Source of the DNA: Mesostigma viride
Lineage: Eukaryota; Streptophyta; Mesostigmatophyceae; Mesostigmatales; Mesostigmataceae
Length of the DNA: 64,000 nucleotides
Assembly: GCA_009746045.1 (NCBI GenBank)
Contig: RPFO01000256.1
Span: forward strand, 888,429 to 952,428
Direction: 5' to 3'
Within the stretch, counting starts at the first letter, position 1; every line of letters begins with the position of its first letter. Below the pieces are notes generated by a model. It ran no database searches and was not told the origin of the DNA. It saw nothing but the letters and a program-made list of their open reading frames with translations. The position numbers and the translations under genes are program-made. Below are positions 1 to 64,000 of the stretch, piece after piece.

Positions 1-1
1 T

Positions 2-1291
2 GTTCAGCCGGCCGCTGTCGCTCTGTCCGTGGCGGCCGCCGCCGCGCCTGCTCAGCCGACCGAGCCTCAGCGTCATCCAGATTTGGGCAAGGCGTCGACG
101 GGCAAGTGGGTGTTTGACACTACCGAGGATGCGTATGATTCGGCCATGGGTGATTGGACCTCCGCCCGACCGGCCACAACGTTTTCCCCTGTTGCCACTT
201 CCGCCGCCACCGCCTCTTCTGTCGCGCCTGCCTCCGCCGTCGTCCACCGACCGCGCGTTGCTCCTGTTGCGGCGTCCTCGGCTTCGGTCACGCGTGTCAG
301 TGAGGTAGAGTTCCGGCATGTCAGGGCGGTAGAACTGCTCAGTGTGTTGTCCGCCGCGGACCGTGAGCGTTTTCCGACAGTGGCCCATCTAGATCCGCAG
401 GTGTCCGATGTTGCGGTCGCTGGACTGGCCATGTCCGCCGCCCTCTGTAGGGCTGTGGCTCTCCCTCGTGTGGCCAGTGTAGTTACCAACACGGTGTCAT
501 CGTCTCAGTTTTGCTACGCCTCCTCGTTACCTCAGGAGATGAACCTCCCACTAGAGACGGATAGGCCTCCGTTTAATATGGTGGTGCTGGCCGATCCGTT
601 GTTTGATGGTGAGGTGCGGGCGCAGAGGGTCATATATCGTTGGGCGCGGGCTGCTAACGATCCTTGCTATACCTATGGTGATGTCCAGTGGGCGTATCCT
701 CAGCCCCTGTGGATCATGCCCTCGGATGCCATGTACTTCAGTCGTCCTGTCCCTGCGGGTGCTCTCTACTCCCTGCGCATCCAGCCGGGCCTGCAGTGGG
801 ATGCTTGTCGCCCTGCGCCCCTTCCGGGTCAGGGGCTGGATGAGCCTGGGTTCCAGCCTCCGCGTACGACGGGTACCCACCTGTCGACTTACGGCTCCCG
901 TCAGTGCTTGCGCCGCTGGCAGGGTCGTGAGATTCGGCACGTGCGTCTGTGGCCCGGCAACGTGGAACGTTTCCTGGATTTGTTTTTCACCTCTGTTGCT
1001 CGTGGTGAGCTGGTCTTCCATCGGTTCCTCCTGCGCGCCCTCCTTCTGCTGTCGGCAGAGCCCTTCGTGCGACAGTTTCAGTGTGGGTTCCTTGACTGGG
1101 CCCGTGGACAGGTGGTCCTGACACAGCATCGTTACTACTGGGCTTTCCTCGGCATGTATCCTGATGGCGTCTGGGAGGATGTGTTCCTCCATGTAGACAG
1201 GCATGATAACCCTGCTGATGTTGCTCATCACCGGGCGTACCTGGATGTGCTTTTGGCCACCCGTGGTACTTTTCAGGCTACTGGTGTGTAG
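2..1291 (+). CDS. Gypsy 3' ORF (ORF3), function unknown, 5' end outside window
   Basis: The frame is open to the window edge, so the start is not seen. About 429 residues are present: an Ala/Pro-rich N-terminal third, then a compact conserved region. It aligns along that region with the ORF at 32867-34056. Shared blocks include LPLETDRPPFNMV (IETDRPPFDMV in the copy), QWAYPxPL, YGSRQCxRRW and, near the end, DWARGQVVLTQHRYYWAFLG, PDGVW and VDRHDN. I recognise no known domain, no membrane segment and no zinc-binding cluster. Its place between integrase and 3' LTR is where some LTR elements carry accessory or env-like ORFs. A soluble accessory role is only inference. Two diverged copies with conserved protein suggest the ORF was under selection. 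Confidence 0.75.
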   Translation, partial: VQPAAVALSVAAAAAPAQPTEPQRHPDLGKASTGKWVFDTTEDAYDSAMGDWTSARPATTFSPVATSAATASSVAPASAVVHRPRVAPVAASSASVTRVSEVEFRHVRAVELLSVLSAADRERFPTVAHLDPQVSDVAVAGLAMSAALCRAVALPRVASVVTNTVSSSQFCYASSLPQEMNLPLETDRPPFNMVVLADPLFDGEVRAQRVIYRWARAANDPCYTYGDVQWAYPQPLWIMPSDAMYFSRPVPAGALYSLRIQPGLQWDACRPAPLPGQGLDEPGFQPPRTTGTHLSTYGSRQCLRRWQGREIRHVRLWPGNVERFLDLFFTSVARGELVFHRFLLRALLLLSAEPFVRQFQCGFLDWARGQVVLTQHRYYWAFLGMYPDGVWEDVFLHVDRHDNPADVAHHRAYLDVLLATRGTFQATGV

Positions 1292-1650
1292 ACAGAGGGC
1301 TCTAGGCCCGACCTGAGGGTGTTGTCCCTCCGGTATATAGAGTCGCCCTCATATTCTGGCCAGTTGATTGGTCGTTCTTGGTCCTTGGTACTGATTTGTT
1401 TACTCTGTGTGTCCTGCCAGTGCCGTCCCCCCCGGCAAGGACTCTGTTCCAGGCAGTTAGGGGAACCTCCCACCAGGCTTGGTGCTGGCTAACCCTACAC
1501 CACCCGGCGTGGTGGTGGAGACCGAGTTAACATGTTGGTGCTTTGTACCTTGGATGGCCTGTCGATTGTGTTAGGCTTTGTTGGGTGCTTTAGATCCTCC
1601 TTCTCCTTTGGTTTCCTCCGTGTACGTAGGGCGAGGGCTCCCTACCTTTG

Positions 1651-1661
1651 TGGGGGGGAGG
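1651..1661 (+). other. Polypurine tract of gypsy copy A
   Basis: A G-rich purine run abuts the LTR start (TGTTACG at 1662). This is the expected plus-strand primer position and fixes element A as plus-oriented with 1662-2234 as its 3' LTR. Confidence 0.7.
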
Positions 1662-2234
1662 TGTTACGTCGCGTAACTTTTGTTGTTGTTACGGACGTAA
1701 ATTAGGTCCTTTGTGCCTCAGCCATTTCGAGACAGTCCGTTGACTTTCCTAAGCTTACGTGTAGTTAGGACCTTTTTGGCCGGTTGGTACCGGGCCTTGT
1801 GACGTGGCAATCGTACAGTATGGTGGCTTGGTGCAGTCGCGCCGCGCTGCGTACTTTAGTAGTGGTCCTTTATCCTCCGTTTGAACCTTGTGGACATGCG
1901 TTGGTCCTGTAGGCGAGGGTCGGTGTCGGCCCGAGCATACACGCATGTCGGCGATCATTTATGCAGCGGTTGTCCTTCGTGAATCGCACTCGGCGTGTAT
2001 TATGGAAATGTAATACATCGTTTTGGGTCGTGAATTTACCAGTGTTTACTTCGTAGTGTCCCGGCATTATTTGGTATATGGCGTACAGTAACCGCATGTA
2101 TCGGAATGCATTGAGAGCAGAGTCGTCGCGTCCTAGGTCTTATAGCCAATACAGCTCCTCATCGCTAGGTACCCTCACTAGTTTAGGTAAGGTTAGGCGC
2201 GGGGTTTGGGATCGAGTAGAGCCTGGGCGTAACA
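1662..2234 (+). repeat. 3' LTR of gypsy copy A (573 bp)
   Basis: The LTR begins TGTTACG and ends CGTAACA, a perfect 7-bp terminal inverted repeat with canonical TG...CA ends. It resembles the LTR at 59360-59912 in the opposite orientation over most of its length, including the block TTACGGACGTAAATTAGGTC. A short ORF opens inside it at about 2078 (MAYSN..MYRNALR) and has a clear counterpart in the Gyp1 LTR. Confidence 0.85.
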
Positions 2235-2326
2235 CATACCCATGCTGTCTGTTAGCAACAACGTCTCCATCTGCAAGGTCCAAGGGGTAACTGAAGCCAG
2301 CTCCAGCATTAACTCCTTTATGTACA
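2235..2326 (-). pseudogene. RNase H fragment of element D/E between A and B
   Basis: Read on the minus strand, these bases continue the D/E RNase H that breaks off at 21596. The fragment begins LYIKEL and ends TDSMGM, matching LYLKEL..TDSMGM of element C's RNase H. The serine-rich junction reads in frame only if element B (2332-21595) and one AGCTG copy are removed. The fragment then runs straight into the LTR of copy A. It is a 92-bp sliver of pol marking where both A and B inserted, and it includes the third RNase H aspartate (TDS). Confidence 0.85.
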
Positions 2327-2331
2327 AGCTG

Positions 2332-2789
2332 AGTTAGATGAGATGCTTAGGCTGACACACGGATTTCCGGCCTGCGCGCCGCGTATTGCCTACCGCGGCT
2401 GAGCGGGACACCTCAGTACAGTACGGCAGGGTGTACTGTACTGAGGTGTCATGTGGACCGATGTGCGGTTAGTGCCAGACTGTGCCTAGACTCTAGCCCG
2501 ACCCGCCAGACCCGGGTTATCCGGTTCTGGACGGGCCGAGTGTAGTTGATGCTAGTGACGTGGTCGCATGGCATTGCAGTGTACAGTTGTCCACTGGTGA
2601 GGTGCTGCAGGTAGCACCGCCATAGGCATATAGGCGTAGCACTGGGGAGTGCCGCAGCACCCGAGTTTGCCCAGACGTTCCATTCTGAGCCCTCAGCTTC
2701 CATTGCTCTCTCATTGTATTATTACTAATACAATCATCATTCGCTCTCAGCTTCAGCAGTTGTTCGTCGTTCCTAGTCTCCATCCAACT
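2332..2789 (+). repeat. 5' LTR of element B
   Basis: Near-identical to 21138-21595. The shared sequence starts AGTTAGATGAG and ends CATCCAACT; the bases outside differ. An imperfect inverted repeat around 2410-2450 (ACCTCAGTACAGTAC against its complement) could form a hairpin in the RNA. The non-TG/CA ends are supported by the AGCTG duplication. Confidence 0.88.
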
Positions 2790-2801
2790 TGGACTGAAAA
2801 G
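2790..2801 (+). promoter_or_regulatory. Candidate tRNA primer binding site of element B
   Basis: The sequence directly after the 5' LTR is TGGACTGAAAAG. It begins TGG, the complement of a tRNA CCA end, and element H has TGGATTAGAC at the same place (61583). The matching tRNA cannot be named from this window. Elements C, D/E and G do not show the TGG start, so confidence is moderate. Confidence 0.45.
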
Positions 2802-2834
2802 TTCAATATTTCTTTTACAAGCAAAAAAAAAGAT

Positions 2835-5800
2835 ATGGCTTCCAACAACGGCAACAACGGCAACAACAACAAGGGGAAGGCGCCTGCCAGGCGCACCTCA
2901 CCCCGACTTTCGCCGGAGGGCACGCCCTCCACCAACGATGCGAGGGTGACGCCCAACGTCACCTTCCGCACGGTGGTCGCTGACCACCCCAGGCGTCGGA
3001 CCCCGCAGGTGGGGCCCGGCGCCCGGGGGATGGCGAGCGGTCGGCCGTTTGCCACTGGCGGTTCGTCCGCCATGGCACCTGGGGGGCAGGTCCCCCGGGC
3101 ACGTAATTCCCCCGTCGCAGGTGACGGGGGTCGTGAGCGGAGTGATTCCTCGGAGGAGGATGGGGAGGTGCAGCCTGCGAGGTCACGGCCTTCGCTCGAG
3201 ATTTCGACACAGACCCCTGCGACGTCTGGTAACCTGTCCGTGGGCCGACAGATGGCCATCATGGACATTGACCGGTATGGGGAACATGTTCCGCCCCCGG
3301 TCGCGTTTGGGCGCCCACCCCATTTTCTCCCCATTGGGGAGGACGACATCCCCGCGTTCATTTCGATGAACGGCCGGATTCTACGTCAACGTTTTCAGCT
3401 GCTTCCAGATGAGGAGATACACGCGATAGAGGTTCATCGGGTGCAAACGCAGATCGAGGGGCGGTTGAGGATGCAGTTCTCCCTGGTTCAGGTGGCGGTT
3501 TGGCTGTACTGTTTCGCCAATCGGCCGAGGCACAATCCCGGCACTGTTGATCAGTGGGCGTCCAGGCAGCGTCAGAGAGAGGCGCTGCGCGTGGTCGCCC
3601 GACAGGAGATCACGCTGACTCCGTTGGGGCCGTGGCCCCAAGTCACGCCAGTTGGCTGGGGCCCGGATAGGCGTGAGGCGGCTGCGATGCCGCCTGCGAC
3701 GGAGCGCGGGGCGGCAGACGCCCCCAACACGCCCATGGGTGGTGAAGCCACCCAGGACCCTCTGGCAGGTCAGAGGGTCCAACCTCAGCCGCGGGCGCCC
3801 CCGCCCAGCGTGGGGGGCCAGGAGTTAGGTTAATATTGTGCGGAAACCTTTTTGCCACTTGGGCTTCTCAGGTTCCGCACAATATTACCGGCGATAACCA
3901 CTCGCCGGACACTCAAGTTCACGACGTCGTGAACTTGAGTGTCCGGCGAGTGGTTATCGCCGGTAATATTGTGCGGAACCTGAGAAGCCCAAGTGGCAAA
4001 AAGGTTTCCGCACAATATTAACCTAACTAAAACCTAGCCTCTTGGGGCGAGGACGAATCACTAGGCTCGGAACACCCGTATGCATGAATATGATCGAATA
4101 TAAGCATCTCGTTGGTGCAAATATCGATATGAATATGATCGAATATGAGCATCTCCTTGGTGCGCATATAATTAGAGCCGGGTGCCAAATCGGAACGAAT
4201 TATTCCCCCAAATAATCCGCTTCCGAGTGGATTCGAACCTGCGCCCCGCAAGGATCCAGGTCTTAGTTAGGTTAATATTGTGCGGAAACCTTTTTGCCAC
4301 TTGGGCTTCTCAGGTTCCGCACAATATTACCGGCGATAACCACTCGCCGGACACTCAAGTTCACGACGTCGTGAACTTGAGTGTCCGGCGAGTGGTTATC
4401 GCCGGTAATATTGTGCGGAACCTGAGAAGCCCAAGTGGCAAAAAGGTTTCCGCACAATATTAACCTAACTAAGACCTGGATCCTTGCGGGGCGCAGGTTC
4501 GAATCCACTCGGAAGCGGATTATTTGGGGGAATAATTCGTTCCGATTTGGCACCCGGCTCTAATTATATGCGCACCAAGGAGATGCTCATATTCGATCAT
4601 ATTCATATCGATATTTGCACCAACGAGATGCTTATATTCGATCATATTCATGCATACGGGTGTTCCGAGCCTAGTGATTCGTCCTCGCCCCAAGAGGCTA
4701 GGTTTTAGTTAGGTTAATATTGTGCGGAAACCTTTTTGCCACTTGGGCTTCTCAGGTTCCGCACAATATTACCGGCGATAACCACTCGCCGGACACTCAA
4801 GTTCACGACGTCGTGAACTTGAGTGTCCGGCGAGTGGTTATCGCCGGTAATATTGTGCGGAACCTGAGAAGCCCAAGTGGCAAAAAGGTTTCCGCACAAT
4901 ATTAACCACGTCGTGAACTTGAGTGTCCGGCGAGTGGTTATCGCCGGTAATATTGTGCGGAACCTGAGAAGCCCAAGTGGCAAAAAGGTTTCCGCACAAT
5001 ATTAACCTAACTCCAGGTGGCTGAGGAGGCCACCGGGGTCGCAGGGACCCCGGCGGCGACACAAGCGCCCGGGGTCGCAGGGACCCCGGCAGCGACGCCG
5101 GCGCCTCCGGCGCTGGCGGGGGATGCAGCCCCCATGGAGGGTGTCACGGGCACCTCCAGCGGCTCTGGGGGGCAGGCCCCCTCTAGCCGCAACAAGGACA
5201 AGGCCCTGGCAGGGCCGGAGGGGCCTCAGGGTCCCACCGCAGCTGGGCAGCAGCCAGCACTGCTGGAGGGCGACCTGGAAGGTCGGGACTTCATCACCCT
5301 GGGTGATGAGGCCGTGTGGCGTGCCATACAGACAGCCACAGCCTCCTTCCGTGGGCTGGCCGACCGGAGCCAGCAGATGCACGTCGCGGAGGCGGGCAGC
5401 CTGGTGTGTGCGATTATCACGCACATCCTGGGCCTGCCCAACCTCCAAGCGGGCACACGTAGGGTGTGCGACGACCTGCTGCCTGCCCTGCAGGCTCTCC
5501 TCTCAGGGAGGAGGGTGCAGGGCAGCAGGGTTCGCCTGGTGCGTCTGCTGGAGCTCCTGCACAATGCCATCCTGAAAGGGGCGGGTAGGTGGCTGCCTAC
5601 CTGGCTGCATCATGATCTTACTAACCCTACTGACGATGAAGTGTCCCTCTCTCCCACCTTCCATGATTGGGAGGAGGCCCGCAGCAGGAGGCGGGAAGTG
5701 ACACACACTCACACCCCCACCCAGCCCACCCTTATGTTGTCTAACCCTCCTACACAGCCCATGTTTGCCCATCCTGCTCAGCTCACTCAAGTAGCACTTC

Positions 5801-5930
5801 CCTCTCAGCATGTCTCTCCTGTGAATGCTGCAGCAGCAACACCATCTTCTCCCTCTCCCCCTGCATCCCCTCTAGGTTGCCCACTTACAATGAAAACCGT
5901 CCTGTGGATAGGATTAATGTTAGGGGGCTG
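2835..5930 (+). pseudogene. Element B Gag N-terminal region (ORF1), interrupted by foldback element
   Basis: An ATG at 2835, in an A-rich leader, opens an Asn/Lys-rich then Pro-rich protein. It stops at 3833 inside the foldback element and resumes in frame at 5017 once the insert and one CCAGG copy are ignored. The second half has a helical region (ITLGDEAVWRAIQ... to WLPTWLHH) that aligns with element H (VSLHEPTLWRAVQ... to YLPSWLRV). Shared first-half motifs are VTFRTVVADHPRR and VTYRMVVADNPRR. Near 5860-5930 the Gag body continues in another frame, so a small indel separates ORF1 from Gag here. In H a similar break lies at a run of seven G. Role: probably the N-terminal part of the capsid precursor (inference). 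Confidence 0.75.
3823..5012. mobile_element. Palindromic foldback element with AGTT/AACT ends, inserted in B ORF1
   Basis: This 1190-bp insertion is flanked by CCAGG duplications (3818-3822 and 5013-5017). It starts AGTTAGGTTAATATTG and ends with the exact complement. Its building block is a perfect 206-bp palindrome (3823-4028, centre 3925/3926). A second copy is centred at 4367/4368 and a third lies at about 4707-4912. The spacers 4029-4262 and about 4473-4706 are reverse complements, so 3828-4907 is one near-perfect 1080-bp palindrome. A further half-unit (4908-5012) closes the element. The apparent ORFs on both strands are mirror images and not genes. A pol III B-box-like GGTTCGAATCC occurs in each spacer (4229-4239 minus, 4496-4506 plus). 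Ends and duplication length match the LTR elements here. Confidence 0.88.
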
Positions 5931-6701
5931 CCTGAGGGGTATACCAGGGAGCAGGGGAATCATGCACTTCTCTCTCTTCAGCTGGCTAGGGAGGAACTGA
6001 ATGTCAAGAATTGGTTTGGATCTCTCATGCAGGGGGATTTCTACCATCAGTCCTCTTCCCAGATTCAGAATCTCATTCTTGTCTTCCAGCGTAGGTATCC
6101 CAAGTGGCAGGACACGCAGGCTAGGGCAGTTTGGGAGGCTTTCATGAAGGAGCTAACTGACCTCCTCTCCACCCCCTCATCTGTGGACATATATGGGGCA
6201 TTCAGGTGGGTAGAGGAATACAGGGTCACATCAGTGGACTATGTGGCTGAGACAAAGAAATATGAGCTAGCCATCAAAGCACGTCCTGATGTCCAGCAGC
6301 TAGATCACAAGTTCTTGCTGCGTTCTTTCCTTGAGAAACTCAAACTTGACAAAAACACCTACGCTATGCTTGCCACAGGAATGGCAAAGTACTGGGAGGA
6401 CATGAAGGAGGCATTGGATTATATCAAGCTGGCCTTGGCTCCACTTAGCCAGGGGGCCATGGGCACCTCTGTAAAGAGGGTCAGGGGGGAAGAGAGGGAG
6501 GAGGAGGATAGGGAGAGGGAAGACAGGAGCAAGAGACCTGTCACTATGGCAGAAGTCAAGTCCCTGCTGGGACAAATGTTTAAGGGAAAGGGCAAGGGCA
6601 AGGGCAAGGGCAAGGGCAGGGGCTGGGGCAAGGGCAAGGGTAAGGGGCAGTCTCCCTCCAAGGGGGGCAGCTCCAGCAACAACAACAACAACAGCAACAG
6701 C

Positions 6702-6793
<92 letters not shown>

Positions 6794-8708
6794 GAAGCAG
6801 GACAAGGAGGACAAGTCTTCTCAGCGGTGCACCCGCTGTGGCATGAAGTACCACCTGCGGCCCACCTGCCGCAAGAACGTGGACGAGCTGGGGCATTTGG
6901 ACGTCCTGTGCCACAAGTGCCACGGGCCGCCCCACGGTGACCCCAAGGACTGCAAGCGGCCTCCTTACGGCAAGAAGTGTGAGTCTCCCTTTCATGCTGG
7001 CTTGAGTGTGCCTGCTTCACCTCTTTCATCTGCATGCCCCACTGTCAGAGCAGTGAGCAGTTCTGGAAAGGTGCTACAGCTGGTTTCAGAAGATTATGTC
7101 TCTAAACCAACCTTCACATCTATGGTTCCCAAGGTGTGCAGAGTGTCCCCAGCAGAGGATGCTCAGATCAGTTTTCAGGAGCTTGCTTTGCAGTTGCATT
7201 TCCTTTATGGGCATGAAGTGAGTGCAGAGGTGGTGGCAGCAGCAATAGGGGGGGCAGCACTCAGACGTGCATGCCAGGTGGTCAGATCCCACTGCCAGCA
7301 TTGTCAGTTCAATGCACCAAAACCCCCTAAGTGGCATGTAGCTACCCCACCTAAGTGCAAGGGCAGGGTGGTAGGAGATGTCTTTCATATCAAAGGACAA
7401 TCTTACTTGGCACTTAAAGATGCATGGTCAAGGTACACAACCATTGAACCATTACCTGGAATGGACAAAACACAGTTGCTCAGGGCTCTCTTGATTGCTC
7501 AGGCCAGGTACTACCCTGTGGAGGCATTGTTACTGGATCAGCAGTTCACGTGTCTTGCCAATGAACCAGGGTGTGAGGCTATTGATCTGGCAGGGCTAGA
7601 AGATCATGAGAGGCAAGGCATTATTGAAAGGGCCATCAGGTCCATTAAAACCCTCGTAGCCAAGGAAGATGGCAATCTGCTGGCTGACAGTGGGTCATAT
7701 GCTGACAGAGCTCTGTGGTCCACCAGGTTGTGCCAAGTCCTCAACAGGAGGCCACTCATGAAAACCCCACAAGGGGTGATCATTACACCAGATGGATTGC
7801 ATGCAGGCATTTATCCACCTGAGGTATTAGCCCTATACAATGCACAGCGAGCACAGACAGCTAGCAGGTTAGCTGTCAAGGATGCAAAGCATCCACGTCC
7901 CACCTTCAAAGAAGGGGATCAGGTCCTATTCTACAAGGAGTCGGGACTAGGCAAGGTGGGTACCTGGCATGGGCCAGCCACCATCCTAAAATTTAACACC
8001 ACTGGCAGGACAGTGTTAGTTAAACATAATGACACGGGAAAGATTCACAGGTGTTCACCTCACAGGATGAAATTGTATTTTCCAACTGTGTCAGACGTGG
8101 CAGAGGAGGAAGAGCTGTTGGCCGACAGCCCTGTACAATTGCCTGGCATCCCAGCGTTGCCCAGTGAGTGGTTGTTTGGAACACCCACTGGTGAGTGTGA
8201 GAGCCACACCCACTGTGACACCCAGGTCACCCTTGATGATTGTAGGCAGTCACTGCAGGCTTGGCCCCCTGCAGCAGAGGGTCACATTGGCAAAACAGGT
8301 GATCAGCAACCTATCACCTCTTCAAGTGTGAACATAGCTCAGCCACTAGCTGCACCTTCCAAACGCAGTCTAGCAGACGCTGTTCGCATTTTACAAGCAG
8401 CTCATAGAGCTAAAGCTCAAACTGCTGCAGGATCAGCTAAGGTGGGGAAGGTTGGGCAGCATGACAATAGCCCCTTTATGGTTGCAGTGGACACACAAGC
8501 CCAGGTCAGCATTATTAGTGCCCTGGCTGTGCCCCATATGCCTTTGGAACCTTCACCCTGGCACCATGTGGCTGATTTCTCAGGGCAGTCATCCCTCAAG
8601 GTATTAGGTCAGGTCATGTTGACTATACTCGGTATCCCTACTCCTTTTCAGGTCTTGGAAGGTTATAAAGGGAATGCTTTGTTGGGGGATCCTTTTCTCT
8701 GTTACCCT
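5877..8708 (+). CDS. Element B Gag-integrase-protease polyprotein
   Basis: About 944 codons are open before the element C insertion. The Gag body covers about residues 1-345: a capsid-like helical region, a Gly-Lys repeat (GKGKGKG), a poly-Asn stretch encoded by AAC repeats (6678-6791), and zinc knuckles CTRCGMKYHLRPTC (CX2CX4HX4C) and a variant CHKCHGPPHGDPKDC. The integrase follows: an H..H..CX2C finger (HFLYGH..CQHC), then catalytic GDVFH, LLLDQQF and GIIERAI, with 29 residues between second Asp and Glu. The protease comes after the integrase: VAVDTQAQVSII and ALLGDPF. No DTG/DSG motif lies between Gag and integrase. The first codon is not an ATG; this frame probably continues ORF1. The C-terminus is cut at 8708 by element C; RT resumes at 18226. 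Confidence 0.88.
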
Positions 8709-8709
8709 G

Positions 8710-11023
8710 AGTTGTGAGGGTAAGAATGCCACGAATTCCGCCATGGTTCTTGCAGGAAGTTGCCTTTATTAACCCCTAAATGGTCTTGCTGCCGATTTTC
8801 CGCCAAAAATCGAGTTCCAGCCGATGCATCGGCCCCTTCTCGGGGGACCAGATGCCGCGAAATCTATTGAGAATTAGGAAAAGTTTAGCTGAGAAGATCG
8901 AAAGTTTATAAAATTCTTCACAGCATGGTACTAGGGTTTGCATACTTTTGACAAAGTTATAGAGGTGTTCTGGCCGGTCAAAGTACAAGGGGTCAGGGTA
9001 CTTTTTCACGTACAACGTGCATTCCGGAAAACGACGACCTGGCCATGGCGGCTTGCGCCCACGCATGGCATTTACGTTTGCGTTCGAGTTTTCTGGCCAA
9101 ACTTAGGATATTGATTTTAAACGTCCTAAAGATCATACAGGCCAATTTTTGGTGTGCGGGAATGCCATTTGATAGGTGTCGGCAGCGTTCTTGCTGGAAA
9201 AAACTGCGATCAGGCCGGACGATAGAAACGTTGACAGCAATACCTTTCCGGCGTATTTTAAAGGATATATTGGTTTCTTTGTACTTTTTATGATACATAG
9301 TAGTCGTAAACGTGCAAGGGTGGCCAGAAATCGCCGAATCCAGCGACCATGCTGCACAACTTTGGTGTGCCGAAATGCGCCATTTTGCGGCCACCGCCTG
9401 GGCCAAGGTAACGCCATCCATGCCTGGTAAAGCTTAAGCATCGTTTTCCTATCGATGTTTGACGTTTATATATACGTTCTAGCTTGTGTTGCACATTCTT
9501 TTTGCACTATTCATGCTCATTCTTGACCCTGGCCTGGCCCCTTTCTAAAACACCCTTCTTAGATGCTTCCCTCAGTCAGTTGACCTGCCACAGGGTGATG
9601 GTGATACGTTTTAGAGGCTGTATGGGTTTGAATACCTCCATATATGTTTGTTATACATTTCCCATACACATATTGCATGAGTGTGAGGCAGTTGGCTGGT
9701 CTCTGTGGCATCATCAAGCACGTAACTGGTGAGTAAAAGCTTCCCATTGACAGCATGTGCCACCAGGTGTGCTGGCCATCACCTGGCAAGCTATAGCAGC
9801 TTAGGCCTAGTTAATCCTTGCTAGGGAAAGCTGAAATAGGCTCAACATCACTAGTTTGTTGGTGGTTGCCTCGATCCTAGAATGCGTGCCTTGCGTAGGG
9901 TATCCGTACCGCGTTACCTGCGTGCATGGACAAGGTGGCACCTGCACATAGGTGCCATATAAGGTCAGTATGATGATGCAGTCATGTTTCCCCATCATTG
10001 TGGAAGGGAAATGTATTGTTTGGCATGGTTGGTGGCCATATTAGGAGTTAGTATGCCCACCCCTACTCCCTTGGTTGCTTTTTACCAACGGTACCCCTAT
10101 GGGCTGTACTGGGTGTAACTGCTGGTATACCCACCCAAATGATGACCCCAATGGCTCAAACTGTTCAGCAACTAATTGTTTATCATCCCTGAAGTGGTAG
10201 GTGCCTAGGTCTTATAACATAATTCAAAATGCACATTCTACCAAAAATGAAAACGCGCGTCTTGACCCCCCTGACTTTGACGGCAGTTAAACATGGCCTA
10301 CCCTGCATATATGTGAGGTTGTGATAAACCAACCCGAAGGGCAACTCATGGACATGCTTGGCCCCCAAGGACAGCCATTGGATATGGGTAGGTTGGATGG
10401 CATCTGGTTTGCAAAATTGTGAAGATCCAGCCGATTTATCGGCAGGATCTCAGACCATTTAGGGGTTAATAACAAGGAAACACAGACGTAAGTCACGTCA
10501 CTTCCAAGACTGCACGCAGCACAGACGACAGGGTCGCAGTGCCAAGAGAACGTGCACGCAAGAACTAGCGCCCCAGTGTGACCAAGTCACTCATATAGCT
10601 TGCTAGGGACGCGTCCAAGTATTCAGCTGCACTGTCACAGCTGAACTGTCAATCAATTGATTACACAGACTCTGGCACGCCTTTGGCGCGCAGATCTATC
10701 AATTGTCCATACGGCTAGTCCTGTGGACCTATCCGTACACTACTCAGCATCAATTGTCTCATAGGTCCTGGCGCGCTACAGTGCGCCTACCTATCAATTG
10801 ACCATCAAGTCCTGTACAAGTCCTGTCAACGTCCTGCGGACTATCAAAGTGACACTTGTACATCCTGTGTCCGTACGCGCCCACAGTGGCGCGCCGGGTA
10901 CTGTCGGCACAGCCTAGGAAACGTCATAACTTTTACGTTCCTTAACCAAATGAGGCGTTCAAGGTGCCGTTGGAAAGAGCGTAACAATCTCTATCCATCT
11001 AACGTAAATCCTTTACGTTAACT
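8710..11023 (-). repeat. 3' LTR of element C, containing a TTAA-flanked insertion
   Basis: The two parts 8710-8772 and 10470-11023 together match the 5' LTR 17606-18221 with a few substitutions and a one-base difference at the junction. The intact copy has a single TTAA at the insertion point. Confidence 0.88.
8773..10465. mobile_element. Non-autonomous piggyBac-like element 1 (TTAA target)
   Basis: This 1693-bp insertion lies between TTAA copies (8769-8772 and 10466-10469). The uninterrupted LTR at 17606 has one TTAA. Ends are CCCCTAAATGGTCT and its complement, about 14 bp. Subterminal sequences CCGAT..ATCGGCTGGA occur in inverted orientation near both ends. CCC-T-A starts with a TTAA duplication are typical of piggyBac. 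No long ORF is present, so no transposase is encoded and mobilisation must have been in trans. It contains no recognisable gene. Confidence 0.82.
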
Positions 11024-11025
11024 CC

Positions 11026-11043
11026 AATCCCTTCTTTTCTTTA
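11026..11043 (-). other. Polypurine tract of element C (complement shown on plus strand)
   Basis: The plus strand reads a pyrimidine run (TCCCTTCTTTTCTTTA) just inside the 3' LTR, so the minus-strand RNA has an A/G run at the expected plus-strand primer position. Confidence 0.7.
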
Positions 11044-11972
11044 GGGATCACATCCCCTGCCAGGGACCCTTGAAGTAGCTTGAAATGTCCTTCACTCCAG
11101 CTTGAAGCTTGAACAGATGTCTTTAATGGCCATTGCCATTCCCCCAGCCCTTTCTTTTAAGGAACTGGAAAAGAAACAGATCTGCCACAGGGAAAACCAT
11201 TCATGAGAAATGGATAAAAACCTATGGAAGTGGCATTACAGAGTACCACCAGATATTAGAAGCACACAAAATTAAATACATACAGGTTAATTCTATGAGG
11301 TCTTCTCCAGGAATTAATCCCATCACCTCGGTAGAGCCTCCAGTACAATGACCTTCTGGCGGTGAGTTACATTAATCCCAGATACTAATCCCATAAAACC
11401 CAGTACATATTCAATATAAGTACAATAAATCCATGACAATTAAAATACCACTTGACAAAGTAAGGCGTATTACAATAGTTTGCCTGTCATTCTCTCAACA
11501 GGGGTCTATTGGCGCCCGTCTTACGGCGCCCGTCTACTTGCCAGATGGTAAACTGCCACAGCAAACAAATGACAAAATGAAACACATAGGCAACAATTAA
11601 ATCCTGCCCTGGGGAACTAGGGAAGTCTGAACAGGCAAACACCTGAACAGGCCAGCTTGTAGAAACATAATACCAGGGAATCGAACCCCGCCCTATAAAC
11701 CCCAGAATAAAGGTTCCCAGACCATTGTGAGAAGTATGTACAAATATACATTTCTTTTAAAATAGAATACATGGTCTGTAATGGACCTGTCAACCTTGTG
11801 TAGTCAACAGCATGAACCCCAGCCAAAACCTGGCTGTATCCTGATTAAAATCAGAGTGAGTGTACCATGGTCCATGAGCCTTAGTACAGACTAAAATACA
11901 GGTATTATGCCAGTCACAATGCTGACACTACCACACAATCTGCTCTCCAATGCCCTATAACCATGCACCAGC
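11044..11972 (-). other. 3' untranslated region of element C, no gene seen
   Basis: This AT-richer stretch lies between the RNase H stop and the polypurine tract. It contains only short chance ORFs on both strands, and I see no conserved motif or secondary element. Confidence 0.6.
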
Positions 11973-13800
11973 TTAGACAGCTTGCTGAGATGGGTCCATC
12001 AGAGACTGAAGAACCTTGTATTGCACTGCTGCCTTCTGCACTAGCTTGGTCAAAGCATCAGCAGGATTGTCAACCCCAGGGATATGCTCAATATTGGCCA
12101 AGGAGGACAACTCCTTAAGAAGGAGATAATCCAAGTCCCTACTTCTGGCCATCTGCCTGTGCACAAACTGCACCATCCCCATGGAGTCTGTTTTTAGAAG
12201 AGTGGTAACCTGAAGTGGCCAAGGAGTGTTAGAAGTCATCTGATGAAGCAACTCCTTCAGATAAAGGCTTGTGTGAATGCCTTCACAAATAGCCCTGCAT
12301 TCTGCCACATCACTGCTGACAGCCACCCGTTTGTGCAGGCGACTAAACCAGCTCACCAAACTCCCCAGGCCTTCCTGTCTGAGCACAAAGAGCCCTGCAG
12401 CCCTGCCCCTGACCTTGGAGACCTGCCTGCTGTCCATTGAGCTATCCACATACAGCTCCATGCAAATGGGTTGTGATAAATCCACTGCAGACAACAGAAT
12501 GCCAGATGAAGCCCTGACCTGATCAGCCACCTTGGCAGACCCTAGCTCCACCAGCATGTCATCAGGCAACCTGGCTATGACCATAAGGTCTGGCCTGGAA
12601 ATGCCTGCCACCCAAGCAACCATGCCCCTCACCATGGGACACAGTGCCTGTGTGATGGTTGGAGGAAGCTTGCTAATGAGGGTCTCTTGATAGTCATTGC
12701 CCCCCACCAGCAGCATACGCCACTCCCCCCTTCTTCACCAGTGTGGCCTCCATGCCCACAAACAGCAGAGGCTCATTCTCCACCTGCCATTGCTCCCTAC
12801 CCAGAGGAAACTTGGACTTAATGATGGAGATCAGCTCCTTAAGCCACGACGTGGGAGCTATCAGATGTAGGTCATCCCCGTGCAGCGAAGCATACACTGG
12901 CAGGCCTTCCCATTGCCCCAGAAACAGACAGGGGTCTACAGGAGAGACCTTCAAGTTGCAATGCTCCTTCAGGAAACGGTTGAGAGTCTCCCTCCAGATT
13001 ATTGGACTTGACCTCAGGCCCTCCAGGCCCTTGAGGATTTTAAGGAACTCCGTGTGGATGTCCCTTTTCCATACAGCAGGCACCCTAACATAGAAAGGCG
13101 TCTTGCCCTCCCACTTTTCCTGTGCCACATCTGCATCACCCTCCAGAAATGCCCTCTTGAAGTCTATCACCACTGAGCCATAGTCCAAGCCCTTGTTGAG
13201 AAGGCCTAGAAAGACACACAGCAGCAGCCTCCAAGTATCATGCAGCATGCCAGGGGTATACAACTCCTCAGCAGTGCACTCACCAGTACCCTTGAACTCA
13301 TTCAGCACTGGCCTGACATGTGGTACCTTGACCCCGTCCACCTCCTTCATCTTGATGACAAACTTGAGCTTGAGTAGACGTCGTGCAGGAGGCAGGTCAT
13401 TGACAGGTTCCACGCATTTCTTGGAGATCCAGTCCTCCCCAGATTTAATCAGACCCAGTGTGACCTGGGGACACATAATGGGAGAGGACATGAGCTTCAC
13501 CAGGCCTTGGTAGTTGATAGGGCTGTGTCCAGCAAGTGAGTGAGGACCAATGCCCAAACTGCTTGGATGACTAGCAGCTGGCAGTATGAGGTCATCAACC
13601 AAGGGCTCCTGCCCCTGGCACACTTGCACACGCTTAACCGTCCTGGTTACTGCACGTGATAGGTGAGTGGTCCTGAAATTAATCAGTGGGACCTGACCAG
13701 CCCCTTCCTTAGTCAGGAGAGAGGACGTGATCACTACCCATCCTGGCATAGGAAATTCTGCCCCAGAAGAGCAGGTCCTTGATAGCCCTCCAAGACACAA
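11973..13800 (-). pseudogene. Element C protease end, reverse transcriptase and RNase H (frameshifted)
   Basis: The first segment (13800-12694) begins in the protease tail (frame-shifted ALLGQNF around 13770). It continues with a linker and a copia-type RT: RPVLNEFKGTG, VVIDFKRAFLEGD, LKGLEGLRSSPIIW and LHGDDLHLI. The second segment (12716-11973) is in another frame and carries the RT thumb and RNase H: YVDSSMDSRQ, SSDVAECRAICEG, KTDSMGM and NPADALTKL, which supply the four acidic residues. The frame break is at about 12700. The polymerase signature is HGDD, not YVDD; element B and D/E show the same. It would make cDNA in the cytoplasmic particle if intact, but this copy is broken. Confidence 0.85.
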
Positions 13801-13849
13801 AAAGCAGTGTCCTGTCCAAGGATAGGAATGAATACCTCACCCAGTACCT

Positions 13850-15454
13850 TCACGTGTACCCCGCCACTGAAGTCAGACACAAACTGATAGCTGGGTTCAG
13901 ACATGCTGTACCCTGCTGCAGCCCTGGTCCCAATGATGGAACCTGAGAATTAGTGTCTACCTCTAAGGCAGTGTCCAGCCCCAGATTGCCATGCCACCTG
14001 AGCTTGGCTACCTTGGGCTGCTTCTTGGCCCTTTGTAGAGCCCCAATCAATCCAGCCAAACTTGTCCCCCTGGGCTTGGTTAGTGCCTTGGGCTTGACAG
14101 TTGACTCCCCAGCTGTTGACCTTGCAGCCTGTTCAACAAGTACCTCTGCAACCTGGCCAGGGCTGACAGATTCCCCTGCAACAGATGTGGTCGTTGCGTC
14201 AGTGATGTCACCTGGGACCTGAAAATCCTGCAGATCCTGTGAGCCTTGTGCCTGACTGCCCTCATTCATCAGGTTAGGCTTGACATATGACCAACTCAGC
14301 CGGTGTACATGCTTTGGTTCGTCCTCCATGCTGACCAAGCATGCGTGGCTAGCTTCATCAACCTGGGTAACCACCCCAGGACTCCAGCTACCACGTTTGC
14401 CATAAAGGCTAGGTTCCTTCCAAGCTAGGACCTTCTGACCCACTTGTGGCTCCAGCATCTTCCAACCCCGGTCCTTCTCCCTCAGCTTGGCAAAGGTGAC
14501 ATGTGCAGCATGTTTCCAGCCCTCCAGCACATGTGGTGGGCACAGGCCATGATATAGACCCATTGGGCTGACAGCAACTCCATCATAGTAGAAGTTAACC
14601 CTGCTGTTCAGCTGCTGCTCCACGTTCCTCAGCCATGCACTCCTGACAAGTGCAGGTGCAGACAAGGGTACCCAGTCTTCAGAGATGATCAATTTCTTGA
14701 CCTCCTGGATTGCCCTCTCGATAGCACCCTGCTGCCCATGAGCCTCCCTAGGTGTAACCAGCAACTCAGGAAGGGTAGGATCACCCTTGAGATGCTGAAA
14801 CTGCATGTCCACCTGGATCCTTGTGGTAGGAAACTTGGCTCTTACATTCTGCAGGGCAGCCAGCAAGTACCTGTTCTTCATAGAAGGTAAATGCTCCAGC
14901 ACCTTGTATTTCGTGTACCTGTCCACGCACACCAACAGTTGCATGCCCCTGATGTGTTGGATATCACACTGCAGATCACCAATGCTCTGAGGTAGAGCTT
15001 TGGCATGTGATTTCCTGGGCTTGTTGGAGGACAACTGGCACTTACACCGTGAGGCAGCTTGCTGACACGCCTTAAGAAGGGGTGCCCTGCCCATACGGAA
15101 GGCAAAGTTGTTTGACAGAGAAGTGGCATGCCCAAACATGTTGTGGATTCGGGCACCCAACTCCTGGTACACAGAGGAAGCAGTCCCTGGCACAGTCAGG
15201 ACTGTGCTGTCAGGTTGTCCAGCATCACCATGCTGACTTCCATCCTGTTCTGACTCAGAGCCTGAGTCACCCTGCTCATGCCCAACACCTGGACCGCCAG
15301 CAGGGACCACATGCATACCACCAGAGGCCTTCACACCCCTCTGTGGTTGTACATTGGTTTCTCTCAAAATGAGAGGTCCACCCTCGTGCCCAGCACGAGG
15401 ATGCATAGGGTCAGACATACTTACAGCTGCATCAGCTGTCAAGGACGTCTTCAT
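13850..15454 (-). CDS. Element C integrase with start of protease
   Basis: The 534-residue ORF has an acidic N-terminal linker and a zinc-binding region (RIHNMFGH ... CKC). The catalytic core reads CDIQHIRG, VDMQFQH and GAIERAIQEVK, with 29 residues between the second Asp and the Glu. After the core comes a basic C-terminal region (VGQKVLAWKEPSLYGKRGSW, GPAT-like). The last 60 residues are the beginning of the protease (LEVDTNSQVPSL), after which the frame is lost; its continuation (DFSGGVHVKVLG ... ALLGQNF) lies in another frame at 13870-13760. It shows the same integrase-then-protease order as B, D/E and G. The Gag frame upstream ends at 15596; the two are in the same register but separated by stops. 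Confidence 0.85.
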   Translation of the reverse strand: MKTSLTADAAVSMSDPMHPRAGHEGGPLILRETNVQPQRGVKASGGMHVVPAGGPGVGHEQGDSGSESEQDGSQHGDAGQPDSTVLTVPGTASSVYQELGARIHNMFGHATSLSNNFAFRMGRAPLLKACQQAASRCKCQLSSNKPRKSHAKALPQSIGDLQCDIQHIRGMQLLVCVDRYTKYKVLEHLPSMKNRYLLAALQNVRAKFPTTRIQVDMQFQHLKGDPTLPELLVTPREAHGQQGAIERAIQEVKKLIISEDWVPLSAPALVRSAWLRNVEQQLNSRVNFYYDGVAVSPMGLYHGLCPPHVLEGWKHAAHVTFAKLREKDRGWKMLEPQVGQKVLAWKEPSLYGKRGSWSPGVVTQVDEASHACLVSMEDEPKHVHRLSWSYVKPNLMNEGSQAQGSQDLQDFQVPGDITDATTTSVAGESVSPGQVAEVLVEQAARSTAGESTVKPKALTKPRGTSLAGLIGALQRAKKQPKVAKLRWHGNLGLDTALEVDTNSQVPSLGPGLQQGTACLNPAISLCLTSVAGYT

Positions 15455-15595
15455 AGGAACCTGTACCTCTCCAGGTGACCTGGGGCCACACTGAACCTGG
15501 AGATCACCCTCTTGTTGCCCAGATATAAAATCTGCATTGGAGCACCTGGCCTCCCCCTTGGGTGAATTAAGGTGTGTAGGGGTTGCCTCAGACAG

Positions 15596-16706
15596 TCACT
15601 GCTCCTTGTTGTCTTCTTGCTGACTGCCCTTTGAAGGCTGGCCTGCCTGGGACTTGTTGTTGTTCTTCTTGTTGTTGTTGTTATTCTTGTTGCTGCCCTG
15701 GCCCTGGGACTTCTTGAAGCTGGGACACTCCTTCTTGATGTGCCCCCACCCCTTGCACAGGTAGCATTGTATCTTGGACTTGCCCTGGCCACTGCCCCCA
15801 TTGTCAGACGCGTTGCCCTGCTTGGGCTGACCACCCACCCGCCTGAACACCGACTTGGAGTGTGACCTCCTGTCAGAATCAGGTGAATGATCTCCCTTGC
15901 GCTTGTGATGGTTGCCCCTACGCCCTCCTTGGCTTCGGTCAGCCTCAGACGTCTTGGAGCCACCCTGGGTACGCCCGCCTGCCTGGGTAGCCTTCACTGC
16001 TGGCACTCCACCCTCAAACAGCTCCTCTGCCTCGAGTGCTTGTTTAATGATGACCTTGTAGGCCTTCAGGGTAGAGTGTGGGGCACACATGACTTTAAGG
16101 AGCCACGTGTCGCCTTATCCAGCCCAGAAACCTTGAGCCAGTTGGTTAGGGCTATGTTATCAGCGACATTAAAGCCGTGAGCCCTGCCCTCCTCAACCAT
16201 CTTACAATAGTTGAGAAAGTTCTGGATCAGGTCCCCCTTGACCTCCCACCCTGGTATTTCCTGCCAATGGATCCCCACTTTCTTCCTCTGATCCTCCAGC
16301 AGCTCCTTCAGCTCAGCCACGTACAGTGCCCAGGCCTTATTGGCCTTTTGCACTCCCTGGTTAGGTCCTTAATCTGGTCAGTACACTTGCCAAAAGTGCT
16401 ACTGCCTATCCAGATTTGATAGTAATTTGTACCACCGTACAAGCTAGGGAACCCTTCCAATCCCTCCACAAACTCTTCAGCCTGCTTAGGCTTGGAGTCT
16501 GAGGTTACAGGCTGCAACTGATTGACAATTAAAAGACCCTGTGTGGTAAGATCAAAGCCATGAATAGCTTGTGCATTATTATTATTGTGAGGAAGGTTGG
16601 TAATCTCTCCGGTAAGCCCCACGTCATCTACGTGAGCGGTTCCACTACCAGCACCCCCATTATTATTCCCACTGGCTGGACCCTTGCTACGGCGTCCCTC
16701 AGCCAT
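15596..16706 (-). pseudogene. Element C Gag, in three frames
   Basis: Three overlapping segments (16706-16308, 16353-16066, 16090-15596) join into one Gag. The first is Asn/Gly-rich and carries the start MAEGRRSKG. The second is a helical capsid-like part. The third is basic with one knuckle, CYLCKGWGHIKKEC (CX2CX4HX4C), and an Asn/Lys run near the end. Element D/E has the same order in one frame with a knuckle of identical spacing. Two frameshifts make this copy a pseudogene. Confidence 0.8.
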
Positions 16707-16875
16707 CCTGCACTACCAGCTATTCAAAGAACACCTTAGCAAAGCAGCAGAAAATATGTACAAAATTTTTGTGTCGCCACTGCCGCCTGCGCCGGTGTCG
16801 CTGCCGCCCCGCGAATTGCCGCTGAAAATTCGACAAAAAAATGTCGACGAGTACTGCAGAAGAAAATTAGGCCGA

Positions 16876-17493
16876 CTAGTAGTCAAGGCCCCTGAAGTCG
16901 CAGTACGTGTATACGAACTCACGATCCTCCATATCCAGCTCCGGACCTGCACCGGTATGAATTAAAACCGGCGTGCTCCCCGCCGCGTAAGTTGCGACGC
17001 GCCGACGCGCGACGAGGCGCAGAGGATGTGTAAAGATCGTCAATAATTCCCACCCCGCGGGAATCCACTCTCGCACAGAGGCGAGAAATGCCACCAGGTT
17101 AATTAAAACCTGGCGCTCACGACTGCGTACGCCGCGAGTGAGCAGCGATAGCAGCGCGAGATCCTGAAACAAATTTGTTGACACCGCCGGCGCGCCCCCC
17201 GTGCGTAGCGATGCCCAGTTTTGCAGGTTTCTCTGGTAACCGGTGAGTGAAGAGAGGACGTTGTCCAACTCCTCAATGGCAGTCGTGACTTCGGTCACCG
17301 ACCGCAAACCTCCCCGCACCTGGACCGTAAATGTCGATAAAATGTTTCGAATCTGGTCCAACAGGTTGCGGATTGCCGGCACCAGTGCTGGCAAATCGGG
17401 GTCCTCGGGGTTATCCCCGAGCAATGCGTGAGCTGCACGCTGCTGACGATGAAGCTCGTCGAGCGAGACGTAACTTCGTCGAGCAATTGCCAC
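16876..17493 (-). CDS. Element C ORF1 upstream of gag
   Basis: This 205-residue ORF lies between the 5' LTR and gag. It is largely helical with a short acidic C-terminus, and has no known motif. A frame just upstream (17580-17400, DSDDEEIAAPPAG) may be its true N-terminus after a frameshift. Position and composition match D/E 28757-29682. ORF1 of elements B and H has the same location but runs towards Gag in nearly the same frame. Function unknown; a capsid-associated role is inference. Confidence 0.6.
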   Translation of the reverse strand: MAIARRSYVSLDELHRQQRAAHALLGDNPEDPDLPALVPAIRNLLDQIRNILSTFTVQVRGGLRSVTEVTTAIEELDNVLSSLTGYQRNLQNWASLRTGGAPAVSTNLFQDLALLSLLTRGVRSRERQVLINLVAFLASVREWIPAGWELLTIFTHPLRLVARRRVATYAAGSTPVLIHTGAGPELDMEDREFVYTYCDFRGLDY

Positions 17494-17605
17494 GACGGCA
17501 CAGTCGGTCTTGACGAAGAACCAGCCGGCGGAGCGGCTATTTCCTCATCATCGGAATCCGAAATTCTTCCGAATTTGGCATCTTTTTGACAGAGCGTGTA
17601 ATACG

Positions 17606-18221
17606 AGTTGTGAGGGTAAGAATGCCACGAATTCCGCCATGGTTCTTGCAGGAAGTTGCCTTTATTAATAACAGGAAACACAGACGTAAGTCACGTCACT
17701 TCCAAGACTGCACGCAGCACAGACGACAGGGTCGCAGTGCCAAGAGAACGTGCACGCAAGAACTAGCGTCCCGGTGTGACCAAGTCACTCATATAGCTTG
17801 CTAGGGACGCGTCCAAGTATTCAGCTGCACTGTCACAGCTGAACTGTCAATCAATTGATTACACAGACTCTGGCACGCCTTTGGCGCGCAGATCTATCAA
17901 TTGTCCATACGGCTAGTCCTGTGGACCTATCCGTACACTACTCAGCATCAATTGTCTCATAGGTCCTGGCGCGCTACAGTGCGCCTACCTATCAATTGAC
18001 CATCAAGTCCTGTACAAGTCCTGTCAACGTCCTGCGGACTATCAAAGTGACACTTGTACATCCTGTGTCCGTACGCGCCCACAGTGGCGCGCCGGGTACT
18101 GTCGGCACAGCCTAGGAAACGTCATAACTTTTACGTTCCTTAACCAAATGAGGCGTTCAAGGTGCCGTTGGAAAGAGCGTAACAATCTCTATCCATCTAA
18201 CGTAAATCCTTTACGTTAACT
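17606..18221 (-). repeat. 5' LTR of element C (616 bp)
   Basis: The uninterrupted copy of the C LTR. On the plus strand it starts AGTTGTGAGGGTAAG and ends TTTACGTTAACT. The element-internal side (17605 and below) shows no TGG primer-site start on the minus strand. The outer side is followed by CCCTG (18222-18226) and then by element B's RT linker. Confidence 0.88.
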
Positions 18222-18225
18222 CCCT

Positions 18226-20062
18226 GGTGTCCTCATCTCCAGTGATAGACTATCCATCCAGGACATGGGTGGTGTTGATCTGAATCATTTCAAAATTTCT
18301 CTTGAAAAACTTCTTAACACCAACATTGCTTCTGTAAAATTTGCTACACCCAAGTATGCCCCAGGGCAAGAACCCTGTGTGGCAGACTTGGTTCACAATC
18401 AAAAACTTCATCCCAACTCATTTGGATTGGGCAAGCATGATGTGGCTAAAATGTCTCCTCTCTCTTATGAACAGATAGAGCAAGACTGTCGCACACACAT
18501 AGGATTCCTAAAATGGGTGGAGGCCTTTAACAAGGCCAGGGAAGAATGGGTAGTGCCAGATCCTCTTAGTCCCTCTCATACCCCACCTGTTACACCTATT
18601 GACAAAAAGCCTGCAGGGTGCAAGCACTTGCGCCTGAAGTTTGTGTGTAAACATAAGCCAGCAGCAGATGGGTCAGTCATTTTTCATGCTAGACCTTGTG
18701 TGACAGAGTTCAAGGGCACCACTGATCTGACAGAGGCAGAGTTATACACGCCAGGCATTCAGCAAACATCCTTAAAAATCTTGCTGTCTGTCTTTGTGGG
18801 TCATCTCAATGATGGGGATGATTATGTATGTAAGGCTACAGACATTAAAAGGGCTTTCTTGAAAGGCTCCCCTGAGATAGCACAACAAGTGTGGCATGGT
18901 CAGGTGTATGTAGTCTCCACTCCCAGAGTTTGGGCAAAACACATCCCTCAGCAGTATCTGAAAGCTAACATAGGTGTTGAAGGGCTGCAATCAGCTCCTC
19001 GCATTTTCAGGATGTCAGCTCAGGCTGTGTTTGAAAAGCTAGGGGCTAGATATGATGACATAGACCCTTGCTTCTTTGTGGTCCCACACCCTCATGGCAT
19101 TCTCACCTTTGTGTGGCATGGGGATGATCAGCTGATTGCTGGGCCAAGGCGTGCTGTGGATGATTTTATTCAACAAGTGTCACAGCAAATTTTTGAGATT
19201 GGCAAGCAAGTAGAGCTGGGCACCACTGCCATAAAATTTTGTGGAACAATGTTACAACTCCAGCAGCATCAAAACCAGTGGGTGTGTGCACTCTACTCTC
19301 CCAATGATTACATGCACAGCTGCTTGGAGGTTTTGCAAACAAAAATCAAACCTGGAGCCTGTCCTACCATTAGAGGCAAGCTGGGGTGGTTGTGCTCAAC
19401 GTGTGCACCTCACCTGGCTGTGGTTAGCAGAGTTGATGATGATGTCTTGATGCAAGTAGGTCACAAAGCCATCACCAAAACTCTCCAGGAAGGCCCTCCC
19501 CTTATCTTGCACTCCTTGGATCTCCACAAAACCATTCACATCCAAGCTATGATGGATAGCTCCATGGAGTCCAGGCAGATTACCAAGTTGCAGGCAAGGG
19601 AGTCAGGCTTGTATTTTGTGCAGAATGATGATGCACCCTTGTCTCTCATTTCATGGTACAGCCGGTTGCATAGACGCAAGGCTGTCAGCAGCAATGCTGC
19701 TGAGTGCAGGGCAGTGGTGTCAGCAGTGCTTCATGCCAGGTACTTGAATCATGACAGTGCTGGTTTGGTTGCAGATGCAAGCAGGCAGCAATGCTGGGGT
19801 GGTGGCACACTTGCTCACTGACAGTCAGTCAGTCCTCAGTTTCCTTGCTAACCCCTACGCTGTCCACACTGATCTTGACTGGGTGGTCCTGAAACAGGAG
19901 TCCACCTACTGGGAGTCCACCCGTCACGTGGAGGACAAACACAACGCTGCTGATGCACTCACTAAAGTGCCTCAGCAGGCAGCTGAACAATATCAGCTGT
20001 TGTACCACTTGATGAACCCCTATGGCAAGCAGGCAACCCTGCCCCATAGGGGGGACGCCTAG
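18226..20062 (+). pseudogene. Element B reverse transcriptase and RNase H
   Basis: This continues the protease ORF that ends at 8708: the joined junction reads CYP then GVLIS, and aligns with NPGISI of D/E. RT motifs are HARPCVTEFKGT, ATDIKRAFLKG, GVEGLQSAPRIF and VWHGDDQLI. RNase H motifs are MMDSSMESRQ, SSNAAECRAVV, LTDSQSV and NAADALTK. The first segment ends at 19821 and the second runs 19751-20062 in another frame. One indel near 19755-19770 therefore breaks RNase H. The first in-frame ATG (18265) is not a real start. Otherwise the enzyme looks complete. Confidence 0.87.
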
Positions 20063-21137
20063 CAGGGTCCTGTTCACCAGGGCCGCCTAGGTAACCCAGT
20101 ACCCCTTGGGCAGGGCCAAGGGGTAGGGTGTGGCTTACAGCAAGGGGGTTGGTTGGAGTCTGTTTTCATGCATCTGCGTGCCCTATGCCAATAAAATCTG
20201 TTTCGATTTTTTCAACACCATGGAATTTCGTTATGCCCACCTTCATAGGTGGGCATGGGATGTATCTCACACTTTTTTTTTTTCCACTAGGGTTGTATGC
20301 CTTGGTGGATTGGCCTTGAGCTCAGTGGCTCAGGTGCCTCCCATTCAAGTGGAGGGTCAAAGATCCCTTGACAGGTGGTTACCCAGGACCCCAGTTCACT
20401 GTGGATATCCTGGGCCACCTGGCCTTACTGTTCAGTGGCAGTAAAGGCATGGGTGCTGTCATGTTGTCTGGTACAACGTGCTCAGCCCAGGTGCAGGATG
20501 AAATATTCCTGTCACCTGTCACCAGGACTTCAGCCACCACTGTGCAGGGCAGGGGTGGCTGGTCCCCACACGTTGTGCAGGTGCAACGTGGCCAGGTCCA
20601 GGATGTCATAGTCCTGTCACCTGTCACTAGGACTTCAGCCTCCTCTGCATGTGCAGGGCAGGGGTGGCTGGTCCTCACATGTTGTGCAGGTACAACATGG
20701 ACAGTGCAGGGTGCAATAAACCTGTCCACTGTCACTCCTCAGGTTGCAGGTAACCTGAGCTCAGTTGACCCAGCCTGGCTGGGTATTTTTTCTCTGAGTG
20801 GGCGATGATGATGGAACAACATGGAACCTCTTAAACGGTTACCTTGGCATTTTTTACAATGGCTCTCTTGGCTGCTGATGCACTCCCTGGATAGGCAGAC
20901 AGGCATAGCTATCTCCCTTGTGAGCTCGCGAGGAGGAGGAACTCCCCGGGCATGTTGAGCTAAACGTGATGCCATCACAAGTATTGCACGAGTTCTGGGG
21001 CCCATCTTTTTCAGTCCAGATGTTGCAGTATGGGTGTCAGTTGCTCAGCACCTCAGTCAGCTTGGAGTCAGTCTCCTAGCTGGGCAGGATCAGGCTTGAA
21101 GTCGCTAGCCTTCAACCTGAAAGGAAAACATAATGGG
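20063..21137 (+). other. 3' untranslated region of element B with internal repeats
   Basis: No gene is seen. Two to three degenerate copies of a roughly 115-bp unit (CCTGTCACCTGTCAC.AGGACTTCAGCC, then GTGCAGGGCAGGGGTGGCTGG and GTTGTGCAGGT.CAAC) occupy about 20485-20745. A purine-rich stretch (GAAAGGAAAACATAATGGG) abuts the 3' LTR and is the likely polypurine tract. Confidence 0.65.
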
Positions 21138-21595
21138 AGTTAGATGAGATGCTTAGGCTGACACACGGATTTCCGGCCTGCGCGCCGCGTATTGCCTACC
21201 GCGGCTGAGCGGGACACCTCAGTACAGTACGGCAGGGTGTACGGTACTGAGGTGTCATGTGGACCGATGTGCGGTTAGTGCCAGACTGTGCCTAGACTCT
21301 AGCCCGACCCGCCAGACCCGGGTTATCCGGTTCTGGACGGGCCGAGTGTAGTTGATGCTAGTGACGTGGTCGCATGGCATTGCAGTGTACAGTTGTCCAC
21401 TGGTGAGGTGCTGCAGGTAGCACCGCCATAGGCATATAGGCGTAGCACTGGGGAGTGCCGCAGCACCCGAGTTTGCCCAGACGTTCCATTCTGAGCCCTC
21501 AGCTTCCATTGCTCTCTCATTGTATTATTACTAATACAATCATCATTCGCTCTCAGCTTCAGCAGTTGTTCGTCGTTCCTAGTCTCCATCCAACT
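21138..21595 (+). repeat. 3' LTR of element B
   Basis: Same length and near-identical sequence to 2332-2789. It is followed by AGCTG (21596-21600), the second target copy, and then by minus-strand RNase H sequence of D/E. Confidence 0.88.
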
Positions 21596-23434
21596 AGCTG
21601 GACTGGATCCCCTCGCATATGGCCCTGCATTCTGCCACATCTGAACTGATACAGACCCTCTTCTGCAGTCTGCTGTACCAGCTGAACAAACTTGCCCTGC
21701 TCTGATAAAAAGCAAACAGAGCAGCAGATCTCCCCCTGACCTTGGTAACCTGGCGAGCATCCATGGAACTGTCAACAAAGATCTCCAAGGTGATAGGCTG
21801 GGCAAAGTCAATCCCAGACAAAATCAGATCAGGGGTACTCTCCACCAATCGGGCTATGACTCGAGGCTTCTCATCCTCAAGCACCTCATCAGGCATTCTG
21901 CTATGGACCATCAAAGACGGACCACAGATGCTGGCAAACCAGGCCCACATGCCTCTCAACTCAGGTCCTGCAGCCTGGGTGATCTTCTCTGGCAAGGCCT
22001 TCACAATGGTCTGTTTATAATCTCCTCCAGCCTGAAGCCTGATACTCCACTCCCCATCCCTCCTGAACAGGGTAGCCTGCATTCCACAGAACACTACAGG
22101 CTTGTTGGGTTCCTGCCACAGCTCCTTGCCCAGTGAAAACTTGCCACTGATGACAGGAATAAACTTCTTCAGCCAGGTCGTGGGGGCTAGCAAATGCAGA
22201 TCATCTCCATGCAAACTAGCATACACTGGCAGACCCTCCCATTGGGCCAGCAGCAAACAGGGATCAACTGAAGACACTCTCAAGCCACACTCACTGATCA
22301 GAGCTTCCTGCAGCGTGAGTCTCCAGATGATTGGGCTCGACCTGAGTCCTTCCAGGCCCTTCAGAATAACCAGGAATTGTTGATGCAGCTCCAGCTTCCA
22401 GATGGCAGGCACCTCAACACAGTAAGGCTCATCCTGCTTCCACACCCTCCTGGCCACTTCTGGATCAGATTTTAAAAATGCCCTCTTGAAGTCCAGTAGC
22501 ACTGATGACATAGCTGCTCCCCTGTTCAGCAACCCCACGTAGAGACATAGCAAAATTCTCCATGTGTCGTGTAACAGTCCCTGGCGTGTACAGCTCCTCT
22601 CCTGGCAGACTCCCCGTGCCGTGATACTCATTCAGGACAGGCCTGACATGGGGCACTGATACCTCATCCACAACCTTCCTCTTCAGCACAAATCTCAAAG
22701 CAAGCTTCCTTGATGCTGGGGGACGTCTGTCTGTTGGTGCAGCACACTCAAACTGCAACCACTCCTCCAATGCCTTGGAGAAGGCGAGCTTCCAAGCCTC
22801 AAACAAAGTAGGCGAGCTCATCTCTTGGACTAGCTGGTCATATGTCAAAGGAGAGTGTGCAGCAAGGCTCCTGTGAGTTATGCCAATACTGCTGGGGTGC
22901 AACACAGCTGGAATCACCAAACTGGCTGCTGGGGGCACCTCCCCTTCATCCCATTTTACACCCTTGACCGGCTTGGCCCTGCACCTGACTGGAAATGTTG
23001 TTCTGAAATTTTCTAGGGGAATCATCCCCCAGCCATCTCTTCTCAGAGCTGTAGCTCTGATAGAAATCCCAGGATTGCCCAGAAAATTCTGACCCAAAAT
23101 CACAGGGCCATCATAGTCCTCTAGGACAAGGAAGGTCACATCCACACCCATGACATGGGCAGTAACCTCTCCCAACACCCTTAGATGCGTCCTGCCACTG
23201 AAATCAGACACCCAGGGGCAACTTGGTTCTCCGACCAGCAGTTCTCCTGTATGCTGAGGTCCCATGACAGAAACCTGCGCATTGGTATCTATCTCCATGG
23301 CAGCTACCTCAGGTTCATCCAACTGGACAAGCTTGGACACCTTAGGCTTCTTCTTGGCTCTTTGCAAAGCCTGTACAATATCTGATAGACGCACACCCCT
23401 AGGCCTGGTGTCGGGCCGTTCCGGAGGTGCAGCC
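21596..23434 (-). pseudogene. Element D/E protease, RT and RNase H (one frameshift)
   Basis: Protease comes first: AMEIDTNAQVSVMGP, then DFSGRTHLRVLGE and VILGQNFLGNPG. RT follows: RPVLNEYHGTG, LLDFKRAFLKSD, LKGLEGLRSSPIIW and LHGDDLHLL. RNase H motifs seen are FVDSSMDARQ and SSDVAECRAICEG; the third aspartate is on the sliver at 2235-2326. The frame changes at about 22580, so RT is split between two frames. The N-terminal residues read from 23457 belong to the inserted LTR, not the protein. The genuine continuation is the integrase end at 26027. Closest relative in the window is element C. Confidence 0.87.
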
Positions 23435-23438
23435 TGTC

Positions 23439-24574
23439 TGTCGCGTTTGCGTGCCATTATATCCTAGCCTATCACTTGGAAGGCATATCCATAGCAATAG
23501 AGTACTCATGTGTGTGATCCACTATATCCAAAATCCAGTGTGATGCAGGTCACGGACATACTTGGCCGCCGACCTCATGACAGGCAATTCCGTAGCCAGC
23601 CAGGTGTAGAATAAAACCATGATGCTTTATTATATATTTGGAAAGCAACCAAACCATTCACATTTAATTTCAAAAGACATCGACAAGAATACAAGTGTTG
23701 TCTAGTCGTATAATGTCGTACTTGTGCGTCACTGTCCAAATAAGGCTAAGCGGTTCTTGATAACCTAGCAGGCCTCGGGTGACGCCACACTGCTCCGCTT
23801 GGCTTACGGCTGGCAGCCGGTGTTCTTTAGCGCCCCCTATCCTGTCTACCTATCCCGCTTACCCCAGCTATGGCTCACTGGCCAACGACGACCGGGTTCC
23901 TTCCCGAGTCTCGCCCACAATACACACATCATCTTGACGAAACCAAACAGTTATCACTTCCGTCAACCAATCTCATGACAATTACTCATTGCAACCACTC
24001 TCGGGGGCTGCTCCGGATTGTTCCACTATTAAACCCCTTGACGACAACACCAAGTTGTGAGGGAGAGTAACGAGCGAACAACGACCACCATGGCCGCTGC
24101 CGTGCTCCTAAATACCTCCAAAAATCCCGGCATCCATGCGCTGTCGCATTTGCCAGCAAGCCGCCTGACGTGCAGTTAGACTGCCAGCAAAATGCTTAGC
24201 AAGTCTGTTCGACAGCCACGTGCGAGCCAGCACACCGCACACTACGATCTGCGTATCTAGCTTTGTCCGATGGACTGAACATCATTCCGTCTGGACAATA
24301 CAAAAGATTCGTAACTGCCAAATGTCACGCACCGGAATATTGCGCAAGCCACCAAGGCTTTGCGCCCCAAAGTCTTGTGCCTGAACCTAAGTCAGGTCAC
24401 CTAAGACTGTCACTCTAGAAATTCAGGCCTTTCCGGCGCGGCGCTCCACACCGGCCCAAGGAACAAAGCCTGCGGCCTACTGAATCGGAACCAACCAAAC
24501 GTCGGTAACGATTCCGATTACGGCAACCGCGTAACTTCTTGAGTGCACGGACGTAAATGATCACGGACGTGACA
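23439..24574 (-). repeat. LTR copy 1 of a tandem LTR pair
   Basis: This 1136-bp LTR-like unit runs TGTCGCG...CGTGACA, an imperfect terminal inverted repeat with TG...CA ends. Only GC separates it from copy 2. In the minus orientation its start (TGTCACGTCCGTGATCATTT) resembles the gypsy LTRs here in style. The pair is flanked by TGTC (23435-23438 and 26023-26026). No convincing gene is inside. Confidence 0.75.
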
Positions 24575-24576
24575 GC

Positions 24577-26022
24577 TGTCGCGTTTGCGTGCCATTATAT
24601 CCTAGCCTATCACTTGGAAGGCATATCCATAGCAATAGAGTACTCATGTGTGTGATCCACTATATCCCCCCCCCACTTTTTAGCTCGAAAAAAGGGGAAG
24701 AGCCAAAAAGTAAAAAAAAAAAAGGATCACATAGGAAAAAAAAATTCCCACGGCAGGACCACACATGCTTTTCAAATAGGCTAAGCAATAACCTCTTCAT
24801 GGCTTTTTCAAGGATAAGCATAATCCTCTTCATGGCTTTTTCAAGGATAAGCCTAATCCGCTTCATAGCTTTTTACAGGATAAGCTTAATCCTCTTCCAA
24901 GTGCTCCACCCTGCAAGCACCTTGGGTATACCTCCGGCTCGGGCTGGCCGAACTGAACCCGCCAAGGGTTGTTCGCTCGTTAAAATCCAGTGTGATGCAG
25001 GTCACGGACATACTTGGCCGCCGACCTCATGACAGGCAATTCCGTAGCCAGCCAGGTGTAGAATAAAACCATGATGCTTTATTATATATTTGGAAAGCAA
25101 CCAAACCATTCACATTTAATTTCAAAAGACATCGACAAGAATACAAGTGTTGTCTAGTCGTATAATGTCGTACTTGTGCGTCACTGTCCAAATAAGGCTA
25201 AGCGGTTCTTGATAACCTAGCAGGCCTCGGGTGACGCCACACTGCTCCGCTTGGCTTACGGCTGGCAGTGTTCTTTAGCGCCCCCTATCCTGTCTACCTA
25301 TCCCGCTTACCCCAGCTATGGCTCACTGGCCAACGACGACCGGGTTCCTTCCCGAGTCTCGCCCACAATACACACATCATCTTGACGAAACCAAACAGTC
25401 ATCACTTCCGTCAACCAATCTCATGACAATTACTCATTGCAACCACTCTCGGGGGCTGCTCCGGATTGTTCCACTATTAAACCCCTTGACGACAACACCA
25501 AGTTGTGAGGGAGAGTAACGAGCGAACAACGACCACCATGGCCGCTGCCGTGCTCCTAAATACCTCCAAAAATCCCGGCATCCATGCGCTGTCGCATTTG
25601 CCAGCAAGCCGCCTGACGTGCAGTTAGACTGCCAGCAAAATGCTTAGCAAGTCTGTTCGACAGCCACGTGCGAGCCAGCACACCGCACACTACGATCTGC
25701 GTATCTAGCTTTGTCCGATGGACTGAACATCATTCCGTCTGGACAATACAAAAGATTCGTAACTGCCAAATGTCACGCACCGGAATATTGCGCAAGCCAC
25801 CAAGGCTTTGCGCCCCAAAGTCTTGTGCCTGAACCTAAGTCAGGTCACCTAAGACTGTCACTCTAGAAATTCAGGCCTTTCCGGCGCGGCGCTCCACACC
25901 GGCCCAAGGAACAAAGCCTGCGGCCTACTGAATCGGAACCAACCAAACGTCGGTAACGATTCCGATTACGGCAACCGCGTAACTTCTTGAGTGCACGGAC
26001 GTAAATGATCACGGACGTGACA
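24577..26022 (-). repeat. LTR copy 2 of the tandem pair, with a 0.3-kb insertion
   Basis: It matches copy 1 closely, apart from a 4-bp difference near 25268 and an insertion at about 24668-24981. It ends at 26022, followed by TGTC and the D/E integrase tail. No internal region exists between the two copies, so this is not an ordinary LTR element. Confidence 0.75.
24668..24981. repeat. Insertion in LTR copy 2, related to one arm of the 51.4-kb hairpin element
   Basis: It begins with a C-run and A-rich tracts. It then has about four degenerate 36-bp repeats with the core GCTTTTTCAAGGATAAGC.TAATCC, and ends GGTTGTTCGCTCGTT. The same core and a similar loop-flanking sequence (GAACTGAAC, GTTGTTCG) occur in the hairpin element at 51360-51831. 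It looks like a single arm of that family. I could not define a target duplication. Confidence 0.55.
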
Positions 26023-26026
26023 TGTC

Positions 26027-27440
26027 CGCCTGCTTGCCCAACCACCGTATGTGAAGGTACCCCAGGGGCCGGGCCAGGGTCACCCTGAGGGCTCGATACA
26101 GCTGTAGCACCCTGATCAGGAAGTTCCACGTCACCCCCGCCTTGTACACCAACGGGCACCTGGAAGAGGTCTCCTTGATTACCTCCCCGGGGACGGATCT
26201 TTGACCAGGACAGACGGTGCACTGCCTGGGAGCCATCAATGGCCACCCAGCACTTATGGCCAGCGGCTTCTACTCGGGTCACCACCCCATCATGCCAGCT
26301 GCCACGTTTCCCTGGAAAGCTTGGCTCCTTCCACACAACAACCTGTTGTCCAACGTTAGGTTCTAGGACACTCCAGCCCTTGTCTTTCTGCCTCAGCTTG
26401 AGGAACTTGGCCTCTAGCTTCTCCTTCCATGCCTGCTCAGCATCAGCTGGCAGCATCCTGGTGTGCAGCATAAGAGGATTGATGGCAATGTCACCAAAGA
26501 ACATGGGAGTCCTGAGGTTCAGCCTATCCTCCACAGAACGTAGCCATGCAGATGTCACAATGGCAGATGACGTCCTTGGAATCCTCTCCACCAGCAGCAC
26601 AGTCTTGATCTCTTGGATGGCTCTCTCCACCACCCCTTGCTGGCCGTGGCTCTCCCTGGGTGTAATCAGCAACTCTGGAAACTCTGGCAGGTTCTCACAG
26701 CACTCAAACTGAATGTCACACTGCAGCAACTCCAACCCAGGGTACCTGCTCCTTGTCAACTTCAGAGCAGCAATTAATGTAGGCTTCTCCATGTCAGGCA
26801 GGATCTCTAGGGTCTTGTACTTGGTATATCTGTCCACTGCCACCAGCAGCTTCAAACCCCTGATTCTCTGAATATCTACCTGCACATGGCCTGGCTGCAA
26901 AATAGGAGATCTGGCATGAGACTGCTTGGGCTTTCTAGCAACTAGCCTGCACTTGCAAGCTTGAGCAACCTGTTGGCAGATGGAGTACAACTCACTTCCT
27001 CCCAGCCGTCTAGCAACTTGCAAAGACTGAGCTGCATGGCCAAACATGGTATGCAACCTTGAGGCAATGTCATACAAGAGAGAAAATCTTTTATTGTCAT
27101 TATTAGCACTCAAGGTATGTACAGATCCCTTATGTACAGGAGGCACCAGGGTCGTGCCTGTCAGACTGTCTCCAGCCCTATCCTCATCCTGACCATCCTG
27201 TGCCAGTCCTGCACGGTCAGAATGCTTCTGAGATCCACCTGGGTCCACATCACCAGGTCCTACCTCAGGCTCAGCACCGCCATGGCGGGCACGTTGGCGA
27301 GTAACCACTGCAGCTACAGCTGGCATACTCTCTGTGGTAACCAAGCTTGCCCCATCGTGTCCAATAGGCTCTGTCACTAGAGCATGGGGCTGCCCCTCAC
27401 TGCCGTCACTAGCAGCTACATTACACACCCCTGGGGGCAC
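26027..27440 (-). CDS. Element D/E integrase
   Basis: About 470 residues. After an acidic linker comes the finger region (RLHTMFGH ... ACKC). The core reads VDIQRIRGLKLL, CDIQFECC and GVVERAIQEIK, with 29 residues between second Asp and Glu. The C-terminal part (VGQQVVVWKEPSFPGKRGSW) parallels element C. The true protein passes into the protease (AGG then QAAPPERP) at the GACA duplication. Reading into the inserted LTR adds a false C-terminus (25863-26026). The start overlaps gag by 25 nt and is in the -1 register to it, so frameshifting or a mutation links the two. I recognise no slippery heptamer. Confidence 0.85.
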
Positions 27441-28654
27441 CCTCCAGGGTACAGGGATGTGTGCAGGCTCAAGTCAATGATCAGCAGCCTTGCCCTTGCC
27501 CTTATCCTGGGATGGACCAGCCTTCTCCTTGCTGCCACCCTGAGCTGGCTTGCTCTGACAGCTTCCTGCCTCAGGTACGAGGGACACTCATTCCTGAAGT
27601 GACCCTTCCCTTGGCAGAAATAACATTCCACCTGACTGATGTCCCGTGAGGTCCCACTGCTGGGCCCAGCCTTGGGAGGACCACCCACCCTCTTGAAGTC
27701 AAACTGGGACTGTGGATGCCCCGACTTCGGCGGTGTCCCCCGTCCGGCCATTCTGCCACGCCCCCTCCTGGACCTTCCTCGACCCCTTGAAGAGGTCTCA
27801 GGCCCTCTCGAGGACGCTGGGCCCCCGTGGCCCGATTCCCTCATGGACTTAACCGCAGGTTCAGCTGCCTCCTCATCCACTTGACGTGGGCGCTTACCAC
27901 TTACGTACTTGCCGCTGAAACACTCATACAACTGGTCCGTCATGGCTGCCCAGCCATGGACCTGTCGCATGTGGATGGTCACATTATCCATGGTGACAGG
28001 ATCCAGCTGCAGCGACTTGAGAAAGTCGCCCATGGCCATCCGATCTGCAACGAAGAATCCTTTGGCCATGGCGTCCTCCCTCAGCTTGACAAAGTCTTCA
28101 AAGGCGTGGACCACTAGCTGCCCCTTGATGGGCTTGTAGTCCAGGTACTCTTGCTTCAGGTGAGACCCATCTATGGTCCTCTTGTCACTCAGGAACGACC
28201 TGAGTCGCGTCATAAATGCCGCCCAGGTGTCCCCCGGCGTGTGTCGCTCCCGGACAAACTTGAACAGCCGCCTCGCCGACTGCCTTATGTAGGCACTAGA
28301 CGCCAGGATGCGAAGCTTGTCACCGGTGTAGATGTCCGTGTACAAGTTCATGTCCTCTAACATCCTCTCGGCGTCCCGGGGCTGCCAATTGTCCTTGATG
28401 GACTGAAACTGGCTGAGCACCGCGTACCCCTCAGCCACGGTCGGCCGCCTCGGTGCTGCTTGATCTGCAGCTGGCGCGTTCTGACCGCCCTGCGATCCTT
28501 GGCTCTGATCATCTGCCAGCGCAGCCTGGTCTCCCAGCGCCTGGCCGTCACCGCGTCCATCGCGTCCATCGCGTCCATCGCGTCCATCCATCCCAGCGCC
28601 GCGCCGCTCGTAGCCCATACCGCGCCCCCGTTGGTCAATAGCACCCTCACTCAT
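27416..28654 (-). CDS. Element D/E Gag
   Basis: 412 residues starting MSEGAIDQRG. A microsatellite-like GACG run encodes repeated Asp-Gly-Arg (28550-28590). The helical capsid-like region spans about residues 75-260 (QFQSIKDNWQPRD ... LYECFSGKY). A basic Arg/Gly linker precedes one zinc knuckle, CYFCQGKGHFRNEC (CX2CX4HX4C). The C-terminal tail after the knuckle may be in a shifted frame. It is the best-preserved Gag of the C-D/E subgroup. Gag packages the RNA in cytoplasmic particles. Confidence 0.82.
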   Translation of the reverse strand: MSEGAIDQRGRGMGYERRGAGMDGRDGRDGRDGRGDGQALGDQAALADDQSQGSQGGQNAPAADQAAPRRPTVAEGYAVLSQFQSIKDNWQPRDAERMLEDMNLYTDIYTGDKLRILASSAYIRQSARRLFKFVRERHTPGDTWAAFMTRLRSFLSDKRTIDGSHLKQEYLDYKPIKGQLVVHAFEDFVKLREDAMAKGFFVADRMAMGDFLKSLQLDPVTMDNVTIHMRQVHGWAAMTDQLYECFSGKYVSGKRPRQVDEEAAEPAVKSMRESGHGGPASSRGPETSSRGRGRSRRGRGRMAGRGTPPKSGHPQSQFDFKRVGGPPKAGPSSGTSRDISQVECYFCQGKGHFRNECPSYLRQEAVRASQLRVAARRRLVHPRIRARARLLIIDLSLHTSLYPGGCPQGCVM

Positions 28655-28756
28655 GATGGCCCCTGTTCAGATCTACTACAGCCAGCCAAGTGGCCAAGCA
28701 GCAATTAAAGCAATATAAGCTACTGAACAGGAAAGGAAAATGACAAGTGTTACCAC

Positions 28757-29682
28757 TCAGTCAAGACCACCACGGTCGCCCCCGGGCGCGTCCTGGTTCT
28801 CCTTGTCGCTGTCGCTGTCGCTGTCGCTCACAACAATAAGCTCTGGCACCCTGCTACCTGCTGCGCCGTCGTCGGCCCGCTGTCGGCCCGCGATGACAGA
28901 GTCGTCACCGTTAGTATAGTAGACAGGTGACAACCCGTCGTTGGCACCCCGCGGATTGTATCTTGGCACCTCGTGGTCGCCAAGTGCCTCATCGCCTAGC
29001 CCAGCGACGCCCACTGCTCCCACCTCAAGGTCACTATCGTAACCAAGAGGGGCGAACTCTTCCCAACGCGTCACACGAACGCGAAGGGGTTGGGGCAGTT
29101 CCTGAAAAGGAACCCTTGCTCGCTCCGGAAACCTGCCGACTCGTGCCGCACGCTGTCCTCCGGTGATGGTTTCCGCTGCCGCCTCGACCTCTGCCAGCCG
29201 CCTGTAGCGCTCCGCTCCGCGTCGGCTCACGCCGAACTGGTCCCGCTGCAACACCCTCGTCGCCGATTACGCCTGCGAAAGTACGTTGTACACCCGCACC
29301 CGCTGCTGCCGGTACGAACTCGTGTCGCACTGCACCAGCTGTCTCCGCAGCCTCTCCTCGCCTAGCCGCCAACTCGATCCGCACGCACCCGCTCAGCTAA
29401 TGCTGTAATCACAGTCTGGATACCGACCAAACCGTGAAGCTCTTGCTCGATGTCGTCGATGCTCCGGTGCTCCGGAATGACGATGGTTCGGACGTGCTGC
29501 AGAATTCGCTCCCAATCCTCGACCTGGTCGTCGACGAATTGCACGAAGTTGCGATTAACAGGTGGACGATCTGCAAGCAATAAAGATAAATCTCGAACCA
29601 CACGACGCAATTCAGGCGAAATTGAACCACCAGCAGACTGCCGAAACCGGAAACTCTGCTGCCGTTGTTCTTCCTGCACCAT
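28757..29682 (-). pseudogene. Element D/E ORF1, frameshifted
   Basis: The N-terminal piece (29682-29362) is helical (LRRVVRDLSLLL ... VQFVDDQVEDWERIL) and resembles C ORF1 in position and style. The C-terminal piece (29254-28757) ends with an acidic serine run (VVSDSDSDSDKENQ). A middle part is read in a third frame (29384-29034). I see no enzymatic motif. This is the same upstream accessory or capsid-associated reading frame seen in C, B and H. Confidence 0.55.
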
Positions 29683-29870
29683 TCACCACCGGACGAGCTT
29701 CTCGCGTCGTCAACGCTGCACGCAGCAAACAGCAACGACCCTCCTGGCCGTTCCGTCGAGACTGCTTGTAATTTGAGTTAACGTTTTTACCAAACGCAAT
29801 GTGTAGGATATAGTTGCAATGCAGCAATGTGTGAATATGGTTGGAAACGGAGCTTTGTTAAAATTGGATA

Positions 29871-31997
29871 CCGTAGTGGCTCAAAACACATTGCGAATTA
29901 ATATTTTCGAATGACCCCCCGAAAAGTGCTAAAATAATGCTCCAATTTACCCCGTAAAGTATGAAAACCGGGCAGCGCCGCTACACCTGTTTCTGGCTGC
30001 AGGCCGCGGCGCAGCTAGATGAAGGGGAGCGCCGCGCTTGCCGCGCCGCGCCGCGCCGCGTCGCGCCAGATTGAGAACGCATTCAATTTTGAATTCTAGA
30101 ACGATTTGCATGGTCCAACTAGACAACCTAAGCCGTACTTTAACACAAGTTAGACAAGTACTTTTTGCATTTGGGTATGATCAGGGAGGATACGTCATGA
30201 ATACTCGGGAGGATACGTCATGAATAAGTTACATTTTATTTTGAACATAAAATTTGAGCACTTAATATAATCACTAGGTACTGATTTGGGCCATATTTCT
30301 GATTAGGGCCATGTTGGGTTAATTAACCCTTAGTCGGGAGGACCATTTTTGGCACTTTCAGACCCCTGAAAATGAGAAAAATCATAACTCACAGGCCACA
30401 ACTCCAAATGCCCCCAACCAAGGTGCTAGGAGTATCTACACTTCGAGGGCTTTCAGAATATGCAATAATACCACGGGTTTATCGAAGCATTTGGATGATA
30501 GCTCCAGTCAAACTTGGACAAAAGACGATCTTTTTTCCCCAAGGAAAAGTGAACCCCCACCTAACTTCCCTGGGAGGGTAGGGAACCTCAACAACAACAT
30601 TGGACAACTTAGTTGGATAGTCCAATGGTGCTTTCCTTGGGTCAGACCACCCGGATAACCCATTAGACCTATATAAGGTGCTCATATATGTGTGTGGGTT
30701 ACGCGCGCGTAAACAGCCATCTAAGACATGCAATACAAGAATGCATTATAGCAAGCTATAAAAGATTGCCAAAGGTGCTGGAATACAAACATGTTGCCTA
30801 CCTGCATTAACGAAATGATATGCTCCAAAGAAATGCCATAAACTGGTCACTTGCAGGGCTAATACCCCTCTTTACAGCAGGCATGGAGGCTTGCTGAAAG
30901 GTGCACTAAAAAGCTCGTCAAATATAATGCATGGGAGACGTATTCCGCTGCAAAGGACACGCAAACACGTTGCCATACCTGGCTCGTTCACGTCCTGCCC
31001 GGATTCCACTGGCCGGGACCCTCATATCTCACACATACCATTGCTTTACAGGCATAGGTCGCCATAGCCGCATCATGCATGCATCCTTTATGATTACAAG
31101 GTTGATGCTCCGTTCAAATATTACCTATCAACGCGTCCGCATTCCCAGCAAACGCATCAGCGGACATCCGGTACCAAATCTGGATGCTTGGGCTGGCGCA
31201 GACTGCCCGGCCACGAGGATAAAATGTAAATATGATAAGCGATTACTCATCTGGCACTGACGACCCAGAAGGCAGTATTTTCCTACCTGAATTTTCCCAA
31301 TCCTACAAGTTTGGCCATGCCTGACCTACGAAAATCACGCAAAGTCATTCTGAGCGAGATTCTGAACCGTTTCTAGCCTCGACACGCAAAATTTCCGTGA
31401 GAACGGCATGCTGGCAGCCATATCTAGTTACGCGCGCGCGCGAGTGAAAATTTCCCGCCAAAGTCACGTGATACCTGCTCAATGCACGTTGTAATTACCA
31501 GGCTATGGCGAATATTACCCCCAAACCTATGCGCCACCCTCGTCCCTAAGTGTCCCCGGACCCACCGGACCACTGACATCCGTCACAAGTGGCGCGGCGC
31601 TCACGGCGCGGCTCGAAATTCGACCGTTAGTCAAACTACCCGACAGGTCGGGTAGTTTCCCGACTAAGGGTTAAGAAATAGCACTGATTAGGGCCCTATT
31701 AGCACTCATTAGGGGCCCTATTAGCACTGATTAGGGGCCCTATTAATTAAGATTAGGGCCTTATGTCATACTGGTACTCATTTAATTGTCAGATAGGAGC
31801 TGCGCTTGGTGGGTAATTAATGTACTTGGTAGGTTAGAATCCAAGTCAGACACTGAACTAGGTGCCCTAATATAAACAAGCTCATCCCGGGCTCGAAGTT
31901 TACCTAACACGTGCTGAACTTTCCCCGCAAAGTGTAAAACCATGCAGAAAAACCCTCGAAAAAATATTAATTCGCAATGTGTTTTGAGCCACTACGG
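29871..31997. mobile_element. Non-autonomous DNA transposon with TA target (Tc1/mariner-like)
   Basis: Ends are CCGTAGTGGCTCAAAACACA and its complement; the terminal inverted repeat is identical over about 37 bp. TA flanks each side (29869-29870 and 31998-31999). TA duplication is typical of Tc1/mariner-type elements. No transposase ORF is present. A second transposon lies inside at 30327-31670. The remaining internal sequence holds short tandem copies of TTAGCACTGATTAGGGGCCC at about 31676-31770. Confidence 0.72.
30327..31670. mobile_element. Non-autonomous piggyBac-like element 2 (TTAA target)
   Basis: A 1344-bp insertion between TTAA copies (30323-30326 and 31671-31674). Ends are CCCTTAGTCGGGA and its complement (13 bp). 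It resembles the element at 8773 only in the CCC-T-A start and the TTAA target, so it is a different subfamily. No convincing ORF is seen; the interior is GC-poor to mixed. Confidence 0.75.
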
Positions 31998-32866
31998 TAA
32001 TGTTACAGCGCTCACACACTTGAGGCTTGTACACGCGTTTGCCAAGTCAAGGCAACACACGTGAGGCGGGCTCGCAAGAGATGCCCAATTGGCACTGGCC
32101 TATTCTTTATATACTTGTGCACTGTGCTTGCTAGTCCTGAGCAGCCTAGGAGGCCTGCTCAGTATAATAACACTCCCGGTACAGTATTCACTACCTGTAC
32201 AGCGCCCAGTTCCTATACAGTAGGCCTGCCATACAGGTACAGTGACCACAGAGCACAGTCCACAGTGACTATTGCATCTGCACCTAGGACTAAGCCTGCG
32301 GTACCAACAGACCACAGGTTAAGGTTCCTATTTCCTGCGTACGACGTATTAATCCAATACCGTCGTAGGTTTAGCACCTAATTCCTGTCAGCCCAGGAAT
32401 TACTGTCGACCCCATATGTCGTCGGCAAATATTCACGTCCGACTTAGAAGAACAGCCGGCTCGCGCTCGCGCGCGACCGGGAAGTCGGAACGCCATAACT
32501 TTCTTGATACTTGTCGGAATGAACTCGTTCCGGTGCCGCTGGAATCGCAGAGATATGCCGAATCAGGTACACGCCAATGCGCTTGGCGTTAACTCAATCG
32601 ACAGGCCATCCAAGATACAAAGCACCAACATGTTAACTCGGTTCCACCCCGAGTGGTGTAGGGTTAACCAGCACCAAGCCTGGTGGGAGGATCCCCTAAC
32701 TGCCTGGCACAGAGGCCTTGCCGGGGGGGAACGGCACTAGGCAGGACACACAGAGTAAACAAATCAGTACCAAGGACCAAGAACGACCAATCAACTGGCC
32801 AGAATATGAGGGCGACTCTATATACCGGAGGGACAACACCCTCAGGTCGGGCCTAAGGCCCTCTAT

Positions 32867-34056
32867 CTAGTTGCCATCAGTCTGGTAAGTACCACGCGAG
32901 GCCAGCAGAACATCCAGGTACGCCTGGTAGTGGGCCACATCATCGGCATTGTCATGCCTATCTACAGTGAGGAAAACATCGGCCCACACGCCATCAGGAA
33001 AAAGGCCCAGAAAGGCCCAGTAATACCTATGCTGCGTAAGAACGACCTGGCCACGGGCCCAGTCCAGGAAACCACGGGCAAAGAGGCGTAGGAAAGGCTC
33101 TACCGCGATCAAACAGAGAGCCCGCAGGAGTAGGCGATGGTACCGGATCCGAGGACGCAAACCCGTCGGGAAGAACAGATCTATCAGGGGCTCCACGTTA
33201 GACGGCCACATCCGGATGTGCCGAACCTCACGTGAGCGCCACCGACGAGCGCACTGTCGCGACCCGAACGTCTCTAGGTAGTCGCTAGCCCGAGGGGGAG
33301 GATGGCCACGGGAGTCCAGGCCCTGGCCCGGGATGGGCGCTGGACTACGGGCATCCCACTCCAGGATGGGCTGCAGGAGAACCGAACCGTACGTAGCACC
33401 CGGCACCGCAGGAAACTCGACCGTAAGGGCATCTGAGGCCATAATGCCCAGAGGCGGAGGGTAAGCCCACTGGAAACCACCGTAGGTGTCCAAGTCATTG
33501 TGACGCCTAGCCCAGCGATACAGAACTCGCCGGACCAGGATCTCGCCCTGGAACACAGGATCAGCTAAAATAACCATATCGAAAGGAGGCCGATCAGTCT
33601 CAATGGGTAGGCCACGGTCCCGCGGCGCCCGACACACCTGGGAGAACCCGTAGGACATGGGCGAAATGGCAAGCTCGGCGGAGGCGCGCGGCAGGTCACA
33701 CTGTCGGCAGGCGAGCGCAGACATACCGTACCCAGGGACGGGCGTGTCGCGCGACTCCGGCGTCGCATGTACCACAGAAGGGGCCCGGTCCCGGTCGCCT
33801 TGGGACAACTCCCGGAGGGAATCAGCAGCGCGGATGGCGCGATGATCAAGGCCGCTGGTCCGAACAACCGCAGCCAAAGACCGCGAGGCCGAAGGGGCCG
33901 GAACCGAAACAGGGGTAGGAGCCTGCACAGGCGCAGGCGGCGCCGGTACCACAGGAGGCCGCGACGGACCCGCTGCCGAAGGAGGTCGCGACGGACCCGC
34001 CACTGCAGCTGGCGCTCCGGTCTCCGGTGGAGGCGCACCCTCAGGCCACATGTTGA
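32867..34056 (-). CDS. Gyp1 ORF3, C-terminal part
   Basis: 396 codons from the hAT-like insertion to the stop. The apparent ATG at 34051 is created at the target duplication. Upstream coding sequence resumes at 41606 (PTGPIFN then MWPEG). The Pro/Ala-rich first 80 residues lead to the conserved region shared with the ORF at 2-1291: IETDRPPFDMVILADP, FQWAYPPPLGIM, FGSRQCARRW, REVRHIRMWPSNVE and DWARGQVVLTQHRYYWAFLG. No known domain is recognised. Confidence 0.75.
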
Positions 34057-34159
34057 CCGGGTTGGTCTGTACGCCGTACGAATGCGAAAAAATGCGGGAT
34101 AAAGCATATTTTGGGCCTCCGCGTATTTTACGCGTATTTTACGTCTGACCACGCGGTTT

Positions 34160-36325
34160 GGACTTAGAATTTTTCGGGGGTACCAGCGGGCAGCGGGCAC
34201 TGGCGCGGTGCGCAGGTTCTGGGCGCGGCGCGCTCACTGCACATTTGAGATTTTTACTACTAGAAGTAGATGCGTACAGTTCTTTTCATTAAACGCAAGC
34301 CTTGCAAAATGTTTGGCCGGTAGGAGACAGCTAGGACTAGGTACACATCCCTCATGGCCCAGGTGTTTACCTTACGAGGAAACAAGGCACATCAAGCTGA
34401 CGCGGACGCGTCAGCTTTTCCCCCACCGCCGATTCTTCGAACAACTCTCAGTTCCGGGAACCCCACGACCCATTTTCGTCTCCAGTTCATTCGATTCGTC
34501 GTTACTCGTTTCCCCTCCCCTAACCTTTCTTCCCTTCATTTGCAGCAACTCAATACGATTCAGTCCAGTCTCTCTTTGTGCCCCTACGTGGCATTTTCGC
34601 TTAGTATTCCTTACTTCTCACAGGCCGCTCCCCCCCCCCCGCGCCACTTCCCCTGCGTTTTGCCACCGGAACTACCCGCGCCCAAGCAGAGAGTTGTTTT
34701 TTAATACACTTAACAAGTTTTGCGGGCTTCGCCCGCGACATTGGAGCTCGTTCTTTTTGTGGCCGGTCCCCGGCCAGGGAGCCCGGGCTAGGGATTGCGT
34801 GACACCACGTACCGCCGCCGAGGGCCAGGTGGCGCTAGCCTCGCCAAGGAGCGCGCGCTAGCCTTAGGGTTTCGACCACAAGATTCATGGAGGGTGGCAA
34901 AAGGGTAAAGGAAAAAAACCCGAAGAAAATACCAAATCTAGGATGATCTAAACCCGGAATCCCACGTTTGGTCATGACATGAAGTGTGCCTTGGCGCCTT
35001 AAGTCTACGCAACCAGATTTAGCTGAAGTTGCACAATATGTATCTTTCTACAAAGGGACAACCGCGCAGTGGACGGAGCTCGCGAACTACGTCTTGCGGA
35101 GTTCAACAACAGTAGCTCCAGATTGACTGCTACCCCTGCACGGGAGCGCGATGCGCGCGGGGATTAGTGACCTCGCCAACCCCGCAGACAGCAGGGGAAA
35201 ATCGCTTACAGGCGGTGGAGCAGAGGAAAATCCACGTGTGAGCTTCCTGCGCGTTTGTAACGGGATTTCCTTAACAGAAAGTTTGGTCCAACAGCCCAAA
35301 AGTTTGCGACGGTTATATCTGGAGCTCGCGAACACAGGACATCGCAGAGTTTGGCTCCTGCTGCAATCTGGGCATACGGACCTCTGCCAAATGGCTCATC
35401 TGGCTGTAACGCCCAAAAACCCTCATAATATGGACGCCGTGGTTTGACCTTTTCGTGATTGGTCGCAACGAAATTTCGCGCAGCTCATTCGTCAAGCGGA
35501 CTGTAAGTCGCGCCGCTGAGTGGCTGGAGCCGAAAGCCGTTCGAAAGAGTGTTAGCTAAAATGGTGCCAAGGCTGCGTTTTACAAGCTTTAGTATATATG
35601 TTGATACTCCGTCTGTAATTTCGGGCGTGGCCCGTATTACGGGCGTGGCCCGTAATGGAGGCATGGTTACTCTATTGGTGGTTACTGTCAGAATGCGCTT
35701 TTTATTGGATAGGATGAAAGCTGACTTCAAGGCCTAAAAGAATATCTAAATTTCACGGCCACCCCATGTCAGATGCTCCGTGGCCACCCCATGGAAAAAG
35801 GTGCTTTTTTGGACTTTCTTGGGCTTTCAATCGGACCGCCGAATGAAACAACGGTGCAGATGCAGGCAAATGCTAGCAACGTCGGCTGCAGAAGGAGACG
35901 TATAGGAATAGCCAGGAATTTCAGTATTGTTGACAGTATTGTTGATTTTACGCTCACGAAACGCTGGCTTATTTTCCTGGAGTGCTGGCATGCTGGCCTA
36001 GTTAACTTGCCATGCCCGAAGTCTGAGGCATATTCTGATTAACCATGGGAAAGTTTCCGGTCCCCCCACTGTACTGGCAGCTGAATATTAATGCTGATCC
36101 GCCGGCTTACTTCCCAATTGCTCGGTCGCAGTTTTTCGATGCTCATTTGGGATGCCATGGAAGTCCTTCTGTACTTACGATCTCGGAAGACAGTAGACAC
36201 GGTTTTGCTTGTCTAGTCGATGATCAACCCGCTACAACAAACCGGCGTGTCTCGGAAGCTGCGGATAGCAAATCATAACACAGACTTCTAGGACGTAGTA
36301 GTTCTGTATAGTCTTTTACAAGGAC
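34160..36325 (+). other. Left interior of the hAT-like element, no gene recognised
   Basis: Mixed-composition sequence with only short ORFs. Small features are a homopolymer C run at about 34630 and a duplicated GGGCGTGGCCCGTA near 35625-35655. It may include the upstream region of the glycosyltransferase. No element ends or RNA genes are seen. Confidence 0.5.
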
Positions 36326-37717
36326 ATGGAGAATCACATGGTGTGCTGTCGTGGCGTCTTTGACGCCACCCTCTTCTTGCTGGTGCTAGTGATCAGCCCG
36401 CCCAACTTTATCAAGGACACGCAAGCAGCCCGCCATCATCTGCCCGCACAACTGCCGATGCTCGAGCACCTGAACTTACCTCCCTCGGCAGGGCAGGGGT
36501 GCCCCGCCGGATGCAACCGGCGCGGCCTGTGCACACATGGTCGCTGCGTGTGCGTCGTCGCGTGGTCCGGAGACGACTGCTCCGTGCCCGTCACCTTGCC
36601 CTGCAAGCAGCAGGCGGTCAACTTCACCGGATGGGCGTTCAACATGGCCACCGCCGAGCATGACATGGGGCTGTACCAACGCCAATTCAGTATCCTGACA
36701 GGGGGGGCGGACGCGGCGGGCAAGGCGGACGCGGTGGTGGGCATGTTGCGGGAGCAGTTGATGGTTCCCCCCACGGACCCCCTGATGCGCATCCTGGGCA
36801 AGACGTGCGCGGTAGTGGGCAGCTCCGAGATTCTCCTGTCCTGTGACGTGGGGCAGCAGATCGACGCGCACGACGTGGTCATCCGGCTCAACGATGCGCC
36901 CACTGTGGGTTATGAGCGGAACGTGGGCAGTCGCACCACTCTGCGCTTCCAAGGGACGATGCGCGCGATATTCCGCGAGGGGAACGAGTTCACGATCAAC
37001 TTAAGCCACACGTTCTTGTACAACGGTGGCGGCCGCAACCTGATCGCGTACCCAGAGATCGCGGGCAAATCCGGGTACTACAGCGTGCACCGCGGGTACA
37101 GCAACCTACAGATGTCGTTCGGGTGGAAATCGATCCACGCGGCGCTGCACCTGTGCGGGCAGGTCACACTCTTCGGCTTCTCTGCGGTGGAACAGGGCAA
37201 GCCGCTGCCCACCAACGGCTTCAGCCACTACTACGCCAAGTGGTTTGACTCCAAGGCCTTCTCACTGTACGCGCTGGAGGCGGTCGGGATGGCGCGCAAG
37301 GGGGCGCACAGCAAGCCCAGCCGCGCGTGCGTGCGCAGGCTTGCGCCGGGGCAGACGCGCCCTGCGTTCTGCCTCAACGAGGTGGGCAGCCTGTTGCCGA
37401 CCGAGTCTGTGCCCGAGGTGGCACACCGCTGGTGGACACATGGCAAGCGCAATGAGCTCACGTGGTTCCTGAACGACGCGCGCAACATCGAGGGCTTCCG
37501 AGTGGCTGTCCCGGACGCGCACAAGGGCCGCATGGCCACCGGGTCCCTTCACGAAATCAAGGCCAAGGCATCTCGCTACGGTCTCCCGGTGAACTGCTCG
37601 CTCCCTTGGACCAATCACTGCATCGACGAGGAGGCGGCCTGCACCGCCCAGCTGCCGTCCATGGTGCCCCATGTGCGCCTCGTGTGCTGCGGCGTGGGTA
37701 GCGGTAGCGGGTTGTAG
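36326..37717 (+). CDS. GT29-family (sialyltransferase-like) glycosyltransferase with EGF-like module
   Basis: 463 residues in one exon. A short cytoplasmic tail and one hydrophobic segment (residues 11-27) predict a type II Golgi membrane protein. Residues 59-85 form an EGF-like module (CPAGCNRRGLC..GRCVC..GDDC). The sialyl motif L spans about 161-205: CAVVGSSE, IDAHDVVIRLNDAP and VGSRTT. The motif S equivalent is 266-287 (GWKSIHAALHLCGQVTLFGF), followed by HYYAKW at 301, the site of the conserved His. GT29 enzymes transfer sialic acid from CMP-sialic acid to glycans. In algae and plants the donor may be another sugar, such as a Kdo- or Kdn-like acid, so the substrate is unknown. The frame is intact. 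TGTAA, the green-algal type of polyadenylation signal, occurs about 75 bases after the stop. The gene lies wholly inside the hAT-like element. Confidence 0.85.
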   Translation: MENHMVCCRGVFDATLFLLVLVISPPNFIKDTQAARHHLPAQLPMLEHLNLPPSAGQGCPAGCNRRGLCTHGRCVCVVAWSGDDCSVPVTLPCKQQAVNFTGWAFNMATAEHDMGLYQRQFSILTGGADAAGKADAVVGMLREQLMVPPTDPLMRILGKTCAVVGSSEILLSCDVGQQIDAHDVVIRLNDAPTVGYERNVGSRTTLRFQGTMRAIFREGNEFTINLSHTFLYNGGGRNLIAYPEIAGKSGYYSVHRGYSNLQMSFGWKSIHAALHLCGQVTLFGFSAVEQGKPLPTNGFSHYYAKWFDSKAFSLYALEAVGMARKGAHSKPSRACVRRLAPGQTRPAFCLNEVGSLLPTESVPEVAHRWWTHGKRNELTWFLNDARNIEGFRVAVPDAHKGRMATGSLHEIKAKASRYGLPVNCSLPWTNHCIDEEAACTAQLPSMVPHVRLVCCGVGSGSGL

Positions 37718-38159
37718 AAGCGCCATATAGTCCGTGACATGCGTGCGGTGGCATTGACGATTTGAGTTAGTGAGGAACTTGGCCATGCTTACTTGTAAGA
37801 TTTTTGGACGGACATTGCTAGCCTTGCATCAGCTAACTAGGTTTATGCATCAGCGACTACTTATGCATGAATCGTGGGTAATTTTTTTAAAGACCGGTCG
37901 ACAGGGTGCTTTTGACAAGTGCAGCTCCTGACCAATAACTAATAAACTTGCTCCCAAGGCCTTTGGGCATGACACGCAAGTACTTACTTACCTAATAAGC
38001 ATGCTCTCAAAGGGGCAGGCCACGCTGCCAGGGAGCATGTAACCCTCCAACTCATGAAGTAACATGGATTTGAGTGAAGCCTACCTTATCCTGCCGGTCG
38101 ACCTACCTAAGTGAGCGTGACTCAGCTGCGCTGTGGTCAAGGCTCGTACACACGTGGGT

Positions 38160-39170
38160 GCCTCATTGGGTGGGTGGGTGGGTGGGAGGTCGGGCGGGCA
38201 GGTGGGTGGGCGGGCGGGCGGGCCACGAATGCATGCCGCCCCCCACACACACGCATGGCAGCCCGCCCCGCCCCACATGCCTGCATGCCAGCTCCGCCCC
38301 ACACACACGCATGCATGCCAGGACCCCCGCCAACCCACGCACGCATGGCATCCACGCATGCCAGCTCCCCCCGACACCCGTCACCAACGTACGCATGGCG
38401 TCCCCCCCACACACCCACGCACGCATGCCAGCCTGCCCCGCCCCACATGCGTGCATGGCAGCTCCCCCACACACCCACGCATGCATGCCAGCCCCCCCAC
38501 AAACCCACGCATGCATGCCAGCCACCCCACAAACCCATGCACGCATGCCAGCCACCCCACACCCACGCACGGATGCCAGCCACCCCACGAGCCCACGCAT
38601 GCATGCCAGCCACCCCCCACATGCACGCATGGATGCCAGCCACCCCCCACATGCACGTGCATGCCAGCCACCCCCCACAACCACGTACGCATGCCAGCCC
38701 CCCCCTAAACCCACGCATGTGTGGCAGCTCCCCACCACACCCACGAATGCATGCCGCCCCCCACACACACGCATGGCAACCCGCCCCGCCCCACATGCCT
38801 GCATGCCAGCTCCGCCCCACACGCCTGCATGCCAGCTCCGCCCCACACCCACGCATGCATGCCAGGATCGACCCCCGCCAACCCACGCACGCATGGCATC
38901 CACGCATGCCAGCTCCCCCCGACACTGACGCACCTTATCGCTCCTCATCACTTGCCTCAGTCCCCGCTCGCTGCTTTGCACCCTCAATTGGTTTATCACG
39001 CCTTCCCGCAGTACCCCTGATTGACCAGCGCCCCCCCCCCACGCATGGCAGCCCGCCCCGCCCCACATGCCTGCATGCCAGCTCCGCCCCACACCCACGC
39101 ATGCATGCCAGGACCCCCGCCAACCCACGCACGCATGGCATCCACGCATGCCAGCTCCCCCCGACACTGA
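38160..39170. repeat. G-rich tract and degenerate CACGCATGCATGCCAGCC tandem repeat
   Basis: A (GGTG/GGCG)n tract at 38168-38222 could form a G-quadruplex. It is followed by some 20 degenerate copies of a 20-45 bp unit (CCCACGCATGCATGCCAGC). A block around 38750-38960 is repeated at about 39030-39190. The long ORFs on both strands here, rich in Cys/His/Met, come from the repeat and are not treated as genes. Confidence 0.8.
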
Positions 39171-39197
39171 CGCACCTTATCGCTCCTCATCACTTGC

Positions 39198-39688
39198 CTC
39201 GAGTCGACGGCGCCGTCACCAAGATGCTGCGCCAGGCCCTTAACATCCCCTTTGGTTTGCACATTAGTAATGAGGATTTGTACGCTGATTTGCCCTATGT
39301 TTCCCACATTATTAGGCACAGGCGCCTGGGCCTAGCCGGGCACCTGGCCCGCACAGATCAGGTAGATACATCAGATAGACTAGCTGGCACCAAGCCCGCC
39401 CAGCCTGGGCGATATGTCCTCACCTGGCGTGCCCCCGGCCGCGCGCGGCAGGGCCGCCACCCGTGGACTTTTCGTGATAGACTCGGCATGGACATGTGCT
39501 ACACTAGACGTGACGGGCTCATCCCCGGGCAGCCTCCTGGTTTGTCTGTAATATGGAGGCAGATGGTGCGCAAGGATAGATGGCAAGTAGTGATGAAGGA
39601 GACCACCCCCAAGCCTCCGCTTGTGACCAAGTATGGCATTCATAGCGATTCGGGCCGCGGTGCCCACACCCCTGTAACTAGGACCTAG
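39198..39688 (+). pseudogene. C-terminal fragment of a non-LTR (LINE) reverse transcriptase
   Basis: About 160 residues in frame. The block VSHIIRHRRLGLAGHLART matches the RRxRxxGHxxRM region that follows the RT domain in many LINE ORF2 proteins. The frame then reads RQGRHPWTFRDRLG, like the GRP...W.D segment, and ends with a stop at 39688. No RT core, endonuclease or poly-A tail is seen, only a short ATTA repeat at 39768-39782. It is probably a 5'-truncated copy inside the hAT-like element. Family assignment below LINE level is not possible. Confidence 0.55.
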
Positions 39689-39689
39689 A

Positions 39690-40748
39690 TAGCTTATACC
39701 ATCCATTCCATCCCATGTTCCCCTCCCACTGAGGACTTATGCTCACGTGACGCAGTCACGTGTCTATTAATTAATTAATTAATCACTTGCCTAAGTCCCC
39801 GCTCGCTGCTTTGCACCCTCAACGGGTTTATCACGCCTTCCCGCAGTACCCCTGATTGACGGCTTGCCCCTATTCACGTGCATGTGGCTGCCCTGCTGAT
39901 TGCCGCATCCCCCAACCCCATGCCCCAAGGCTCATGGCTCAAGCCTCATGGCTCATGCCAGCATGTCATGTGCCCCTTGCCGCTCGCCCGCCAGCCTACT
40001 CGTGCGGCATACCCTTGCAACATCCCACCTACTACACTGTCATCGACTTTCAATGCATGTTATATCGCAGTCTGCTCAAGTTGCCCTTTTACTCAATTGC
40101 CTGTGCTGACCCCTCCCCCGCACAGAAATGGCGACAGCCGAGGTCGCTATGCCAGCCATGAGCACTACGGCCGCTGCACGTGATGGTTGTCACGGAGAAA
40201 TCAATTAATACAAAATAAATTCCCATACAATTATGCCCATACAATTGTGCATGTGCAAAGGATTGCTTACCAGCAAATCTCAAATCTGGCTGCCGCAGCA
40301 TGGATCATTTTATTACAATTTATTATTCCACGTGAACGTGAGTGATTTCCTAGTAGTACGACGCGCGATGGACGTGCCTGTGAGGGACGGAGCATGGGAT
40401 CGACGGTGCGGCGGGCCGGCACGAGCGCGCGCGATGGGAAGCCCCCAAAGGAAGGCCGCCGAGCGGCGAGCGTTCGCCCCCCGGCGTAGTGGCCGGGCCG
40501 GTCGGCGGGCTCAACCCGGCCTGCCGAAGCTTTCGGAGGGGGCCTCAGGGCCCCTGGTGGCGTAGTGCGTCCGAACAAGTGGGGGGCCTTGGCTAGGTAC
40601 GGCCACAGGATGCCCGATGGTTTTTAATATGGTTAGATAACAGTGTGCCAGCAAATGCCAGCTGTGCTACTGACGGTGTAATGCAATATAGCGACGACGA
40701 GGCCAGTGCGACTGTGCGACAGTGTGCAGCCATTTTCGATTTGCAGCC
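39690..40748 (+). other. Interior of the hAT-like element, no gene recognised
   Basis: A segment at 39780-39860 repeats 38945-39020 (CACTTGCCT.AGTCCCCGCTCGC to GTACCCCTGATTGAC). The rest, including a GC-rich stretch at 40360-40570, has no supportable gene. Confidence 0.5.
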
Positions 40749-41250
40749 ATGAAGAAGAAAGGGCCTGAATGGGATTTCGTTCTCGAGAAGAAAGAAGCAG
40801 TCACAGATGCTGTTAGTAACAAAACGCAGTTTGTGTCGAATAAGTTCTGCTCATTTTGCAACAAGAAGTTCTCATACGGGGCGGGGGCAATCAGCGTGAA
40901 TATTCCGAGTCCGTGCACACTTTGCCGGAATCGCAGGGGAAGGGATGTTACCCTGCGACAAAATTCCACCGAATATCCGGAGCAGGTTTCTCAGGATGTA
41001 TAACAACAAGTCGCAGCAGTCAGACGCCAAGAAGCAACACAATTTGAACAGGGCAATGGCGGAGATGGGAGGGGCTGCGCCGGCTGACTTGTCGTCGGTT
41101 CCCAGCAAAGGCCAGCTGAGCATCACCAAATGGCTGGTTCCCGTCGACGAGAAAGGTGTCCAGATGCTGGCTGCCGAATTTTTTATCGAGAACGGCATTG
41201 CCTTCAATGCGGTTGTGAGATCCTTGAGAGCATGGTCCGTAGTTGTGTCT
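40749..41250 (+). pseudogene. hAT transposase N-terminal fragment (BED zinc finger)
   Basis: The ATG at 40749 starts KKKGPEWDFVLEKKE and reaches CSFCNKKFSYGAGAI, the first Cys pair of a BED finger. After a frame break near 40880-40905 the protein continues RVRAHFAGIAGEGMLPCDKI and PPNIRSRF. It then runs to AAEFFIENGIAFNAV, all typical of the hAT N-terminal region before the catalytic domain. No catalytic Asp-Asp-Glu/RW region or dimerisation domain follows before the right end at 41597. Either an intron and deletion or simple truncation is possible. It supports hAT membership of 34057-41597. Confidence 0.7.
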
Positions 41251-41605
41251 TATGTCCTCTCATGCATTATATAGTGGATGGCCGGCTTTCCTTACAATTA
41301 ATTAAATTAATTGATTCCTTACAATTCCCGTTGCAGCATGCTCCCCCCTGCATTTAACAAATCATAATCAGATGGGATTGCAGGGAATAAATGGAAGATG
41401 CATAAATAAGCATATACACCAAATTTCAGTTGCAATAACTGCATGACCATCATCAAGGAGCGTGCTAATTGGGTGACTGACAATTGGACCACAAAAACTG
41501 TCACGTATTTTACCGCCGCGTATTTTATACCCCCCACGTATAATACGCGTATTTTAAGTACACGTATTATACCCCGCACACGTATTTGCCAACCCGGCAT
41601 GTTGA

Positions 41606-42720
41606 AAATAGGGCCCGTAGGGACAGGCAATCCAGCATAAGACTGGTTACCATCCAAGCTCCAGTCGGGCACTGGAATCCTCTGCGGGGGACCACCCTCC
41701 CAAAGCCTGGGGAAGCCCGCCCGTATCGCCAAAGAAGCCCCGCGATGGCTGCGACGGAGCTTTTGGAGGCTCGGAAGCAGCGACGGCGGAAGACTCGCGC
41801 GAAGGCGCAGGTACGGCGGTCACAGGCGCAGAGACAGCCGGAGGCGTAGGAGCTGCAACAGCAGGCGAAACCACAGCGACCGAGGGCTCACGCTGGGACG
41901 CGGGCGAAGCCGTAGTCGCCGAGGCAACAGGAGGAGTAGGTGGCACGACAGCAACAGACGCACCACCTGGCGTGGCTGGAGCATGCGACTGGGACGCCAT
42001 GAAGGCCCCGAATGCCGAGGCCAGGGACTGGATCTGGGCCTGCATTGCAGAAACAGTAGACGCAAGATGGTCAGGCTCGCGATCCAAGCCCAGAGGGGTA
42101 GGCTCCACCGACACGCGCCGGGTCGACCGTGGTGAAGACGGGACAGGGGAAGGAGCCGTCACGGAGGAGGAGGACGCTGCGACTGAGGCCGAATACTCTG
42201 GCGTGTACTGCGCCTCGACTGGTGCGTCCGCAGGGGAAGGGTCGCCATGTGCTACCCCCGCTGACTGATCCGCAATCTCCATAAACTCGACCGCCCGTAG
42301 GAGGTCACAGGGGTGTTCATCTACATCTGCCTCACCCTCGCCCGGAAGCCAAGGGAACACCTCCCGAAGGCAGGAGCGGCCCACAGGGGTAGACAGGTAG
42401 GAAAACACACGAGGGCACTGAAGGATAGCGGCTATTTGCCCCAAGGCAGGGCAGCGGGAACCACATCCTAAAAGACAATGCCCGGCATCGTCGAACCCAT
42501 GCACGACTAGCTGTTGCAGATCATCAGGGTCCGGGCCGAACCACGAGACCCCAAAGAGGGCGGCCCTGACCAAGGCCGCATGATGAGCCTGGAGGGCAGG
42601 CTGAACGGGGCCACCCGGATAACTGGAACGGGAAACCCATCGGCCCGGAAGGGCCTCGTAGGAGAACTCTGGGTCAGGGGTAGGCGACAGGGTCTCTGTC
42701 GGAGGGGTAGGTTCCGCCAT
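41606..42720 (-). pseudogene. Gyp1 ORF3, N-terminal part (frameshifted)
   Basis: It begins MAEPTPPTETL at 42720, 77 bases after the integrase stop. It has an ordered region (GVSWFGPDPDDLQQLVVHGF, then CGSRCPALGQIAAIL) followed by a long Pro/Ser/Ala-rich linker. A frame change near 41700-41660 leads into DGNQSYAGLPVPTGPIFN, which joins 34056 in frame when the hAT-like element and one CATGTTGA copy are removed. The total would be roughly 750 residues, large for a gypsy accessory ORF. The corresponding part of copy A is outside the window. Function unknown. Confidence 0.7.
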
Positions 42721-42796
42721 GATGGCTGCGGAGGGGAGGGGACAACCAACCACCCGTCGACAGCAGACATAATATAAGGGAGGGGCAGGTCGACAG

Positions 42797-44165
42797 CTAG
42801 AGCTGATGCAGGGTTTTGTAGTCCTGCAACAAGCGGCTACAACCATCTAACTCACTCTCTGTGTACCATACTTTATCTACCTCACTACGAGCATACATCC
42901 ACTTAACCTTATACTGGCGTTGAGTACCGCGGCCCTTTTTAATATCCCTATGGGCCACGATACTCTCTACTTCGTCTTCTACTACCTCACCAGTATCAGG
43001 GTTATGCTCTAAAGGGGCAGGGGCTAATTCTCTACCAGCGAACGTGCTTTGGTGATAAAGCTTCAGCTGGCTTCTATGGAAGGTGTTTGAGTGAGTCTGC
43101 CAAGAGGTAGGGATATCTATTTTATATAAGAAATTTCCTACTCTAGACAGCACACGGAAGGGTCCTAAGAAGGCGGGCCTAAGCTTCACTTTAAGTTCAG
43201 CTTCGAACTTGTGAGCAAATCGGCCAACACGGGGGCCTTCTACTAATACTAAATCTCCTATATCTATCTCAGGTGCTCTTCTATCTAAGGAGGCACGCAA
43301 CCTAGCAAGGTACTTGGCCTGAGCCCTATGGTACCCTGCAATAGCGTGGTCATGTGCATTTTTCATTTTATCTAATAAGGCCTGCACCCCTTCTATGGTA
43401 TCCCGGGACACATCGTCCCTGTCCCGTAGTAAAGGACTAGCTAAGAGAGAGGTAGGGGTAAGGGGCTGTCTACCTGTATCTAGGAAGAAAGGCGTATAGC
43501 CATGCGCAGCCTGAGGGCAATTGTTAAGGGAGAACTCTACCAAGCATAGATAATCCTCCCAATCACTCCCAGAGCCGTTAACATAGTGCCTTAGCGCTTC
43601 TTCCACTACCCTACGTTCTACTAGATGAGAGGAGGAGGAGTGATAGGCAGTACCGAACGTAACCTTGGTACCAATAGCAGCGAAAAACTGCTGCCAAAAG
43701 TCAGAGGTAAATAGCTTATCTTTATCACTAATAAACTGCCTACTCAAACCATGATATCTATAAACGTTATTAAGGTATAGGTGTGCGCAGTCGCGTGCGG
43801 TGAGTTCTAAAGGACACGGCACGAGATGACACATACGAGTAAAACGATCTACAAAAACAAGGATCTGGGCGTTACCTCTATCATTCTTCCTAAAAGGTCC
43901 TACAAAATCCATCATAATGGAGTCCCACGGCATGATGGGATCAGGTAGGGCCCTAGGTTCTGCTATCTGTCCGGCCTATATTGTTGGGTTTCATCTCCTG
44001 GCACGATTGGCAGGTCCTAACATACTCATCTATATCTTTTAAAAGGGAAGGCCAGTAGTAAGAGCGAGCTACTAGGTCCCGTACCCGTTTACCACCCTGG
44101 TGAGCAGCTAAGTCATGCAACTCAATTCTCAAATAGCAGGGAGGAGCGATAGATAGGGGGGACAT
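42797..44165 (-). pseudogene. Gyp1 integrase with chromodomain
   Basis: The first piece (44165-43953) has the HHCC finger (LHDLAAHQGGKRVRDL..YYWP..CQSCQ). A frameshift at about 43945 separates it from the catalytic part. This reads IMMDFVGPF, VDRFTRM, ISDKDKLFTS and HLVERRVVEE, with normal D-x35-E spacing. A GPF/Y-like region (FLGPFRVLSRVG) follows. The C-terminal chromodomain (IVAHRDIKKG..QYKVKWMYARSEVDKVWYTESEL) would direct integration to marked chromatin. The usual YHPQTDGQTE around Glu is altered to HSSSSHLVE. Inactive because of the frameshift and the upstream block insertion. Confidence 0.85.
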
Positions 44166-44239
44166 ACAGGCGCCATTGAGGGGGAGAATCTGCTATCTGC
44201 ACATATAGAAATCCACCTACAAATTTACAGGGGTGTTTA

Positions 44240-45456
44240 CCTAACTGTTGTGGATGGGATGTCGCGTGCCGGTCCATTACGTTCTTAATTACGCGCGGGT
44301 AAACTATTGTGACGTGACTTTTACGTCCGTGGAACCTATGCGGTTTACTTTACCGCTTTGTCTTGGCGCCGCGCCGCGGAATCACGCGTCCGCTGAATCG
44401 TCGGCGGATCTTCTGAATTCGTCCAAGTGCGAGTGCGTTCGCATTTGCGGCAGTGGGCTAAGGGGGGATTTGGGCTACCGGTCGTCACCAGGGCAGTCCA
44501 GGCGCTGGCGCGCGCCACTAAGGCAGGCCAGGCATGTTGGGCTGGCTGCCGGGCCAGTGATCACGTGCTCTGCCAGGACTACAACGAGGGGCACCAGACT
44601 TTGTGGAGAACGACCAGGGCTACACGTGAAACGTCGCGAACGGTCAGCACGCTTTGAGCAGCGGTGCCTGAGATGGCCGGCAATTTCGCCTGGTTAATTT
44701 CTGATTGCGGCAGCGCTTTTTAGTGTTGCAAAATATCTACAAGTTGTTTAGCTTGTGCTTGGACAGATTTGTTCATGAGATTTGGTTTGTGTCAGGCAAG
44801 CACCTGATCTAACGTTAAAAAGCGCATGCTAGATTTGCGGCACCTTGTTCAGCGTATTTTGGTCGTCACTGGCTGATGTCATGTTGGAAAGGTTAGCTTG
44901 CGCAGGTTAAAAGGATGAACAGTCGGCCATTGCGGTCGTTGTTCGTTCAGTTTTCACTTCACAACGACGCAGTTGTCTTCATGTGATTAACTAGTAGAAC
45001 AACCCGGCCGCAACCTCCGTGATGGTTGCGAGATTGTTTTCATGGGTCGAGGCGAGATAGGCATACAAGTTAAGCCTTTTTGGATTTGTCTCGAGGACAG
45101 TCGTCGCAGGGACTGCCAGTATGGTAGATTCGCCTGGGCACTGTCGGTAGCTTAGGGTGAGAGCGGTTGGCTGGGTGTTGGCATACATCCGGACAAGGCC
45201 AACTTCCGTAAGGAGAGCGGGTAGCGGATGTTCATGGTATTGGACATGCCGGACTTGTTTGCTCGAAGCTAGGCAGGCCAGGGGCTGGAATTAGCCAGTC
45301 TTTCTTGTTGATGAACATTGGTTTTGGCTAAAATGTATTCTCAATTTTATTTGTGAATAACAAAATCTTGTTAAGCGTTATGTCATAAAGGTCGGTAGGA
45401 ACTGCTCTTGCAACGGGTGGCTGCCAGTGGGGCAGAGCCCACACATCATCTTCCGC
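44240..45456. other. Left part of the insertion block between Gyp1 RNase H and integrase, no gene seen
   Basis: Gyp1 coding homology ends at about 44240. The sequence up to the hairpin element holds only short ORFs. It may be a solo LTR or other non-coding insertion (it starts near TGTTGTGGATGG), but I could not find matching ends on the right side, which lies at 51832-52050. Exact limits are unknown. Confidence 0.45.
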
Positions 45457-45474
45457 AAAAAAAAAATGGGGTGA

Positions 45475-45750
45475 AGTTGCAATAATGTGTTTTGGATACC
45501 AACGCTCTTCGTCGAGAGGCAAGTGCTTTGGTGCTACGCAGAGGAACACGCAGGCGGCTACCTCGTCCGCCGTCACGTTGCATTTATTTCTCATTAACTT
45601 ATCATCGTGCATTGGACTTGCTTAACATAGTCCGAGATTCCTCGGCGCGACGCTAGATGCCGTTCACAAGATTCCGTCGCAGCAAAGATGCTGACGGCGC
45701 GGCGTCCACACTAGGATTTAGGGTACTGAGTAGAACTACACAGTACAACT
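45475..45750 (-). repeat. 3' LTR of element G (276 bp)
   Basis: Starts AGTTGCAATAATGTG and ends CAGTACAACT on the plus strand, matching 51084-51359. The inner side (45751-46167) is the element's 3' UTR, which has no gene. Confidence 0.9.
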
Positions 45751-46167
45751 CCGACTTCTTTTTCTTTGTGAGTCGGTACGGACAGGGATGTACTCAAGAT
45801 GATCGGTACGGCCGCATCCCAGTCACCGACTTCACAATCCTAGTAGTGGCAAAGTCTTGTTGGGAAACAACACCAACAAGCATAGCGGTCGCATGAACTT
45901 GGATGCATGTGCAAGACACACATCATTATGGCAAGTCATTTATTCATCGTACCACACTGGGGAAACCCGGAAACATAGTATGCCGGCCACCGCCAAGCAT
46001 CAACGGGTGAAAACCCAGACAAGAGCCCATTACATAGTATGCAACTCTCCCGCAGAGAGAAGCATCAAGGCCATGGTCAATGCCAATTTTAAATAGGAAA
46101 TTCAGAAAAGAGTGAAAACACACATCAGCCAGGGCAAGATGTAACCCTGAAATCAGACAGGGACAAT

Positions 46168-49100
46168 TTAAAGTGTCGCCTGAACTAGACGAAGCTTGTC
46201 ATACTGAGGCCTAGCCTTGGCATACAGCTTGGTCAAAGCATCTGAAATGTTATCATTGTCGCGAACATGGTACAGCGAAACAGCGTCACTATATTCTTTG
46301 GCACGAAGGAAGTCGAGCTTGCGCGTGCGCGCATAAGGATCAGCCAAAAAGTCAATCAGCGACTGCGAATCCGTGAAGATGGTGGTATCAACCTGTGGAA
46401 TGACACGGCAAAACTTCAAACACCACCGAAGAACCGCACGGAAATACATCAACTCCTCAGCAGTCTCGCAGAAGGCACGAGCCTCTGCAGTGTCACTACC
46501 CACATACACCCGCCGATGTAAGCGAGAAAACCACGCAAAGGGTGAAGGGGAAGATTCAGGGACATGGACAGTGGCAGAATTACTCAAAAGCACCACAGCG
46601 GCACAGCGCCCACGGAGCTTAGAGATATTAGCACTATCCAAACTGCTATCACAATACGCGGACAAGTGAATAGGCCGCTCATAGTCCACCCCATGTAAGA
46701 CCAACCCAGGGGAGGCAGAAATGTACTTACACATGACATTGCGGGAAAGAGAGCACATCAAGTCATCTGGCAACCGAGCAAGCACCGCCAAGTCAGGGGA
46801 GACGGTAGAGACCAGCCAGTTCAGCTTACCCCGCAGAGAACCACACTCAGCAGGCTGAATATACTGACTAGTAAGGGATGAAAGCTGAGTGATGAGCTCC
46901 TGAACATAGTCCCCCGCTGCACGCAGCTTCATCACATATCTGCCAGAGGCATCCTTGGTGAGCATAGTGTCGACGCCACAGAACTTGACATACTTGTCCA
47001 AGACGCGGCGAATGACCTTGCCGACCGGGAAGTGCTGAGCAACAGTGGCACAAAACCAGTCTAGCCACGGTGTGGGGCCCATGCAGTCCACATCATCGAC
47101 ATGAATGAACACAAAAACTGGCTGCCCCTCCCATGAGCCAACAAACAGAGAGGGGTCCAGGTCATGATAGTACATGTGCATCACATCAAGCAAAAGACGC
47201 TCGAGGCAAAGGCGCCAAATCCGAGGACCTGTCACAGTACCGTCAACACCCTTCAAGAGACGGAGAAACTTCTTGCCCATGATAGGCTGCCACAAGGGAG
47301 GACAGCGCACATACAAGCGGGTCGTGCCAGCCCACACATTCTCAGCGAGCTTGGGATCACCATTCAAAAAAGCTTTGCTGAAATCCATGAGGGCTGACTC
47401 ATACGGAAGTCCCTTGTTGAGCTGGCCTAGGTAGAAGGACAGGACCATGCGCCAATTATCCTTGATCAACCCAGGTGCTGAGATGGCATTGTCCGGAAGA
47501 TCACTAGTACCTGAAAATTCTAGGACCACCGGGCGAACAAAAGGCACCCTAGTTGTTGTGTCAGGCACCAACTTACGCTCCAAAGTCCACTTGTGGCGCA
47601 AAAGGCGAGCACCACTGGGCACTTCATCAACCGGTTCAACAGCACGGTATGCAAGCCACCTTTCACCTGACGCAATAATGGCCTTAGTCCACCCATCTAG
47701 CCCCTCCTCCGTTTGACACTCCACGTCAGCATCATGGTAAGAGATAGGGCTTTGGGTAGCAACATCATGACGTCCAATGCCGAGACTAGCCAAGCTAGGA
47801 CGTTTAGGAAGCAACAACTGAGTTACCAACGGCACATCACTCTCACGGGCATAGTTCACGTGCCGAATGTTGCCTATGACAGCAACAAGTTGGCAGTCAG
47901 ACATGACAGCATAGTCCTCAAGAGGCAGATCAGCATGCCCCTCCCGCCGCAAGCAGGTGGAGTTGACCCAGACATCCTCCCGTACAAGGAAGTTCTGACC
48001 AAGGATTGGTGGACCACTATACCCTTCCACCACGCAAAACTCAACTAGCACCCCCATCACATTGACATCAATGACACCAAGGACAGGGAACTTCGTTGAG
48101 CCAGCAAAATCAGTCACACACTCCCAGTGCACTGAGGGTCTCACAGGATTGTAGTGCAGGGATGAGACAATGGAGGTTCTCGCCTGCGTATCTACCAACA
48201 TCCTCATACCATGCTGATCACCCAGGGTACCAAATGCGGATACCATCGCTGCCTTGACGGGATTTTGCAAAGCGTCTGTAGGAGGTTTACGCATCAACCT
48301 TTCTACAGCAAGGGTGAGAAAGCCCTTACGGCTTGGGCGCTCAAGACAGGAACTGCCCTGAGTACTATCCCTACCAACGCAGGGATCCTCCCGACCAACG
48401 CCAGAAGGGGGGAGGTTAGGCAAGCTGTCGCGCAAGCTCTCTGCCTGTTCTACCCCTAGGGTGTGTAAGTGGTGTGCTACCACAGCAACATCATCATCAT
48501 AGTCCCCACTCTGCAACTCCAACTCAGCTTCCCCACTAGGCGCGCTAGTACCACTGTCCCCTGCATTGTCACATACAGGAGCCGAAGAGGAAGGAGGAGT
48601 CACAGTGCTAGAGAGCCTGCTAGGGTCGGAGTACAACTCCAACACTCTAGACCAAGCCTCCACATCACGCATGTAGGGCTTCACCCTATTCCAAGCCATA
48701 GTGACCTCAGTGCCCTCATAGTCCACCACGCATTTACGCATAGCAGCATCACAAGAAATTACCTTGGCTGGACCAAGCCACCTGCCACGCTTACCCAGGG
48801 CACCTTCCTTGTGCAGCCAAACATCATGCCCCACACTGGGCTCATAAGCCCCACGTCGCCTATCCAACTGGACAAGGCGCTGAAAACGGGATGCTAGGTG
48901 GTCTTTGTACACATCCACCACCACATCGTGATATTGGCCAAACTGCAAACCCTCGGCAGTCACCAACACCCCATCCTGTGTCGACATCAGCACACGGTTG
49001 TTCAAACTTCGACACACGGCAAGTGCCCACAAGAGCCGACTAGAGAATTCACTGTGTGGCATGTGGTCCCCACGTCGGGTAGCAAGCAGCTTAAACTCCT

Positions 49101-49827
49101 GTACCGCTCTCTCCGCTATCCCTTGTGACTCGTGGTCCTCACGCCCCACTGTTCCCACAAACTCATATCCAGGTTCCTTGGCAGCCCACTTGAATTGCTG
49201 ATCAAACTGCATCCCTGTAACCATGCTAAACATGGAGTCCAACAGGTCTATCCCCTCAAGGAGGTCCCCAACATGCTGTGACTTGAGTGGGACAACTGAA
49301 ACAAAATGGGAAAATCTGTCTATTCCCAGCAAGTAGACAGCCTGGTCCTGGAACAAAATGTCACACACCAAGTGACCACGCTCAAGGGGTGGGTGTTTGA
49401 CATGCCTACGTGCACGCTTAGGCGCAGTGGACTGACACTGGTGACAACCACTGTACATGGACTGCACCGTGCTAGCCAACTTAGTCCCCGGTGCCAGTGC
49501 CCGTGCAAAACGGATAGCGTGGGTCCCATGGCCTAACACATGATGCAAGCGTGCAGCAACAGCAGTCAAGGAAAGGACTTCACCTGGTGTGGCCAGTGAC
49601 CCCCCATCGTCACGGTCGACGTGCATGAGTCCAGCTTGCATAGTACCAGCATTACTGGTCGGTGGGGGTTCATGGTCCCGCGTTGCCGCAGGCGTAACAA
49701 TGTCTGTGCACAAGCCGCTACGCAACACAGCAGCAATGCACGCAGCAGAATTGTTGTCTACACAACTACCCAGCTCATCACATGCAGCTAGATTAGTGGT
49801 AAACACATCATCGTCCCAACATGGGCT
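46168..49827 (-). CDS. Element G Pol: integrase, protease, RT, RNase H
   Basis: Numbering from GTG at 49806 (1212 residues). Integrase: finger H88..H93..CHQC 121-124, then D149 (VCDIL), D202 (FDQQF) and E232 (GIAERAV), with 29 residues between D202 and E232. Its basic C-terminal region runs to about 380. Protease: VDTQART 538-544 and ILGQNF 601-606. RT: RPVVLEFSGTS 758-768, D808 in MDFSKAFLNGD, LLKGVDGTVTGPRIW 850-864, and IHVDD 901-905. RNase H: D1052, E1108, D1146 and D1189 (ISDALTKL). Every domain is complete, but protease follows integrase. The frame overlaps the gag stop in the -1 register with no own ATG, so it is probably made by frameshifting. Confidence 0.92.
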   Translation of the reverse strand, partial: SPCWDDDVFTTNLAACDELGSCVDNNSAACIAAVLRSGLCTDIVTPAATRDHEPPPTSNAGTMQAGLMHVDRDDGGSLATPGEVLSLTAVAARLHHVLGHGTHAIRFARALAPGTKLASTVQSMYSGCHQCQSTAPKRARRHVKHPPLERGHLVCDILFQDQAVYLLGIDRFSHFVSVVPLKSQHVGDLLEGIDLLDSMFSMVTGMQFDQQFKWAAKEPGYEFVGTVGREDHESQGIAERAVQEFKLLATRRGDHMPHSEFSSRLLWALAVCRSLNNRVLMSTQDGVLVTAEGLQFGQYHDVVVDVYKDHLASRFQRLVQLDRRRGAYEPSVGHDVWLHKEGALGKRGRWLGPAKVISCDAAMRKCVVDYEGTEVTMAWNRVKPYMRDVEAWSRVLELYSDPSRLSSTVTPPSSSAPVCDNAGDSGTSAPSGEAELELQSGDYDDDVAVVAHHLHTLGVEQAESLRDSLPNLPPSGVGREDPCVGRDSTQGSSCLERPSRKGFLTLAVERLMRKPPTDALQNPVKAAMVSAFGTLGDQHGMRMLVDTQARTSIVSSLHYNPVRPSVHWECVTDFAGSTKFPVLGVIDVNVMGVLVEFCVVEGYSGPPILGQNFLVREDVWVNSTCLRREGHADLPLEDYAVMSDCQLVAVIGNIRHVNYARESDVPLVTQLLLPKRPSLASLGIGRHDVATQSPISYHDADVECQTEEGLDGWTKAIIASGERWLAYRAVEPVDEVPSGARLLRHKWTLERKLVPDTTTRVPFVRPVVLEFSGTSDLPDNAISAPGLIKDNWRMVLSFYLGQLNKGLPYESALMDFSKAFLNGDPKLAENVWAGTTRLYVRCPPLWQPIMGKKFLRLLKGVDGTVTGPRIWRLCLERLLLDVMHMYYHDLDPSLFVGSWEGQPVFVFIHVDDVDCMGPTPWLDWFCATVAQHFPVGKVIRRVLDKYVKFCGVDTMLTKDASGRYVMKLRAAGDYVQELITQLSSLTSQYIQPAECGSLRGKLNWLVSTVSPDLAVLARLPDDLMCSLSRNVMCKYISASPGLVLHGVDYERPIHLSAYCDSSLDSANISKLRGRCAAVVLLSNSATVHVPESSPSPFAWFSRLHRRVYVGSDTAEARAFCETAEELMYFRAVLRWCLKFCRVIPQVDTTIFTDSQSLIDFLADPYARTRKLDFLRAKEYSDAVSLYHVRDNDNISDALTKLYAKARPQYDKLRLVQATL

Positions 49828-49829
49828 AT

Positions 49830-51056
49830 CTAGTTTGCTGCAGAGGGAGCAGGGACAGGCACATGAGTGTTAGCAGGTGTGGCCTGGGTGTTCCCCTGCC
49901 TCTGCCATTTGTTCCACTTGGCCTTCTTGGGCCGCATGTTGCCAGCCGGCTTGGGCGGGCGCTTCTTGCCCTGCGGACCGCGTGTGTGCTTGCAGTCCTT
50001 GGCGAAGTGCCCTGGCTGGTGGCAGGCGCCACACAGCCGCACATTCGGACCAGCCTTCGTGTTGGCTGGGCAATCCGACCACACATGCCCGGTGCCCTGG
50101 CATCGGCCACACTTCTCTTCACCTGCACCATGAATTCTTGCAATGGGCGCTGCAGCAGAGGAAAGAGGGTCAGAAATGCCCGCTGCCACCAATGCCTTGG
50201 CGGCAGCCGGCACAGCAACAGAATTGCGAATAATCTGGAAAGCCTCTGCCCTATTTGCTAGCTTGTCGACAGTCAGTGTTCCCGACATGCCCTGGAGGGC
50301 GGACTCAGACAGGCTACCAGACATGATGCCCTTTGCCAGAAACATTACCACCGAGAAGGCGTCACCTGGCGAGCAGGACGACAACGCCAGTTTCTGCTCG
50401 TAGTCGAGCGTTGCCTGGCTGATGTCTACCTTCCGATTCAGATCAAACTTTAGAATACTCACTGCATCTGCGACGAGGCGCATTAGCCCCGTCTTCAGGA
50501 GATTCTTCTCAAGGCTAGCCATGAATTCTTCCCAGCTCCGGTCCTCCTTGTAGGCTATCTCGATCAGGTCGGATACGACCTTGTAACCCTCGGTGGCCAG
50601 CCGATTGCGCCTCAGCAATTCGATAGGCTTGGCTACCATGTCTTGGACATCACTGTGCCACTTGCGCAGGTTCAAAATAAACTGTTCTTTCACCTTCTCT
50701 GATGGCTCAGGAGCCGCTGGAATCGGCGCAGGAATTCGCTCCTCGATCACCTTTTGCTCCTTCATCCAGAGGATGCGGGCAGCACGGTCTAGGCTTGCAG
50801 TGCGCAGCCCAGCCGCCTGTGATCCACTTGGCAGCTCCGCTGCACGGGCAGCTGCAGGTGCAGTTTCCTCCGCCGCAGTGTCCACCACTGCGGGGCTATC
50901 CTGCTTGGCAAATTCTTCGTTCAGATTCCTCTGAATCTCGCTCGCGGTGGGCTTGCGAAGTGTGCCCACGCCCTTCGAGCCCAGGGCTCCGAGATTCGGC
51001 AGCTTGATTTTGTGTTTGATTTTCGACGACGGCGTTGTCAGGCCCGTCCGGAACAT
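49830..51056 (-). CDS. Element G Gag
   Basis: From ATG at 51056 (MFRTGLTTP) 408 residues; the frame extends upstream into the 5' LTR but the internal Met is preferred. A basic N-terminus precedes an Ala-rich linker, then a capsid-like helical region (QFILNLRKWHSDVQDM ... EAFQIIRNSV). Two zinc knuckles follow, CGRCQGTGHVWSDC and CGACHQPGHFAKDC, both CX2CX4HX4C. The tail is Lys/Pro-rich. Gag would assemble particles and bind the genomic RNA. Confidence 0.85.
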   Translation of the reverse strand: MFRTGLTTPSSKIKHKIKLPNLGALGSKGVGTLRKPTASEIQRNLNEEFAKQDSPAVVDTAAEETAPAAARAAELPSGSQAAGLRTASLDRAARILWMKEQKVIEERIPAPIPAAPEPSEKVKEQFILNLRKWHSDVQDMVAKPIELLRRNRLATEGYKVVSDLIEIAYKEDRSWEEFMASLEKNLLKTGLMRLVADAVSILKFDLNRKVDISQATLDYEQKLALSSCSPGDAFSVVMFLAKGIMSGSLSESALQGMSGTLTVDKLANRAEAFQIIRNSVAVPAAAKALVAAGISDPLSSAAAPIARIHGAGEEKCGRCQGTGHVWSDCPANTKAGPNVRLCGACHQPGHFAKDCKHTRGPQGKKRPPKPAGNMRPKKAKWNKWQRQGNTQATPANTHVPVPAPSAAN

Positions 51057-51083
51057 TTTTGAAAATGTTCTTTCTTGAGTACA

Positions 51084-51359
51084 AGTTGCAATAATGTGTT
51101 TTGGATACCAACGCTCTTCGTCGAGAGGCAAGTGCTTTGGTGCTACGCAGAGGAACACGCAGGCGGCTACCTCGTCCGCCGTCACGTTGCATTTATTTCT
51201 CATTAACTTATCATCGTGCATTGGACTTGCTTAACATAGTCCGAGATTCCTCGGCGCGACGCTAGATGCCGTTCACAAGATTCCGTCGCAGCAAAGATGC
51301 TGACGGCGCGGCGTCCACACTAGGATTTAGGGTACTGAGTAGAACTACACAGTACAACT
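51084..51359 (-). repeat. 5' LTR of element G (276 bp)
   Basis: Matches 45475-45750 without a difference noticed. The internal side on the minus strand begins TGTACTCAAGAAAG, a possible but unproven primer site. The outer side is GGTGA, then the hairpin element. Confidence 0.9.
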
Positions 51360-51831
51360 GGTGATACCCCCCCCCCCAACCCTCAGCTGGGTGCAAGAAG
51401 AAGACCATGCTTTTCATTTTTCAAGGATAAGCAATAACCCTGACATGCATGCTTTTAAAGGCTTAGCAATAACCCCTTCAATGGCTTTTTACAGGGAAAA
51501 GCCTAACCTCTTCAGATGCTTTTGAAGGCTAAGCAATAACCTCTTTCCACCACTAGGCCGGTAGGCCTGACTCCGTAACTGAACGAACAACCTTGTTAGG
51601 AGTCAGGCCTACCGGCCTAGTGGTGGAAAGAGGTTATTGCTTAGCCTTCAAAAGCATCTGAAGAGGTTAGGCTTTTCCCTGTAAAAAGCCATTGAAGGGG
51701 TTATTGCTAAGCCTTTAAAAGCATGCATGTCAGGGTTATTGCTTATCCTTGAAAAATGAAAAGCATGGTCTTCTTCTTGCACCCAGCTGAGGGTTGGGGG
51801 GGGGGTATCACCCCATTTTTTTTTTTTTTTT

Positions 51832-52050
51832 CCCCTTTGGACAGCGCAGCCTGTGCGCTTGTTTCTTCATGACCCCTCCTTTCTTTGTCGCTCGCGTTGA
51901 GGCTGCTCGCGAGGGGGGGTGAAAAGGGAGGCCTACTTCAGAGCTTGGCTGACCTTGTTTGACTATGCTAGGGAGGCATAGAGCCATGTTATTTGGTTCC
52001 CTGAACTTATATTTGGTCTTTGCCCGCATGGTAATTGCAGTGGATATGCA
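51832..52050. other. Right edge of the insertion block, no gene seen
   Basis: Sequence between the hairpin element and the Gyp1 RNase H-integrase linker. No matching end with 44240 was found. Confidence 0.4.
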
Positions 52051-52051
52051 T

Positions 52052-54231
52052 TTAGACCGCGCATGGGGCCAAGGGGGGAGGCTTCTGCACGGTAGGCGAC
52101 AGGGAGGCAATGGCAGCTAAAGCTTCCGGCTCAGTGGCCGTAAATCTACTAATCAGGCGTTCAAGATCAGAGGTAGGCATCGCTACAGAGGTATCCAGAA
52201 CAGGTTTAAAGAGGTCTCCTACCGCCTTGCCAAAGAGAAGGGGAGGTCCTAGAGGGACTATGTTGTCATACGACTTTCCTGACCTAGTCGCTATATGGCT
52301 AAGCGGTATCGAAATTTTATTTTTCCCCTGCCCCCCCACAGAGACCACAGGAAGGGCCTCACACAAGAGAGAGAGTCCTACGTGAGAAAGGAGATCAGGC
52401 ATGCGAACAGCGGTATGAAAGAGGTAGGCATAAGATTCATCATCAGGTAGTTCACCGTAAGGGGTTACACCAAGAGTAGTAGGAACAAGAGTAGTATTGA
52501 GAACATCCAAGTCCTCGAAAAAGGAGTAATCTGCGCGACGGGAGAGTGCATCAGGTACTATGTTGTCTACACCTGTAACATACTGAAGTTTAAAAGGGGA
52601 AAACTGTGCTAAAAACTCCATCCAGCGCGCTTGACGAGGGGTAAGGTTGGGTTGGGAGAGCAGATGGGTAAGGGGACAGTGGTCCGTTTGTATAACTAGT
52701 CTATAAGGATCTATCTCACATGTGGTTCATTCAGGCAAACATCAAATTGGGCACCATCAAAATGCTGCCACGCGTGGCAACAATACACCACAGCTAAGAG
52801 TTCCTGCTGGTGTACAGGATAGTTACGCTCCGCAGGGAGCATTGTCCTAGATATATACTCAATTGGCTGTAAGCCCTGACCCTGATCCTGGAGAAGGACG
52901 CCCCCTATTGCTACCTTACTAGCGTCTGTAGCTACCACAAAGGGTTTGGTTGTATTGGGTAGGATGAGTACAGGAGGAGAAAGGAGTAGGGATTTTAAAC
53001 ACTGGAAAGCAGACTGACACTCACTACTCCAGATAAAGGGGATATCTTTCTTTAATAAATGGTTGATAGGGGCTGCTATAGTTGCGAAGCGAGGGATAAA
53101 ACGCCTATAGTAAGAGGCAATCCCTAGGAAACTACGTACACCTTTAACGTCGGTAGGGGTAGGCCATTCCTGGATTGACTTAGTTTTATCCGGGTCGGTA
53201 GCGACACCGGCATCTGACAAAACATGCCCTAAAAATGGTACACTCCTACCAGAACGAACTTTAGCACGGCGAGCCCACAAGGAATTTTCAGCCATTATTT
53301 CTAAGACTCCACGTAGGTGCGTTTCAAAATCAGGGGAGTAAATAAGGATATCATCTAAGTAAGCCTGAGCACAAGAACGATCGTGCTCCGATAAAGAAAC
53401 AGAGGAGAAGGAAGGATCCTTTAAATCAGATGACACTTGGGGAAGGTGAGAGTTACCCATAACAGGTCTAAGCACTTCATTCATTAACATTTGAAAAGAG
53501 GCAGGAGAGTTACAGAGTCCCATGGCCGCTACTCTAAACTGATAATGACCAAAAGGGGTAGCAAAGGCGGTTTTATGGCAATCCTCAGGCGCTATACGCA
53601 GTTGCCAAAAACCATCTGCACAATCCAGTACCGTGAAACAGGTAGAACCTTTAACCTTATTAAATATATCACCAATACGAGGTACAGGGTATTTAGACTT
53701 CACAGTAATATCATTTAACTTCCTATAATCAGTAACTAAGCGAAACTTGCCATTTGGCTTAGGGACTAACAGGACACCAGCTGAGTAGGGGGAGTTACTA
53801 GGCTCTATCAACCCTGCTTCTAATAGTGACACTAAAATCTGTTTTAGTTCCTTTAACTCGGTAGGGCCCATTCTATACATCGGAGAGTGCGTAGGAACTG
53901 CACCGTCCTTAATAACTACACGGTGTAAAACAGAACGAGGAGGAGGATAAGAAGGAGTCTTTTCTTCAAAAACTTTTGAGGAATCTATCACAGCCATGTA
54001 TCTTACTATTTCATTTTCAGTAAATCCCACTCCTATTGTATCCACTGTGTTTACATCTATATCCACACTATTATTAGTGATAGGTATCTCCTGTACTTCT
54101 AACTGAAGGAACATACATAATAGGTATCCATATTCCTTTAGCTCAGATCGCAATTCATCATTGGACATTAATACTTCAGGTATAGGTCTTACAGGAGGAT
54201 CAACAGGTGTAGGAGGAGTAATATCTACCAA
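52052..54231 (-). pseudogene. Gyp1 reverse transcriptase and RNase H
   Basis: The first piece (54231-52711) has the classic gypsy RT: SPYSAGVLLVPKPNGKFRLV, FTVLDCADGFWQL, AMGLCNSPASFQ, YLDDILIYS and FLGHVLSDAG. RNase H follows: VATDASKVAIGGVL and HQQELLAVV. A short insertion in the palm (GNSHLPQVSSDLKD...) precedes YLDD. A stop or frame change at about 52710 (after HFDGAQFDV) separates the RNase H end and linker (52621-52052; GVDNIVPDALSRR with the last Asp). Then the block insertion follows. One coding break and one insertion make it non-functional. Confidence 0.87.
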
Positions 54232-54293
54232 GGATAAATTTTCTAATCTATAATGACGTTCCGGTACCCAGTAATGTCCATCTTCCCAGTAAA

Positions 54294-56032
54294 AGTCCTA
54301 AATTTAGGACCAAGTGGAATTAAAATATATATGCAAACATTAAAATTTGACCCTGGCATTCGTGCCCATGACAGATAACACACTTTTTTAGTTTCTATCA
54401 AAAACCTGGGGTCAAATAATTACATTTAGTGCATGAATGGGCCCTGCCACCTGCCAGACCTCAAAGCGCGAATTTGGCCAAAATGTGGGTTTTAGGACCA
54501 TTAGGACCAATTAGTGTCAACGCATGACCATGCTATCCACACGGTCCCTTGAGCATCTTACAAGCGCTAGGGGACCCTACGAGGCCTTGGGATGGCGGGG
54601 CAGCGTATAACAAGGCCATACCCTGCTGTGGCTGCCTCTATATATACGCGTGCTTAACGGTGTCACAGATGGTGCAGGTAATGCAATATACGGTTGCATG
54701 GTTGCTGAGGTTGCCCGGCTTGAACATGGCCCACCCCTTGCGGTAAACTTTCTCTAAGCATATGCCAAACCTTCTTTGACATCACGGACATGCTGGCCAC
54801 CACCCAGCGATGAAAAAACAATGCATTTGCATTGCAACTAACACATGAATGCAGCCAAATCAAGTTACAAAACAACGGTGTGCTAACATGCAACGCTTTG
54901 TGAGCGAATTCAGGGTGCATGTAACACGTAAACCATACTGTATATACTGTCTGAGAACACCCTGAACGACTGCAGGCCATAGGACAATGGTTTATAACTA
55001 ACACATGAGTAAAACTGCTCTTACGCATGTGTGTTTTAGCTGCAGCGGACGACGAAGATAGAGACGTAAAAAATTGTATGACGTAAACCAACTATGTGTG
55101 ACAGTTATGTGCACAGAGAGCGTCCCCTCTTTTTAGGCATAGCTGGCTGACTCAAAACACCACGACAGCGTTGCCAGTTACACTCATGATCTTGGACAAC
55201 CCGGCACGTACCTGCTACTTACGTCGCCTCATTCCAGATGGTTGCAAAAAAGTCGCTGAAATCCGCAGCGAGGTCAGCTTTCCGAGAGCTGAGCGCACCA
55301 AAGCTGGCCAACCGGTTCGACAATGATATAAACCACGCTTGTGCTGCGTTCTAGGTCCAAGAAATACCGAAAGTGAAGACCTATAAGGTGCGCTCGCTGC
55401 CCAGCCTGAACGTCCCTAAAACATGGTCGACAATGGAAATCGGGCAAGAATATCACGGCCCAGGCGCTCCCATGTCAAATACTCCGTTTATAAACTGCAG
55501 ACTATAATAAAAATCGTCCACAAAAATTTCCTGGCTTGATTCGCACCACCATTGCTAATACACTAACATGTTTGTGCCAAAATCGACCCTCCGCGAGCAG
55601 GCGATCTGCGACCCATTTGTGTTGTGCCGCTGTGCTACAGCGCTACACAATTAAAAACTTGCGCAGAAAATATTCACAGCCTTTAAGCATAACTAACAAC
55701 CTTTCGTTTTTGCTACTGGGCGCCCGAAATGATAAACGCACGTGAAAACGCCGGCCACGATTGTCAGGTCGCCATATCCACCTCACTTCATTCCCGCACC
55801 CACTTTTTCGCTCCAAAATCGGTTATATTTTTGGTCGAGGTACCTACTTTCCCGCCATTATACCCGGTACCCGGGTACGGAATCCGGGTACCATGTGCCG
55901 GTACCACGGGTCGGGTACATCATGCCGGGTACGGTGGACATGGGGTACGGTCCATATAGTGACCCCCCCCCCCCGGTACCTCGGTTATAGTGACCACTAG
56001 GACGATTTAGGACAAAGTCCTAAATTTAGGAC
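54294..56032. mobile_element. 1.7-kb insertion in Gyp1 between protease and RT
   Basis: Both ends carry the palindromic motif AGTCCTAAATTTAGGAC (54294-54310 and 56016-56032); the right end has an additional half copy. Gyp1 coding homology stops on each side. No long ORF is inside. A run of GGTACC-type repeats (55855-55980) and a C-run lie near the right end. I found no certain target duplication, so the class is undetermined. Confidence 0.55.
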
Positions 56033-56042
56033 CGTGGGAGGC

Positions 56043-56429
56043 TTAACAGTAAGAGCTATCTGGAAACCAAATGACCATGGTATCATAATTAATAGTAATC
56101 TTATTATCCTGGTGCCAATCTAATCCTAGTAATACATCAGCGGTAGTGATAGGGCCTATAGTGGCCGTCAGGTTGACAGTACGTCCTTGTAAGACCAGGG
56201 GAAGGGACACCGTACCCGGGGAATGACTGGTGCGACCGTCAGCATAATGGACAGTGACAGGTTTGGTGTGAGGGATAGGGACTAGTCCTAAACGCCTAAC
56301 TAGGGCCTCGCTCACAAAGGAGCTAGCCGCACCGCTATCCACTAACACAGAGACATTCAAAAGTTCATCAGCATGCAAGAAGGGGTCTACAACAGTATGG
56401 GGAACGGTTAAGCCACCATTCAAAAACAT
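56043..56429 (-). CDS. Gyp1 protease
   Basis: 128 residues, retropepsin-like: VSVLVDSGAASSFVSE is the active-site DSGA, and DVLLGLDW is the C-terminal ILG/LLG block. HYADGRTSHSPGTV is the flap region. It is in the canonical position between Gag and RT. The reading frame ends at the 54294-56032 insertion. It serves as an internal contrast to the DT(Q/N)(A/S) proteases of B, C, D/E and G. Confidence 0.85.
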   Translation of the reverse strand: MFLNGGLTVPHTVVDPFLHADELLNVSVLVDSGAASSFVSEALVRRLGLVPIPHTKPVTVHYADGRTSHSPGTVSLPLVLQGRTVNLTATIGPITTADVLLGLDWHQDNKITINYDTMVIWFPDSSYC

Positions 56430-56559
56430 AAGAGGACGGACACGTAGTGGTAGGGATGATTCAGCTCCTACAGAGGTTATAAAAACAGGCAGGCAAAAAT
56501 TATTATCTGGGGTATACTACTATCTAAAGACCTGTCCAGGTTACCCCCGGCTGACAGGC

Positions 56560-58295
56560 CTACTGTTCCCCCTCCCCCCCCAAATCCATAGGAACTAACC
56601 CCGAAGAAGACCCTGGCGAAAAAGCCACTGCTGGAGGGTCACGAGGGAGCGAAGAGGGTGCAGGAGCCTGATTATCATAGGGGAACCCTGAGGGTCCTGT
56701 CTGCACAGCATTCAGCCTACTAGGGGTATAGCTGAGGGAATGCGTCCTGGAGTGGGACGAATAGGAGTACGCTGAGGGGTACGAGGAGGACGAGCGTCGG
56801 GATGACTGTGAGGGGGAGCACCCGAAAGGAACTTGGGGCACTCACGTTTAAGATGACCTACTTCCTTACAATGATAGCATGTGATATGAGAGACATCCAG
56901 AGCTGAAAGGTCAGTAACGCAAATGTCTAATTCTTCTACATAGGAGTTCTCCTCCTCAGGGGTAAGGCTAATGTTATTAATACGGGAACGGGTAGGAAGA
57001 GAAGGAGTGGTGAAGAAATCTGCTACTCGTAAGAGATGCTGACGCACATGCTTGAGGGGTAGATCAGTAAAACGGTAGGCAGAGAACTGGCGCTTGACTT
57101 CACGTAACAAGGGTCTACTGAGGCCTTGTAGGAAACGAGCACGTGCTTCTGTGCCCGACAAATCCCTAATTCGTACCATCTGTGCATCAAATTCTTTCAT
57201 ATATTCCTTAAACGATTTAGTACCCTGCTGCAAAGTACCGAAGGCTAATCTATCCTGCCAATCTGCATCAGGAGGAACTAAATGGTTCTCTAAACGCTTA
57301 ATAAACAATTCTGCTACTGAGTTAGGGTAGGCATGAGAGGCCAAAGACTCACACTGGATGAGGTTAGCAAGCTCAGGAGTAATACAGGTAGTAAGATAGT
57401 GAGGGACTAGTACAGCATCAGAGAGACGCCATCTATTATGATTTTGCCACGACTCTGTATTCTGGGTAAGCAACATAATAAAAGTGAAAAACTGTTGAGG
57501 GGTAGACTTAACATCCAACTTGGGTAGGTTAGCAAAGAGGGGAAGAGCAGGGGGCTTAGGGGGATTAGAAGGGTCAGATTTACCCATAGGACCACTGTCT
57601 TCCACTGCTACATACGAGGGATAGAAAGAAGGAAGAGGAAAGGTTTTGGATAGGGGTCTAGAAGGGGCCACCGTTTCAGGCTGGTGCCCATAGGAGAAGG
57701 GAACAGTATATTGCTCACGAAGGGAGGAGTAGGCAAAATGATCATAGTTTCTGTCATCTAGAGGCATGGTGCTGAAATCACTATTAACTTCTAAATCAGC
57801 CACACAGGTAGGGACCTGGGCAGCCTCGTAGGCCGTATCAGGGTAGGACCAAGAAGCAGGAGGATAAAAGGGGACTGCACTAGGGCGACCAGAAGGGCCA
57901 ACAGGGGCAGAGGTACGACCCGTGTTATAAGCAGGGATGGAAGGCACAGGGTGGGGAGGAGGCCTAGAAGCATTGTCAGGGAGTGAGGACCTAATTGAAG
58001 GTTGAGCCAAGGTTGCAGGAGGGGCAGGGGCCTGGTTCATAGCAAAAGAGGGTTCATCACTAAATCTGACACGTTGTTCAAAGGTAGGTGGGGTAAGTGA
58101 GGGACGACGGCGACCACCAGTAACAGGAGAAGGAGGTGAGGTACGCAGATTACCTTGAGGAGTGAGATGGTGCACCGTTTCCAAGGAGTCCCGTCGGTTA
58201 CCACGAGTATTGTTATTGTTATTAGTAGTAGTATTATTATTATTAGTAGTAGTATTGGTAGGTATAGGCGACATATCTCCACCCACCGGATCCAT
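56560..58295 (-). CDS. Gyp1 Gag (C-terminal frameshift)
   Basis: The start MDPVGGDMSP lies just after the second ORF of the leader. A Thr/Asn repeat and Pro-rich N-terminus (1-200) precede the gypsy capsid region (NLPKLDVKSTPQQFFTFIML ... WQDRLAFGTLQQGTKSFKEY). One zinc knuckle follows, CYHCKEVGHLKREC. After the knuckle the frame ends at 56712, but a neighbouring frame (56841-56560) continues a Ser/Pro-rich tail ending MDLGGEGEQ. A single indel near 56800 is likely. Confidence 0.82.
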
Positions 58296-58412
58296 ATTTA
58301 ATTAAGTAAAGGAAAGAAAACAACAAACGTTGCCTTAAGAAAGGAATAGGAGTCTAAATTGAAGCAATAAAGGCAAAAGGAAAAACCTTGAATGTCTTAA
58401 GCAAAGAAACAA

Positions 58413-58814
58413 TTAAAATCGATCCTTTTTAACCACAGTAATGGATAATAGGGAACCAAACTCTAAGGTGAGAGGAGTATCTGAGCTAGATGAGGATGCA
58501 GCCCGTTTAGGGGGAGAAGAAGGAGGGGTAGCAAAGACTAGAGATTCCACTGGAGGACGACCATGAGGGATAGAGCGTACATGTAGGCCTAAATCTGATT
58601 CACTATGGTCTATAAGGAACTGCTGAGCTTCTTCAAAGGTCGCAAATTTCTTATACCTAATTACGCTGTATATACGGTTCTGAACTATCTTCCTAGCGTC
58701 GGACCAAGAAAGGAAAATGGCGGACCATTGAGGCGTAATCACTACATAATATTTGGCTAAGCTATTATCGCTGGAAGAATGGGAAGGAGCAGTAAAAGCA
58801 CGACGCTGGCTCAT
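58413..58814 (-). CDS. Gyp1 upstream ORF with RNase H1 hybrid-binding (viroplasmin-like) domain
   Basis: 133 residues starting MSQRRAFTAP. Residues 21-70 (KYYVVITPQWSAIFLSW, then KKFATFEEAQQFLIDH) match the fold signature of the N-terminal domain of eukaryotic RNase H1 and of caulimovirus viroplasmin: a YYVV strand, an SW turn, and a KKF..EEA helix. That domain binds RNA/DNA hybrids. The C-terminal 60 residues are Ser/Pro-rich. It is a separate ORF between leader and gag, about 120 bases upstream of the gag ATG. A role in binding reverse-transcription intermediates is inference. Confidence 0.7.
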   Translation of the reverse strand: MSQRRAFTAPSHSSSDNSLAKYYVVITPQWSAIFLSWSDARKIVQNRIYSVIRYKKFATFEEAQQFLIDHSESDLGLHVRSIPHGRPPVESLVFATPPSSPPKRAASSSSSDTPLTLEFGSLLSITVVKKDRF

Positions 58815-59207
58815 GGTAACGCACCTGGTGGGTCTTGTGACGTCACGCTAGCAGTAGGAGGAGTAGGCAACTTATCTGGTTGATCTGGAGCACCGAAAGC
58901 AGCACGAGGGCGGCAATAGTCCAGCGCTCGTCCTAAAATCAGCGACCAGTCCCTCTGCGGGTGCGGCCGTCTAATAAAACAGCAGCACGAAGGAAAAGGT
59001 ACGTATAGTCTACCACGACGCTACTCGTCTCACTGTTGCCAAATCAAACAATTATCCTCTATCTACGACAGGAAGACAATTATCCTCTATCTACGATAGG
59101 AAGAAAACATGCGCAGGAAAACGAAGCGAAGGAGCTATCTAAGAAAGGGTTTATCCGCTACGAGCAGGTCTAGCATCTAGGCAGATCGTGTCCCGAACCG
59201 GGCAGCA

Positions 59208-59513
59208 CTACTCTCCCAGCTTGACGGCGACCCGCCCATTACCTGTCAAGAAAGTGTCGTCTTCGTATCCGGCCTGGACGCGGAAGGGTTCTTGCAAAGG
59301 CGTATGTGACAAAGGACCGTCGTCTCGTTCTCTACCTACAAAAGTTCCTCCGGAACCATTGTTACGTCCTAAACTTCTACCTCCACCTCTACCTCTACCT
59401 GACCTAACCCAACCTAAATTAGTCAGGCCACCTCTACTCAATCCCCTAGCGAAAGACGAACGAGACGGAGCTGATCTCAATGCATTCACGTATGTGTTGC
59501 TATAATACGCCAT
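59208..59513 (-). CDS. Small Arg/Gly-rich ORF starting inside the Gyp1 LTR
   Basis: The ATG at 59513 lies in the LTR and the frame leaves it at 59360 into the leader: 101 residues, beginning MAYYSNTYVNALRS, with an RGRGGGRS box. The copy A LTR has MAYSN..MYRNALRAESS at the same place and frame. Conservation of start and frame between diverged LTRs suggests a real short product or the first exon of a spliced protein. No function can be assigned. Confidence 0.4.
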   Translation of the reverse strand: MAYYSNTYVNALRSAPSRSSFARGLSRGGLTNLGWVRSGRGRGGGRSLGRNNGSGGTFVGRERDDGPLSHTPLQEPFRVQAGYEDDTFLTGNGRVAVKLGE

Positions 59514-59912
59514 ACAACCATTTACCCGAACCCGTTTATTCCAGGAATAGAGGAAGGAAACACACTACACTGCCGTGACCCAAGCCTATATGTGTTAATT
59601 CATTTAACACATGCCGAGTGACCACACGAGGGGTAGAACGTGCATAAATGGTCACCAACGGTCCAGCATGCTCGGGCCGACCTGGCCCTCGCCTACAGAT
59701 GCACAGATGCACGCTGGTCCACTACATTCTACCCAAAGGATAAGGACCACTAATAAAGTATGCGGCGCGACGCCCAAAAGCACCCAATGCACCACAGTAC
59801 TGTTACGAGGACAACAGTGTCCCAGTTGGAACTACACGTAAACCTAGGAACGACCGAGGCAAAAGACCTAATTTACGTCCGTAACTACAACGAATTGTTA
59901 CGCGACGTAACA
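59360..59912 (-). repeat. 5' LTR of Gyp1 (553 bp)
   Basis: On the plus strand it starts TGTTACGTCC and ends CGACGTAACA (TG...CA ends, inverted TGTTACG). It is homologous to 1662-2234. The leader on the minus strand begins ATGGTTCCGGAGG, a possible primer site. The outside base run GTGCA (59913-59917) is the presumed target copy. Confidence 0.85.
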
Positions 59913-60569
59913 GTGCACAGACCCAAAGAGGCCGGCGCCTAAGCGCTTCCCCAAACTCACGTGGGGGTACCGCATCAAGCCTCGCTCAACAATGTCCCGG
60001 GTTTCTGCACAGGTGGTCATCTCTGCCAGCCTGGCCTGCATTGCTTCCCACGCATTCGGTGTACCGCAGCAGGCGTCCGGACGCTTGGAAGCATCTTGTG
60101 CACGTGCAACGCCGGTATGTCCTTTGCTGTGCAATGCTTCCTTGGTGTGCACCGAATGGCATGCCCCGGTGGGTGCCAGCGGGGGATCTGGGATGGTAGC
60201 CAAACAAAGTGGCGAAACGGCAACGTCGCGAGTCATCACAGCGGGGTTCACGGGGCGATCTGCAGCACAGGCGGGGATAGCCGTGGGGCGGGCGACACTC
60301 GCAGCCCCGGGCACTGGCCCGAAAGCGTGCAACCCATCACGCCCAGGCATTATGGTGCTTCTTGCACCGACGTTGTCTTGACGAATAGGGGGAGCGGCGT
60401 TGCCACCCTCCATCGCCTGACTACGTATACATTGAGTCGTCCCCCTCTTCTTCCCCCTCTTTTTCAACCGCCACCGGCGGACTTCTTTGGCCACTTGCCG
60501 CTTTCTCTTTTCCTGTTTTTGCGCGATGTCAACGGGATTTTCCATGGTGGCTGTAACGGGACTTTCCAT
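59913..60569 (-). pseudogene. Protein-kinase-like gene, N-terminal part, cut by Gyp1
   Basis: 219 codons from ATG at 60569 (MESPVTATMENP). The N-terminal 45 residues are strongly basic (KQEKRKRQVAKEVRRWRLKK). The middle is low in recognisable motifs. The end, SLGKRLGAGLFGSVH, is a glycine-rich ATP-binding loop (GxGxFGxV) preceded by the usual hydrophobic-Lys-Arg-Leu strand. Immediately after FGSVHC the Gyp1 LTR begins. The catalytic domain should therefore resume beyond the other end of Gyp1, outside the window. Host gene versus captured gene cannot be decided. Disrupted as it stands. Confidence 0.6.
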
Positions 60570-61174
60570 GGTGGTCGCTTGTAATTAATAATTTACATTA
60601 AGTGCAGGCTTTCGACCTTCGTTGTTCCATTTCAACACCCAACAACTCCATCATCTTGTGTAACTTAGGGTCTTGGGGGCAGTGCAGCTTGTCTGGACGA
60701 TTGATCATGCAGACAAGCACGTGACCCTGACCGAAATGATTACCAAAAAAGGACAAATGATTACCGATTTTTACCGATGATTACACATGATTACACATGA
60801 TTACACGTACATGATAACCAAAAAAGGACAAATGATTACAGATGATTACACATGATTACATATCATTACACGCCTGGCTCTAAACCTACTGCTATATAAT
60901 TAAGTTGGTTGTCACCTAAGCACAGGAACTTCAATTGCTATTCGCCAAGTGGCAGGGATTATTAGGACTTTGGCTATCTACTCCACACTAAGCTATGTAC
61001 TCGAGACACGCCAGTATTACATGGGAAGGTGTGACTATGTACTCCACACTATGTACTCCAAGAGTACATAGTGTGGAGTACATAGTGTCTCCAATGCAGC
61101 AGCTAGCACTCCGCTATGATCCGGGATTTCCGAATAGGGGACTGCCGACGCGGTGAGACACGCCCGTATTACAT
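60570..61174. other. Non-coding interval between kinase fragment and element H
   Basis: Holds degenerate ATGATTACACATGATTACA repeats (60740-60880), possibly in the kinase gene's upstream region. A hairpin lies at 61034-61058/61062-61086 (25-bp perfect arms, ACTATGTACTCCACACTATG). ACACGCC.GTATTACAT occurs twice (61009 and 61159). No gene seen. Confidence 0.55.
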
Positions 61175-61582
61175 AGTTAGCTGAGATACCTCGAGGCTGA
61201 CTTGTGGCCGGAGCCACACAGGGGAACATACAGTGTGACCGGAGTTATTCTGGCGGAGACAGAATAACGGTGCCGAGCGCCGGTTGTGGCGCGACGCACA
61301 CACGTGTACGCAAGTTACGCAGCTAGCAACTAGTCTAGTGGACGTTGTGCGTAGTAACGTTGCTCCAGGTCTAGAAGCCTCTAGAACCTGGACACGTGGC
61401 GGACAAGTGAGCGTAGTCCAGTTGTCCTAGGGATCTCGTGTGAGTGATGTGTCCACGACATATAATGTGTGCCCACATATGGAGTGAATAATGACAAGAA
61501 ACGCCCGATCCCTGGCGTTGCTGCAGCCATCATTCTCACACTGAGTCCCCAACGTCTCCGACGTACATCTATATATCTAACT
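61175..61582 (+). repeat. 5' LTR of element H (408 bp)
   Basis: Bounded by AGTT on the left and CTAACT on the right, the latter followed directly by TGGATTAGAC and the gag ATG at 61593. No second copy is visible, so limits come from comparison with element B. Confidence 0.65.
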
Positions 61583-61592
61583 TGGATTAGAC

Positions 61593-64000
61593 ATGGCGCC
61601 GAAGAACTCGGAAGCTAAGAACAACAATGTCCGCCCCACCCTTCAGCGGGGAGGGGCAGGAAACGGTCGGGGTCGGCCTCCCGCTAACCGGGAGCCCCCC
61701 ATTACCACGAGACTGCCTTTCACGGCGTCTCAGAGGAGAATGTCTCCTCGCAGTTCCCCACCGCGGGAGCGTGACGAAAATGTCACCTACCGCATGGTGG
61801 TGGCGGACAACCCTCGCCGGCAGCGTGAAGCTGTCGCTGCCGAGGAGTCTGCCCCCCAGGGGAACCGGGGCACCGGGACTCGCAACGAGTCCGAGGTTGC
61901 CCCGCACCTCATGCCACCCGCCCCAGGGCGACAGGTGGAAGAGGATTCCTCCTCTATGGAGGAGGGGGAGGCTTCACCCTCTCCTAGGAGAGAGGTGACC
62001 TCCGGCCAGACGAGGTCATCGTCTGGCAACACCTCTGTCGGGAGGGCGCTGGCAGGCATGAGCCTCGGCGCGAACCCGACCCCTGCGTCCCAGGACGCAG
62101 GTGAGGTTTATGTTGACGGTTGGGGCCAGCTCCCCTTCAAGATCCCGGTGCGTAATGCACCAAATTTTTTGCCTTTCGACGGCTGGCGACTCCGCCAGCA
62201 GAGTACCCTCCCTGGCGGCTTCGTCCTGACCAAGTTCGCGGTTCAGGCGGTGGCGGCCGAGCTCCCGGAGGACGTCCATTGTCGTTTTTCGCATGTTCAG
62301 GTTGCGATTTTGATCCGGCTGTATTACTTGGCCGTGAGACAAGGTGTAACTGCTCTCGACATGTATTCGGAGGCTCGCCAGGTGGCAGCGGCCACGGTGG
62401 TGGCCAAGCCACCTCGGCCGGCCGAGGAGATGCCAAGGATGCCACCTGTCGTGCCAGTCGGCTGGGGACCTGCGACGGCATCCCCTGGTTCGGCAGCGAC
62501 ATCGACTGCGTCGCAGCAGCTGGCTGCAACTGTGTCGCCCCCGGCGTCGGCGGCGACCTTGCCGGCCGCGGCATCCAAGACTGCAGCACCGGTGGGCGCC
62601 CCGTCTTCTCCAGTGGTGGCAGCGACAGCGACAGCGACAGCGACAGCAGCAGCGACAGCGACAGCGGCAGCGACCCCTAGGCGGGCGGAGGGCAAGCGCC
62701 AGCCGCCTCCCCACGACACACCCGCCGCTGAGTCGGCACCGTCGGCATCAGCCGACAACACCAACGCCATCACCACCCACCCCCCCGCGAAGGCGGGTGC
62801 TTCGGCACCCCCATCGCAGTCCCAAGCACCCGGCAGGGCCGGCAAGGGACCTGCCACGGCCCAGGCCGTGGCAAGGGATCATCCATCTCCCCCAGGGGAG
62901 GAGGATGTGGCCATGGAGACAGCTGAGGCACGCATCCCTGGGGATGACGTCGTCTCACTCCATGAGCCAACCCTTTGGCGCGCAGTCCAGCGCTGCGCCC
63001 AGGGTATCCAAGGGGTGGCCAGCGAGAGGCTGGACGACAGGTTGGCTGAACACACCAGCCTGTTGTGTGCGATCATCTATCATTTGCTCGATCAACCCTC
63101 GATTGAGCCGATGACCAGGAGGATGTGCGAGGCACTCCTCCCCGCCCTGCAGACCTTGCTGCGAGGCAAGAAGGTCAGGGTGAATCTGGCCACGATGGTG
63201 GAGATGGTGCAGACGTTGCACCGGGTGTGCCTGCAGCAAGCAAGTATGTATCTCCCTTCTTGGTTGCGTGTACAGACAGGTAGCCAGCAGGGGGGGACGT
63301 GCAGCAGACAAGTTCATCTAGCAGTGAGGATAGTGATGTCTCTCTCACCCCTACCTTTGAGCAATGGGAGGCAGCTAGGGCACGCAAGAGGCAGGCACAG
63401 AGTCAGGGTGTGCAGGGGGGCATGGACATGTCATCTTCACCAGCACATGTTGTGCAGGCACCTAACACCCCAGTGCAGCCAGCCACGCGTAGCAGGCCCT
63501 CACAGGTCTCCCCCAGCATCCCAACAACTGCCAATGCTGCTACATCCCCAGGCAGATCTTCTTCTCCCTCTCCCTCTTCACCCTCTCAGGATTGGCCAGT
63601 CTATAACGAGCATAGGCCAATTGACAGGATTATGGTGAGGGGGCTGCCAGAGGGGTATACTAGGCAGCAGGGTGCTCAGCTTCTTCTCTCTCTCAAGCTA
63701 GCTAGGGAGGAGCTGAATATCAAAAACTGGTTTGGGGCACTCATGCAGGGTGATTTCTTCCACCAATCCAATCCCTCCATCCAGCACTTGGTATCCATAT
63801 ATCAGCAAAGGTATCCCAGGTGGCAGGATACACAGGGTAGGGAGCCATGGGAGAATTTTCTGCGTGATCTGCATGACCTGTTGTCTGCTCCCACCACTGT
63901 TGACATGTACTCTGCGTTTCACTGGGTGAAAACCTATAAGGTAGAAACTCAGAACTATGTAGCAGAGATCAAGAAGTGGGAACTTGCAGTGAAGGCCCAC
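61593..64000 (+). CDS. Element H Gag (N-terminal region and start of capsid), incomplete
   Basis: It starts MAPKNSEAKNN directly after the primer site. Order: basic N-terminus (VTYRMVVADNPRR), acidic/serine stretch, Ala-rich repeat coded by CAGCGA units (62615-62680), and a helical region (LHEPTLWRAVQ ... YLPSWLRV). After a run of seven G at about 63290 the frame shifts. The continuation (VSLTPTFEQWEAARARKR ... DWPVYNEHRPIDRI, VRGLPEGYT, LNIKNWFGALMQGDFF) runs to the window end in the frame that matches element B Gag. Either this is a one-base indel, or the G-run is a frameshift site. It shows that ORF1 and Gag were one protein in the B/H subgroup. Confidence 0.78.

Follow-up and report, generated by a model that had tools for sequence, protein, structure and literature searches.

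One of the main criteria for telling LTR retroelement superfamilies apart is the order of genes in pol, and a 64,000-nucleotide stretch of the Mesostigma viride genome (contig RPFO01000256.1, positions 888,429 to 952,428; hereafter the window) raises the question of whether a third order exists beside those of Ty1/copia and Ty3/gypsy. A sequence-only reading had proposed that copia-type elements in this window encode integrase (IN) ahead of protease (PR), reverse transcriptase (RT), and RNase H (RH). We consider it likely that four elements of the window, G, B, C, and E, and P0002, a Mesostigma protein from another predicted gene, belong to one old M. viride LTR lineage in which pol reads IN-PR-RT-RH behind gag and operates by the mechanism proposed below. 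This conclusion is based on the domain order, on collinearity, on domain identities (PR by profile only), and on the recent mobility of G; expression as a polyprotein we infer.

Element G (45475..51359, minus strand) is a complete LTR retrotransposon that sits within a Ty3/gypsy chromovirus; both ends had been placed correctly before, and the strand, left unnamed then, is minus. The 5' LTR (51084..51359, minus) and the 3' LTR (45475..45750, minus) are identical sequences of 276 bp each (277 nt if one chance flanking A is counted) with AG...CT termini (AGTTG...CAACT), and they are flanked by the target-site duplication (TSD) GGTGA at 45470-45474 and 51360-51364. The gag ORF (49830..51221, minus) encodes two CCHC knuckles that score 20.1 bits against a Pfam cut-off of 20.8, and likely starts at the ATG at 51057, because the part of the ORF upstream of it falls inside the LTR. 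A single open pol frame (46168..49869, minus) follows in the -1 frame relative to gag with an overlap of 40 nt, comprises 1212 residues counted from a GTG at 49806, and stops ≈420 bp away from the 3' LTR. Inspection of the overlap by eye revealed no slippery site, and its predicted RNA folding showed nothing unusual; a scan for bacterial promoters and terminators, which is not meaningful for an alga, was empty. The predicted gene P0001 is identical to G except that a predicted intron skips pol residues 76-416, corresponding to IN; if this splicing is real, one product would be PR-RT-RH lacking IN. In the genome at large, pol is DNA-identical to that of G in 23 of 30 fetched copies, and 5-bp TSDs match in seven of the eight copies tested, as well as in the window copy and in L030. 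Because its LTRs are identical, its TSDs match, and many of its copies are identical, G is young and recently mobile, and it is presumably autonomous.

The domains of the G pol frame were located one by one, with D149, D202, E232, VDTQA (538-542), and ILGQNF (601-606) found where the sequence-only reading had put them, using numbering from the GTG at 49806. The integrase (48673..49554, minus) harbors an HHCC domain with H88, H93, C121, and C124 placed by alignment, the D149/D202/E232 core, and a predicted SH3-like C-terminal domain. This last domain bears on the GPY/F module that copia integrases lack, and it gave a weak alignment (hhalign probability 1.8%) to its counterpart in the window's Ty3 element. 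The predicted structure (pLDDT 74) matches the fold of the PFV intasome with an E-value of 4.8e-14 over model residues 1-306, and this model firmly supports assignment as a retroviral-type integrase with HHCC, DDE core, and SH3-like C-terminal domains. The spacing from the second Asp to the Glu is 29 residues, where 35 is usual for integrases, and in the C and E integrases the two Cys are separated by a single residue instead of a pair. None of the IN pieces scanned reached the Pfam gathering score, and an NCBIfam search returned only weak matches to IS481 transposase and response regulators. The retropepsin-like PR core (47986..48201, minus; DTQA ... ILGQNFL) lies behind IN and is followed by the RT core (47023..47535, minus), which carries the motif HVDD in the pattern of the other lineages and corresponds to an RVT_2 match over pol residues 758-928 that is below the Pfam cut-off. 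Profile searches bear out a copia-type RT, with RVT_2 as the only RT family matched in B (E 1.7e-8), C (5.6e-7), P0002 (3.1e-4), and G (0.0049); B exceeds the gathering score (34.8 versus 31.6 bits), and C, P0002, and G fall under it. RVT_1 gives no match in these elements at E up to 10, whereas the window's Ty3 element, used as a positive control, matches at 7.1e-25. The RNase H region (46171..46689, minus) extends to the C-terminus, is not followed by an integrase, and is assigned by its copia-like motifs only; a search of its profile against the PDB returned no relative, the eight matches being weak and unrelated.

Elements B (plus strand), C (minus), and E (minus) are all broken, with C nested in B and B nested in E. 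Element B (2332..21595, plus; TSD AGCTG) has C inserted between its PR and RT; gag, IN, and PR share one frame (5877..8714, plus; PR core 8478-8696, DTQA), and RT with the start of RH lies beyond the insertion (18223..19818, plus). Element C (8710..18221, minus; TSD CCCTG) is frameshifted, so that IN and the N-terminal half of PR (DTNS) occupy one frame (13853..15595, minus) and the C-terminal half of PR (LLGQNFL) another (13737..13949, minus), followed by RT (12697..13836, minus) and by the end of RT with RNase H, the latter recognised by motifs (11976..12734, minus). Element E encodes gag with a CCHC knuckle (27419..28666, minus), IN (25866..27473, minus), and, after about 2.4 kb of inserted or duplicated DNA, PR (DTNA) with the start of RT (22468..23463, minus). 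Its RT and start of RH (21597..22631, minus) are cut by the insertion of B and are recognised by BLASTP to C, G, and B, with no Pfam RT match in the E pieces scanned; beyond B, what is left of the E RNase H (2196..2330, minus) was identified by eye against C. Checked piece by piece, IN-PR-RT-RH is collinear across the four window elements and in P0002 as well. The nesting and frameshifts of B, C, and E speak for a local rearrangement, an assembly error, or the decay of one ordinary element. G, however, is intact and occurs with identical pol in at least 23 copies at different sites; P0002 derives from a separate predicted gene; and the five sequences are only 28-60% identical per domain, differing in 40-72% of aligned positions. 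Both the identical copies and the divergence among the relatives lead us to regard this explanation as refuted, and the earlier view that the order is no local rearrangement holds.

A protease hidden between gag and IN would restore an ordinary order, and this possibility was rejected when no motif was found there. We scanned the three sense frames of G, B, C, and E (E only to 21600) for D[ST]G[AC], with no match in G or E, one in B (DSGS at 7683, inside the integrase core), and three in C, two of them in the LTR copies (18072 and 10874) and the third ahead of gag (16799). No scanned element thus has this motif between gag and IN, as had been claimed for B and G. The interval comprises 80 residues in B, from the last knuckle-like motif (by eye) to integrase, and about 145 in G, frameshift included; it has room for a small domain, and the absence of an upstream protease therefore rests on the missing motif and missing Pfam matches. 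The resulting order is neither the PR-IN-RT-RH of copia nor the PR-RT-RH-IN of gypsy elements.

The assignment of the domain between IN and RT requires closer scrutiny. A PR profile searched against the PDB gave 12 matches at E up to 10, ten of them named aspartic proteases and four below E 0.01, the best being retroviral-like aspartic protease 1 (E 0.0047), with DTQA aligned onto DSGA; the 11th, a UBA-domain protein, is probably a DDI1 relative. With a core-only profile all four matches were to the same protease (E 0.29-0.30), and a reversed profile, run as a control, gave a single unrelated match (E 1.6). Among Pfam families, PF13975 scores best with three of four PR pieces (E 0.05-0.14), and the region is retropepsin-like by profile at scores below the curated cut-offs, with no piece at the gathering score. 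When compared with the window's own Ty3 PR, the profile aligns only around the triad (hhalign probability 1.3%; mismatched control, 0.1%). The structure model (pLDDT 49) is too poor to judge the fold, and Foldseek and VIA-align returned unrelated matches, with no retropepsin among those shown. The sub-threshold Pfam scores, modest E-values, and poor model with no fold match are what one would see if the DT(Q/N)A and ILG likeness were due to chance and the region no retropepsin at all; we judge this very unlikely, given that most matches of the profile searches are aspartic proteases whose active site lines up with the triad and that this signal is absent with the reversed control.

Whether this PR is active is a separate question. 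The triad is DTQ in G, P0002, and B, DTN in C and E, and DTG in none; the C-terminal motif is ILGQNF in G and E, LLGQPF in P0002, LLGDPF in B, and LLGQNF in C. The change from DTG to DT(Q/N) in every lineage had drawn no remark in the sequence-only reading. A different genetic code as the source of DTQ was considered and rejected, as varied codon spellings are used and the neighboring Ty3 element has DSGA. Gly at the third triad position is near-universal in clan AA, and activity of a DT(Q/N) protease is therefore putative. The domain might instead be a retropepsin fold devoid of catalysis that serves dimerization or packing, the polyprotein being processed by a host protease or not at all. 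That all five lineages have Gln or Asn instead of Gly speaks for such a pseudoprotease, as does the DSGA kept by the adjoining Ty3 element, which implies that the loss of Gly is no artefact of reading the genome. Conversely, lost catalysis would be expected to let the Asp drift, whereas four aligned cores show no variation in the triad Asp and Thr, in the Ala next to the triad, or in the ILG glycine (Ser follows the triad in C), DTQA is kept in all 30 fetched G copies, and the G family has multiplied recently. The PR core is also conserved at least as much as IN: its identity exceeds that of IN in six of six pairs and that of RT in two of three, comparing a 72-residue core with whole IN (PR core, IN, and RT: 60, 35, and 28% for P0002-B; 44, 33, and 32% for G-B; 49, 47, and 59% for G-P0002). 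Loss of catalysis is thus unlikely in our estimation, albeit a serious contender. With its DT(Q/N) triad, this demonstrably multiplying family is a natural test case for whether retropepsins can dispense with the catalytic glycine.

In the preferred reading of a lineage with pol order IN-PR-RT-RH, gag and pol would be made as a polyprotein, via the fused frame in B and via -1 frameshifting or a similar event in G. A dimer of the retropepsin-like domain that lies behind IN and ahead of RT would cut this polyprotein through its conserved Asp-Thr, with Gln or Asn occupying the position that Gly usually takes. The RNA would be copied by RT/RH, and insertion of the cDNA, with 5-bp duplications, would be the work of the three-domain IN. 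The designation copia-type stands for the RT, matched by RVT_2, but not for the PR, whose ILG motif is assigned in the literature to non-copia proteases; passages of two papers report LLS or ILS instead of ILG near the C-terminus of copia proteases (PMC2774666, PMC2642776). Because of this motif, the element may be a mosaic of a copia-type RT and a PR of non-copia kind. The likeliest history would be that a copia-type element lost the protease upstream of IN and that an ILG-type retropepsin was gained downstream of IN or replaced the lost protease. The fuller proposal, which we advance tentatively as a possibility, is of a deep undescribed lineage with IN between gag and protease, a working Asp-Thr-Gln/Asn retropepsin, an HxDD RT, and a mosaic of copia RT-RH and non-copia protease; such a lineage would continue to transpose in this streptophyte alga of early divergence.

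Three protein searches, which see close relatives only and scored 7993, 7997, and 8000 candidates, returned either two Mesostigma proteins or nothing, with no protein from another organism, and a scan of viral contigs likewise found no relative. An open-access text search, run with no positive control for order strings, found no published IN-PR-RT-RH order; the phrase matches, as far as the matching passages go, describe ordinary orders and foamy-virus cleavage. The relevant section of a 2009 comparison lists five integrase positions, none of which is gag-IN-PR-RT-RH (PMC2774666). Within these limited searches, the lineage is undescribed as far as the open-access literature shows, with Repbase outside that scope. 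It could already be catalogued, for example in Repbase or in a subscription journal, given that both Mesostigma genomes have had repeat libraries built for them (PMC6947507, PMC7027972); the words copia and gypsy are, however, absent from the main text of both genome papers, and with no paper on this order returned by the open-access search, we think a catalogued family rather improbable. The existence of such an old and yet recently mobile lineage, in which pol has a third order, indicates that pol order is less fixed than assumed and suggests that the protease can move or be replaced independently. Order-based annotation pipelines would misfile or miss such elements; none of the IN or PR pieces scanned here reaches the Pfam threshold.

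Compared with Ty1/copia elements (Pseudoviridae), the Mesostigma elements share an RVT_2 RT, RNase H in last position, IN before RT, 5-bp TSDs, and a CCHC gag. They differ in having PR after rather than before IN, ILG or LLG where copia proteases are described, in the passages concerned, with LLS or ILS (PMC2774666, PMC2642776), LTR ends of AG...CT, and an HxDD motif in RT. With Ty3/gypsy elements (Metaviridae) they share an ILG-type retropepsin (PF13975) and an SH3-like IN C-terminal domain that aligns weakly with that of the Ty3 element of the window, but their RT is RVT_2, not RVT_1, and IN is not C-terminal. Gmr1-type Ty3/gypsy elements, reportedly the subject of Goodwin and Poulter 2002 to judge by its title, likewise have an altered pol order and are thus a precedent. 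In that Ty3-type lineage, the passage on Gmr1 places integrase after PR as in copia (PMC2774666), whereas the Mesostigma IN precedes PR. Finally, integrase is likewise far upstream in Petunia vein clearing virus (Caulimoviridae), where the corresponding passage of the same comparison places INT upstream of gag (PMC2774666), whereas the Mesostigma IN lies behind gag.

Element G, a complete LTR retrotransposon of the streptophyte alga Mesostigma viride, occupies 45475-51359 of the window (minus strand), with two identical 276-bp LTRs and GGTGA on either flank. Its pol lies in the -1 frame after gag, with an overlap of 40 nt, and encodes in order an HHCC + DDE integrase (IN), a 159-residue linker, a 72-residue core of a retropepsin-like domain (PR), reverse transcriptase (RT) and RNase H (RH). 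BLASTP between pieces places the same order in P0002, a predicted Mesostigma viride protein diverged from G, and in the three broken relatives of G in the window, B (2332..21595, plus strand), C (8710..18221, minus strand) and E (minus strand). This confirms the gag-IN-PR-RT-RH order noted in the sequence-only reading, the domains being collinear in all five. The IN-PR linker is 161 residues long in P0002, 135 in B and 104 in C; in E, insertion and duplication have put ≈2.4 kb between IN and PR. E is further split within RNase H by the inserted B, which is itself split between PR and RT by the inserted C, each with a matching 5-bp target-site duplication (TSD), and the PR of C is broken by a frameshift that leaves IN and the DTNS half in one frame. 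The order is common to five diverged lineages, P0002 counted in, and unbroken from IN to PR in G, P0002 and B. Protein database searches turned up two homologues, both from the Mesostigma viride set and none from elsewhere: P0001, the gene model for a copy of G, which is identical wherever it aligns, and P0002 (47%).

The active sites of these elements are also distinctive. At the PR triad and the residue after it, G, P0002 and B have DTQA, whereas E has DTNA and C has DTNS, with codon spellings that differ among the four window elements; the D, the T and the glycine of ILG/LLG are invariant across four aligned PR cores. The RT motif of most LTR elements is YxDD; all five lineages harbor H-x-DD, as HVDD in G (frame at 46171-49806), HADD in P0002 and HGDD in B, C and E. 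PR core identity exceeds that of IN in all six pairs and that of RT in two of three (RT is higher in G-P0002), a comparison of a short core with whole domains that somewhat favors PR. In fungi, the protease is the domain with the fastest reported evolution, according to the available part of PMC3248453.

A six-frame genome search gave at least 39 matches to G (38 candidates scored). All 30 fetched copies contain LVDTQARTSIV, and in 23 of them, including the window copy, pol is identical across 3639 nt. In seven of eight copies with fetched 5' ends, the 5' LTR is intact and flanked by a matching TSD of 5 bp, a different one each time; in the eighth, L012, no LTR is seen in the fetched stretch. 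The identical pol copies and intact 5' LTRs with matching TSDs therefore establish that G copies inserted recently, and that the 5-bp duplications were made by an integrase. We infer that the copies were produced by their own PR and IN; another family may have helped to multiply them. One copy of 4381 bp (L030, 1167-5547) has an internal deletion, identical LTRs and its own TSD, GCTGG, and is apparently non-autonomous.

G lies inside a Ty3/gypsy chromovirus, whose PR (DSGA), RT-RH and IN-chromodomain all score above Pfam cut-offs and stand in the ordinary order; this element serves as a positive control for method and genetic code alike. Directly adjoining G is a perfect inverted repeat (51368-51805; 207-nt arms, 24-nt spacer). 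The LTRs of G, B and C start with AGTT and finish with AACT, not TG...CA, and all three elements have matching TSDs. The 11 nt straight after the G 5' LTR (TGTACTCAAGA, 51073-51083) are complementary to 45789-45799, 38 nt before the 3' LTR, resembling the pairing of RNA ends that occurs in some LTR elements; the tested stretches of B and C lack such complementarity. Elsewhere in the window, B has long nested palindromes and inverted repeats in the stretch from its 5' LTR to gag (3818-5017), and tandem repeats of ≈30 bp at 38200-39200 leave several frames open on both strands. There are also two ≈400-residue ORFs on opposite strands, 76% alike at the DNA level (1-1573 and 32590-34051), and a possible additional B-like gag (61593-63842), of which 63560-63842 is 74% identical to 5845-6126.

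The order, RT type and recent insertion are shown, and the IN fold by prediction. Gag and pol would be made as a polyprotein and processed, with PR presumably acting as a dimer, copying would take place in particles, and IN would integrate the cDNA. B has gag and pol in one shared frame; pol expression in G would need a -1 shift or other recoding event. At the G overlap, no standard slippery site was recognized by eye, and RNA folding there is no stronger than that of shuffled sequences (z 0.07). The decayed copy C has CAG TGA CTG between gag and pol. In the public Mesvir1 gene model P0001, a predicted intron joins pol residue 75 to 417, skipping residues 76-416 (IN), which we take as a probable prediction artefact. 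Foamy viruses offer a precedent for PR left joined to RT, with a single cut before integrase (PMC9143442, in part).

Among known LTR retroelements, the sections of PMC2774666 (2009) available give five states of integrase: behind pr (Gmr1 and every copia element known at the time), behind rh, truncated as well as reversed (REM1), lost, or upstream of gag (Petunia vein clearing virus). None of these puts integrase after gag and ahead of pr, which supports the earlier proposal that this order defines a candidate undescribed lineage. Repeats and LTR elements are described in both genome papers on Mesostigma (PMC6947507 and PMC7027972); neither names copia or gypsy in the main text, as far as available. 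The new part is the pol order and the protease triad, which we could not find described in the open-access papers searched; the elements remain LTR retrotransposons with the usual enzymes, PR activity being a prediction. According to the same part of PMC2774666, the PR motif is LLS in copia and ILG in most other PRs, and copia integrases are without the GPY/F module. The Mesostigma elements share a copia-type RT with copia but differ from it in their ILG-type PR, and a weak alignment suggests that they possibly carry a GPY/F-like integrase tail. A mosaic origin is an attractive possibility; PR may instead have moved and changed.
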